Shown piece by piece: positions 1-41,397 of a stretch of DNA of 41,397 nt (within the stretch, counting starts at the first letter, position 1; each line of letters opens with the position of its first letter). Source of the DNA: Armatimonadota bacterium (lineage in GTDB: Bacteria; Armatimonadota; UBA5829; DTJY01); assembly GCA_017993055.1 (NCBI GenBank), contig JAGONM010000033.1, forward strand, positions 1 to 41,397. The letters are read 5' to 3'. The notes below the pieces were generated by a model that was not told the DNA's origin, made no database searches, and worked only from the letters and a program-made list of their open reading frames with translations. Position numbers and translations under genes: made by a program.

Positions 1-2
1 CG

Positions 3-362
3 AGTTTTGTGGATCTCAATCCTATCGGCAGCAGCGCATCCGAGGCGCAGGGCGTATCGCACGGGTTGCAGGTAGGACACGCCACCATTGGCTATGTAGA
101 CCGGGCGAGCCTCTGGAGCGGATCGGCATCGAGCTGGGTTGACCTTCACAGTGTGCTTGGATCGGCCTATTCGAAGTCGTACGCCAGTGCTATCGAGGTC
201 TCGGGCAACGATGTCTGGGTTGCGGGATATGCCTTCGTCACGGCGACCGGCAGGGTCGAGGCTGTCATGTGGCACAACGTCATCCCGGAGCCGTCGAGCC
301 TCCTCGCGCTGGGGAGCGGCCTGATCGTCCTCGGCGGTCTCATCCTAAGACGGGGCGGTTAG
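3..362 (+). CDS. PEP-CTERM sorting-domain protein, C-terminal part (5' end outside window)
   Basis: The reading frame is open from the left edge, so the gene begins upstream of the window and only its last 119 residues are seen. The C-terminus has the classic exosortase sorting signal: the motif PEPSS, a hydrophobic helix (LLALGSGLIVLGGLIL) and a terminal arginine pair (RRGG). Proteins of this class are exported, then cleaved and anchored by an exosortase, usually in bacteria that make extracellular polysaccharide. The region before it is small-residue-rich (SGSASSW, EVSGNDVWVAGYA), and its spacing of Trp and Gly suggests beta-propeller or HAF-type repeats, but too little remains to name a fold. 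Substrate and function are unknown. Confidence 0.8.
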   Translation, partial: SFVDLNPIGSSASEAQGVSHGLQVGHATIGYVDRASLWSGSASSWVDLHSVLGSAYSKSYASAIEVSGNDVWVAGYAFVTATGRVEAVMWHNVIPEPSSLLALGSGLIVLGGLILRRGG

Positions 363-391
363 CCTGATTCCTGCGTCCCGACACGGGCGAA

Positions 392-1648
392 TCAGTCTCG
401 TATCCCGATGATCCGCGCCTCTCCCGGCGCAAGGGTCACGGATAGCTCCTTCGACTGGGCGTCGAACCGCACCGGCCCGAACGGCTTGCCCGGTCCCAGC
501 CGACCTATCTCCTCGACTCCCGAGCCCTGCTTCAGTGTAAGGCGCACCTTCCCCGGATCGTCCCAGTCGCGGTTGACCAGCATCAGCACCGGCTCGCCGA
601 GCTTGTCCTTGAACCGCCCGATCACGATCCGGCCGCCCGAGGCATCCGCGATCAGGTCGTCCGGTCTGAACCCCTTCGCTCGGAGCGGAACCTCGCCCAT
701 GTGGACCACCGACACCGACTTCAATCCCATGAGCGTCGGGCCGAGCCGCTTCAGCTTCGGATTGATCTCGCACGCCGCCTCGTACTGAGGCCCCGGCTTC
801 CCGTCGGGCATGACGACTCCGAGGTAGTGCCACTCTTCCGGCTTGTTTACCTCGCCGGCCGACCAGTACGGGAAGTACCAGATTGACTTCGCCCCGTGGG
901 CGAGCGATGTGTTCACCTGCCAGTACATCTGGTTGAGCGTCGGCGGGCGGTACCTCGTCGCGTCCTCCAGTGCCTGGATGATCACCCACATGGGGATGCC
1001 CGCACTGAGGGAGTCGCGCCGGACGACCTCCAGGTTGGCGAACCAGTTGTCCCTGTTTCTGCCATCTCTCAGGAACGAGTAGTGATCGTAGCTCAGCATC
1101 AGCGGCTTGACCGTCTTGACGAAGTCGGCGACGTAGCCGTCATAGTCCGCGAACTCGATCTGATGCGGGCCGCCGTAGTTCGGGAAGAGGTTGATGTACG
1201 GCAGGTGCTTCGGGTCCTTCTGCTTGAGATACGTGTGCGCCTCGACGAGCAGCCTATACGCGGCGGGCGTCGGCTCATCCTTGATGTAGTAGCCGTAGAG
1301 TGCGGGATGGCCCGCGTAGTCGCCGACCATCGCGTCGAGAGCGTTCCTGTCGGCGTCCGTCTGAGGGTCCGGGTGTATCCGCACATCCTTGACCAGCAGA
1401 CGCATCCCGTACTTCTGACAGAGGTTGAGGCACCTCAGGTTCACGTCTATATTCCCGCCCGGCTCGGGGGGCGGACCGATCAGCATTGTAAACCCGGCGG
1501 AAGACATCCGCGCATATACGTCGTCGGTCGAGAACTCGGCGGAGGGCGTCCGCCACGCGCCGATCTCGAACTTGTCCTGAGTCCATCCCGCGAGGGCCGG
1601 GGCCGCGCAGACGATGAGCAGTGTCGTCAGCAATAACAACATTCGCAT
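392..1648 (-). CDS. secreted TIM-barrel glycosidase-like protein
   Basis: This 418-residue protein starts with a clear signal peptide (MRMLLLLTTLLIVCAAPALA), so it should be exported. I chose the ATG at 1648 because a strong AGGAGGT lies 3 nt upstream of it at 1652-1658; an ATG 33 nt further upstream has no such site. The middle looks like a (beta/alpha)8 glycoside hydrolase of the GH-A type, with the segment LYGYYIKDEPTPAAY (strand 4 with an acidic D-E-P, the usual place of the acid/base residue) and WYFPYWSAGE further on. The last 100 residues look like a beta-sandwich (VLMLVNRDWDDPGKVRLTL). The substrate cannot be read from sequence, and catalytic activity is inference from the fold. A similar D-E-P segment occurs in the secreted protein at 12,852. 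Confidence 0.75.
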   Translation of the reverse strand: MRMLLLLTTLLIVCAAPALAGWTQDKFEIGAWRTPSAEFSTDDVYARMSSAGFTMLIGPPPEPGGNIDVNLRCLNLCQKYGMRLLVKDVRIHPDPQTDADRNALDAMVGDYAGHPALYGYYIKDEPTPAAYRLLVEAHTYLKQKDPKHLPYINLFPNYGGPHQIEFADYDGYVADFVKTVKPLMLSYDHYSFLRDGRNRDNWFANLEVVRRDSLSAGIPMWVIIQALEDATRYRPPTLNQMYWQVNTSLAHGAKSIWYFPYWSAGEVNKPEEWHYLGVVMPDGKPGPQYEAACEINPKLKRLGPTLMGLKSVSVVHMGEVPLRAKGFRPDDLIADASGGRIVIGRFKDKLGEPVLMLVNRDWDDPGKVRLTLKQGSGVEEIGRLGPGKPFGPVRFDAQSKELSVTLAPGEARIIGIRD

Positions 1649-1679
1649 GATACCTCCTGAGCCTGGCTGAAGTGCCGCC

Positions 1680-1710
1680 ATTATATCACGCTCGGGCGGC
1701 TTGTTGACAA
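1680..1710 (-). promoter_or_regulatory. promoter of the secreted glycosidase-like gene
   Basis: Read on the minus strand there is a perfect -10 TATAAT (1680-1685) and a -35-like TTGTCA (1705-1710). The 19-nt spacer is longer than ideal. The predicted start of transcription is about 25 nt upstream of the ATG at 1648. The TTGACA visible on the plus strand at 1704-1709 has no good -10 for the divergent gene. Confidence 0.45.
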
Positions 1711-1756
1711 AGAGCCGCCGATTGCCCTAAGCTCAGTGCGGGAATGGAGGCAGACC

Positions 1757-2569
1757 GTGAAGATATACGTCATGACCGATCTGGAGGGAGTTGCGGGCGT
1801 CATAGACTCCGACAACTGGTGCTCGTGTGACGGCCGCTACTACGAGACCGCAAAGAGCCTGCTGACGGAGGAAGTGAATGCCGCCGTCCGGGGCTTTCTC
1901 GACGGTGGGGCCGCGGAGATCGTCGTCGCCGACGGGCACGGTCCGGGGGCGATCAACGCCTCGCTTCTCGATCCGCGAGTCATGCTAATGCGCGGCTGGC
2001 CGGTGGGCTTCCCGCTCGAACTCGACGCGTCGTACGACGCCGTTGCCTGGATCGGCCAGCACGCGAAGGCCGGGACCGAGTATGCCCATCTCGCGCACAC
2101 TCAGAACTTCGGCATGCTCGACTACTCGATCAACGGCATTTCGGTCGGCGAGTTCGGGGAGTTCGCCTTCTGCGCGATCGAACTCGGCGTGAAGCCGATC
2201 TTCGGCTCGGGGGACATGGCGTTCACCGAGGAGGCCGAGGCGCTCTTCCCCGGCATCGAAACGGTCGCGGTGAAGTACGGCACGACCCCCGGCAAGGGCG
2301 AAGAGTGCACCGCCGAGGAGTATCGGCTTCGAAACAAGGCGGCCGTCCATTTCTCACCAGATAAGGCGCGCCGGATGATCTACGAGGGTGCGCTTCGTGC
2401 GGTCACCGGCAAGAGGGAGATCGGCCTGCCGAAGCTTCAGCCGCCCTACGTAGTCGAGGCGAAGTGGCGTCCGAGCGCGGACAAACCCGCCCGCGAGCTG
2501 ACGGTCGAGCACCCCTCGAGCATCGCCCAAGCGGTCAACCTCTCCCTCGGCATCAAAGGCCCGAAATAG
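1757..2569 (+). CDS. M55-family D-aminopeptidase (DppA-like)
   Basis: The start is the GTG at 1757, because TGGAGG lies 6 nt upstream (1745-1750) and the protein then begins MKIYVMTDLEGVAG, as is usual in family M55. The 270-residue length fits DppA. Family hallmarks are the N-terminal zinc-binding TDLEG, VADGHGPG near residue 60, and later GQHAKAGT and HTQNFG, which carry further metal-binding His residues. DppA-type enzymes are zinc D-aminopeptidases that cut D-Ala-containing dipeptides and often recycle peptidoglycan fragments or peptides taken up by transporters. The substrate here is not known. It lies just upstream of a class III aminotransferase on the same strand. Confidence 0.85.
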   Translation: MKIYVMTDLEGVAGVIDSDNWCSCDGRYYETAKSLLTEEVNAAVRGFLDGGAAEIVVADGHGPGAINASLLDPRVMLMRGWPVGFPLELDASYDAVAWIGQHAKAGTEYAHLAHTQNFGMLDYSINGISVGEFGEFAFCAIELGVKPIFGSGDMAFTEEAEALFPGIETVAVKYGTTPGKGEECTAEEYRLRNKAAVHFSPDKARRMIYEGALRAVTGKREIGLPKLQPPYVVEAKWRPSADKPARELTVEHPSSIAQAVNLSLGIKGPK

Positions 2570-2576
2570 GGCCGAA

Positions 2577-2624
2577 GCATTGGCCGCGGATGCCGAGCGG
2601 TGTCTCGCATTCGAGAGCCAATGC
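2577..2624 (+). repeat. inverted repeat before the aminotransferase gene
   Basis: The arms GCATTGGC (2577-2584) and GCCAATGC (2617-2624) are perfect complements separated by 32 nt. They lie between the M55 gene and the start chosen for the aminotransferase gene. They could form an RNA stem controlling read-through or serve as a wide operator. No T-run follows, so a simple terminator is unlikely. Confidence 0.3.
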
Positions 2625-2653
2625 CTCGCCCCTGCCGCACTGTGGAGCAGATA

Positions 2654-3961
2654 GTGAACAACCTGAACCTGACGAAGTCAATGCATCTCTACCACGAAGC
2701 CATCGAGATCATCCCCGGCGGGAGCCAGACGATGAGCAAGCGCGCGACCGCCTTCGCACTCGGCGCGATGCCGATCTACATCGAGCGCGCCGAGGGATGT
2801 CGCGTCTGGGACGTTGACGGCAAAGAGTACATTGACTTCGTGAACGGGCTCGGGCCGATAACCCTCGGGTACTGCTATCCCGCCGTAGACGAGGCCGTCC
2901 GCGAGCAACTGGCGAAGGGCTCGATCTACCCGATGCTCAGCCCGCTCGAGGTCGAGGCCGCGAGGGCGATCATCGGATGCGTCCCCTGCGCCGAGATGGT
3001 CAGATTCCTCAAGACCGGCGCCGAGGCGACTGCCGCCGCCGCTCGCATCGCGCGCGGGTACACCGACAAAGACCTCATCGTCAGCCAGGGGTATCACGGC
3101 TGGCTCGACACCTGGGCCGCCGCGAACAACCCGCCCGCCGACCGGGGCGTCCCGAAGTGCATGAGGGGGTCTATCGCCTCGTTCGGGTTCGGCGCGTTCG
3201 AGGGCGACAACTGCCTCGAAGCGGTCCTGGAGCGGAACAAGGGCGAGGTCGCGGGGATTATCCTCGAGCCCGTAACTTACGCGGCCACCGACTCGGGCGA
3301 GTTCCTCCGGTGGGCAAGGGAACTGGCCGACAAGCACCGGGTCCCGCTGATCTACGACGAGATCGTCTCGGGCTTCCGCGTGTCGCTCGGCGGCGCGCAG
3401 GAGCATTTCGGAGTCATCCCCGACATCGCGGTCTTCGCCAAGGGAATCTCGAACGGCCTTCCGCTGGCGGCGGTCGCGGGCAAGCGGGAGATAATGAAGG
3501 TCGCTGGCGAGTTGGTGATCTCCTCGACCTACGGGGGCGACGCGCTCTCACTCGCGGCGGTCGTCGCGTGCCTGAGGGAGTATCGCCAGAAGGATGTCAT
3601 TCCCCACCTCTGGGCGATGGGCGAGCGGCTGATGTCCGGGGCGAACCGGATCGCGGCGGAGGTCGGACTTGCGCTAACATTCCGTGGCTGGCCGGTGATG
3701 TCGTCGTTCGCGTTCGGCTATGCGCCCGAGGTCAACCAGGACCTGATGACGCTTCTGCTCCAGGAGATGGCTAAGAGGGGAGTGCTGATCCGGCGCGGCG
3801 GCCTGAACTTCATCAACTACTCGCACAAGTCCGAGCACATTGACGCGACGCTCGACGCCTTCCGCGAGGTCCTCCCGATCCTAAAGGTGGCCTTCGACTC
3901 CGGCGACGTCAAGAGTCTGCTGATCACGTCCGAGGTCGCCGAGAGCATCCGCAGGTTCTGA
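2654..3961 (+). CDS. class III PLP aminotransferase, glutamate-1-semialdehyde aminomutase-like
   Basis: The protein has the full fold-type I pattern: IPGGSQTMSKR at the N-terminus, the PLP-phosphate region KTGAEATAAAARIARGYT, the aspartate that binds the pyridine nitrogen in IYDEIVSGFR (D235), and the Schiff-base lysine in FAKGISNGLP (K263). The GTG start at 2654 has GGAG 6 nt upstream and gives 435 residues, close to HemL (about 430); an ATG 54 nt upstream would add a tail rich in Arg and Pro without support. HemL converts glutamate-1-semialdehyde to 5-aminolevulinate. Many HemL-like proteins outside heme clusters act on other amino ketones, and no other heme gene is nearby, so the reaction is left open. 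Confidence 0.82.
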   Translation: MNNLNLTKSMHLYHEAIEIIPGGSQTMSKRATAFALGAMPIYIERAEGCRVWDVDGKEYIDFVNGLGPITLGYCYPAVDEAVREQLAKGSIYPMLSPLEVEAARAIIGCVPCAEMVRFLKTGAEATAAAARIARGYTDKDLIVSQGYHGWLDTWAAANNPPADRGVPKCMRGSIASFGFGAFEGDNCLEAVLERNKGEVAGIILEPVTYAATDSGEFLRWARELADKHRVPLIYDEIVSGFRVSLGGAQEHFGVIPDIAVFAKGISNGLPLAAVAGKREIMKVAGELVISSTYGGDALSLAAVVACLREYRQKDVIPHLWAMGERLMSGANRIAAEVGLALTFRGWPVMSSFAFGYAPEVNQDLMTLLLQEMAKRGVLIRRGGLNFINYSHKSEHIDATLDAFREVLPILKVAFDSGDVKSLLITSEVAESIRRF

Positions 3962-3977
3962 CGTCGGGCTGCTGAAG

Positions 3978-4020
3978 CCTGAGCCTGACTGATCTGTCGA
4001 ACTCATCATCAGGTCTCAGG
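3978..4020. terminator. possible bidirectional terminator between convergent genes
   Basis: The arms CCTGAG-C-CTGA (3978-3988) and TCAG-GT-CTCAGG (4009-4020) pair with a small internal bulge, between the stop of the aminotransferase gene and the end of the permease gene coming from the other side. The site overlaps the permease stop codon and lacks a U-run, so this is a weak call. Confidence 0.3.
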
Positions 4021-5515
4021 AGTTCTTCGTCTCCTCGTGTATCCGCCGCATGACGCTGTGCTTTCTGCCGTAGAAGAAGTATATCAGCATCCCGATGCCC
4101 ATCCAGATGCCGAGCCGCCACCAGTTCTCAGACGGCAGCGCGAACATCAACATCAGGCACATCACTATGCCGAGTATCGGGATCGTCGGCACCCACGGGC
4201 ATCGGAACGGGCGGTTCGCCTGCGGGTTCGTTCGGCGCATGACCAGCACCGCCAGGCAGACGATGACGAACGCGAGCAGCGTACCGATGTTCACCAGCTC
4301 GGCCAGTATCCTTAGGGGAATCAGCGCCGCGCCGAGTCCCACGATGATGCCTGTGAGGATCGTTGACTTCCAGGGAGTCCTGAATCGCTCGTGGACCGCG
4401 CCGAAGAACTTCTCCGGGAGCAGTCCGTCGCGCGCGATCGCCAGCAGTACTCTCGGCTGGCTCAGCATCAGAACCAGCAACACCGAAGTTATCCCCGCGA
4501 TCGCCCCGAGTGAGATCAGGAACTGTGCCCAGGTCAGGCCGACCTGAGCGAATGCGTTGGAGACCGGGGCCTCGATATTGATCTTGTCGTAGTGGACCAT
4601 GCCGGTCAGGACCGCCGTGACCGCGATGTAGAGCACCGTGCAGATCAACAGCGAAGCGATAATCCCGATCGGCACATCACGCTGAGGGTTCTTTGCCTCT
4701 TCGGCATGAGTCGAGACCGAATCGAAACCGATGTAGGCGAAGAACATGATCGCCGCGCCGGCGAGCATGCCGAGCGGCGCTCCGTCCGGGGCCGTCTGGC
4801 CGAGAATCGTCTTCCCGAACAGGCTGATTCCGCTGTAACCGAATGGTGCGAAGTCGCGCCAGTTTCGAGGGTCAACGTAGAACGCTCCTACCGCGATCAC
4901 GAAGAGCACCACCGCCACCTTGACTATCACCATCGCCGCGTTGAAGCTGGCGCTCTCCTTGATTCCCTTCACGAGGATCATTGTGACCGCCGCCGCGATG
5001 ACGATCGCCGGCAGGTCCATCAGGCTTCCGGTGGACATGAGTGCCCCCTTCGCCCCGATGTCGAACGGCGTATTGCCCAGCATCTTCGGCACCTCAAGGC
5101 CGAAGATGCCGATGAAGTCCTGGAAGTACTTCGACCAGCCGTGCGCGACCGCCGCCGACGCGACGGTGTACTCCAGCACCAAATCCCACCCGATGATCCA
5201 TGCGAACAGTTCGCCGAGAGTGGCGTATGCATATGTGAAAGCCGATCCCGCAACCGGCACCATCGAGGCAAACTCCGCGTAGCACAGCGCGGCGAATATG
5301 CACGCGATCCCGGCGACGAGGAACGAGAGCATCAGCGCCGGGCCTGCCTTGTCGTGCGCGGCGACTCCCGTCAATACGAAGATGCCCGTGCCGATGATGC
5401 ATCCGACTCCCAGGCTCGTGAGTTGGACCGGGCCGAGAATCCGCCGCAGGCGATTCTCGCCCTCAGCTTCTCTCAGCAGCAGGCTCAGGGGTTTTGTCGC
5501 GAACAGTCTCTTCAT
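4016..5515 (-). CDS. APC-superfamily amino-acid permease
   Basis: This 499-residue membrane protein has about 12 predicted helices. Helix 1 carries the APC substrate and ion-binding signature CIIGTGIFVLTG, and further on come GSAFTYAYATLGE and the broken helix 6 region FFAYIGFDSVSTHAEE, typical of the cationic amino-acid transporter and YfnA subgroup. It should import amino acids across the inner membrane; the substrate is not readable. The start is the ATG at 5515 with GGAGGG 9 nt upstream; a longer frame to 5614 would prepend an Arg-rich, non-membrane stretch. It is transcribed away from the amidase gene at 5803. Confidence 0.88.
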   Translation of the reverse strand: MKRLFATKPLSLLLREAEGENRLRRILGPVQLTSLGVGCIIGTGIFVLTGVAAHDKAGPALMLSFLVAGIACIFAALCYAEFASMVPVAGSAFTYAYATLGELFAWIIGWDLVLEYTVASAAVAHGWSKYFQDFIGIFGLEVPKMLGNTPFDIGAKGALMSTGSLMDLPAIVIAAAVTMILVKGIKESASFNAAMVIVKVAVVLFVIAVGAFYVDPRNWRDFAPFGYSGISLFGKTILGQTAPDGAPLGMLAGAAIMFFAYIGFDSVSTHAEEAKNPQRDVPIGIIASLLICTVLYIAVTAVLTGMVHYDKINIEAPVSNAFAQVGLTWAQFLISLGAIAGITSVLLVLMLSQPRVLLAIARDGLLPEKFFGAVHERFRTPWKSTILTGIIVGLGAALIPLRILAELVNIGTLLAFVIVCLAVLVMRRTNPQANRPFRCPWVPTIPILGIVMCLMLMFALPSENWWRLGIWMGIGMLIYFFYGRKHSVMRRIHEETKNS

Positions 5516-5669
5516 GCGAGCGCCCTCCGAATCCGATTCGGCCCGACCGGCCTCGCGCCGGCTTCGTGCCAATGGAGAGGTTTGAGGAACGCGCGCCCGA
5601 TTCCTGCTTCGCATGAGTGGCCGACGGATCTGCGGCTGGTATTGTTGCCCGCAACCGGCATGGAAATGG

Positions 5670-5697
5670 AATATGCTTTATGGTACACTGTGTCCAA
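5670..5697 (-). promoter_or_regulatory. possible promoter of the amino-acid permease gene
   Basis: On the minus strand TTGGAC (5692-5697) and CATATT (5670-5675) are separated by 16 nt. This would give a leader of roughly 150 nt before the permease ATG at 5515. The match is moderate. Confidence 0.35.
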
Positions 5698-5802
5698 ACT
5701 CGTCCTTAGACGGTATCCCCGGCGACGATAGCGGACTCGCGCACTTCCCCTGAGCCCGCCTCCGCTGCCGGGGACCCTTGACACGGTCCACAGGGTGATG
5801 AC

Positions 5803-7668
5803 ATGCATGGAAGCTCTAAGATTGTACTTGCCGCAGCGGTGTCTCTGCTTCTCGGAGCCGCGCCGACCTTCTCCGCGCCGATCTCCGTCATAGTCGGCGC
5901 GAAACCCGTTGCTCTGGGAGTAGCAGCATCGCTTGTCAACAACGAACTGCACGTATCGCCGGATGTTCTCAATGCGATCGGTGCATCCTCGAGGAAGATC
6001 GGCGAACCGAATGACGACGAGCAGAAGCTGGAGATCAAGTCCGCATCCGGGCACAAGTTCACCTGCCAGGCTCGGGTCGTTGACGGGCACACGATGCTGC
6101 CTATCCGAGCCGTCGCCGACGACTTGGGCGCCGTCCTGCAGTGGGACAGGGACAAAGCCTCGCTCAGCATCAGGGCGAGGCTGGAGAGTGTCGAGTTCGA
6201 CGGCTCGCGCCTCAGGCTCAAGGCGTCGTATCCGGTCGCGCCGGTACTGGTTGACACGACGTGGACGCGCGCCGAGAAGAAGCTCATACTGGACGTTCCG
6301 GGGCTTCAGGTGCTCGGCGGCTCTCGCGACAAGGTGGAGAACAGTACGAAGATCCCGCTCAGAATCGCGATGAAGGACGATGGCGAGACCGCCCGGGTAG
6401 TGCTCGATCTCCCGATTTCCGCCGCCGCCCGCCGAGTCAGCCCCGCGCGCGCCGCAGAGGTCGTCATCTCGATCTCGCCGCCGATCAAGGAGACTCCTTC
6501 GACGCCGCGTGCAGTCAACCCGCCTCAGGCAGACACAGCGTCCGAGAAGCCCGTTGAGCCGGCTCCGCCTCCTCCACCTCCGCCACCTGCCCGGATCAGC
6601 GGCGTCGAGTATCGAGATCGAGGGTCGAAGCTCATAGAGATCACTATCGCCGCCGACAGGCCGGTCAGTTATCTGACCTATATGCTGAGAGCCCCCGACC
6701 GCTTCATCATTGACCTGTCGAACGCGGAGCTGGCCGACAAGCCGGAGGATCGGGATCTCAAGCATGCGATCTCTACAGGATTCCGGACCAGCCAGTTTAA
6801 CGATGCCACGGTGCGGATCGTGCTCGATCTCACAAGACCCGTGGCGTTTGAGGTCGAGCAGAATGATGAGGGGAGACTCCGGGTCTTGCTCGAACTGCCG
6901 AAGAACGCGGGGGGCCTGCTTGCCGGCAAGACGATCGCCATAGACCCCGGTCACGGCGGAAGCGAGACCGGCGCTCAGGCCAACGGATGTCGGGAGAAGG
7001 ATATGAACCTCGCCGTCGCCCTTCGCGTCGAGCGTCTGCTCAAGGATGCCGGCGCGGTTGTGCTCATGACGCGCAAGTCGGACATCACGGTCCCGTTGAG
7101 AGACCGCCCGCTGTTCGCCAATCGGCACTCCGTTGACCTGTTCTTGAGTATCCATCATAACGCGATGGGCAGCGTGAACAAGGTTTCGGGCACCGAGACT
7201 TTCTACCACGGCAGTGACACCAGTGGCCGGGTCCTGGCTCAGTGCATTCAGTCTGAGGTCGTCGCCGCTGCCAAACTCCCTGACCGCAAGGTGAAGTCCG
7301 ATTATCAGCGATACCCAGGGTCCGGTTTCGGCGTTCTCCGAGGGGCTGCGATGCCTGCGGCGCTGATCGAGGTGGCGTTCATTGACCATCCGGGCGATGC
7401 TGCGTGCGCCCGCGACTCCGCTTTCCAGCAGAAGGTCGCTGAGGCGATCGTTCGCGGCTTCCGCGTATACGTCGAGGGCAATCCCCGGTCCGCGTCCTGG
7501 CAGCCTGTCAAGGCCGAAGTGGCGGAGGAGAATCCGCCCGAGAGTCGAATGTCCACAAGCGTTTCCGAACCGGCTTCGGAAGTCGCCGGAATGGTGCAGG
7601 AGCATGCCGAGCGTGACGCGGAGTCCGCTCCCGACGAGTCCATCGTGCCGAAAGGACGTGTGAGATGA
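5803..7668 (+). CDS. N-acetylmuramoyl-L-alanine amidase with stalk and AMIN-like domains
   Basis: A signal peptide (residues 1-25) is followed by a copper-amine-oxidase-N-like stalk domain (about 30-125, ending TMLPIRAVADDLGAVLQWD), an AMIN-like beta domain (about 125-225), a proline-rich linker (PAPPPPPPPP), a second AMIN-like domain (about 265-365) and the catalytic Amidase_3 domain. Zinc ligands are visible in DPGHGG (H384), REKD (E398) and SIHHN (H451), and the catalytic glutamate in ALIEVAF (E523). The enzyme cuts the bond between MurNAc and L-alanine in peptidoglycan, in cell division or wall turnover; AMIN domains direct such enzymes to wall or division sites. It overlaps the GerMN gene by ATGA, and murI follows, forming a wall cluster. 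Confidence 0.92.
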   Translation: MHGSSKIVLAAAVSLLLGAAPTFSAPISVIVGAKPVALGVAASLVNNELHVSPDVLNAIGASSRKIGEPNDDEQKLEIKSASGHKFTCQARVVDGHTMLPIRAVADDLGAVLQWDRDKASLSIRARLESVEFDGSRLRLKASYPVAPVLVDTTWTRAEKKLILDVPGLQVLGGSRDKVENSTKIPLRIAMKDDGETARVVLDLPISAAARRVSPARAAEVVISISPPIKETPSTPRAVNPPQADTASEKPVEPAPPPPPPPPARISGVEYRDRGSKLIEITIAADRPVSYLTYMLRAPDRFIIDLSNAELADKPEDRDLKHAISTGFRTSQFNDATVRIVLDLTRPVAFEVEQNDEGRLRVLLELPKNAGGLLAGKTIAIDPGHGGSETGAQANGCREKDMNLAVALRVERLLKDAGAVVLMTRKSDITVPLRDRPLFANRHSVDLFLSIHHNAMGSVNKVSGTETFYHGSDTSGRVLAQCIQSEVVAAAKLPDRKVKSDYQRYPGSGFGVLRGAAMPAALIEVAFIDHPGDAACARDSAFQQKVAEAIVRGFRVYVEGNPRSASWQPVKAEVAEENPPESRMSTSVSEPASEVAGMVQEHAERDAESAPDESIVPKGRVR

Positions 7669-8234
7669 AGAACGGGCCTCTTCTGATTGCCGCTCTGATC
7701 GTCTTGGTCGGGCTGTGCGTAGTCCTGGGCATGTATCTCGCCCGGCAGAACTCCGTCGTTCCTACTGGGACGACCGTCGAAAAGCCGGTCCCGACGAAGG
7801 AAGACTCCGAGAAGACGCGGGAGGTCACGGTTTACCGCGTTGTCGTCGAGAACAATCAACCTCGTCTTCGTGAGAAGACCGCCCTCGTCTCCGGCGATCC
7901 GATCGAAGCGGCGCTGAAGGAGCTCATCGGGCAGGTAGGTAAGCCGGACTCGACGAATCCTATACCGAAGGGTACGCGGCTCCTCGGCGTCGAAGTAAAG
8001 GACGGCGTTGCGGAGGTTGACTTCAGCAGGGAGTTTCGAGACAACTTCAAGGGTGGCTCCGAGGGTGAGGCCCTGCTCCTTGCAGTCATAACGAGGACTC
8101 TGCGCCAGTTCGGCGAGGTCAAGACCGCCCGGCTTCTCGTAGAGGGCCGGCCGTTGGACACTCTGGGCCACGCCGACCTCTCAGAACCGCTCGATGTGCG
8201 CGGACTCGGCTCTGAGTTTGACGTGGAGCAGTAA
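7665..8234 (+). CDS. GerMN-domain protein, membrane-anchored
   Basis: The start ATG overlaps the amidase stop (ATGA), so the two are translationally coupled. The 189-residue protein has one N-terminal membrane helix (about 5-25), a linker with several Lys and Glu, and a GerMN domain (about 70-175) with the usual run EAALKELIGQVG, LGVEVKDGVAEVDFS and EALLLAVITRTLRQF. GerMN domains occur in Bacillus GerM and in many proteins next to Amidase_3 enzymes, where they are thought to help wall remodelling. It is not a spore marker here, since no sporulation gene is in view. Confidence 0.88.
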   Translation: MKNGPLLIAALIVLVGLCVVLGMYLARQNSVVPTGTTVEKPVPTKEDSEKTREVTVYRVVVENNQPRLREKTALVSGDPIEAALKELIGQVGKPDSTNPIPKGTRLLGVEVKDGVAEVDFSREFRDNFKGGSEGEALLLAVITRTLRQFGEVKTARLLVEGRPLDTLGHADLSEPLDVRGLGSEFDVEQ

Positions 8235-8318
8235 GACAAGACGGCGACTGCAGGCCGCAGGCTGCTGAGTCCGGGATACTGCGCGTTTCGGCCTACCGTC
8301 TTTCATGTGGAGTGCATA

Positions 8319-9194
8319 TTGAAAACTGACGCGCCTATCGGCATCTTCGACTCCGGCGTGGGCGGACTGACCGTCGCCGGAGAGGTATCCGAAAGACTCC
8401 CGCAGGAACATATCGCCTACGTGGGCGATGAGGTTCATGTGCCGTACGGTGACCGACCGGCGGAGGAGATCCGGAGCTTCGCGCTTGGCATCACGCGCTT
8501 TCTCATTGAGCGTTGCGGCGCCAAAATGGTTATCATGGCCTGCAACATGTCCTCGGCGGTGGCGCTTCGGCCCGCGCGTGAGATGTTCCCCGATGTTCCG
8601 GTGCTCGGCGTCATCGAGGCGGGAGCTCGGGCGGCCGCGAGGGCGTCGCGCGGCGGACGAATCGGTGTGCTGGCGACGCAGGGAACGGTCAACACCCGTG
8701 CCTATACTCATGCGCTCTCGGAACTGATCGCCGATGCCGATGTTCTGGAGCAGGCGTGCCCTCGATTCGTGCCGATCGTCGAGTCAGGCAGGGCGGATTC
8801 GTCGGAAGCCCGCGAGGCCGTCGCGGAATACCTCGAGCCGCTGATACGGGGCGGGCATCGGACCGTTGTTTTGGGCTGCACCCACTATCCGTTCCTGGCC
8901 GGCGCGATCGGCGAGCGGCTCGGGCCGGATTTCACTGTTATAGATCCCGCGGAGGAGACTGTCATCGAGGCCGAGAGGATACTCTCCGTAGGCGGGATGC
9001 TGAATCCAACGCACATCGAGTCGGTTCATCGTTACTTCACCACTGCCAGGCCAGACCAGTTCGCCGCGCTGGGCGGCGAGTTTCTGGGCAGGCCGCTTGA
9101 TCTGGTCGAACAGGTCAGGTGGGGCATAGATTTGGGAGCAATTGAGTCATGGCCAGAGAAGACGGTCGAACAAACGACCAGATCCGCCCCGTAA
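8319..9194 (+). CDS. murI: glutamate racemase
   Basis: It converts L-glutamate to D-glutamate for peptidoglycan in the cytoplasm. Both catalytic cysteines are present, in MACNMSSA (C75) and GCTHYPFL (C187), with the N-terminal acidic loop FDSGVGGL and [12 protein letters not shown]. The first motif reads CNMSSA instead of the common CNTxxA, so a Thr near the active site is replaced by Met. I chose the TTG at 8319 because GGAG (8309-8312) is 6 nt upstream and the product then starts [13 protein letters not shown] like other MurI; a GTG 12 nt upstream lacks a site. It overlaps rph by 46 nt and follows the amidase-GerMN pair. Confidence 0.92.
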
Positions 9195-9874
9195 GCATCA
9201 CCCGGGGATACATCAAGTACGCCGAGGGATCGTGCCTCATCGAGGTAGGCGACACCCGCGTGATATGCACGGCCTCGGTCGAGGAGAAGGTGCCGCCGTT
9301 CCTGAAAGGTTCCGGCACTGGTTGGGTCACGGCGGAGTACGGCATGATCCCTCGCTCCTGTCTCACGCGAAACCAGCGCGAGGCTACGCGGGGACAGCTC
9401 GGTGGCCGCACGATGGAGATACAGCGGCTCGTCGGGCGTTCCCTCCGCTCCGTCGTGGATCTGAAGGCGCTCGGCGAGCGGACGATCTGGATGGACTGCG
9501 ACGTCATTCAGGCCGATGGAGGCACGCGGACTGCCTCGATGACCGGCGCATATGTCGCGCTGGTAGAGGCGACGGACTGGCTCAAGAAGCAGGGATTACT
9601 TCGAAAGAACGTCATGCTCGACATGCTCGCGGCCGTCAGCGTCGGCGTGGTCTCTGGTGAGTCAATGCTCGACCTCAAGTATTCGGAGGACTCCTGCGCG
9701 GCGGTGGACATGAACGTCGCCATGACCGGCGCGGGCAAGTTCGTCGAGATTCAGGGCACCGCCGAGGGCATGCCGTTCAGCCGCCAGCAGTTCAACAAGT
9801 TGCTCGACCTCGCCGAAGTCGGCATCAAGCAGCTTTTCGAGATTCAGCGAGAGGCTCTGGCCGGCAGCATCTAG
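9149..9874 (+). CDS. rph: ribonuclease PH
   Basis: This 241-residue protein covers the whole RNase PH fold. It is a phosphate-dependent 3' to 5' exonuclease that trims tRNA 3' ends and works as a hexamer. Recognisable parts are [20 protein letters not shown] at the start, the phosphate-binding segment [20 protein letters not shown], the active-site aspartates in [15 protein letters not shown] and [15 protein letters not shown], and the C-terminal EIQGTAEG. The start lies inside the 3' end of murI (46-nt overlap), so expression is probably coupled. A GGGAG sits 11 nt upstream of the ATG. Confidence 0.95.
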
Positions 9875-9902
9875 TGCGCCGCGGCACCTGTCCGGAACGC
9901 TC

Positions 9903-11756
9903 ATGCCCATCATCAGCATCATCGGTCGAAAGCAGAAGAAGGTGCGCGCGCTCATCGCCGCACTATATATCATACTCACAGTCGGCGCGGTGACGATGGT
10001 CTACCCGTTCCTGCTCATGGTCTCGACCTCGTTCACCAGCCAAGTCGACCAGAATGAGTTCCGGGTCGTCCCACGCTACTTCTACAACGATGCGAGCCTC
10101 TACCTCAAGTACATCGAGGCCAAGTACGACGAGGATATCGTCAAGTACGACATCCACTTCGGGACCGACTACCCCACGTTCGAGACGATCGAGCCGCCCG
10201 CCGCGGTGAACCGCGAGTTCGTCGCCGAGTGGCGCAAGTTCGTCCGCAAACTCCCACTCGACTATCTGATGCTGGCGCACTCGGGATCGCTGACCAGGAT
10301 AACCCCTGAGACGGTGATTGACTATCGGGCGTTCCTGCGCCGGAAGTTCAAGGGTGATCTGGACGAGCTCAATAAGGTCTATCGGGAGACCAATGAGACC
10401 TGGCTCGAGCCCGGCCTGCCGATCGAGGACTGGACCATGCGCAATTTCAGTCCCGACCAGACGCTCAAGTACCAGGACTTCCTCAAGTTCAAGGCCGCGC
10501 GGCCCGTTCGTTATCTTCGGACCGTGTCGGTGGACGGCCTGTTCCAGGACTACCTCCGGCTGAAGTACGGCAACCTCGATGCAATCAACAAGGCGCTCGG
10601 TCTGAAGTGCAGGAGCCGCGCCGACGTCCGTCTCCCGGCCAGGATGCCCGATGGTCCGTTCGCTTCGATATGGGAGGAGTACATACGCACGGAGTGCCCG
10701 GTTCACTTCATACACATCGATGTCGCCGCGACCGCCGCTTACGATGCGTTCATCAAGCGCAAGTACGCTAGTGTCGCCGCGTACAATCGCGCATACAAGT
10801 CGGCGATCGCCTCCTTCGGCGAGGTTCGGATGTCCACCAAGGCTCCCATCGGCGGCATGGCTCTCGTCGACTGGATCGAGTTCCTGGAGAGCGCCGTGCC
10901 GATCGGCATGGTTGAACTGCGGAGCGCCGACGTCCTCTTCCGTCAGCAACTGGCCGAAAAGTACGGTACCGTTCAGCGCATGAATGAGTCACTCGGACTG
11001 AAGATCACCTCCTTCGGGCAGGTCGCCCCTCCCTATGCCGAGAACGATCTGCTCGAACTCCGCGAGAACCGCAGCCCGATACGCCGCGAGTTCATAGCCC
11101 GCAACTATCGCGAGGTGCTCGAATATATCGCCCTTCACGGACGAGCTCTCATGAACACCGCGATCCTCTGCATCGGCATGGTCGCCGCCGTGCTCATCGT
11201 CAACCCGCTCTGCGCCTACGCGCTCTCTCGGTTCAACCTGCGCTCGACCTACAAGATCCTGCTCTTCCTGCTGGCGACGATGGCGTTCCCCGCGGAGGTC
11301 TCGGCGATACCGAGCTTCCTGCTTATCAAGGACCTCCATCTGCTCGGCACATACTGGGCGATCATCCTCCCGGCGCTGGCTAGCGGGTACTCGGTATTCC
11401 TGCTCAAGGGATTCTTCGACAGCCTGCCGACGGAGTTGTACGAAGCCGCCATGCTCGACGGCGCGACCGAGATGCAGATGTACTGGACGATCACGATCCA
11501 GCTCTCGAAGCCGGTGCTCGCGGTCATCGCGCTCGGAACGTTTACGATGGCATACGGTTCGTTCATGTGGGCGTTCCTCGTCCTGCAGAACCCGAAGATG
11601 TGGACTCTGATGGTCTGGCTCTACCAGATGCAAATCTGGGCGCCTCAGTTCCTCGTGTACGCGGCGCTCGTCCTGACCGCGATCCCGACGCTGACGGTCT
11701 TCGTCCTCTGCCAGAATGTGATCATGCGCGGCATCATCGTCCCGTCCGAGAAGTAG
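9903..11756 (+). CDS. MalG-type carbohydrate ABC permease with a large four-repeat insertion
   Basis: The C-terminal 200 residues form a normal MalG-family permease: several helices and the EAA loop ELYEAAMLDGATEMQMYWTI (about 512-531) that docks on the ATPase. Helix 1 is at about 16-42. Between helix 1 and helix 2, where the family has a short periplasmic loop, there are about 370 extra residues. These hold four related units (about 105-172, 189-245, 253-312, 321-377). Each has an aromatic-rich front half and then a segment of the form F-x-x-K-[YF]-x(5-6)-[LIYM]-N, as in YLRLKYGNLDAIN and LAEKYGTVQRMN. The same type of segment occurs in glycoside hydrolases of family GH42, which suggests sugar-related binding, but this is inference. 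The substrate-binding protein, the partner permease and the ATPase are not in the window. Confidence 0.85.
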   Translation: MPIISIIGRKQKKVRALIAALYIILTVGAVTMVYPFLLMVSTSFTSQVDQNEFRVVPRYFYNDASLYLKYIEAKYDEDIVKYDIHFGTDYPTFETIEPPAAVNREFVAEWRKFVRKLPLDYLMLAHSGSLTRITPETVIDYRAFLRRKFKGDLDELNKVYRETNETWLEPGLPIEDWTMRNFSPDQTLKYQDFLKFKAARPVRYLRTVSVDGLFQDYLRLKYGNLDAINKALGLKCRSRADVRLPARMPDGPFASIWEEYIRTECPVHFIHIDVAATAAYDAFIKRKYASVAAYNRAYKSAIASFGEVRMSTKAPIGGMALVDWIEFLESAVPIGMVELRSADVLFRQQLAEKYGTVQRMNESLGLKITSFGQVAPPYAENDLLELRENRSPIRREFIARNYREVLEYIALHGRALMNTAILCIGMVAAVLIVNPLCAYALSRFNLRSTYKILLFLLATMAFPAEVSAIPSFLLIKDLHLLGTYWAIILPALASGYSVFLLKGFFDSLPTELYEAAMLDGATEMQMYWTITIQLSKPVLAVIALGTFTMAYGSFMWAFLVLQNPKMWTLMVWLYQMQIWAPQFLVYAALVLTAIPTLTVFVLCQNVIMRGIIVPSEK

Positions 11757-11762
11757 GGGAAT

Positions 11763-11805
11763 GACGAGTAACGAGTAACGGGAAACCCGGTCCGGATTAC
11801 TCATT
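11763..11805 (+). repeat. short tandem and inverted repeat between permease and HypE-like gene
   Basis: CGAGTAA occurs twice in tandem (GACGAGTAACGAGTAACGGG). The second copy can pair with TTACTC at 11797-11802, with CGGG/CCCG nested inside. It fills the 58-nt gap between two genes. Such GAGTAAC-type units look like dispersed intergenic repeats, but no other copy is in the window. Confidence 0.35.
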
Positions 11806-11814
11806 AGGTTTTCC

Positions 11815-12855
11815 ATGCAAACCGGCAAGCTTCCGCACAACCTGCTGGCGCAGATGCTCTCGAAGGTCGAGCTCGATGAGCGCGTGCTCGTCGGGCCCGG
11901 GATCGGCCTCGACGCAGCCGTGATCGAATTCGGCGACCGCCTGCTCGTCACGAAGACCGACCCGATCACCTTCGCCACCGACCTCATCGGCTGGTACGCC
12001 GTCAACATCAACGCCAACGACATCGCCTCGATGGGCGCCGCCCCGAAGTGGTTCATGGCGACGATCCTTCTGCCGACCTCCTGCGAGCCTTCCGATGTCG
12101 AGGCGATCTTCGACCAGATCACCTCCGCCTGCCGCGACCTCGGCGTCACCCTCGTCGGCGGCCACACGGAGATCACGCACGACCTCGACCGCCCGATCGT
12201 CGTCGGATGCATGCTCGGGGAGACCGACCGCGCGCGGCTCGTGACTGCAGGCGGATCGGGGGTGGGGGACGACATCCTCGTGACCAAGGGGATCGCGGTC
12301 GAAGGTACATCGCTTCTCGCGCGCGAGGCCGGAGACCGTCTGCTTCAGATGGGGTTCACGCACGAGTTTCTCGACCGGTGCAAGCGGTTCCTCTTTGAGC
12401 CGGGGGTCAGCGTCGTGAAGGATGCTCGAATCGCGACCGAGGCGGTCAACGTCAACTCGATGCACGACCCGACGGAGGGCGGACTTGCGACGGGGCTGAT
12501 GGAGATAGCGGAGGCGTCCGGCCTGGGGCTGGAGGTCGATCGCGAGGCGATCCCGGTACTGCCGGAGACTCAGTCACTCTGCCGGGAGTTGGGGCTCGAT
12601 CCGCTCGGCCTGATCGCGTCCGGTTCGCTGCTGCTGACCGCCTCAGCGGCCGATACCCCGCGCCTGCTGGAGGCTCTCGGCCAGTCGGGTATCCGCGCGA
12701 ACGTCATCGGCCGCATGATGCCCCGCGAGCACGGCCTCAGGATGCGAACACCCGCCGGGGCGGCCGATCTGCCCTCATTCACCCGTGATGAGATCGCCCG
12801 CTTCTTCGATGGGCGTCCCTCTGAGGCCAGTCACCAGTCTGGAGGTTCGGAATGA
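11815..12855 (+). CDS. AIR-synthase-related protein (HypE/PurM-like fold)
   Basis: The 346 residues have the two-domain AIR-synthase fold. The N-terminal half has the ATP-binding pieces GPGIGLDAAVIEFG, TDPITFA and NINANDIASMGAAPKWF, with the Asn-Asp pair that holds Mg-ATP. The C-terminal half has the glycine-rich DPTEGGLATGLMEIAEASG and LIASGSLLLT. Close relatives are often annotated as hydrogenase expression protein HypE, but the C-terminal PRIC motif of true HypE, whose cysteine is cyanated, is absent. It is therefore an AIR-synthase-related enzyme of unknown substrate, possibly a small-molecule kinase. It overlaps the next gene by ATGA. Confidence 0.78.
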   Translation: MQTGKLPHNLLAQMLSKVELDERVLVGPGIGLDAAVIEFGDRLLVTKTDPITFATDLIGWYAVNINANDIASMGAAPKWFMATILLPTSCEPSDVEAIFDQITSACRDLGVTLVGGHTEITHDLDRPIVVGCMLGETDRARLVTAGGSGVGDDILVTKGIAVEGTSLLAREAGDRLLQMGFTHEFLDRCKRFLFEPGVSVVKDARIATEAVNVNSMHDPTEGGLATGLMEIAEASGLGLEVDREAIPVLPETQSLCRELGLDPLGLIASGSLLLTASAADTPRLLEALGQSGIRANVIGRMMPREHGLRMRTPAGAADLPSFTRDEIARFFDGRPSEASHQSGGSE

Positions 12856-14633
12856 AGCTCTTTCTCGCAGCGACACTGCTCCTGCATATCTCGTGTCTTT
12901 GTGTCTCAGCGGAACTCAGTATCTCGCGGGCTTTCTACCGTGACTCGAATGCGAGTCTGCATCTCTTCCTCGTCAATCAGGGCGCTGAGCCGGTGTCGCT
13001 GATGCCTCCGGTCGTGAACGGGACGGATTGCTCGTCCCTTGGCAGAGACGGCGCGAACGTCGGTGACGTCCTCTGGTACCGATGCCGCCCGAACCCGATC
13101 TCCCCGGGAGAGATCGCCGACCTTACTATCACACTGGCCGCACCGACCGACAAGCCTGTCACCGTGGAACTGGCTGGATCATCGGGTGACAAGCTGCGAA
13201 GGACGATCCGCTGTGGGCCTGAACACGTTCGATTCCAGGCAGTCCGGTTCAGCGCTGATCTGCGTACCGTGGACGTCTACGTGCGTTGTGACGACCTCGC
13301 CCTCCGGCGCGTCCGAATGGACGGGAAAGACGTACGTCGGCTCTGCAGGCCGTGGCCCGCAGAGAGCTTCAGCGGCATTGCCTTCACCCGCATGGCCCTG
13401 ACGGAGCCGCTGGCGGCGAACTCCTTCCACGTTTTCGATGTCGAAACGCAGGACGGCGGTTCAACCGCCTGCCAGGTCCGCGCCATCCCGGCCGAGTTTC
13501 TGATCGGAGTTTACGGCGTGCCCAGCGCGCCCAACCTGGCCGACTGGCTCGCGCACGGCATTGACCATCACCTCTCTTTCGGGGCCGTCAACGCCGATAC
13601 GCTCGATCTATGCGCCGAGCAAGGCGTAAGCGTCGGCTCGAAATACATCGCGGAGCCTCTCGTGAACCGGGACAGCGGGAATGTGCCGATCTTCGATGAA
13701 GAGGTCGCACGCGCGTCATTCGCTGCGGCGTCAGGGAAGCCGTCTCTGCTCTACCACCACCTTGTTGATGAGCCCGACGTGGCCGACTACTATGCCGGCC
13801 GCAAGCTCGGGGCCACCGCAATGGAACTCGCCTCGCGGGCCGAGTTCTGCGAGGTCACCGATCCGGGCCGATACACTTTCGTGCAGCTCGACAACACATT
13901 CCGACCGGACAACTACCGCGTCTACGGCGAGAGCGCCGATGTCCTGGCGACTCACAGGTACTCACTGGGCAACTACCTCCGAAGCGAGGCCGGAGAGTCC
14001 TCCGTCAAGCGCCTGCCGTTTCTGGAGGACATGGTCGAGACACTCGACCGCTTCCGCGCGGCGACGGAGCCGAGGCCCTTCTTCATGGTGCCGCAGTTCT
14101 TCAACCTCGGACCGGCGCGCTCCGGTCGCGCTCCGACCATCGAGGAGATGCGCCTGCAGTGCTACCTGATGATCGCACGCGGCGCCAGCGGAGTCATCCA
14201 CTACATACACTCCGGCTCGACAGGCGGCGGAGAGGGCGCCCGCACTCCTGCGCTCTGGGATGCCATGACCGGTCTTCACGCCGAGTTGAAACGCGTTGGA
14301 GGCTTCATTGCTTCCGGCACTCCCTCGCCACCTGAATCCGTCACGTGCGACTCACCGAACGTGCTTGCGAGCGGGCTCCTGTGCGGAGATCGCATGGCCT
14401 TGGTGCTGATCAACCTGAGCCACCGGTCGGCTCTCGACCGTTTCACCGTCATCGCGAACCGCGGCATCAGTATACGGATTGCCGTTCCGCCGTGGATGGA
14501 CGCATCGGCGCTCGACGTTGTTCCTGCCGAGGGAGGTGCGCCTCTGGTGGTCGCCCGAGATCGTGTCGGGCTGAGCTTCACGGTTGAGGAGGTCGCTGTC
14601 GCGCGTTGCCTCTTCGTTCGGCCGAGGGAGTAG
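12852..14633 (+). CDS. secreted TIM-barrel glycosidase-like protein
   Basis: This 593-residue protein has a signal peptide (MKLFLAATLLLHISCLCVSA) and a strong GGAGG 6 nt before the ATG; the start codon overlaps the stop of the HypE-like gene. Residues 20-210 look like beta-sandwich domains. The middle is a probable TIM barrel with LLYHHLVDEPDVADYY, again an acid pair in D-E-P, and YLMIARGASGVIHYIHSG. The end is a further beta domain (ALVLINLSHRSALDRFTV). It resembles the protein at 392-1648 in layout and in the D-E-P segment, and neither sequence shows a substrate. Family assignment is inference from the fold. Confidence 0.72.
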   Translation: MKLFLAATLLLHISCLCVSAELSISRAFYRDSNASLHLFLVNQGAEPVSLMPPVVNGTDCSSLGRDGANVGDVLWYRCRPNPISPGEIADLTITLAAPTDKPVTVELAGSSGDKLRRTIRCGPEHVRFQAVRFSADLRTVDVYVRCDDLALRRVRMDGKDVRRLCRPWPAESFSGIAFTRMALTEPLAANSFHVFDVETQDGGSTACQVRAIPAEFLIGVYGVPSAPNLADWLAHGIDHHLSFGAVNADTLDLCAEQGVSVGSKYIAEPLVNRDSGNVPIFDEEVARASFAAASGKPSLLYHHLVDEPDVADYYAGRKLGATAMELASRAEFCEVTDPGRYTFVQLDNTFRPDNYRVYGESADVLATHRYSLGNYLRSEAGESSVKRLPFLEDMVETLDRFRAATEPRPFFMVPQFFNLGPARSGRAPTIEEMRLQCYLMIARGASGVIHYIHSGSTGGGEGARTPALWDAMTGLHAELKRVGGFIASGTPSPPESVTCDSPNVLASGLLCGDRMALVLINLSHRSALDRFTVIANRGISIRIAVPPWMDASALDVVPAEGGAPLVVARDRVGLSFTVEEVAVARCLFVRPRE

Positions 14634-14635
14634 AG

Positions 14636-15637
14636 ATGCTCGTATCCGTGCTGATGCCCGCCCGTGATGCCGCCGGAACCGTCCATCTGGCCGTCGCGAG
14701 TCTCCTGCGCCAGACGTTCGCGGACTTCCAGATCGTTGCTGTGGACGACGGCTCGACCGACCGCACGGGGGACATCCTGGATCAGATGGCCGAGCAGGAC
14801 CCTCGTCTCAAGCCGATCCATCTGCCTCGCTCCGGACTGGTCCCCGCCCTCAATGCCGGGATCGAAGAATGCCGGGGCGACCTCGTCGTCCGTATGGACG
14901 CGGACGACATCTGCCACAGGGAGCGCCTTCGCCTCCAGGTTGCGTACATGTGCGACAACCCGGATATCAGCGTGTGCGGGTGCCTCGTCCGCTCGTTTCC
15001 CAGGAGCGCGGTCCGGGCCGGGTTTCTCCGTTACGAACAGTGGCTGAACTCTCTGACGAATCACGACGAGATCGTGCGCGACATCTTTGTAGAGAGTCCT
15101 CTCGCGCACCCGAGCGTCGCGATGCGGGCGTCCGACTTGCGGGAGGTCGGTGGATATGCGGATGTCGGCTGGCCGGAGGACTACGACCTCTGGCTGCGGC
15201 TCTTCACGGCGGGCAAGCGGTTCGGCAAAGTTCCGCGTACGCTCCTCTTCTGGCGCGAATCCCCCGGGAGACTCACGTTCACGGATTCGCGCTACTCGCT
15301 CGAAAACTTCATGCGCATCAAAGCTCGCTTCCTGGCGGTACTGGCAGAGAGGAGCGCCCGACCTGTCATCGTTTGGGGCGCGGGAATGACGGGGCGCCGG
15401 CTGACCAAACACCTCGTCCGGGAGGGTGTCCAGCCCGTCGCTGTGGTGGATATCGATCCGCGCAAGATTGGGCGACGGCTTCGAGGCGCGCCTGTCATCT
15501 GGCCTGAGCAGCTTGCGGAGCATGGTGATGCTCTCGTAATCGCCGCCGTGGGATCGGATGGAGCCAGGGAACTGATCCGAGAGAGGCTGCGTGGAATGGG
15601 ACGCGTCGAGGTGCGTGATTTCATCTGCGCGGCATGA
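14636..15637 (+). CDS. family 2 glycosyltransferase with C-terminal nucleotide-binding-like domain
   Basis: It starts 2 nt after the stop of the previous gene, with GAGGGAG 5 nt upstream. The first 220 residues are a GT-A fold: VSVLMPARDAAGTV, VDDGSTDRT (D37-D38, nucleotide) and the metal-binding DxD in VRMDADDICHRERL (88-90), then EDYDLWLRL, typical of GT2 enzymes. Residues 245-333 form a second Rossmann-like unit (PVIVWGAGMTGRRLTKHL, AVVDIDPRKIGRRL) as in sugar-biosynthesis accessory domains that bind NAD or coenzymes. The enzyme probably transfers a sugar to a surface glycan or lipid in the cytoplasm; donor and acceptor are unknown. Confidence 0.88.
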   Translation: MLVSVLMPARDAAGTVHLAVASLLRQTFADFQIVAVDDGSTDRTGDILDQMAEQDPRLKPIHLPRSGLVPALNAGIEECRGDLVVRMDADDICHRERLRLQVAYMCDNPDISVCGCLVRSFPRSAVRAGFLRYEQWLNSLTNHDEIVRDIFVESPLAHPSVAMRASDLREVGGYADVGWPEDYDLWLRLFTAGKRFGKVPRTLLFWRESPGRLTFTDSRYSLENFMRIKARFLAVLAERSARPVIVWGAGMTGRRLTKHLVREGVQPVAVVDIDPRKIGRRLRGAPVIWPEQLAEHGDALVIAAVGSDGARELIRERLRGMGRVEVRDFICAA

Positions 15638-15833
15638 TAGCCGGCATCACCCTCCTGCGCCTGCACCGGACCGACCCCGAGGCCTGCCTCGTGACGCCTG
15701 ATGCCAGTGTGCTGCAGTGGCCGCGCCTTCTACAGGCCGAAGCCAGGCTCTCGCAGCGGTCGTGCCTCTCTCTTGGTTGTCGTCGCTACTGCAGAACCGG
15801 CTCGAATCCGCCGAAATTCCTCTTGGCAGGATG

Positions 15834-15862
15834 TAGACAAGACGCACCCGCCGTGGTATAAT
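15834..15862 (+). promoter_or_regulatory. promoter of the tRNA-Asn gene
   Basis: TAGACA (15834-15839) and a perfect TATAAT (15857-15862) are separated by 17 nt. Transcription should begin near 15869, about 43 nt before the tRNA. The stretch 15,638-15,833 between the glycosyltransferase gene and this promoter holds no gene I can support. Confidence 0.7.
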
Positions 15863-15911
15863 CTACACCGCATACAGGCCGTGGCTGTCACGCCTGTCGC
15901 CAGTCCGACGC

Positions 15912-15987
15912 TCCTCGGTAGCTCAATTGGCAGAGCACTTGGCTGTTAACCAGGGGGTTCGTGGTTCGAGTCCACGCCGGGGAGCCA
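15912..15987 (+). tRNA. tRNA-Asn (anticodon GUU)
   Basis: The cloverleaf closes by eye. The acceptor stem is TCCTCGG (15912-15918) with CCGGGGA (15977-15983), one G-T pair. The D stem is GCTC/GAGC, the anticodon stem CTTGG/CCAGG with loop CTGTTAA and anticodon GTT at 15945-15947. The T stem is CGTGG/CCACG around TTCGAGT. The discriminator is G, and CCA is encoded (15985-15987). The tRNA is intact although a serine recombinase gene ends within it, so integration here kept or restored the gene. Confidence 0.97.
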
Positions 15988-17538
15988 AATTTCAGTTTTG
16001 GCCACCTCATCGAACTTCCCACCGTAGTTATCAACAGCGTTCTTCTGCGTTTCCACGATCAGATCGAACGGTTTTCGGTATGATGGCAGCAGCATTCCGT
16101 CCTTCCAAATCGAGTTCGAGAATACCGTATCTAGTATCTTCCGCTTGTCGCCGGATTCCTGCCGTTCGAACAGGGCGGCAGCTCCATCGGCCAGTTCGAG
16201 AATTGTGACTCCCTTATCGAGGTACGCCCGGTTTGCTCGTTGATGCGTCTCGATGTGACGCATGATATCTTGTTGCTCCTGAGTCCATTCCTCGCTCTTG
16301 CGCTCGTACATCTCCCGGGATATCGTGCCATCCAGCTTGTCTTCATACATGGCGTCTATCCGTCCCTGAATCTTCGTGTACTGCTGCTGAAAGGTGGAGA
16401 TCGCCTGGCTGTGATGCTCCTTCTCATCCCTGTGGCTCTCTTTGAGTACAACCCTAAGCCATTCGAGGACGTCCGAATCCATCTTCATCGCCCGAAGTGC
16501 TTCGCTAAACTGGCGGGTAAGCTCCTCCTCCCGGGCGTATTTCTCGGGACATCTGCCCTTATGACCCGTGCAGTGATAGTAGGTGTACTTCGCCTTCTTG
16601 ACCTCGGGAGTCAGGGCACAGCCGCAATGGCCGCACCGCAGCAGCCCTCGGTACAGCCACTGGTGCTTCTGCTGTCTGGTCTTTCGCCGTCCCTTTTCGG
16701 CCAGCGTCTCCTGTACCGTATCCCACAGGTCTTTTGACACGAGTGGCTCGTGAGTGCCACTGTAGTGCTTGCCAGCCCAATAGATGTCTCCGTAATACAG
16801 CGGGTTGGTCAGCATCTTGTGGATGAGGCTCTTCTGGATTCGATTGCCGCTCTTTCGATATGCCAGACCGTCCTCGCGAATCTTTCTCGTTACCTCGAGA
16901 AGCGAGTACCTGCCGGTGGCGTAGAGCTCGAACAGCGTGCGGACCAACTGAGCGGTTGCGGGATCCGGCTGAATGGACCTCTTGTCGCCGCAGCGGACAT
17001 TGATGTAGCCGATGGGGGCACACGAAGGCCAGATACCCTGCTCCGCCTTCTCGACCATGCCTTTCTTGGTCTCCTCGGACAGGTTGTCTATGTAGTTCTT
17101 GGCCATCAGGACTTTGATCCCATGCATAAACTTCTCGGTGGAACGAGAGTCAGGGGAGAGTATGACATTCTCTTTGACGAAGTGTATCTCCAACTGCAGT
17201 TCGTCGAGCGTCACCCAGTCCTTGAGGTTGCGGTACAGGCGGTCGGTCTTCTCGACAAGGATCACACGACAGGAGTTATCCACTGCCTGCAGTGCGCTCT
17301 TGAAGAACGCGACCATGTCGTTGAACGAGGTTCGTCCGGCCTGCTTGGCTGTCTCGACATCGGTGTACTCGCGTCTTATGACGAGCCCATGTTCTGTGGC
17401 GTAGTCCCTTAGAAGCTTGAGTTGGGCCGGTATCGAGAAGCCCTCCTTTTCCTGCTCCTTCGATGAGACTCGGGCATAGACGATAGCTTCAGCAGGGGGT
17501 GTCTCCGCAGATTCCCCGCGTCTTCCATGGTTTCTCAT
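15946..17538 (-). CDS. large serine recombinase (integrase)
   Basis: The 530-residue protein has a resolvase catalytic domain (about 18-160) with the nucleophile in YARVSSKEQ (S25). A Recombinase DNA-binding domain (about 175-290, with SLIHKMLTNPLYYGDIYW) and a zinc ribbon (C302, C305, C323, C330 in CGHCGCAL and YHCTGHKGRC) follow, then a coiled coil (about 360-430). Such enzymes join attP and attB through a covalent serine link without host factors. The last residues (GVDSNHEPPG) are the reverse complement of the tRNA-Asn 3' half, and the stop codon TAA is read from the anticodon loop. The ATG at 17538 overlaps the stop of the 119-residue gene (ATGA), so the two form one operon. Confidence 0.95.
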   Translation of the reverse strand: MRNHGRRGESAETPPAEAIVYARVSSKEQEKEGFSIPAQLKLLRDYATEHGLVIRREYTDVETAKQAGRTSFNDMVAFFKSALQAVDNSCRVILVEKTDRLYRNLKDWVTLDELQLEIHFVKENVILSPDSRSTEKFMHGIKVLMAKNYIDNLSEETKKGMVEKAEQGIWPSCAPIGYINVRCGDKRSIQPDPATAQLVRTLFELYATGRYSLLEVTRKIREDGLAYRKSGNRIQKSLIHKMLTNPLYYGDIYWAGKHYSGTHEPLVSKDLWDTVQETLAEKGRRKTRQQKHQWLYRGLLRCGHCGCALTPEVKKAKYTYYHCTGHKGRCPEKYAREEELTRQFSEALRAMKMDSDVLEWLRVVLKESHRDEKEHHSQAISTFQQQYTKIQGRIDAMYEDKLDGTISREMYERKSEEWTQEQQDIMRHIETHQRANRAYLDKGVTILELADGAAALFERQESGDKRKILDTVFSNSIWKDGMLLPSYRKPFDLIVETQKNAVDNYGGKFDEVAKTEIWLPGVDSNHEPPG

Positions 17539-17894
17539 TCACTGGCCTCCTGGGATGCATCTTGGGCAGCGCTAGCGATTTTGCGATGTGCTGCCGGAGT
17601 CCGACCGTCCGCCGTGCAACAGGGCTCGGCTCTTTTTTCTAGTTGTGCACCGGGTCCCTGGTCTTCTAAGGCTTCGAGTCCCAGAAGTAGGTCGATGAAC
17701 CCCGAGGCATTCCCGATGGCGCTCTTTGCTTCCTCTTCCGACAGGTTCACTCCCGCCTTCCATCGCCAGAACTCGACGGTATACCGGATCAGATCCGTGC
17801 CATCGAACTGGGGCTTCTCGGCGTACCGGCTTCCCAGCGCCATTCCAGAACGCTGGCCGTCCTGTTCGGTTTTGTCTGTACGGATTATAGTCAT
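17535..17894 (-). CDS. small protein coupled to the serine recombinase
   Basis: This is a 119-residue charged protein of unknown family. Its stop overlaps the recombinase start (ATGA), so it is almost certainly co-translated. Its place directly ahead of the integrase would suit a recombination accessory or directionality factor, but no known domain is recognised. It has a predicted helical core (LSEEEAKSAIGNASGFIDLL) and a polar C-terminus. The start is doubtful: the only good promoter places its TATAAT on codons 2-4 of the frame, so translation may begin at the Met at 17843 (codon 18) or mRNA may come from a promoter further upstream. Confidence 0.65.
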   Translation of the reverse strand: MTIIRTDKTEQDGQRSGMALGSRYAEKPQFDGTDLIRYTVEFWRWKAGVNLSEEEAKSAIGNASGFIDLLLGLEALEDQGPGAQLEKRAEPCCTADGRTPAAHRKIASAAQDASQEASE

Positions 17895-17913
17895 CGGATC
17901 GGCGTTTGGTCAA
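17884..17913 (-). promoter_or_regulatory. promoter of the recombinase operon
   Basis: On the minus strand TTGACC (17908-17913) and a perfect TATAAT (17884-17889) are separated by 18 nt. The -10 box lies just inside the 5' end of the 119-residue reading frame, so the mRNA made from it would start after that ATG. Confidence 0.55.
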
Positions 17914-18031
17914 CAGTCTGAACGTCCGGCGGCCGCGGGATCATGAATTGCCCCCCGATATCGTCAGTGGCCACTAGACCCGCTTTTCTTATAGTAGGAA
18001 AGTGACCAAAACTTCTCACCGAAAACCAAAT

Positions 18032-18062
18032 TTATTTTTCGCTGAGGCAAGTTATTTTTCGC
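18032..18062. repeat. direct repeat TTATTTTTCGC, two copies
   Basis: Two identical 11-nt copies (18032-18042 and 18052-18062) are exactly 20 bp apart, so they lie nearly on the same face of the helix. They sit in an AT-rich stretch upstream of the recombinase operon. They could be binding sites for a recombinase, an accessory protein or a replication protein. The rest of 17,895-18,143 holds no gene. Confidence 0.5.
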
Positions 18063-18105
18063 GGCGAGTCTAGGACCGCGCCTGTCTTATGCCCAACGGG
18101 ATGCT

Positions 18106-18130
18106 CCCCGGCCCCAATGAGGGGCCGGGG
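18106..18130 (-). terminator. strong hairpin after the TPR-like gene
   Basis: CCCCGGCCCC and GGGGCCGGGG form a perfect 10-bp stem with the loop AATGA, 14 nt downstream of the stop codon of the minus-strand TPR-like gene. No T-run follows on either strand, so it may act with Rho or as an RNA 3' end stabiliser. Confidence 0.5.
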
Positions 18131-18143
18131 CTGCCAGCGGCCC

Positions 18144-18749
18144 TTACCGGCCTTCCTGTTCGTCCTCCTCACGGTCTTTGTCGTAGAGTGCCTTGAGTGC
18201 CGAACTCAGGATCCCCAACGCCCCGGCCAATCCGGCGTTCGCCGGTCCGTCGGCCATCTCAAGCATCGCGAATCCTGCCCTCGCGCTCTTGGTCGCCTCG
18301 GCGGTCTTGCCCTGTACAAGCTGCGAGTGCGCGAGCGTTACCAGTGCACCCCCATATGTTCTCAGGGCGTGCTTGACGTGCGGCAGGCATATGCCTATCG
18401 CCTTCGCGGCCAGTTCCTCTGCCTGCGTACAGTCGCCGGCATCCAGGCACGCCTGTCCCCAAGACTCCGTCGTCTCAGCCAACCGCAAGTCCTCGCATCC
18501 GTACATGGTCTCCTCGAGCGCCGCCAGTTCTTCGAACGTCCTCCGCGAGGCGTCGTGCTCGTCACCGAACTGCAGCGCATGGGCGTAATCACGCATCACC
18601 CTGGTAGTGTCCTCGGACCATCCGTGTCCGCTGTCGTGCAGCTCCCTGAGCGCGGCATGCAGGCATTCCTGCGCGCGCTCGAACTCGAAGTTGCCGATGG
18701 CTTCCACGCCTTCTTGATACAACTCCCGCCATTTCTCTTTCTCCGTCAT
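18144..18749 (-). CDS. TPR-like helical repeat protein
   Basis: This 201-residue all-helical protein has the alternating small and large residue pattern of TPR units: EGVEAIGNFEFERAQECLHA, then RVMRDYAHALQFGDEHDASR, then CLDAGDCTQAEELAAKAIG and LVQGKTAEATKSARAG. It carries no catalytic motif and no signal peptide, so it is probably a cytoplasmic scaffold or partner-binding protein. The start has AAGGAAAT about 5 nt upstream. It is on the same strand as the recombinase operon but separated by a hairpin and a promoter, so it looks like an independent cargo gene of the element. Confidence 0.75.
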   Translation of the reverse strand: MTEKEKWRELYQEGVEAIGNFEFERAQECLHAALRELHDSGHGWSEDTTRVMRDYAHALQFGDEHDASRRTFEELAALEETMYGCEDLRLAETTESWGQACLDAGDCTQAEELAAKAIGICLPHVKHALRTYGGALVTLAHSQLVQGKTAEATKSARAGFAMLEMADGPANAGLAGALGILSSALKALYDKDREEDEQEGR

Positions 18750-19382
18750 CCCATTTCCTTTCTACTGAGTTGATCTCTCAATCTGTCTGAGTCCCGCCTC
18801 CACGGTCCCCGAAAAGAAAAGACTCCGGATGCTTCTCGTCTGCAGGCGACAGGTCCGGACATCGAGTCCGTGTCGTCGTCGGTGCCCGTTATGCATCGCT
18901 CCCGTTCAGCCCAGGGCTGATTCCCGTATCCGATGGGATGCGGGCGGGCCGCCTTCGGCGGACCGCCCCCGACATATTCTGCGATATATGTACAGCTCGG
19001 CATGTGCGCGCCGTTGATCGGCGGGAATCACAAGCCAATCGCATGAGGATTACACGGCAGTTACATCATGATCGCACGCCAGTTGCGGGACGACGTTTCC
19101 GGCGAAAACATGCCTCCTAACGCCGCCACGGCGGGATTACCGCCCCACAAGTGGGGGGAAACGGCTCTTCACGCGTACCCCGGGCTGCTCAAGTCGCATC
19201 TAATGCTTCCGGGGGGTCGCCGATACCTCGGAAACCGCCGCGCCGCAACTGCCTGCCGACGACAGTGACATCCGGGGTGACGGCGGCGCCGACAAGGTCG
19301 CTTACGGCTACTCGATCCCATTTTCGCGTTTGCAGGCTAAATTTTTAAGTTTTGCCCCACTAATATTTGCCCCCACCACTAC
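18750..19382. other. 633-nt noncoding stretch with several dyads
   Basis: No gene is supported here. I see a 12-bp GC-rich hairpin with one mismatch and loop TTC (18942-18968), the dyad ACATAT-N8-ATATGT (18972-18977 and 18986-18991) and a short CCCCA/TGGGG stem near 19144-19156. The base composition changes sharply to AT-rich after 19,330, ahead of the polymerase-like gene. The stretch may hold the element's replication origin or operator sites, which is inference. Confidence 0.45.
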
Positions 19383-19388
19383 TATAAT
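19383..19388 (+). promoter_or_regulatory. -10 box before the polymerase-like gene
   Basis: A perfect TATAAT lies in an AT-rich stretch, without a convincing -35 at normal distance. Transcription from it would start near 19395, leaving a leader of about 130 nt before the ATG at 19529 and making translation starts at or before 19391 unlikely. Confidence 0.45.
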
Positions 19389-19528
19389 AAGTGTGGAGGA
19401 GTAGTTTGCTGTTATCGCAGATGCAGCAAACTACGACCGGTATGAGTTACAGGTCAGTTACCGGTGCCTCCACGGAACAGCCTCATCGTATGGGGACTTC
19501 AGAATACAGTCCGGACGAAGGAGAGATG

Positions 19529-21112
19529 ATGGCATACAACCTCAAACCACTTTGGATCACCGAAGATTACGACAAGCGACTTACCAGCTACGGGATCGCG
19601 TCACCCCAACTGCGCAAACTGCTGCTGTGGAGCACGTCCGGTATGGTGGCCGAGGAGTTAAGCACCCATACGGTCGTCCCACAGCCGTTGATCGAGACGA
19701 TCTTCGGGAGCAACACCCCGCTGGCGGAGGTGGAGACTCGCTGGTCTACTTCGACCACTGTGCCGATCGACATCGTGCCCAGCAACCACTTCTGTGGGCT
19801 GGCGGCGACGCTCCGGATCGAGCTGCCACCCGACTTGCTAGCCCTACACATAGAGGCATGTCGGGCGGGTAACCGTGACAAGCCTGAGAAGTTGAACATG
19901 GTCACCGGCGAGTCCTGGAGCGCCTACAAGGAACGAAAAGAAAGAAACGCGGAGGCTGATGAGGCTCAGGCGTACATTGCCACACTGCCAGCCGGCAGTC
20001 AGGTGCGGGAGATGATCTCTCGACTGGGTCAGCCGCGGGTCGGCAAGTACGTGAACTCATTGCTCCGCGAAAACAAGGAGGGCATCGATGTTGCGCTTGC
20101 CCGACTGCTCTATTCGCCGATCTTTGTCGAGTATGTGTCTCAGGGACCCCTCTGGGATCGGCTGAGTCGGGACCTGGGCGTAGGTCCGGATCGCGAGCAG
20201 GATCTGGTTACCTTGTGGGATCTGTGCAGGTGTGGGATCAAGACCATGACGGGCGCGGTCGGCAAAGAGTTGGCCGAGAAATTCGCGAAGCTGCCGGTAG
20301 TCCAGGAAAGAATGCGACGCTGGAAGGCCTACGAGCGAGCCCACACGCTGTTGGCAGTCAACCGTGGGCCCTACTACAGATGCACCTGCAACTCCCCGCG
20401 CGTATTTGCCGCCGGCGCCAATCTGATGCAGCTGCCCAGAGCTGTCAGGGCTGCGGTATTCGCCGGCTGCTGGAACATCGACATGAGCCAGTGCCAGCTG
20501 CGAATCGTTGCCAAGATCTGGGGCATCCCTGAGGTGAATGCATACCTGCTGAAGGGCGATCCCTGGTCTAACTTGACCGCTGATCTTGGTGTCGATCTAA
20601 GCCGCAAAGATGATGTCAAGCAGATGATCTACTGCACCGTGTACGGTGGGTCGAAGGCCCGGTTGAAGAAAGACCACCCGGACCTCGCGCGCCGCTTCTT
20701 GAAGCACCCGATGGTCTGTGCGCTATGGGCGGCCCGCGAGCGCATCAAGGATCAGATTGCTGAGGCTGGCTACATCGTCGACTGCAATGGTGAGATCCAC
20801 GAAGTGGGGGCCGTAGGTGGTAAAGACTCGAAGTCAGAGTGCATTAGGTCACTGATGGCGCGGCAGGTTCAGAGTTACGAGTTCGCGATGATGGCTGCCG
20901 GCGAATCGGTAGTTGCGAAGGATCATGACATGATGACAGTGGCCTGGCTGCATGATGGGATCTACGTGGCGATCACGAATCATGAGGATTGCGCAGCCTA
21001 CAAGGTCAAGGAGATCGCAGAGGCAATAATCGCTAAAGCTAAAGGGTTTGGCATTACAATGAATGTGGATTCGAAACTATTAGAGAAATCGCGAAAAAGC
21101 TTAGGGGATTAG
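19529..21112 (+). CDS. minimal family A DNA-polymerase-like protein
   Basis: This 527-residue protein has the palm motifs of family A polymerases. ANLMQLPRAVRAAV resembles the NLQNIP...R segment before motif A. Motif A is NIDMSQCQLRIVAKIWG (D318), against DYSQIELRILA in Pol I. Motif B is RKDDVKQMIYCTVYGG (K364, Y368, Y372), in register with the O-helix Lys, Phe and Tyr. Motif C is WLHDGIYV (H475, D476), against HDE. The position equal to Pol I F762 is Tyr, as in T7 DNA polymerase. No 3'-5' exonuclease motifs are seen in the first 300 residues. I chose ATG 19529 (AAGGAG 5 nt upstream); 19526 is equally possible. It may replicate the element; activity is inference, and the Gly in motif C is unusual. 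Confidence 0.75.
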   Translation: MAYNLKPLWITEDYDKRLTSYGIASPQLRKLLLWSTSGMVAEELSTHTVVPQPLIETIFGSNTPLAEVETRWSTSTTVPIDIVPSNHFCGLAATLRIELPPDLLALHIEACRAGNRDKPEKLNMVTGESWSAYKERKERNAEADEAQAYIATLPAGSQVREMISRLGQPRVGKYVNSLLRENKEGIDVALARLLYSPIFVEYVSQGPLWDRLSRDLGVGPDREQDLVTLWDLCRCGIKTMTGAVGKELAEKFAKLPVVQERMRRWKAYERAHTLLAVNRGPYYRCTCNSPRVFAAGANLMQLPRAVRAAVFAGCWNIDMSQCQLRIVAKIWGIPEVNAYLLKGDPWSNLTADLGVDLSRKDDVKQMIYCTVYGGSKARLKKDHPDLARRFLKHPMVCALWAARERIKDQIAEAGYIVDCNGEIHEVGAVGGKDSKSECIRSLMARQVQSYEFAMMAAGESVVAKDHDMMTVAWLHDGIYVAITNHEDCAAYKVKEIAEAIIAKAKGFGITMNVDSKLLEKSRKSLGD

Positions 21113-21149
21113 ATTAGATTTGAGGTACTTTACTGACTGATTAGCTTAC

Positions 21150-21168
21150 TAACCCTTACTTTGGGTTA
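21150..21168 (+). terminator. hairpin after the polymerase-like gene
   Basis: TAACCC and GGGTTA form a 6-bp stem with a 7-nt loop, 37 nt after the stop codon, in an AT-rich region. It is a weak terminator candidate. Confidence 0.35.
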
Positions 21169-21196
21169 TTAGACTAAGTGAGCGAGAAAAGGTACA

Positions 21197-21376
21197 GGTG
21201 CCACCTCCACGCACGAATTTCGCAAAAAGACCCCGCCGATTGGCATTTTCCACCAGGAATACACGTGTAACAAATCGACCCCCCCGAGAAAAAAAATGAC
21301 CCACAACGACTTGGAGGCACTGGCAAGCGAGATCTGATCGGCGCAGATCGCGGCGTCCAGCGCAATACCGATCGAC
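21197..21376 (+). other. open frame ahead of the beta-rich gene, broken by an in-frame TGA
   Basis: The frame of the next gene is open upstream back to 21173, with a GTG at 21197 (AAAAGG about 5 nt before it) and an ATG at 21296, except for one TGA at 21335-21337. Between ATG and TGA it reads MTHNDLEALASEI, and after the TGA SAQIAASSAIPID before the Met at 21377. Both sides look like the same amphipathic N-terminus. This can be a nonsense mutation, a recoded stop, or chance. Runs of 7 C (21279-21285) and 8 A (21289-21296) lie just upstream. Confidence 0.3.
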
Positions 21377-22174
21377 ATGTTCGACACAAGATACCTCGCG
21401 GACGATTCCACCGCCTCCGTCAGCGCCGAGTTCGGCCAGGCAACCCTCCGAACAACCGGCGAATCCGACTGGCTAACCGCGACCGATCTTGCCGGCAACA
21501 CCTGGATACCCGCATCTACAAAGATCCGCTACGCGTGCAACACCGATGGGTCCGCGCCCACTGCATATCTCGAAAGCGCAGACGCAGAAGCCTGCCTCGA
21601 CGGCGACCGCGGAACCATGTGGGTCGAGGAGACCGGAAGCAGCACCGACGTGTTCCTCGAGATTCAAGTACCTACGGACGTTATGACCAACATGCTGGCG
21701 AATACGCTCGTGCTCCGCCCGTTCCCTGTGCTGTGCCACGATCTGGTTTCGGTGGATGTGATATCAACCAGCGGGAACGTATACTCGCTGTCCGGCGCAA
21801 GGCTCGCTTACCTCCCCGGATACTCTACGGGAGATGAGATAGTACACTGCATTGGCGACATCCGCCTGTTCTTCCCGCCGACCGCGGTTGCATCGCTCAG
21901 GATACACCTGCAGGCGGGCGCGTTCCCGTACTGGGGATTCTCGGAGGTGTCGCTTAAGACCACGACGTTCGCATCGACCTCCAGCCTGTCGCTCGACCTT
22001 GCCGCGGTGGCCGGCACCTCGAGCCTCTCCGCGGCCGAGCTGTGCGGGGACGATTCGGAGTACCTCTCGGCGTTCCCTGCTACCATAGTGGGCAACACCG
22101 TGAAGTGGGGCCTCACACAGCGGGGCGCGGGGTACACGCCGGTGATCACCTCGGTGCGGACGGAGTGGTTGTGA
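21377..22174 (+). CDS. beta-rich hypothetical protein of phage-structural type
   Basis: A 265-residue protein with no close family recognised. The composition (Ser, Thr, Ala, Val, few Lys) and the predicted strands fit a jelly-roll or tail-fibre-like fold. The segment ACLDGDRGTMWVEETG followed by VFLEIQVP resembles discoidin (F5/8 type C) carbohydrate-binding domains, where D-G-D-x-x-T-x-W precedes a strand ending in -P. It has no signal peptide. No ribosome site stands in front of the ATG, and an open frame continues upstream up to an in-frame TGA, so the true N-terminus may be longer. Confidence 0.6.
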   Translation: MFDTRYLADDSTASVSAEFGQATLRTTGESDWLTATDLAGNTWIPASTKIRYACNTDGSAPTAYLESADAEACLDGDRGTMWVEETGSSTDVFLEIQVPTDVMTNMLANTLVLRPFPVLCHDLVSVDVISTSGNVYSLSGARLAYLPGYSTGDEIVHCIGDIRLFFPPTAVASLRIHLQAGAFPYWGFSEVSLKTTTFASTSSLSLDLAAVAGTSSLSAAELCGDDSEYLSAFPATIVGNTVKWGLTQRGAGYTPVITSVRTEWL

Positions 22175-22198
22175 TGCCGGCGCGAAGGGCCGGGATCG

Positions 22199-22229
22199 CC
22201 GAACGGTCGTTTCCCGTGCGACCGTTCGG
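22199..22229. repeat. perfect 11-bp hairpin after the beta-rich gene
   Basis: The arms CCGAACGGTCG (22199-22209) and CGACCGTTCGG (22219-22229) enclose a 9-nt loop, 25 nt after the stop codon. There is no T-run on either strand. It may be a terminator helper or a protein-binding dyad. Confidence 0.6.
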
Positions 22230-22381
22230 ACCCGCGAAAAGACGTGGGCCTTCCACGCGCCCTCTCATGCGCGCGCGGGCGGGAAGGCCGTCATCCTGAC
22301 ACCGGACGGGGTATGGTCCGGAACGATGGTCGTATCGTCCGACTGCTAGCCTCAACTGAACCGGTGCAACACCGGAGACAT

Positions 22382-22437
22382 ACGGGCGGATCCCCTTCGC
22401 ATTGTCACGGTGGGTCCCCCTTGGGTTGTCCATCACA
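22382..22437. mobile_element. decayed IS21-family right end
   Basis: These 56 nt align without gaps to the right end of the intact IS21 element at 29,431-29,486. The outer part (GGTGGGTCCCCCTTGGGTTG against GGTGGGCCCCTTTTGGGTTG) and the inner repeat (CGGGCGGATCCCC against CGGGTGGGTCCCT) are both recognisable. The copy ends in CACA like the intact element. About 70-75 percent of positions agree by eye. No istAB remnant is attached, so this is a solo end of a related, older insertion. Confidence 0.7.
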
Positions 22438-22584
22438 GCCCTGCAGCAACAAGAGTCAGGGAAGCGATCCATCTGAGTCTCTGATGTCCCATTCGATGAT
22501 TCTCCCTGCCCACCTATAGGAGAGACTACGGTGCCGTAGCTCCGGGAAGCCGACTGCCGGGTGCAGACTCCGCGATGAGCCTAA

Positions 22585-23301
22585 TCAGTACGTCCACGTC
22601 TCGTGCGCCAACGGCTCGCGGTTCAGTTCCTCGCGATTCAGTCGCCACTGGGGAAGGAATGCATCCATATGAGCCTTGAACGCATCGCTATGGAGGCGTT
22701 CGAGAAGATGGACCATCTCGTGAACCACAAGGTACTCGAGACACTGCGGCGACTTCTTGATCAACTCCAGGTTGAGCCATATCCGAGCCGCTTGCGCATT
22801 ACATGATCCCCACCTGGTCTTCATCTGCTTGATTCCCCAGTCGGCCACGGTCACGCCGATGATCGGCTCCCATTTCGCAATCATGGGTGCAGCTTGAGCC
22901 TTCAGTTGCCTACGGTACCACTGAAGAAAGATGCGCTCACGCGTCGCCGTGTCACTGCCTTTCCGCACGTACAGGTCAATTCTCTTCTTACCGCGAAGCT
23001 CCACTCTGGGCCAGCCGTCATGGTAGATCACGTTCAGCAGGTAGCGCAGTCCCTGGAAGTAGTGGCTCTCCCCGGATACGTACTCACGCGCCGATTGCCG
23101 CTCCTGCTCCTGGAAACTCCTCTGCTGGCGTCGAATCCAGCCCAGCTTCGAGATAACCGCGAGCCTCACCGCCTCGTCGTTGACGCGCAAGGGCACGGCG
23201 ACGCGCACCCTCCCTGCTGGCGGGTAGACGGCAAGGTGCAAATTCTTGATGTCCTTGCGGACCACATCCACGGTTAGGTCGTTGACGGTGATCTGATGCA
23301 T
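22585..23301 (-). CDS. YgjP/DUF45-type metallopeptidase linked to the type I restriction operon
   Basis: The 238-residue protein has the zincin motif VVHEMVHLLERLHSDAF (HExxH with a downstream ligand region) and the family's WGSCNAQAARIWLNLELIKK just before it. Proteins of this YgjP-like M48-related group are often found directly downstream of hsdR, as here, with 2 nt between stop and start. The role is not established: it may process or remove restriction subunits. It is the last gene of the minus-strand operon hsdM-hsdS-hsdR. Confidence 0.9.
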   Translation of the reverse strand: MHQITVNDLTVDVVRKDIKNLHLAVYPPAGRVRVAVPLRVNDEAVRLAVISKLGWIRRQQRSFQEQERQSAREYVSGESHYFQGLRYLLNVIYHDGWPRVELRGKKRIDLYVRKGSDTATRERIFLQWYRRQLKAQAAPMIAKWEPIIGVTVADWGIKQMKTRWGSCNAQAARIWLNLELIKKSPQCLEYLVVHEMVHLLERLHSDAFKAHMDAFLPQWRLNREELNREPLAHETWTY

Positions 23302-23303
23302 GT

Positions 23304-26300
23304 TCAGTACTCAGGCTGGTTTTTCACAAGGTTGAAGATCTCCTCGACGAAGTCCTCACCCTCCACGTGTCGACGTATCGCGTTGCGCACTTCTTTCTCT
23401 TTGAACCTGTTCCCCCGCCAATCATCCTTCTTCGTCCGGCGGATATCATCGTCCAGTGTGACGGCGAGGGCTTCGTCCTTCCCGAGGTTGTCGTAAAGCG
23501 CTCTTCTGGCAGTGCTGTTCATCGCCTGCGGGTAGTCCGCCCCGCCACCGGGATTCTTTACCCTTCTGGTGATTTCGACGATCTTGGCCAGGTATTCCTC
23601 ATAGTCGAGTGCCAGTTCTTTGCGCTCCTGGATCAGGTTGTCCAGCAACTCCGACATCTTCTCATAGTACTTGGGGTTGATTGGCTGCTCGTCGATGATG
23701 ACCCTTCGCAGGTTGTTCTCGATCGTCTCGGCAGCGGCTTCCTTGTTGCCTGCGATTCCTTTGGGGAGCGCATTGACCCCCTCTTCCCCTCGCTCAAGCA
23801 GGACCTGTATCAAGCTCATGTCATCCAGGTCGGAAATCTTCTCGCTTTCCTCGGCACGGATGTAGGTATCTATGAGATGCCGCATGTCCGGTTCGTACGC
23901 CTTGAGGTCGATATAGTCGCCACTGGCGAGCCTTACCTCAGTGCGTGCCCTCTCGAAATGATCGACCTCCTGCTTCAACTGCTCGATCTCCTCCGGCGTA
24001 TACCCGGCTTCAGGCAGTTCGTTTGCGAGGTTGGCGTATGCGCGGATCAAAGAGGCCGTGAGTTTGTATAGGGCAATCCGCCTCGGCTCGTTCCCCTTCA
24101 GCGCCTCCTTGTCGGTGGTATCGCGGGCGCAGAAGTAGCGCAGGTGGGCAGCCGTATCCTTCGGCGGCTCTACGGGCTCACACAGTGCTCTGACTGCCTC
24201 TCGCGCCTCCTCCAGCTGTTCTCTCGCCTTCACCAGGCGGTTGCTCAAGAGTCCGCGAACGTCCTCGGCATCAAAGCCGTCGAACACCTCCGAGGTGTAG
24301 TCTATGAAGGCGGTCTCAAGGCTTCGGAACAGGTCCTTGTAGTCAATGACATACCCGTATTCTTTGTCATCGCCGTCCAGTCGGTTGACTCGGCAAATGG
24401 CCTGGAACAAACCGTGGTCGCGCATGTGCTTGTCTATGTAGAGGTAAGTCGCAGGAGGAGCATCGAAGCCGGTCAGCAGCTTGTCGACGACAATGAGGAG
24501 CTTCATCTGCCCCGGCTCCTCGATGAACTTCTTCTTTACCTCCTTTTCGAACTCCTCGACTCTGTTGACTGCCCGCTCGGGGTCTTGCCTGAACCAGTCC
24601 GCAAGCATTTTCTTGTATATCTCATACTCGCGCAGTCGCTCCGTGACTCCTTCGCCGGTTTCCTCCCCTTTGATCTCCGAGACGTTCGGAACGTAGGACG
24701 TAACGATGGCGCACTTATCGAAGCCGTTGTTGGTGAAAAGCTCATAGAGCCTGCATGCCTGATAGATGCTCCCGGAGACGAGCATGGCGTTCCCTCTGCC
24801 GCTCTGCAGGCGGTCGCGGGTCGCCATATCCAGCATGATATCCGCAGCGATCTTCTCCAAGCGTGAGAGGGAACTGAGCACCTTCTTCATGGTGCCCCAT
24901 TTCTCCTTAAGCTGGGCGATAGCAACATCGTTCAGCCCCTTCGTCTTGGCGTCGAACCACTGATCAATCTTCTCCTGCGATGTAATGTTCTGGTCAATGT
25001 CACGGGCCTCGTACCGCAGGTCGAGCACCACGCCGTCTTTCACTGCTTCGTCGAACTTGTAGGTGTGGATGTACTTGCCGAAGACCTCGATGCTTCTCTG
25101 CTTGTCCGCCTTCAGGAGGGGCGTGCCGGTAAAGCCGATGAGCATAGCGTTAGGCAGTACTTCCTTCATGGCTTTGTGAAGTTCACCGGACTGCGTACGG
25201 TGGCATTCGTCTACGAAGACGTATATGTCACCCTTTGCATTGAAGCCGGGAGGGAGATTGCGCTTCACCTCATCAATGAAGCCCTCTATGTCCGGTTCTT
25301 CCTTGCCGGCAAACTTGTGGACCAGGGAGCACATCAGCATGGGGATGGCAGCATTCAGTTGGCTGACGAGGTCCTGGCCGCTCTTAGTGCGATAGATATC
25401 CTCGCCGACGCCCTTGAACACCCGCTCTATCTGCTCGTCGAGTTCCGTGCGGTCGGTGATGATCAGTACTCTGGCGTTCGTGACGTTCTCCCGAATCCAC
25501 TTTGCCAGCCACACCATGACGAGGCTCTTGCCGCTGCCCTGCGTGTGCCAGATGATACCGCCCTCTCGTCGTCTCACATGGTCGTGGGCCGCCTTGACGC
25601 CGAAGTACTGGTTGTGGCGGCAGAGCTTCTTCACCCCTGCGTCGAACACTATGAAGTCATGGACGATCTCCAGCAGGCGCTCCTTCGCGCAAAGCTGAGC
25701 GAGACTCCGATGGAGCGGGTTCTCGATCTCGCTCTCTTCCTTCCACTTGAGGTAATACTTCTCGGGCGTTCCGATAGTCCCGTAACGAAGCCCTTCGGTA
25801 TCGTTACCGGCCATCACCAACTGTGCTGTGGAGAAGAACCGCTCGATGAAGACGGGTTTCTGGCTGTCGAGGTTCTGGCGGATGCCCTCGCTGACGGAGA
25901 CGATGGAGCGCTTCAGTTCCAGTATACCGAGGGCGATCCCGTTCACGTAGAGCACCACGTCCGGGCGCTTGTCGTGCTTTCCGCTGACGGTGACCTCCTC
26001 CGCGACGGCGAAGTGGTTCTCCAGTGGATTCTCCCAATCTATCAGCCAGACGTTCTCATACTGCTCGCCGACATCGGCCTTCACCTGCACGCCGTAACGA
26101 AGAAGGGTGTACACCTCCTTGTTCACATCGTAGAGACTTCTGGCCTGGTCGCCCGCGACCTTGCCGAGCTCATACAGAGCCTTGCGGATCAGTGCTTCGT
26201 CATAGCCGCGCCTCTGCAGGTAGGCGCGCAGGAGGTCCTGCTCGATGTTCCTATTATCCTCGCGGTCCTGCCGGTTGCCAAGGTAGTCGTACCCGAGGTT

Positions 26301-26363
26301 GTCCCGGAATAGCTTTATCACCCGGTTCTGCGTCGCGCGTTCCCTTTCGCCTACGGTGCTCAT
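23304..26363 (-). CDS. hsdR: type I restriction enzyme subunit R
   Basis: The 1019 residues follow the HsdR order. The N-terminal PD-(D/E)xK nuclease shows P134-D135 and E149-L-K151 ([19 protein letters not shown]). Helicase motor domains follow, with Walker A in HTQGSGKS (274-280), the DEAD-type box VFVDECHR (385-388) and motif VI in AICRVNRL. A helical C-terminus binds the methylase complex. HsdR translocates DNA from an unmethylated site and cuts at random distance. Its ATG overlaps the hsdS stop (ATGA) and should be coupled to it. Since an IS21 element now splits hsdS, transcription from the operon promoter may not reach this gene. Confidence 0.95.
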
Positions 26364-27034
26364 ATCAGCCTGATCCTCCCCGTGAGAAGTTCCTGCATCA
26401 TGCCTTGCTTGATCAGTGTTGTCTTGTCCCGTCTCTGTTCAAGCACAGCGATCTCGGCGTCCATGTCTGAGAGCACCCCGGCGATGGCTTGTTGCTCTCG
26501 GAGAGGCGGGAGCCTCACCTCATAATCTATGAACGTTGACGCATATACATGACGAATCGTGCTCCCCTGAGATAGTGCTACAATGCGACTACGATGTGAC
26601 CGCAGACTCAAGAGACGTGAAAGAAAGGATACATCCGCAGAAGTCCTGTATAGCAGAACATCACCACCAACGGCTACAGGGAAGCCCCCTGTGAAGGCTG
26701 TAGCCTGCCCGATGTTCTCCAGCATGTTTGAGGCGCTCGCGATGAGAAGATGTGGCATACTGATCGTGTGCGTGTTCTCCGGGAGCTTTGCGTAGTTCCG
26801 AATGTGGGAAGCGGCTATGACTTCCCCGAAGTCAGTGTAGATAGCTGTGTACGGAATGGCAGGAAGCCAACCGGTTGAGGACAGCGCATCTTTCGACAAC
26901 CCTCTCCCCTTGGAAAACTGGCCGATCTCCCCCAGTGTCTGCACGTCCCACTCCCCGCTGAACCCAGGCAGGCGGGTCCTGCCGGTGAGAAGTTGCTGCA
27001 TGGTAGCCTGCTTGATATCGCGCTTCTTGGCGAT
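26360..27034 (-). pseudogene. hsdS: hsdS, 3' part (C-terminal target recognition half), cut off by IS21
   Basis: The part encodes the central conserved region IAKKRDIKQATMQQLLTG, the second target recognition domain and the distal repeat [21 protein letters not shown], ending RIRLI. Its stop overlaps hsdR (ATGA). Joining 29,996-29,487 to 27,028-26,360, with one copy of the 6-bp duplication removed, gives exactly 393 codons in frame with ...KLIAKKRDIK... across the junction. The insertion is therefore recent and the gene has no other lesion. A frame from inside the IS (TTG at 27085) is open into this part, so the half subunit might still be made; half-HsdS proteins can dimerise and work in some type I systems. 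Confidence 0.95.
27029..27034. repeat. target site duplication GGCGAT, left copy
   Basis: GGCGAT here and at 29,487-29,492 flank the IS21 element directly on both sides, which is the size expected for this family. Confidence 0.9.
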
Positions 27035-27063
27035 TGTGTTTGATAAACTAAACGGGGCCCACC
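27035..27063. repeat. IS21 left terminal inverted repeat
   Basis: It matches the reverse complement of 29,458-29,486 at 25 of 29 positions, with the core GGGGCCCACC identical at both ends. Confidence 0.92.
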
Positions 27064-27157
27064 TGGGGCGGTTTCGATAACGCAAAAGGGGCCCACCCGG
27101 ACAGAACCGATCTTACGATATGATAGTTGAGAGAAACGTCATATCGGAGGTAGAAAG

Positions 27158-28663
27158 GTGGTCCGGGTGGACGAGAAAGAGCGTATCAGAACAGCGCACT
27201 TGCGGCAAGGGAGGAGCATCCGGGAGATCGCGCGGGCGATGGGCCACTCCCGCAGGACGGTGAGGAAGGCCTTGGCGGACCCGTCTCCGCCGGTTTACCG
27301 GAGGGCGAAGCCGCCCGCGGAGCCGGTAATCGGCCCGGTGAAGGAGATCATCAGGCAGTGGCTTGCGGGCGATGTCGATCGGCCGAGGAAGCAGCGTCAC
27401 ACTGCGCACAGGGTATACGAGCGGCTCCGGGAAGAGCACGGATTTGCAGGGGGAGAATCGACGGTCAGGAGGTGCGTAAGGAAGTTACGAGCGAAGAAGG
27501 CTGAGTCGTTCATTCCGCTGTGTTTCGATCCCGGAGAGGACGCGCAGGCCGACTTCGGCGCGGCAAAGGTTATGATGGACGGCAGGGAGTTGGAGGTCAG
27601 CCTCTTCATCATCAAGCTCTGCCACTCGCACCGCCCGTTCGTAGTGGGGCTGCCGTTTGAGAAGCAGGAGGCGTTCCTGTCGGCCCACGTGAGAGCGTTC
27701 GACTTCTTTGGAGGGGTGCCGAGGCGGATCAGCTACGACAACCTGACGGTGGCGACGGCAAGAGCGATCCGGGGAGACAAGAGGCGTGAGATCGAGACGT
27801 TCGTCGGCTTCCGGAGTCACTATCTGTTCGAGAGCCACTTCTGCAATCCGGGAGAACCTCATGAGAAGGGTCAGGTAGAGAGCCAGGTCGGCTATGTGCG
27901 AAGGAACTGGTTCGTACCGGTGCCGAGGGTAAAGGACTTCGCGGAGCTGAACGCATACCTCTACCGGAAGTGCCTTGAAGAAGATCGCCGGGTGATCGGC
28001 GGGATGAAGGCAAGCATCGGGGAGATGTTCGCGGAGGAGAAGACGAATCTCCTGGCGCTGCCGAAGCGGCACTTCGAATGCTTCCGTCTTCACCCGGTCA
28101 GGTCGAACAAGCTGTCGATGGTGCGGTTCGAGGGCAACTCCTACTCGGTGCCGGATGCGTACTCGAGCCGGGATCTGTTCCTGAAGGCATACGTGGACCG
28201 CGTGGAGATATCGGATGCGTGCAGGGTGGCGGCGGTTCACGAGCGGCTTCTCGGGAAGGGAGAGGAGAGTCTCTCGGTAGCGCACTATCTCTCCGGGCTC
28301 GGCAGGAAGCCGCAAGCTGTGGAATACGCCAGGCCGATCAAGCGGAGCGAGTTCGCGCCGGTATACGCAAGGTTTCTGGAGAGACTGAAGTCGGAGCAGC
28401 CGGGGGTGGCGGCACGGAGATCGTTCCTCAAGGTCCTGGAGCTTACCGCCGTCTATCCCGAGTCGGCTGTCGCCGATGCGATGGAGATGGCGCTGCTCTA
28501 CGGGACATGCGATGCAGACGCGGTGAAGAATCTGCTCTGCCAATTCGACGAAGAGACGCGGGTAACGGGAGAAGCGATACTGCCGGAAGGGATACCGGAG
28601 GTCCTTGTAGAGGAAAGGGACACATCGCACTTCGACAGGCTGCTGGCGGGAGGTGCGAGATGA
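27158..28663 (+). CDS. istA: IS21-family transposase
   Basis: The 501-residue protein has an N-terminal helix-turn-helix (REIARAMGHSRRTVRKAL) and a DDE integrase core with D132 (QADFG), D194 (SYDNLT) and E241 (EKGQVESQVG). It cuts and joins the IS ends. The GTG start at 27158 has CGGAGG 7 nt upstream. Its stop overlaps istB (ATGA). No frame damage is seen, so the element may still move. Confidence 0.96.
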   Translation: MVRVDEKERIRTAHLRQGRSIREIARAMGHSRRTVRKALADPSPPVYRRAKPPAEPVIGPVKEIIRQWLAGDVDRPRKQRHTAHRVYERLREEHGFAGGESTVRRCVRKLRAKKAESFIPLCFDPGEDAQADFGAAKVMMDGRELEVSLFIIKLCHSHRPFVVGLPFEKQEAFLSAHVRAFDFFGGVPRRISYDNLTVATARAIRGDKRREIETFVGFRSHYLFESHFCNPGEPHEKGQVESQVGYVRRNWFVPVPRVKDFAELNAYLYRKCLEEDRRVIGGMKASIGEMFAEEKTNLLALPKRHFECFRLHPVRSNKLSMVRFEGNSYSVPDAYSSRDLFLKAYVDRVEISDACRVAAVHERLLGKGEESLSVAHYLSGLGRKPQAVEYARPIKRSEFAPVYARFLERLKSEQPGVAARRSFLKVLELTAVYPESAVADAMEMALLYGTCDADAVKNLLCQFDEETRVTGEAILPEGIPEVLVEERDTSHFDRLLAGGAR

Positions 28664-29421
28664 ACCAGCCCGACATGCTGCTCGGGGCGTACCTGCGGAA
28701 GCTGAGGCTGCCGACGGTAGCAGCGAGTTATGCGAAGATGGCGGAGGATGCCGCGGCAAGCCGGATCGGATATGTGGAGTACCTGCTGCATCTGATGGAG
28801 GCAGAGGTCTGTCAGCGTGAAAGCAACATGAGGAAGCGCCGTCTGTCGGCGGCGAGATTCCCGGTAGAGAAGACGCTCGACACATTCGAGTTCGGGAATC
28901 TGCCGAACCTCTCAAAGGAATCGGTCTTTCACCTGGCAGGCGGGGAGTACATCTCAGAGCGCGAGAACCTGATCATGGTGGGTCCGACCGGGGTCGGCAA
29001 GACCCACCTTGCGATCGCGCTGGGGACGGTCGCATGCGGACAGGGAAAGAGAGTCAGGTTCTACACGGCAGCCGGCCTGGTGAATGAGCTGTGTGAGGCG
29101 AGAGAACTCCGCCAATTGTCGAAACTTGAGGCAAGGCTTGAGAAGCACGAGCTTGTGGTGCTGGACGAGGTCGGGTACGTTCCCTTCTCTCAGGACGGAG
29201 GGAGGCTGCTCTTCAACTTCATAAGCTCGAGATACGAACGGGGATCGCTGATCGTGACGAGCAATCTGGAGTTTGCGAAGTGGACGAGTGTCTTCGGAGA
29301 CGAGCAGCTCACGGTGGCGCTGCTCGACCGGCTGACGCATCACTGCAAGATCCTGGAGATGAACGGCGACTCCTACCGATTCCGGGAGAGCCTCAAACGA
29401 AAGGCCGGCAAGAAAGAGTAA
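28660..29421 (+). CDS. istB: IS21 helper ATPase
   Basis: This 253-residue AAA+ protein of DnaC type has Walker A GPTGVGKT (K114), the Walker B region LVVLDEVGYVPF and an arginine-finger region near LLDRLTHHC. IstB helps the transposase choose target DNA in an ATP-dependent way. The start ATG at 28660 overlaps the istA stop and has GGGAGG 6 nt upstream; a longer open frame that begins inside istA is not real. Confidence 0.96.
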   Translation: MNQPDMLLGAYLRKLRLPTVAASYAKMAEDAAASRIGYVEYLLHLMEAEVCQRESNMRKRRLSAARFPVEKTLDTFEFGNLPNLSKESVFHLAGGEYISERENLIMVGPTGVGKTHLAIALGTVACGQGKRVRFYTAAGLVNELCEARELRQLSKLEARLEKHELVVLDEVGYVPFSQDGGRLLFNFISSRYERGSLIVTSNLEFAKWTSVFGDEQLTVALLDRLTHHCKILEMNGDSYRFRESLKRKAGKKE

Positions 29422-29457
29422 TGCATTTGTCCGGGTGGGTCCCTTTTACGTGATCAA

Positions 29458-29486
29458 GGTGGGCCCCTTTTGGGTTGTCAAACACA
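29458..29486. repeat. IS21 right terminal inverted repeat
   Basis: The inverted partner of 27,035-27,063. It ends in CA directly before the GGCGAT duplication. Confidence 0.92.
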
Positions 29487-29492
29487 GGCGAT
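29487..29492. repeat. target site duplication GGCGAT, right copy
   Basis: The second copy of the 6-bp duplication. It lies at the last codons of the 5' part of hsdS. Confidence 0.9.
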
Positions 29493-29996
29493 AAGCTTGT
29501 CCAGCGAACCGATGAGGGCGTCCACATCGCTCAGGGCATCGGCGATGTTGCGTTGCTCCTCTTTTGTAGATGGAACAGCAAGTCTGATGCTTAGGAGTTT
29601 CGACACCGATAGTCCCGGTTGAGCGGACGACTCGGAATAACGGTTGAGATGCATTCGCTCCAGCACATAGGTAAGCCACCGGATTTCAGTCTGGGCAAGG
29701 GGCGTCACCACAACTGCGTGCTCAGATGCAAAGAACCTTCCATCCACCCCTAACACGTTGCCACATAAAGCCCCTTGCCGCCCAATCAGTGCGTATCTTC
29801 CCTCGTGGGTAAACCGAGCCGTGAATCCTCGGAGGCCATGGCCACCATAGCATGGATAGGTCGAGAACTGATCGATCTTAGCAGAGGTTATTGCTTCACC
29901 GCTCTTCATGCGACAGACCTCGCCGAGGCTGACCACCTCCCAGTCCTGCGGGATTATCCCCGCCTCAGTCCGCTTGTAGCCCGGCTTCACTTCCAT
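29487..29996 (-). pseudogene. hsdS: hsdS, 5' part (N-terminal target recognition half), cut off by IS21
   Basis: 170 codons encode the start of a specificity subunit: VKPGYKRTEAGIIPQDWEVV, the first target recognition domain (KSGEAITSAKIDQF, ALIGRQGALCGNV) and the helical spacer EEQRNIADALSDVDALIGSL. Translation now runs 3 codons into the IS and stops at 29478. The ATG overlaps the 3' end of hsdM by 10 nt. HsdS chooses the DNA sequence methylated and cut by the complex. A truncated product with one recognition domain could form a dimer with altered, palindromic specificity, as reported for some type I systems; whether it does so here is unknown. Confidence 0.95.
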
Positions 29997-32437
29997 GCGA
30001 ATCCCATATCCTTCAGGTGTTCATCCACCCTGGTGCTCAGATCTTCGACCTCTTCTCCCAGCTTCGGCAGAGGAATAGCATAGCGTTCCGCCAATTCCCG
30101 GGTGCGTCCGGTCAGTGACTGGGACACCCGGTCCAGTTCGGAACGCACATGGGCGGCAAGGGATGCCAGCCACTTGTCGTCCACCACCAGCACGATCACT
30201 TCCTCGTCGGTAAGCTCTCCGTACCTGGCTGCCAGCTTCACATCGAGCGCCTTCCGGGCGTCCTTCATCTTCTTCGTTGTCTCGGACTCCTTCTCGACAA
30301 GGGCGAGGTACTTCTCCAGCACCTCGCGCTCGTCAGCGAAATCGGAGTCACCCTTGATCTCACGGAGGCGCGACTTCACATCCCCTTTCGTGACCTTTCC
30401 GTTCTCGGCCATGACCTCGGAGAGGAGCCCTTCTTCTCCGCCGTGCTCATCCCTCATCTCTTCCACTTCCTGCGCCAGTCGGGCGATCTCCGCCTCCAAC
30501 GCATCAATGGCCTGCTGCTCTTCCGCATAGTACCGGGCGATCAGCAAGGAAGGTGGAATCAGGTCGGCCTTGTACTTCCGTTTGCCAAGTACCAGATCGG
30601 GTTTCTCTTTCACCTTCTTGTCTTCAACTACCAGGCGGAGACGGCTTGCCTCAGCCCAGCCGTCCGAAGCGATCATGTACACATCGTCCTGCATGACGTC
30701 GGACCAGTAACTCATCAGGTGCTGGTAGACATCGTAGGAGTCTATCAGCTTGACGTCCCGGAAGGTCGAGAGCATGTCCTCCGACAGAACTTCGATTAAC
30801 TGCTTGGGCTTGGTATCGGTCGAGATGCCTTTCAGTGTCGCAACATGGGCATCTTTCCACCTGTCAAACAAGGTGGCTACCGCCTGGGTGTACGCCGCAA
30901 ACTCAGGCCGCGCGCATATCGTAGGCTTGACTTCAGCGGCGTCGACTCTCATCTGACTGTAGCCTGCCCGGTCCCCCGGCATGAAAAGCTGATCCTTCAG
31001 CGAGGGGAACACCTGCCAGTATTCCGACAGAACCTCCACGTCTCTGTTGGGAATGCCTCCAAGAAGATGTGCCTCGATATCCTGGAGGTCCTCCGGTTCG
31101 GTGGCGTCAATGTACCGGGGGATGTTCAGGTTGAAGTCATTGCCTTCGATCTCCGCCATCGGGACCATGCGCGAATATCTTGGGACTTCCCTCTGATTAT
31201 TGAAGACGTCTACGATCCGGTGGATGTCCTGATGACGCAGGCGGTTCTTGTTGCCGTCCTTCACGAAACCCTTGCTCGCGTCAATCATGAAGATGCCTGT
31301 TCGTCCGGCGGCGCTCTCCTTGTCCAGGACGATGATGCACGCGGGGATGCCTGTGCCGTAGAACAGATTGGCAGGGAGGCCGATGATTCCCTTGATGTAT
31401 CCCCTGCGAAGGATATTCCTGCGGATGACCGCCTCCGAGTTCCCCCGGAAGAGGACACCATGCGGGAGGATGATCGCGCCCTTGCCGGTGCTCTTCAGCG
31501 AACGTATGAGGTGCAGGAGGAAGGCATAGTCCCCGTTCTTCTTCGGCGGCACGCCGTCCACAAAGCGCTCATAGCGGTCGTTGTAGGGGTCAAAGCCCTG
31601 GCTCCAGGACTTCGTCGAGAACGGCGGATTGGCCACGGCGAAGTCGAACGTCTTGAGGCTTCCGTCCGGATTCTTGAAGTGCGGGTCGGCAAGGGTGTTG
31701 CCCTGCCAGATATCGTGCGCCGCAGCCGGGCAGTCATGGAGGATCATGTTCATCCTCGCAAGTGCAGCGGTGGCGTTGTCCATCTCCTGCCCGTAGATAG
31801 TCAAGTCGAGTCCGCTCGGGGCTTCATCGTGCGCCTTGATAAGCAGTGAGCCCGATCCGCAGGTCGGGTCGTAGATGGTCTGGGCGGAACTCGTCGCCTG
31901 TCCGACGCCGATGACCTTCGCCATGATGCGGGATACCTCGGCGGGAGTGTAGAACTGCCCCTTGCTCTTGCCCGATTGCTCCGCGAAGTTCCGCATCAGG
32001 TACTCGTAAGCGTCGCCGAGGATGTCGTCGTCTTCCGCCCGGTTCTTGCTGAAGTCGAGCCCCGACTCCTCGAAGATGCCGACGAGGTTGGTAAGGCGGT
32101 CTACCATCTCCTGGCCCTTGCCCAGCTTGTCGGGGTCATTGAAGTCGGCAAGGTCTATCACGCCCTTGAGTTCATTGGCCTCCGCCAGCCTGGCGATGAT
32201 TACGTTGATGCCCTCGCCGATATCCTTGTCACCCTTCAACGCGACCATATCGGCAAAGCTGCCGCCTTCAGGAACCTCAAGAAGTGCGTCCGGTTGTCCG
32301 GCGTACTTGTCAGAGACGTACTTGACGAAGAGCAGGGTCAGAATATAGTCCTTGTACTGAGAGGCATCCATGCCGCCGCGCAGTTCGTCACAGCTTCGCC
32401 AAAGGTGGCTGTAGAGTTCGCTTTTCTTAATCGCCAT
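29987..32437 (-). CDS. hsdM: type I restriction-modification methylase subunit M
   Basis: The 816-residue N6-adenine methyltransferase has an N-terminal helical HsdM_N domain, the lead-in GQFYTPAEVSRIMAKVI, motif I DPTCGSGS (190-197) for S-adenosylmethionine and the catalytic motif IV NPPF (270-273). It is about 300 residues longer than a classic HsdM. The extension after about residue 500 holds a long coiled coil (EEQQAIDALEAEIARLAQEVEEM) and a helical end. The extension resembles that of other long HsdM proteins and probably takes part in complex assembly. It is the first gene of the operon. No strong promoter is seen directly upstream. Confidence 0.95.
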   Translation of the reverse strand: MAIKKSELYSHLWRSCDELRGGMDASQYKDYILTLLFVKYVSDKYAGQPDALLEVPEGGSFADMVALKGDKDIGEGINVIIARLAEANELKGVIDLADFNDPDKLGKGQEMVDRLTNLVGIFEESGLDFSKNRAEDDDILGDAYEYLMRNFAEQSGKSKGQFYTPAEVSRIMAKVIGVGQATSSAQTIYDPTCGSGSLLIKAHDEAPSGLDLTIYGQEMDNATAALARMNMILHDCPAAAHDIWQGNTLADPHFKNPDGSLKTFDFAVANPPFSTKSWSQGFDPYNDRYERFVDGVPPKKNGDYAFLLHLIRSLKSTGKGAIILPHGVLFRGNSEAVIRRNILRRGYIKGIIGLPANLFYGTGIPACIIVLDKESAAGRTGIFMIDASKGFVKDGNKNRLRHQDIHRIVDVFNNQREVPRYSRMVPMAEIEGNDFNLNIPRYIDATEPEDLQDIEAHLLGGIPNRDVEVLSEYWQVFPSLKDQLFMPGDRAGYSQMRVDAAEVKPTICARPEFAAYTQAVATLFDRWKDAHVATLKGISTDTKPKQLIEVLSEDMLSTFRDVKLIDSYDVYQHLMSYWSDVMQDDVYMIASDGWAEASRLRLVVEDKKVKEKPDLVLGKRKYKADLIPPSLLIARYYAEEQQAIDALEAEIARLAQEVEEMRDEHGGEEGLLSEVMAENGKVTKGDVKSRLREIKGDSDFADEREVLEKYLALVEKESETTKKMKDARKALDVKLAARYGELTDEEVIVLVVDDKWLASLAAHVRSELDRVSQSLTGRTRELAERYAIPLPKLGEEVEDLSTRVDEHLKDMGFAWK

Positions 32438-32641
32438 TCGGCCTATACCCCTATGTCAACCAGCTGGTCATATGATGCCATAGCGAACTGGCGAGGTTCG
32501 GCCTGCTCGGAAGGTCCGCCGGTGCATCTTGGAAGAACCGAAGTTCGGGCTCATTGAACTCGCGGGTCACGCGTGACTCCCTACAACTGATTCTCGATGC
32601 AGACCGCCCGAAGACTCCGAGGACTGCAGGAGTGCCGTGAT

Positions 32642-32666
32642 GACCGGAATGTGGATCGCTCCGGTC
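32642..32666. repeat. inverted repeat GACCGGA-N11-TCCGGTC
   Basis: Perfect 7-bp arms with an 11-nt spacer between divergent defence genes. Possible operator. Confidence 0.45.
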
Positions 32667-32692
32667 GCTGGCAGTTGCCGGGCCGCCAACCA

Positions 32693-32714
32693 TCCGCACG
32701 GGCGCCCGTGCGGA
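32693..32714. repeat. perfect 22-bp palindrome
   Basis: The two 11-nt halves TCCGCACGGGC and GCCCGTGCGGA are exact complements with no spacer. It lies between divergent hsdM and the NucS-like gene. With no loop it is more likely a dimer-binding site than an RNA hairpin. Confidence 0.6.
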
Positions 32715-32836
32715 ACAGCCTCATCTTAAGCCGACTAGAGGAAGTTGTCAAGGCATCGGCGAATGCAATACCGATCGCATATCCGAGGATCAGCGCACTT
32801 CCCGGCAGGTCCTGCCACGAGACAGGAGGTATCCGC

Positions 32837-33907
32837 ATGTCGAGTCGGAGTCCGATTCAGGCCGGCCTATCAGACTACGAGGCCGCAATCACGGCTCTGC
32901 GCGAGAAGTTGCCGTCTGCGCTCAGTCACCCGGATGTAGGACCGATAGCTGCTGCGAAGGAACAGGTGATCGGCCACTACGGCCCTCTCTTCAGGGCTGA
33001 CAGTCTTGGCAGCGTCAATCTTGACGAGTTCCGGTCGTTCTTGGACTTCCGCAACAACAGGCACTGGGGCGGACTCCACCGGCAGGTTGGCTTCATATTC
33101 GCAGATCCTCCAGCTCTTCGGAATGTGCTCTACGTACTGGCTGACGAAGGCCGGCCAGTGGAGGAGCGGATCGACAACGCGGTTGCCGGGGTTCAGGGTA
33201 TGGGCAAGGCCATCATCACGGCTTTTCTCCACGTCGCTTACCCTGAGAAGTACGCTGTCTGGAACAACACGGCCGAGGGAGCGCTCAAGCAGATCGGACT
33301 CTGGCCGGCCTTCGATAGGGGTGCTACCGTTGGGGCGAAGTACTCAAGGATCAATGATCTCATCAAGCGCATTTCGGCTGATTTGGAGCTGGATCTCTGG
33401 ACTTTGGACGCGGTCTGGTGGGCATTGGTGCAGCCGGAAGTGCCTCAGCCCCCCGTTGTTACTCCAAAGGAGACATCCACTGGTGTCACTCCTCCCGGCC
33501 AGGCGTTTGGCCTCGAACGTCATCTCCATGAGTTCCTGGTAGACAACTGGGCAGGAACTGAGCTCGCAAGTGAGTGGGATATCTACTCCGAGGACGGTGA
33601 TCGCTTGACGGGCATCGAGTACCCTTGTGCGGTCGGGTACATTGACATTCTATGCAGGCACAAGACTCAGACCCGCTGGCTGGTGATCGAGTTGAAGCGG
33701 GGACAGACAAGCGACGCGACAGTGGGGCAGGTGCTCAGGTATATGGGTTGGGTAGGCAAGGAACTCGCCTCGGCTGATGAGAAGGTCGAGGGTCTAGTGA
33801 TCGCGCATTCAGGCGACAATGCTTTGAAGTATGCGTTATCCCCGCTCCCGAACGTTCGCCTTATGTTGTATGAGGTCGAGTTTCGACTGACCTCGGCGAG
33901 CGGCTGA
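32837..33907 (+). CDS. NucS-like PD-(D/E)xK nuclease with N-terminal recognition-like domain
   Basis: The ATG at 32837 has a perfect AGGAGGT 6 nt upstream and gives 356 residues. The C-terminal domain (about 225-350) has the NucS/DUF91 nuclease core: GYIDIL (D270), LVIELKRG (E285, K287) and TVGQVLRYMGWV (Q298). The first 200 residues contain RNNRHWGGLHRQ and GVQGMGKAIITAFLHVAYPE, a helix-hairpin-helix-like segment also met in proteins of the McrB type, followed by a proline-rich linker. It could cut modified or mismatched DNA, and a role as a modification-dependent restriction enzyme is plausible beside a type I system. Target and activity are inferred from the fold. Confidence 0.8.
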   Translation: MSSRSPIQAGLSDYEAAITALREKLPSALSHPDVGPIAAAKEQVIGHYGPLFRADSLGSVNLDEFRSFLDFRNNRHWGGLHRQVGFIFADPPALRNVLYVLADEGRPVEERIDNAVAGVQGMGKAIITAFLHVAYPEKYAVWNNTAEGALKQIGLWPAFDRGATVGAKYSRINDLIKRISADLELDLWTLDAVWWALVQPEVPQPPVVTPKETSTGVTPPGQAFGLERHLHEFLVDNWAGTELASEWDIYSEDGDRLTGIEYPCAVGYIDILCRHKTQTRWLVIELKRGQTSDATVGQVLRYMGWVGKELASADEKVEGLVIAHSGDNALKYALSPLPNVRLMLYEVEFRLTSASG

Positions 33908-34072
33908 TCCCGATATTGCCGCACGAGAGAGCTGTAATGACCTTACCGAGTCACTTCAGGCTGACGGCCGCGAACCACAGCCATCTGTTTGCGATCGTCC
34001 GGCCGGGCGGAGTACGGCCTGGGTCGTAGGGCCGGTGCATCGCCGACTTCGATGGCACTGGCGGAGATAGCT

Positions 34073-34510
34073 ATGACTGCAGTGACAGGCAGAACTGTGG
34101 TACTGGTATCATGCGTGTCGCGGAAGCAGCCCGGACCCTGCAAGGCCAAGGACCTATACTGCTCGAGCTTCTTCCGGAAGGCCAGGGCATACGCCGAACG
34201 AGTGGGCGACGCCTGGTACATCCTATCCGCGGAGCACGGCCTTCTGTGCCCGGATACCGTGATCGTGGACTACGACCGCACGCTCAACCGGATGCCGATC
34301 GCGGAGAGGCTTGCATGGGCCGATCGCGTGTCCCGCGACCTCAGCCGGGTCATCAAGCCGTCGGACCGCGTCCAGGTCCTAGCCGGGTCCCGATACAGGG
34401 AGTTTGTAATGCCCGCACTTCGCACCCTGTGTGCGGAGGTGTCGGTCCCGATGGAAGGCCTGACTATCGGTAAGCAGCTTCAATGGCTGGACACGCAGGG
34501 CAAGCCATGA
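34073..34510 (+). CDS. DUF6884-like protein
   Basis: Starting at the ATG with GGAG 6 nt upstream gives 145 residues. The protein has the conserved pattern VVLVSCVSRK, then CKAKDLYCSSFFRKARAYAE and WYILSAEHGLLCPD, then YDRTL. This small alpha/beta family is known mainly from defence and mobile regions and has no firmly known role; the early Cys/Ser and Lys and the S-A-E-H-G-L-L turn are probably functional. It overlaps the following gene by ATGA, so the two are translated together and probably work as a pair. Confidence 0.75.
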   Translation: MTAVTGRTVVLVSCVSRKQPGPCKAKDLYCSSFFRKARAYAERVGDAWYILSAEHGLLCPDTVIVDYDRTLNRMPIAERLAWADRVSRDLSRVIKPSDRVQVLAGSRYREFVMPALRTLCAEVSVPMEGLTIGKQLQWLDTQGKP

Positions 34511-35196
34511 CACGGCTGGCTGATCTGCGCCGGTTCTATCGCACGATGGAAGACCTGGAGCGCAAAGTCGGCGGGTGCCGGTCGCTGATGGAGTGCACCG
34601 GGAACATGCATTGGCCCAGACGTGGCGTCTACTTCTTCTTCGAGAAGGGGCAGGTCCGTTCGGACACCGGGGTAGGGCTCCGCGTCGTCCGTGTGGGTAC
34701 CCATGCCTTGAAGGCAAACAGCGCCACCACGCTCTGGAGCCGGTTGCGCGCGCACAGGGGAAGGGCGTGCAGCGGCGCCGGCAACCACAGGGCCTCCGTC
34801 TTCCGGCTGCTGGTGGGACAGGCTGTCGCGTCCCGTGACGGCGTTTCCTGCGGCTCATGGGGAAGGAATGTCCCCAGGCAGGAACGCAACCGCGAGGAAG
34901 AGATCGAGCTCGAACGCCTGGTCAGCCTCTATATCGGCGGCATGCCCTTCCTCTGGCTGGAAGCGGATGACGCCCCTGGTCCGGATAGCGTTCGGGGATA
35001 CATCGAGCGCAACGCGATCGCGCTCCTGAGCAACTTCGGCAAGGAGGAACTCGATCCGCCGTCTGATGGGTGGCTCGGACGGAACTGCCCGAAGGAGCGG
35101 ATCAGGTCCTCCGGGCTCTGGAACTCCAACCATGTTGACGAGGACTACGACCGCACCTTTCTCGACGATCTCGCGTCTCTAGTCTCGGCGACGTAA
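34507..35196 (+). CDS. GIY-YIG-like protein coupled to the DUF6884-like gene
   Basis: The start ATG at 34507 overlaps the previous stop (ATGA); an in-frame ATG 24 nt upstream is the alternative. The 229 residues begin with a helix (LADLRRFYRTMEDLERKVGG). A GIY-YIG-like core follows: RRGVYFFFE (about 39-46), RVVRVGTHAL (59-68) with V-G-T-H in the second strand, and LWSRLRAHRG (77-86), whose arginines fit the catalytic helix. The glutamate of known GIY-YIG nucleases is not obvious, so it may bind rather than cut. The C-terminus (GLWNSNHVDEDYDRTFLDDL) is conserved-looking but unassigned. Confidence 0.65.
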   Translation: MTRLADLRRFYRTMEDLERKVGGCRSLMECTGNMHWPRRGVYFFFEKGQVRSDTGVGLRVVRVGTHALKANSATTLWSRLRAHRGRACSGAGNHRASVFRLLVGQAVASRDGVSCGSWGRNVPRQERNREEEIELERLVSLYIGGMPFLWLEADDAPGPDSVRGYIERNAIALLSNFGKEELDPPSDGWLGRNCPKERIRSSGLWNSNHVDEDYDRTFLDDLASLVSAT

Positions 35197-35232
35197 GGCG
35201 CATGCGCGCAGCCTCCGATGCCTGCGGCTCCC

Positions 35233-35253
35233 ATGCCTGAACCGGCCAGGCAT
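35233..35253. repeat. 7-bp hairpin after the GIY-YIG-like gene
   Basis: ATGCCTG (35233-35239) and CAGGCAT (35247-35253) pair with a 7-nt loop, 36 nt after the stop codon. An extra ATGCCTG lies just upstream (near 35218). No T-run follows. Confidence 0.45.
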
Positions 35254-35311
35254 CGATCCCTGCCCACCCGGTAATAGTACCAATCCTTGGGCTCCACCTG
35301 TGGGCCCCGGG

Positions 35312-35339
35312 TTGACTGAGTAGCCGTTCCAGGTATAAC
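35312..35339 (+). promoter_or_regulatory. promoter of the CARF-HTH gene
   Basis: TTGACT (35312-35317), a 16-nt spacer and TATAAC (35334-35339) form one of the best sigma70-type promoters in the window. The arms CCAGG (35329-35333) and CCTGG (35346-35350) surround the -10 box and could be an operator. The leader is about 65 nt. Confidence 0.65.
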
Positions 35340-35409
35340 ATCCTTCCTGGCACAGACGGACTCCGGAGGTGCCGAATGGGATGTGCAACTTGATGTGGAG
35401 GTCTGGACC

Positions 35410-36192
35410 GTGAAGATACTGGTTTCTTGCGTCGGTAATAGCGACCCCTACGGCGACGGCAAGTCGATGCCGGGGCCGATCCTAACGCTGGTAGAGGAAC
35501 TCGACTTCGACGAGATCTTTCTCCTGCACGTTGCCGGACTCAACAAGCGGGCGTCGGAGACCGCCCGACTGATCCCTTCGTTTGCGAAGAACAACCCGGA
35601 GGTCGAGCATCGTCCGATGCTGCTCGATGATCCCACCGACTATCCTCGGGTCCTTCGCGCCATGAGGGCAGAGTGCGTCCAGATCGTCGCGAAACACTCT
35701 CGCCGTGATGCCGAGTACTCGGTGCAGATCAGCAGCGGCACCCCGCAGATGCAGTGGGCCTGGGTCGTTCTTGTACACCGGAGGATCATCCCGGCCACGG
35801 CGATCGCCCTCCACCCGAGATACATGCGCCAGTTCTCGGCACCTTATCACTATGCGGTTGACCTGAATGACCTAGGAATCGACCACCTGGCGCAAGAGGG
35901 CGAACTGCAGGAGTCGGTCGAGGCCCTGTCCGCCGAGCTGACGACGCTCAAGCTCGAGAACGCCAGACTGCGCGCATCCGTCGAGAAGACGCAGTCCTCG
36001 ATCGAGGAGGAAGTGCCCGACGGCTTCCGCCTGTTCGACTATCTCCAGAACGAGAAGAAGCGACTCATCGCACAGGCTCTGCAGAAGCACCCGGACAACG
36101 CGGCTGAGGCTGCCCGTATGCTCGGAATGGAAGCTCCGACTCTCCGACGCGCGGCCGAGGATCTCGGTCTTCGACCGAGACAACGCAAGTAG
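35410..36192 (+). CDS. CARF-domain transcription regulator with Fis-type HTH
   Basis: The GTG at 35410 has GGAGG 8 nt upstream and gives 260 residues that begin MKILVSCVGNSDPYG. Residues 1-155 look like a CARF (Rossmann) domain of the RtcR type: an N-terminal strand and glycine-rich loop, LTLVEELDFDEIFLLH, and the ligand-loop motif VQISSGTPQMQWAWV (SSGTPQM at 108-114). A coiled coil (about 160-200) follows, then a Fis/HTH_8-like helix-turn-helix (RLIAQALQKHPDNAAEAARM, TLRRAAEDLGLRPRQ, 216-258). RtcR proteins carry a sigma54 AAA+ domain between these parts; here it is missing. CARF domains in general sense cyclic oligoadenylates or other nucleotides. It lies 105 nt upstream of the methyltransferase-ankyrin gene and probably regulates the module, which is inference. 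Confidence 0.8.
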   Translation: MKILVSCVGNSDPYGDGKSMPGPILTLVEELDFDEIFLLHVAGLNKRASETARLIPSFAKNNPEVEHRPMLLDDPTDYPRVLRAMRAECVQIVAKHSRRDAEYSVQISSGTPQMQWAWVVLVHRRIIPATAIALHPRYMRQFSAPYHYAVDLNDLGIDHLAQEGELQESVEALSAELTTLKLENARLRASVEKTQSSIEEEVPDGFRLFDYLQNEKKRLIAQALQKHPDNAAEAARMLGMEAPTLRRAAEDLGLRPRQRK

Positions 36193-36217
36193 ATAACAAC
36201 AGACCGTCATGCTTGAC

Positions 36218-36231
36218 GTAACCAACGTTAC
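36218..36231. promoter_or_regulatory. operator A: GTAAC-N4-GTTAC
   Basis: GTAAC (36218-36222) and GTTAC (36227-36231) with CAAC between them lie 3 nt before a poor -35 box and exactly 25 nt before the -10 box. The same dyad at the same distance stands before the minus-strand operon at 41.3 kb. The centre is near -45 from the expected start, a usual place for an activator. Confidence 0.7.
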
Positions 36232-36234
36232 TAT

Positions 36235-36262
36235 TTGCCCAAGCCAGGTTTCCTCTTATACT
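36235..36262 (+). promoter_or_regulatory. promoter of the methyltransferase-ankyrin gene
   Basis: TTGCCC (36235-36240), 16 nt, TATACT (36257-36262). The weak -35 next to operator A fits an activated promoter. Confidence 0.6.
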
Positions 36263-36282
36263 GTCAGTCCGAATACTGACAG
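36261..36282. promoter_or_regulatory. dyad CTGTCAGT-N6-ACTGACAG over the transcription start
   Basis: Perfect 8-bp arms (36261-36268, 36275-36282) overlap the end of the -10 box and run up to the AGGAGGG ribosome site. Bound by a repressor it would block the promoter; as RNA it would form a 5' hairpin at the very start of the transcript. It is found only here in the window. Confidence 0.6.
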
Positions 36283-36296
36283 GAGGGACCTGGAGG

Positions 36297-38039
36297 ATGC
36301 TCGCGTACAACCCGCTGCCCGCGATAGTCGACTCGCTGCATATAGATGATGTCTCCCGCGTTTGCGCCCTGAGAGCGCCTGTGTCCTCGATGCGGCGCGA
36401 GTTCCGCAGAGAGGTGCCGTGCGTGGACTACGGCGACCCGGACACCGGCGAGGCATACATGGTCGCGTACTTCCCGCACTATGTGGCTCCACTTCACCAG
36501 GTGCTGGAGTCGCTTCCCTCATCGGTGACCGGCCCCGTCTTCGACAGGTCGAAGATCGAGGCCTGCATGATAGGCTGTGGGCCCGCGCCTGAGTTGCTGG
36601 GCCTGTCGTCCTTCGTCTCCGAGCATTTCAAGGGCGTTGAGCACATCAACGTAAGCCTTCATGATGTGAACATCGACGGCTGGCGGCCCTACCTCGACCT
36701 GACGCTCTCGAGTTTGATCAAGCCGTGCTGGTCAGGCGGTCTGGGGGTAAACAGGGTGAGTTGCAGCCTTCTGCGCGACTGCGGTACGTGCTCCAGCGAC
36801 ACATGCCGCGTAAGGCGCGGGACGGTAGACATCTACGTCGTGCAGAACTGCCTGAACGACGCGGGCTCGAACCCCGGCGCCGTATCGAGAAAACTTGTGG
36901 ACCTCCTGCGCGCCGCGAAGCCGGGGGCCCTGTTCGTGGTCATCAACGCCGGTTCATCCGTCGCGAGGAGAATCATCAAGACCGTCGAGGCGCGAGCCAC
37001 CGCGTCGGGGCTGGGTGACGTCGTGAAACCAGGATGTGCCTCTGTCAGATCGGTGACCAGCGGATTCGAGTCTCCCCGCATCATACGAGATCACCTCTAT
37101 ACGGGAGCCAACGGCCTGATCGCCAAGAGGACGGTCACCTACATGAGTTCCGTGATCGTCAGAACGGAAGCCCGGGACGACAATTTCCGCCTCGATCCCG
37201 GCGACGAAGAGGCGCTCGGCGCGGTCTACGCCGCCATGATGTCCGGTCAGACCGCCACACTTCGGCGGATGCTGGCCAGGGACTCTCGCCTGTGTGCGCT
37301 CCGAGATGGAAGCATGTTCACTCCTCTGCACCATGCGGCCTCGTTTGGTGATTCTGAGATCGTTGAGCTGTTCTGCCGCTTCGGCGCCGACCCCGATGCG
37401 AGGGATATCAACGGCAACACGCCGTTGCACTATGTCGCCGCGCTAGGCTGCCTCGAGTCGTGCCGGACGCTGGTGGACGAGGGCGCCGACATTGACGCGC
37501 CTGACAAGGATGGCGCGACCCCGCTGATGTGCGCGGCCTTCTCGGGAGGAGCGAGAGTTATCAGGCTGCTGTTGTCTGCGGGCGCATCCATCGGGCGCGA
37601 GGACCGGAACGGGCGAACCGCGATCCATGCGGCGAGCGAGACCGGTCGGCCTCAGGTCGCCCTCGAACTGCTGCGTCACGGCGCGAACCCGGACAGCCGG
37701 GATTGGATGGGGAGAACGCCCGTCCACCTAGCGGCGTCCAACGGGCACTCGGCGATGGCGGCGGCGTTGCTCGACAAGGGCGCGACCGTTGACGCGCGGG
37801 ATCATGACGGATGCACCGCACTCCACGCGGCGGCCTCGCAGGGCTATCCCGAGCTGGTGGATCTGCTGCTTGACCGCGGATTCGACCGGGAGGTCGAGGA
37901 CTGGTCAGGCCGCCGACCGGTTGATCTTGCGCGGGCGAATGCGAGGCATGCTGCAACGAACAGGCTTGCGAATCGCGCCGACGCGCACATCGGCGTCCCC
38001 GAGGCTCTCATCTGGGAGACGTCTCACTGCGGGGGCTAA
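36297..38039 (+). CDS. methyltransferase-like domain fused to ankyrin repeats
   Basis: The first 300 of 580 residues look like a Rossmann methyltransferase: CMIGCGPAPELLGL (GCGPAPE at 94-100) as the S-adenosylmethionine loop, VSLHDVNIDGW (119-129) with an acidic residue in the second strand, and DIYVVQNCLND and ALFVVINAGSS as later strands. A Cys group (CGTCSSDTC, 162-170) may bind a metal. From about 305 there are seven ankyrin repeats (FTPLHHAASFGDSEIVELF, NTPLHYVAALG, RTAIHAASETG, RTPVHLAASNG and so on), usually a protein-binding surface. Two Shine-Dalgarno-like runs precede the ATG (AGGAGG 10 nt before it, GGAGG directly adjacent). The stop shares CTAA with the stop of the opposing operon. 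Target of the methylation is unknown. Confidence 0.75.
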   Translation: MLAYNPLPAIVDSLHIDDVSRVCALRAPVSSMRREFRREVPCVDYGDPDTGEAYMVAYFPHYVAPLHQVLESLPSSVTGPVFDRSKIEACMIGCGPAPELLGLSSFVSEHFKGVEHINVSLHDVNIDGWRPYLDLTLSSLIKPCWSGGLGVNRVSCSLLRDCGTCSSDTCRVRRGTVDIYVVQNCLNDAGSNPGAVSRKLVDLLRAAKPGALFVVINAGSSVARRIIKTVEARATASGLGDVVKPGCASVRSVTSGFESPRIIRDHLYTGANGLIAKRTVTYMSSVIVRTEARDDNFRLDPGDEEALGAVYAAMMSGQTATLRRMLARDSRLCALRDGSMFTPLHHAASFGDSEIVELFCRFGADPDARDINGNTPLHYVAALGCLESCRTLVDEGADIDAPDKDGATPLMCAAFSGGARVIRLLLSAGASIGREDRNGRTAIHAASETGRPQVALELLRHGANPDSRDWMGRTPVHLAASNGHSAMAAALLDKGATVDARDHDGCTALHAAASQGYPELVDLLLDRGFDREVEDWSGRRPVDLARANARHAATNRLANRADAHIGVPEALIWETSHCGG

Positions 38040-39460
38040 CCCGGCAGGTCCAGCTTCGGGTTGAGGCGCTTGCGTTCCCTCAGTATCTTCGCCCTGAAAG
38101 CCTTGATGCGGTCCAGCAGCCCGCGGTCGAAGCCCACCCTGTTCCTGACCTCAGGGGCGTTCGCCATGATGAGGCCGAGCGACTTCCAGTCCCCCGTGCG
38201 CTCGATATCTCCCAGCCGAGCAAGAGCCTTCGAGGTCTGCTCCCTCGCCCGGGCGATGCTCCCGTCCGCAACGGCGACCGATTCGCCGAGCGTCACCGTG
38301 CAGAGATCGGGCCAGAGGAGCGTCCTCAGGTTGAACCAGCGCCTGCGAAGCTCCCTCGCAAGCCCGCATCTTGATTCCTCCGCCCGTGCGAGTCGGGCAG
38401 AGATCAGGGAGCGTATGGCGGGCATCTTCGAGCGGAAACTCGCCCCGAAGTCGTACAGGGCCGATTCCAGCTCGGCCAGGGATGCTCGAAGCTCGCGGCT
38501 CTTGAACCATTCGGCGACGCCACCGCCGGCAATCGCCCCGGCGATGCCAAGTCCGATCGCTCCGAGGACCGCACCGACTGGGCCTCCGACCGCGAATCCC
38601 GCGGCCGCACCGACCTTGCCGCCCGCCACGACTCCCACCCCGCGCCCGACGCTCTCGACGATGCCGTGCCCTCTCGCGACCATCGGCTCCTTGCCGTAGT
38701 CCTTCACCAGCTTGTAGTTCCGATAGGTGGCGAAGGCGATCGTGATCACCGGAAGATGGACCCCGAGCGCATCGGCCGCACCTTCGCCGTGCGCCGACGA
38801 GACGCCGTCCTTCACGCTCTCCTTGATCGCGTCGTGGTCGAATCCTGGCATCGGGAAGACGTTCGGCAGCTCTGCCGTCGCATGGATGTGTTCCGGCACG
38901 ATGTACGTGATGTCCGGGTGATCGAGGGCCGCCTGCTTGATGCTGCCGATGTCCGCGACGCTCTTGACGTTCACGGCATGGCCGTCCACCAGCAGGTCCC
39001 ACACCGGCTGGTTCGAGGTCTCCGCCACCTGCACCGCGTAACCGGCCTTGTCGAACGCCGCCGCCACGTGCTGCTCGGCGACGTAACCCTCCAGGCGCGA
39101 CAGGAAGCCTTCCTTGCCGGCCGCGGGCAGGGAGTCATATGCGCCGTGAATGTAGTTGGCGAAGTCCCAGCCGCTAGTGATGGACTCCGCGCTTGCGAAG
39201 TCGGCGGCTTGGATCAGGTCCGGGTTGATGTTGTGCCATACCCACAGGAACTCGGCGAGCGTGACCGAGCCGTATGCCGCAAGCTCGGCCTTGCCGAGGC
39301 GCTTGACGAACCTCCGCGCGTCCGGGCTCGAGTCCCTGAGCCGGGTGCGGGCGATACGCCGCAGTGAGGCCACTCTCACCGCCCGGGCCGCGAGCCACGT
39401 GCCGACGACGGCTGCGGCCAGAGTGACTGCCGGCCACCCAAGAGCGCTGAACTCAAACAT
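38036..39460 (-). CDS. membrane protein with possible nuclease-like core and glycine zipper
   Basis: This 474-residue protein has an N-terminal membrane helix (about 7-30). A compact alpha/beta core (about 127-195) with GYVAEQHVAAAFDKAGYAV and VWDLLVDGHAVNVKS follows; D155 and K166 stand as in PD-(D/E)xK folds, with Asn 164 where an acidic residue is expected. A glycine-zipper hydrophobic stretch (about 272-315, VGAAAGFAVGGPVGAVLG) is followed by a helical C-terminus. Glycine zippers insert into or assemble in membranes, so it could be a membrane-active effector. Nuclease activity is only suggested. It is the last gene of the minus operon, 12 nt after the DUF1848 gene, with AAGGAG before the ATG. 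Confidence 0.65.
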   Translation of the reverse strand: MFEFSALGWPAVTLAAAVVGTWLAARAVRVASLRRIARTRLRDSSPDARRFVKRLGKAELAAYGSVTLAEFLWVWHNINPDLIQAADFASAESITSGWDFANYIHGAYDSLPAAGKEGFLSRLEGYVAEQHVAAAFDKAGYAVQVAETSNQPVWDLLVDGHAVNVKSVADIGSIKQAALDHPDITYIVPEHIHATAELPNVFPMPGFDHDAIKESVKDGVSSAHGEGAADALGVHLPVITIAFATYRNYKLVKDYGKEPMVARGHGIVESVGRGVGVVAGGKVGAAAGFAVGGPVGAVLGAIGLGIAGAIAGGGVAEWFKSRELRASLAELESALYDFGASFRSKMPAIRSLISARLARAEESRCGLARELRRRWFNLRTLLWPDLCTVTLGESVAVADGSIARAREQTSKALARLGDIERTGDWKSLGLIMANAPEVRNRVGFDRGLLDRIKAFRAKILRERKRLNPKLDLPG

Positions 39461-39472
39461 GGGATGCTCCTT

Positions 39473-40402
39473 TCAGAAGAGGGAACGCTGGCCGGTCGGG
39501 TTCTCTTCGGAGTCGCATTCGTGTGATCCGACCAGCGAGGCGGAGATGGGGTCGTGGTTCTCGCGGTTCTTCGCCGCCGCCCCGGCGCTCCTGGTCGCAT
39601 AGCAGTAGGCGCATCCATGCAGGCACGTGTCGTACGCGCCGATGTCCTTGCTGGCGACGCAGCCGCACTCCAGGCGCTGCGTCTTGTCCTTCCTTCCGAC
39701 GACCTCCACACCGAACACACGGCGGATGTAAGCGTCGTCCACGCACTTCCCCGGCGCGATGCCGAACGGCGTCAGGTCGAGAACCTCCGCGCACGAGAAT
39801 ATCTCCATCCCGGCGCCGGACGCGACTTCCGCCAGCCGGCGCATCATTCCGCCGAACGCGGGCGCTTCCGGGTCGGCCTGGCGGTAACCTATCTCCAGCC
39901 GCCTCAGCCGCCCTTTGGCCGCCCGGTACTCGTCGGCCACGCTTATGACGACCCGTCCGGTCGCCCCGGAGAGCCGCCCGGCTATCAGCTCGAACCGGGA
40001 GGCGTGATATTCCTCGGATGTCTCGTCGCTGACGATGATGGGGTCGTACCGCCATATCACCCGTTCCGGGCCGATCAGGTCCGAGAGGCGGCGGAACGTT
40101 TGGATGCATTCGTCGAGCGGGGGAAGGCCCGGCTCGAGCGCAGCCGGGTAGCCGTTCACCGTGTATTGGAAGTAGTACCGATACCCCCGGGAGTCGAGCT
40201 CCGGGAGGCGCGGCATCAGCGGAGTGGCGTTCTTCGTCCAGAAGACGATGACGTCCACGTCCTGCGGGGCAAGCGGGACCCTGGACACCTGGTTCGCGTT
40301 GAAGGGGTTGACGACGCAGCAGTGTCCGGCCTCGATGCGGTTCATGAGCCAGTCCGAGTAGAAGGCGGGTACGTCGGTTCTTCTGCTGGCGCTGATGATC
40401 AA
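39473..40402 (-). CDS. DUF1848 Fe-S protein
   Basis: The 309 residues match the DUF1848 family: MIISASRRTDVPAFYSDWLM at the start, VNPFNANQVSRV, WTKNATPL, YRYYFQYTVNGY, and the C-terminal cysteine set CGCVASKDIGAYDTC followed by HGCAYCYA, which should bind an iron-sulfur cluster. The fold resembles radical-SAM TIM barrels such as spore photoproduct lyase, and the reaction is unknown. The start is TTG at 40402, with GGAGGAG 7 nt upstream. In the module it may be a redox or repair enzyme; this is inference from context. Confidence 0.9.
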   Translation of the reverse strand: MIISASRRTDVPAFYSDWLMNRIEAGHCCVVNPFNANQVSRVPLAPQDVDVIVFWTKNATPLMPRLPELDSRGYRYYFQYTVNGYPAALEPGLPPLDECIQTFRRLSDLIGPERVIWRYDPIIVSDETSEEYHASRFELIAGRLSGATGRVVISVADEYRAAKGRLRRLEIGYRQADPEAPAFGGMMRRLAEVASGAGMEIFSCAEVLDLTPFGIAPGKCVDDAYIRRVFGVEVVGRKDKTQRLECGCVASKDIGAYDTCLHGCAYCYATRSAGAAAKNRENHDPISASLVGSHECDSEENPTGQRSLF

Positions 40403-40469
40403 GTGGATTCTCCTCCGCGGTCTTCCGGGCGAGCGTTCCCATTGCGCCGCCGGGCGGCGGACAGACGGC

Positions 40470-40625
40470 CTACCTCGGGCCGAAGAGCTTCGCGGTGAGC
40501 GCCCCCGCGAAGGCGCACATCACCAGCCCGATGATGGCAAGCGGCGGGGATGACGCGCCTGCCAGGATGAGCAGGAACCCCGGAACGAGCAGGATGGACA
40601 TCAGTATCAGGTACGCGCATCCCAT
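40470..40625 (-). CDS. small membrane protein, 51 residues
   Basis: Two predicted membrane helices (YLILMSILLVPGFLLILAG and LAIIGLVMCAFAGALTA) are linked by a short SSPP turn. A strong GGAGGGG stands 6 nt before the ATG, and the spacing to its neighbours (24 nt from the upstream gene, 67 nt to the DUF1848 gene) places it in the operon. No family is recognised. It resembles its neighbour at 40,650 in size, helix layout and ribosome site, so the two may form one membrane complex. Confidence 0.75.
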   Translation of the reverse strand: MGCAYLILMSILLVPGFLLILAGASSPPLAIIGLVMCAFAGALTAKLFGPR

Positions 40626-40649
40626 GAGTATCCCCTCCGGCGATTGGGT

Positions 40650-40802
40650 TCACTTCTCCCCGCTGCATATCCCGAAGAAGAAAATGAGCAGACGCGAGAT
40701 GATCCAGCCCAGAACCAGGGCGGTGAGTATCCCCGCGACCGGCGGGCAGACCACCCAAAGTATGACGTATATCCCAAGGCCCCAGAGCAGTGCGGAACAC
40801 AT
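40650..40802 (-). CDS. small membrane protein, 50 residues
   Basis: Hydrophobic stretches LLWGLGIYVILWVV and GILTALVLGWIISRLLIFFF, with a CPP turn between them, suggest a hairpin of two helices and a short charged C-terminus (GEK). GGAGGGG lies 6 nt upstream of the ATG. It is 55 nt downstream of the 126-residue gene. Its function is unknown. The open frame, ribosome site and location between operon genes support it despite its size. Confidence 0.75.
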   Translation of the reverse strand: MCSALLWGLGIYVILWVVCPPVAGILTALVLGWIISRLLIFFFGICSGEK

Positions 40803-40856
40803 ATCCGTCCCCTCCGATCGAAGCTCCCGCCGGCGTACCCCGGTGACGCGCTCGGC

Positions 40857-41237
40857 TCACTGCTTCGCAGTCCCGATGTAGTGCTTCCTGATCTCCTCCA
40901 GATAGCCGATGACGGCCTCGTCTCTCCTGACGCGCTCGCCGGGTGCCAGCAGGGCGTCCGTGTCGGTTGTGATGGCGCTCCTCAGCCCGACGAGCCGGTT
41001 CAGAAACGTGTTGACCGCATGGTCTACCGAGACGAACCCGCCTCGGCATCCGCTCAGATCGGGTTTCGCCTCTGCCGCAACTCTGTCCAGCACGCGCCAG
41101 CAGACCGTGGCGGGCGCGGTGTCGACTATGTCGCGAAACTTCGATTCGAGCGCCGCGATGTCGGCCAGCGCGGCCTGAAGTACCTCCGGTTCGAAACCGT
41201 AGTCCTTTGCGATGGGGGCGCGAGATGCGTTCGCCAT
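40857..41237 (-). CDS. hypothetical protein, first gene of the minus-strand operon
   Basis: A 126-residue helical protein with no membrane segment and no family recognised. Its sequence (FEPEVLQAALADIAALESKF, DHAVNTFLNRLVGLRSAITT) suggests a helical bundle. The ATG has AGGACT and AAAGG-type bases 9-14 nt upstream. It is the gene directly behind the operator B promoter and so most directly controlled by it. It could be the sensor or antitoxin-like partner of the operon, but nothing in the sequence proves that. Confidence 0.7.
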   Translation of the reverse strand: MANASRAPIAKDYGFEPEVLQAALADIAALESKFRDIVDTAPATVCWRVLDRVAAEAKPDLSGCRGGFVSVDHAVNTFLNRLVGLRSAITTDTDALLAPGERVRRDEAVIGYLEEIRKHYIGTAKQ

Positions 41238-41272
41238 GCCTGAAAGTCCTTTCGAGAACGTCTGTCGGGAGC

Positions 41273-41301
41273 ATTGTAGCAGGCGGGCGCGGGAGCGGCA
41301 A
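41273..41301 (-). promoter_or_regulatory. promoter of the five-gene minus-strand operon
   Basis: On the minus strand TTGCCG (41296-41301), a 17-nt spacer and TACAAT (41273-41278). The -35 is poor and has the same first five bases TTGCC as the promoter at 36,235. The leader to the ATG at 41237 is short, about 30 nt. Confidence 0.6.
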
Positions 41302-41320
41302 TGGTAACCGGAGTTACCAT
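41301..41320. promoter_or_regulatory. operator B: GTAAC-N4-GTTAC, extended to 8-bp arms
   Basis: ATGGTAAC and GTTACCAT with CGGA between them; the core GTAAC-N4-GTTAC is 41304-41317. It ends 25 nt before the -10 box of the minus operon, the same distance as operator A. The left arm also contains the possible ATG of a divergent gene, so one site could control both directions. Confidence 0.7.
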
Positions 41321-41397
41321 GACGGAGTCAGTCGAGGAAGCGGGTTTCCTTCGGGTCTTGAGGCCGGCTGTGAGGTACGATTGGCGCGGCCGGGCGC
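41301..41397 (+). CDS. possible divergent gene, 3' end outside window
   Basis: From the ATG at 41301 the frame is open to the window end, 32 codons, with GGGAG 5 nt upstream; an inner ATG at 41319 is another start. The product reads MVTGVTMTESVEEAGFLRVL and on to RPAVRYDWRG, protein-like but too short to place. If real, its first seven codons are the operator dyad. It may belong to the same module. Confidence 0.4.
   Translation, partial: MVTGVTMTESVEEAGFLRVLRPAVRYDWRGRA

Follow-up and report, generated by a model that had tools for sequence, protein, structure and literature searches.

Iyer, Abhiman and Aravind described the TV-Pols, minimal standalone polymerases of superfamily A whose genes are linked to restriction-modification operons and to resolvases of the gamma-delta type and lambda-type integrases; one example they gave is SCCmec (PMC2579912). 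Rice and colleagues found that CcPol, the family A polymerase of SCCmec, synthesizes DNA without a primer as CcPol-MP, with priming requiring the partner MP, and they catalogued numerous PolA-SSB pairs encoded close to large serine recombinases (PMC7581432, PMC10061031). A family A counterpart of pipolins, which the initial annotation of the locus analysed here had regarded as new, was thus preceded by the TV-Pols (2008) and the PolA-SSB primases (2020/2023).

Here we analyse a polymerase of this kind in a 41,397-nucleotide stretch of Armatimonadota DNA (the window). The gene and its active-site positions, in window polymerase numbering, are:

19529..21112, + strand: standalone polymerase of family A, TV-Pol-like, 527 aa, with the palm and fingers core at about residues 300-521 (alignment, profile, structure model)
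20399..20401, + strand: R291, template-hairpin arginine, invariant (family alignment)
20480..20482, + strand: D318, motif A catalytic aspartate, invariant, in DMSQCQLR (family alignment)
20495..20497, + strand: Q323, at the Pol I E710 steric-gate position, Gln in nearly all members (alignment, Pol I comparison)
20618..20632, + strand: motif B, from K364 (invariant) to Y368 at the Pol I F762 position (alignment, Pol I comparison)
20951..20959, + strand: motif C, H475-D476-G477, with D and G invariant (family alignment)

The reading frame is intact (527 aa plus stop, inside a 573-codon open frame), with a good ribosome-binding site and the start context AAGGAGAG-ATGATG, in which the ATG at 19526 or 19529 is the start. 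Searched alone, the protein matched Pfam DNA_pol_A with E=0.012 and 15 bits, below the 34.3 cut-off; phmmer against the PDB returned no polymerase among its matches, and no NCBIfam family was matched. Because these single-sequence matches are weak, a reading of motifs alone is no proof, and relatives were required for the test. The profile check on DNA_pol_A proposed in the initial annotation stayed below the cut-off for the single sequence. A 14-member family profile, by contrast, detects Pol nu (2e-7), Taq (2e-6), Klenow (3e-4), T7 DNA polymerase (0.008) and also Pol theta. Profile-profile comparison with the host's own Pol I gave E=9.5e-7.

Structure prediction, likewise proposed in that annotation for the palm, produced a predicted palm and fingers that resemble family A enzymes. 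The AlphaFold2 model is confident for these two subdomains only (about residues 310-520); with it, Foldseek retrieved Taq at 1.9e-8, and structure comparison with Pol theta, Bst and T7 gave Z scores of 15-17. Modelling was poor for the thumb and for the N-terminal part. The N-terminal domain is family-wide, and its separate model (pLDDT 49.5) was not used; its helix-strand order recalls a winged helix, a likeness that we do not count as evidence.

Conservation was read from the 14-member family alignment, whose members share ~20% identity. R291, D318, K364, G373, Q448, E451, D476 and G477 are invariant in all 14, and Y368 is kept in at least 90% of the alignment. Tyr at the Pol I F762 position and HDG instead of HDE in motif C had been read from the window sequence beforehand; both hold as family features. 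The Gln at the E710 steric-gate position, replaced by His in one member, was absent from that reading. In the fingers motif, position 360, ahead of the invariant K364, is Lys in most members and Arg in a few. The host Pol I (G000:C4, 922 aa) has motifs A, B and C in common with the window polymerase but reads DYSQIDLR, Phe at 762 and HDE, at which points the 527-aa window protein differs.

The invariant active-site set, together with the profile and fold matches, settles the assignment: by alignment and modelled fold, the window gene product belongs to the family A polymerases, and we strongly predict that it is active as a polymerase. Motifs A, B and C, as originally noted, are supported by alignment, profiles and predicted fold. 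So is the lack of a visible exonuclease domain in the 527-residue protein, in which no nuclease profile matched and for which the 14-member alignment contains no invariant N-terminal Asp or Glu. Profile placement elsewhere or unconserved catalytic aspartates had been named as findings that would count against the reading; the profiles instead point to family A and the aspartates are conserved.

Other identities were considered for the gene product. A chance motif match is ruled out by the invariant residues of the 14-member alignment, and phage-type RNA polymerases are absent among the profile and fold matches listed. Host Pol I is ruled out, as the genome encodes a normal 922-aa Pol I elsewhere, which makes the window protein an extra polymerase.

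The family is patchily distributed. A single-sequence search found polymerase matches in 14 of 291 genomes of the phylum, and the window protein was absent from four other genomes of the same GTDB family. A collection scan with a four-member alignment as query recovered hosts named Armatimonadetes, together with a Patescibacterium (L063), a Chthoniobacter MAG (L065) and a Rhodothermia MAG (L066). With a further member on a Deinococcus megaplasmid, the branch spans Armatimonadota, Patescibacteria, Verrucomicrobiota, Rhodothermia and Deinococcus, and its maximum-likelihood tree is mostly unresolved. MAP_030 of phage Ma-LMM01, presumably the TV-Pol of that phage (it was picked because the phage is listed and the gene lies beside transposases), matched the family profile weakly (E=0.003; hhalign 4e-4, from hairpin to HDG). 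A closer link is the homologue encoded directly before repA on the 7.2-kb plasmid pW9NP1. No relative was found in viral contigs scanned with the protein and the four-member alignment, or in 50,697 phage records beyond matches of E about 1 to T7-like polymerases, which leaves a phage-gene origin unsupported. In two loci, an ATPase-like protein adjoins the polymerase start (L024 10884-11699 and L025 8270-9082); it has a P-loop-like motif by eye and no Pfam match, and could be a replication partner.

The following features surround the polymerase gene in the window:

12852..15625, + strand: host left flank including a glycosyltransferase, conserved ahead of tRNA-Asn in three relatives (synteny)
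15912..15987, + strand: tRNA-Asn(GTT), probable integration hotspot, at which the island would begin on its left side (tRNA call, synteny)
15946..17538, - strand: large serine recombinase with Resolvase, Recombinase and Zn ribbon domains, full length (Pfam)
18144..18749, - strand: TPR protein, 201 aa, with a homologue adjoining the polymerase of G018
21377..22174, + strand: 265-aa protein, no match over the cut-off in a Pfam scan

The tRNA-adjacent serine recombinase of the initial annotation was confirmed: the gene at 15946-17538 (-) is convergent with and overlaps tRNA-Asn (15912-15987), and its last codons, encoding the C-terminal tail GVDSNHEPPG, lie inside the tRNA. A tRNA-anchored search found relatives of the left flank. 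The segment 12852-15625 and tRNA-Asn are common to three of them, with unrelated DNA beyond, and a fourth shares tRNA-Asn only; the contig of one of the three stops just past the tRNA, and the downstream DNA is visible in the other two and the fourth. GC content drops from ~0.63 to ~0.57 at tRNA-Asn. Shared flank and tRNA, differing downstream DNA and the GC drop together make tRNA-Asn the probable integration hotspot and left border of an island. An empty-site search via the AIR-synthase gene reached a locus without the tRNA.

Apart from a 13-nt chance-level match, no attR repeating the tRNA 3' end, and hence no right border, was found in the 41-kb contig. The serine recombinase, the TPR protein and the polymerase are thus the minimum content of the island; judging from composition, the type I restriction-modification genes to ~34 kb most probably belong to the same element. 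Upstream of the polymerase lie two pairs of AT-rich direct repeats of 13-14 nt (19346-19373 and 18029-18062; for example, TAAGTTTTGCCCC / TAATATTTGCCCC), which could be regulatory, iteron-like or due to chance.

The pairing of polymerase and recombinase, which the initial annotation had proposed to look for in other genomes, recurs. In 13 genomes of the phylum, a recombinase lies within 20 kb of 12 of the 14 polymerase genes (1.1 expected) and within 2.5 kb of seven (0.14 expected), where the expectations derive from recombinase gene number and genome size under uniform placement and, as islands cluster, overstate the significance of the linkage. Outside the phylum, L063, L065 and L066 each have a recombinase within 6 kb of the polymerase. 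The partner in relatives is mostly a tyrosine recombinase, and a large serine recombinase occurs within 6 kb in only three loci (window, L063 and G080). A tRNA overlaps the recombinase or lies within 400 bp of it in seven loci (window, L026, L029, L030, L063, L065 and L066).

The patescibacterial locus L063 repeats the window architecture in compact form, the polymerase and recombinase genes together spanning ~4 kb. There the polymerase is followed after a 0.4-kb gap by a large serine recombinase whose 3' end overlaps tRNA-Ile and whose tail, SGGTRTPDQ, is tRNA-encoded. Both recombinase tails, GVDSNHEPPG (window 15946-15987) and SGGTRTPDQ (L063 13622-13653), are encoded antisense to the tRNA 3' end, and integration may thus set or swap the tail.

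Downstream of the polymerase, the window encodes the following candidate cargo:

22585..23301, - strand: YgjP-like metallopeptidase, putative cargo (Pfam)
23304..26363, - strand: HsdR, type I restriction subunit, putative defence cargo (Pfam, NCBIfam)
26360..27085, - strand: HsdS fragment with one specificity domain; an IS21-like insertion separates it from the remaining half
29478..29996, - strand: N-terminal half of HsdS, a fragment that overlaps hsdM at the end of that gene
29987..32437, - strand: HsdM, type I methyltransferase subunit, putative defence cargo (Pfam, NCBIfam)
32597..33907, + strand: NucS_C-domain nuclease, PADLOC candidate defence family PDC-S02

The IS21-like insertion (27035-29487; IstA with rve/Mu-transpos_C_2, and IstB) cuts hsdS into these one-domain fragments, and the type I system of the window is therefore probably impaired. 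A 56-nt segment at 22383-22438 is 75% identical to the right end of the insertion (29432-29487) and is perhaps the remnant of another copy. At 35383-36189, an RtcR/CARF-like N-terminal domain is joined to a Fis-type HTH, with no AAA domain detected; this may be a shortened CARF regulator, and an ankyrin protein (36297-38039) is its neighbour.

Defence genes occur within ~10 kb of the polymerase in 11 of 17 loci (raw count). They include type I restriction-modification (window, L021, L022, L024 and L025), Gabija (L018), DISARM-like DrmD helicases (L021, L023 and L026), type IIG systems (L026, L027 and L066) and a Cas9-like ORF (L065); ArdC antirestriction genes are found in four loci. Islands gather defence genes in general. 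The Cas9-like ORF of L065 is an N-terminal half of 452 aa (14385-15740), near the contig end and downstream of the polymerase.

We observe family membership, an intact conserved active site, a tRNA hotspot and recurrent linkage to recombinase and tRNA, and consider it probable that the window encodes an active, exonuclease-less polymerase of the TV-Pol kind that copies the DNA of a recombinase-moved tRNA-Asn element. The large serine recombinase would insert the element at the 3' end of tRNA-Asn and excise it as a circle, or the element would arrive in a new cell in single-stranded form. The polymerase would then copy the element, by second-strand synthesis or replication, probably using host helicase and single-strand binding protein, before re-integration at the tRNA; the type I restriction genes and the nuclease would be cargo that pays for the upkeep of the element. 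Genomic context makes a role in element replication likely, and the element may replicate itself, as originally suggested. A Pfam scan of the ORFs recognized neither a D5-type helicase nor an SSB gene beside the polymerase, which makes autonomy doubtful.

One form of the element-copying explanation goes further, and we hold it possible but rather doubtful: the enzyme would be a primer-independent primase-polymerase and, by analogy with pipolins, the whole element self-synthesizing. Protein class and genomic setting are as in TV-Pols and PolA-SSB pairs (PMC2579912, PMC10061031), and with Gln for the E710 steric gate and Tyr for F762, ribonucleotide exclusion may be weaker; CcPol, however, needs MP and itself keeps E710 and F762 (PMC7581432, PMC10061031), and no MP-like partner was recognized in the window. 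A different role, within a module for defence or anti-defence in which the polymerase would, for example, fill or copy DNA while restriction or a phage attack is under way, would account for the defence genes near 11 of the 17 loci and for ArdC in four. This role is quite improbable, because the adjoining system varies by locus and forms no conserved operon with the polymerase, whereas recombinase and tRNA do recur, and the count is a raw one from islands that collect such genes anyway. The severed hsdS and the existence of broken relatives (G164, a second copy in G080 and a partial G143) would instead suit a decaying relic, an element now fixed whose polymerase is no longer important. Against this, the window ORF is full length with all invariant catalytic residues and a good ribosome-binding site, and the serine recombinase is full length too; we judge decay improbable.

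Beyond the element-copying explanation favoured for the window, the family might form a widespread, tRNA-targeted and defence-carrying class, copying itself with a primer-independent and ribonucleotide-tolerant Gln/Tyr/HDG polymerase that requires no helicase from the element, and using serine and tyrosine recombinases interchangeably. This extension is speculative and, as we see it, unlikely; if true, the class would be a real family A analogue of pipolins outside Bacillota.

To our knowledge, the biochemistry of TV-Pols is almost nil beyond CcPol of SCCmec. The branch found here has a distinct active site (Gln steric gate, O-helix Tyr and HDG) and occurs in several poorly studied phyla. Its compact tRNA-linked elements would offer a simple system for asking how, with no dedicated helicase, a family A enzyme may start or copy mobile DNA; the same elements bear on how defence islands move.

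Among described systems, TV-Pols are likewise proteins of 400-600 aa that lack a nuclease and have an absolutely conserved Arg in a beta-hairpin, two Asp and a basic-xxx-K finger motif, on resolvase or integrase elements amid restriction-modification operons (PMC2579912). Their fingers read RxxxK, whereas the first finger residue of the window family is Lys more often than Arg; they have a linked D5-like helicase or N-terminal helical domain, and no D5 helicase was recognized among the ORFs scanned here. The tRNA targeting and range of defence cargo of the window family are absent from that text, as are its phyla, other than a planctomycetes/verrucomicrobia-like breadth (PMC2579912). The window polymerase is TV-Pol-like and probably belongs to a divergent branch. 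MAP_030 of Ma-LMM01, our presumed TV-Pol, likewise has HDG.

CcPol-MP and the PolA-SSB pairs likewise have a family A polymerase, whose gene lies on an integrative element close to one large serine recombinase or two (PMC7581432, PMC10061031). CcPol keeps the E710 and F762 equivalents (PMC7581432), where the window polymerase has Q323 and Y368, and a CcPol-type primase identity fails on these residues. CcPol, known from Bacillota, is also accompanied by a partner with an OB fold and by a COG3378/DUF927 helicase; in the window no partner was recognized, nor a Pfam helicase beside the gene. Pipolins likewise combine their own polymerase with recombinases, tRNA integration and restriction-modification genes (PMC7385651), so that the resemblance first noted holds for the element setting as a working likeness. 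It does not extend to the enzyme: piPolB is an unrelated family B polymerase, membership of the pipolins fails for a family A protein, and the likeness is analogous only. The window element thus extends a known, little-studied class of self-copying elements and does not found a new one.
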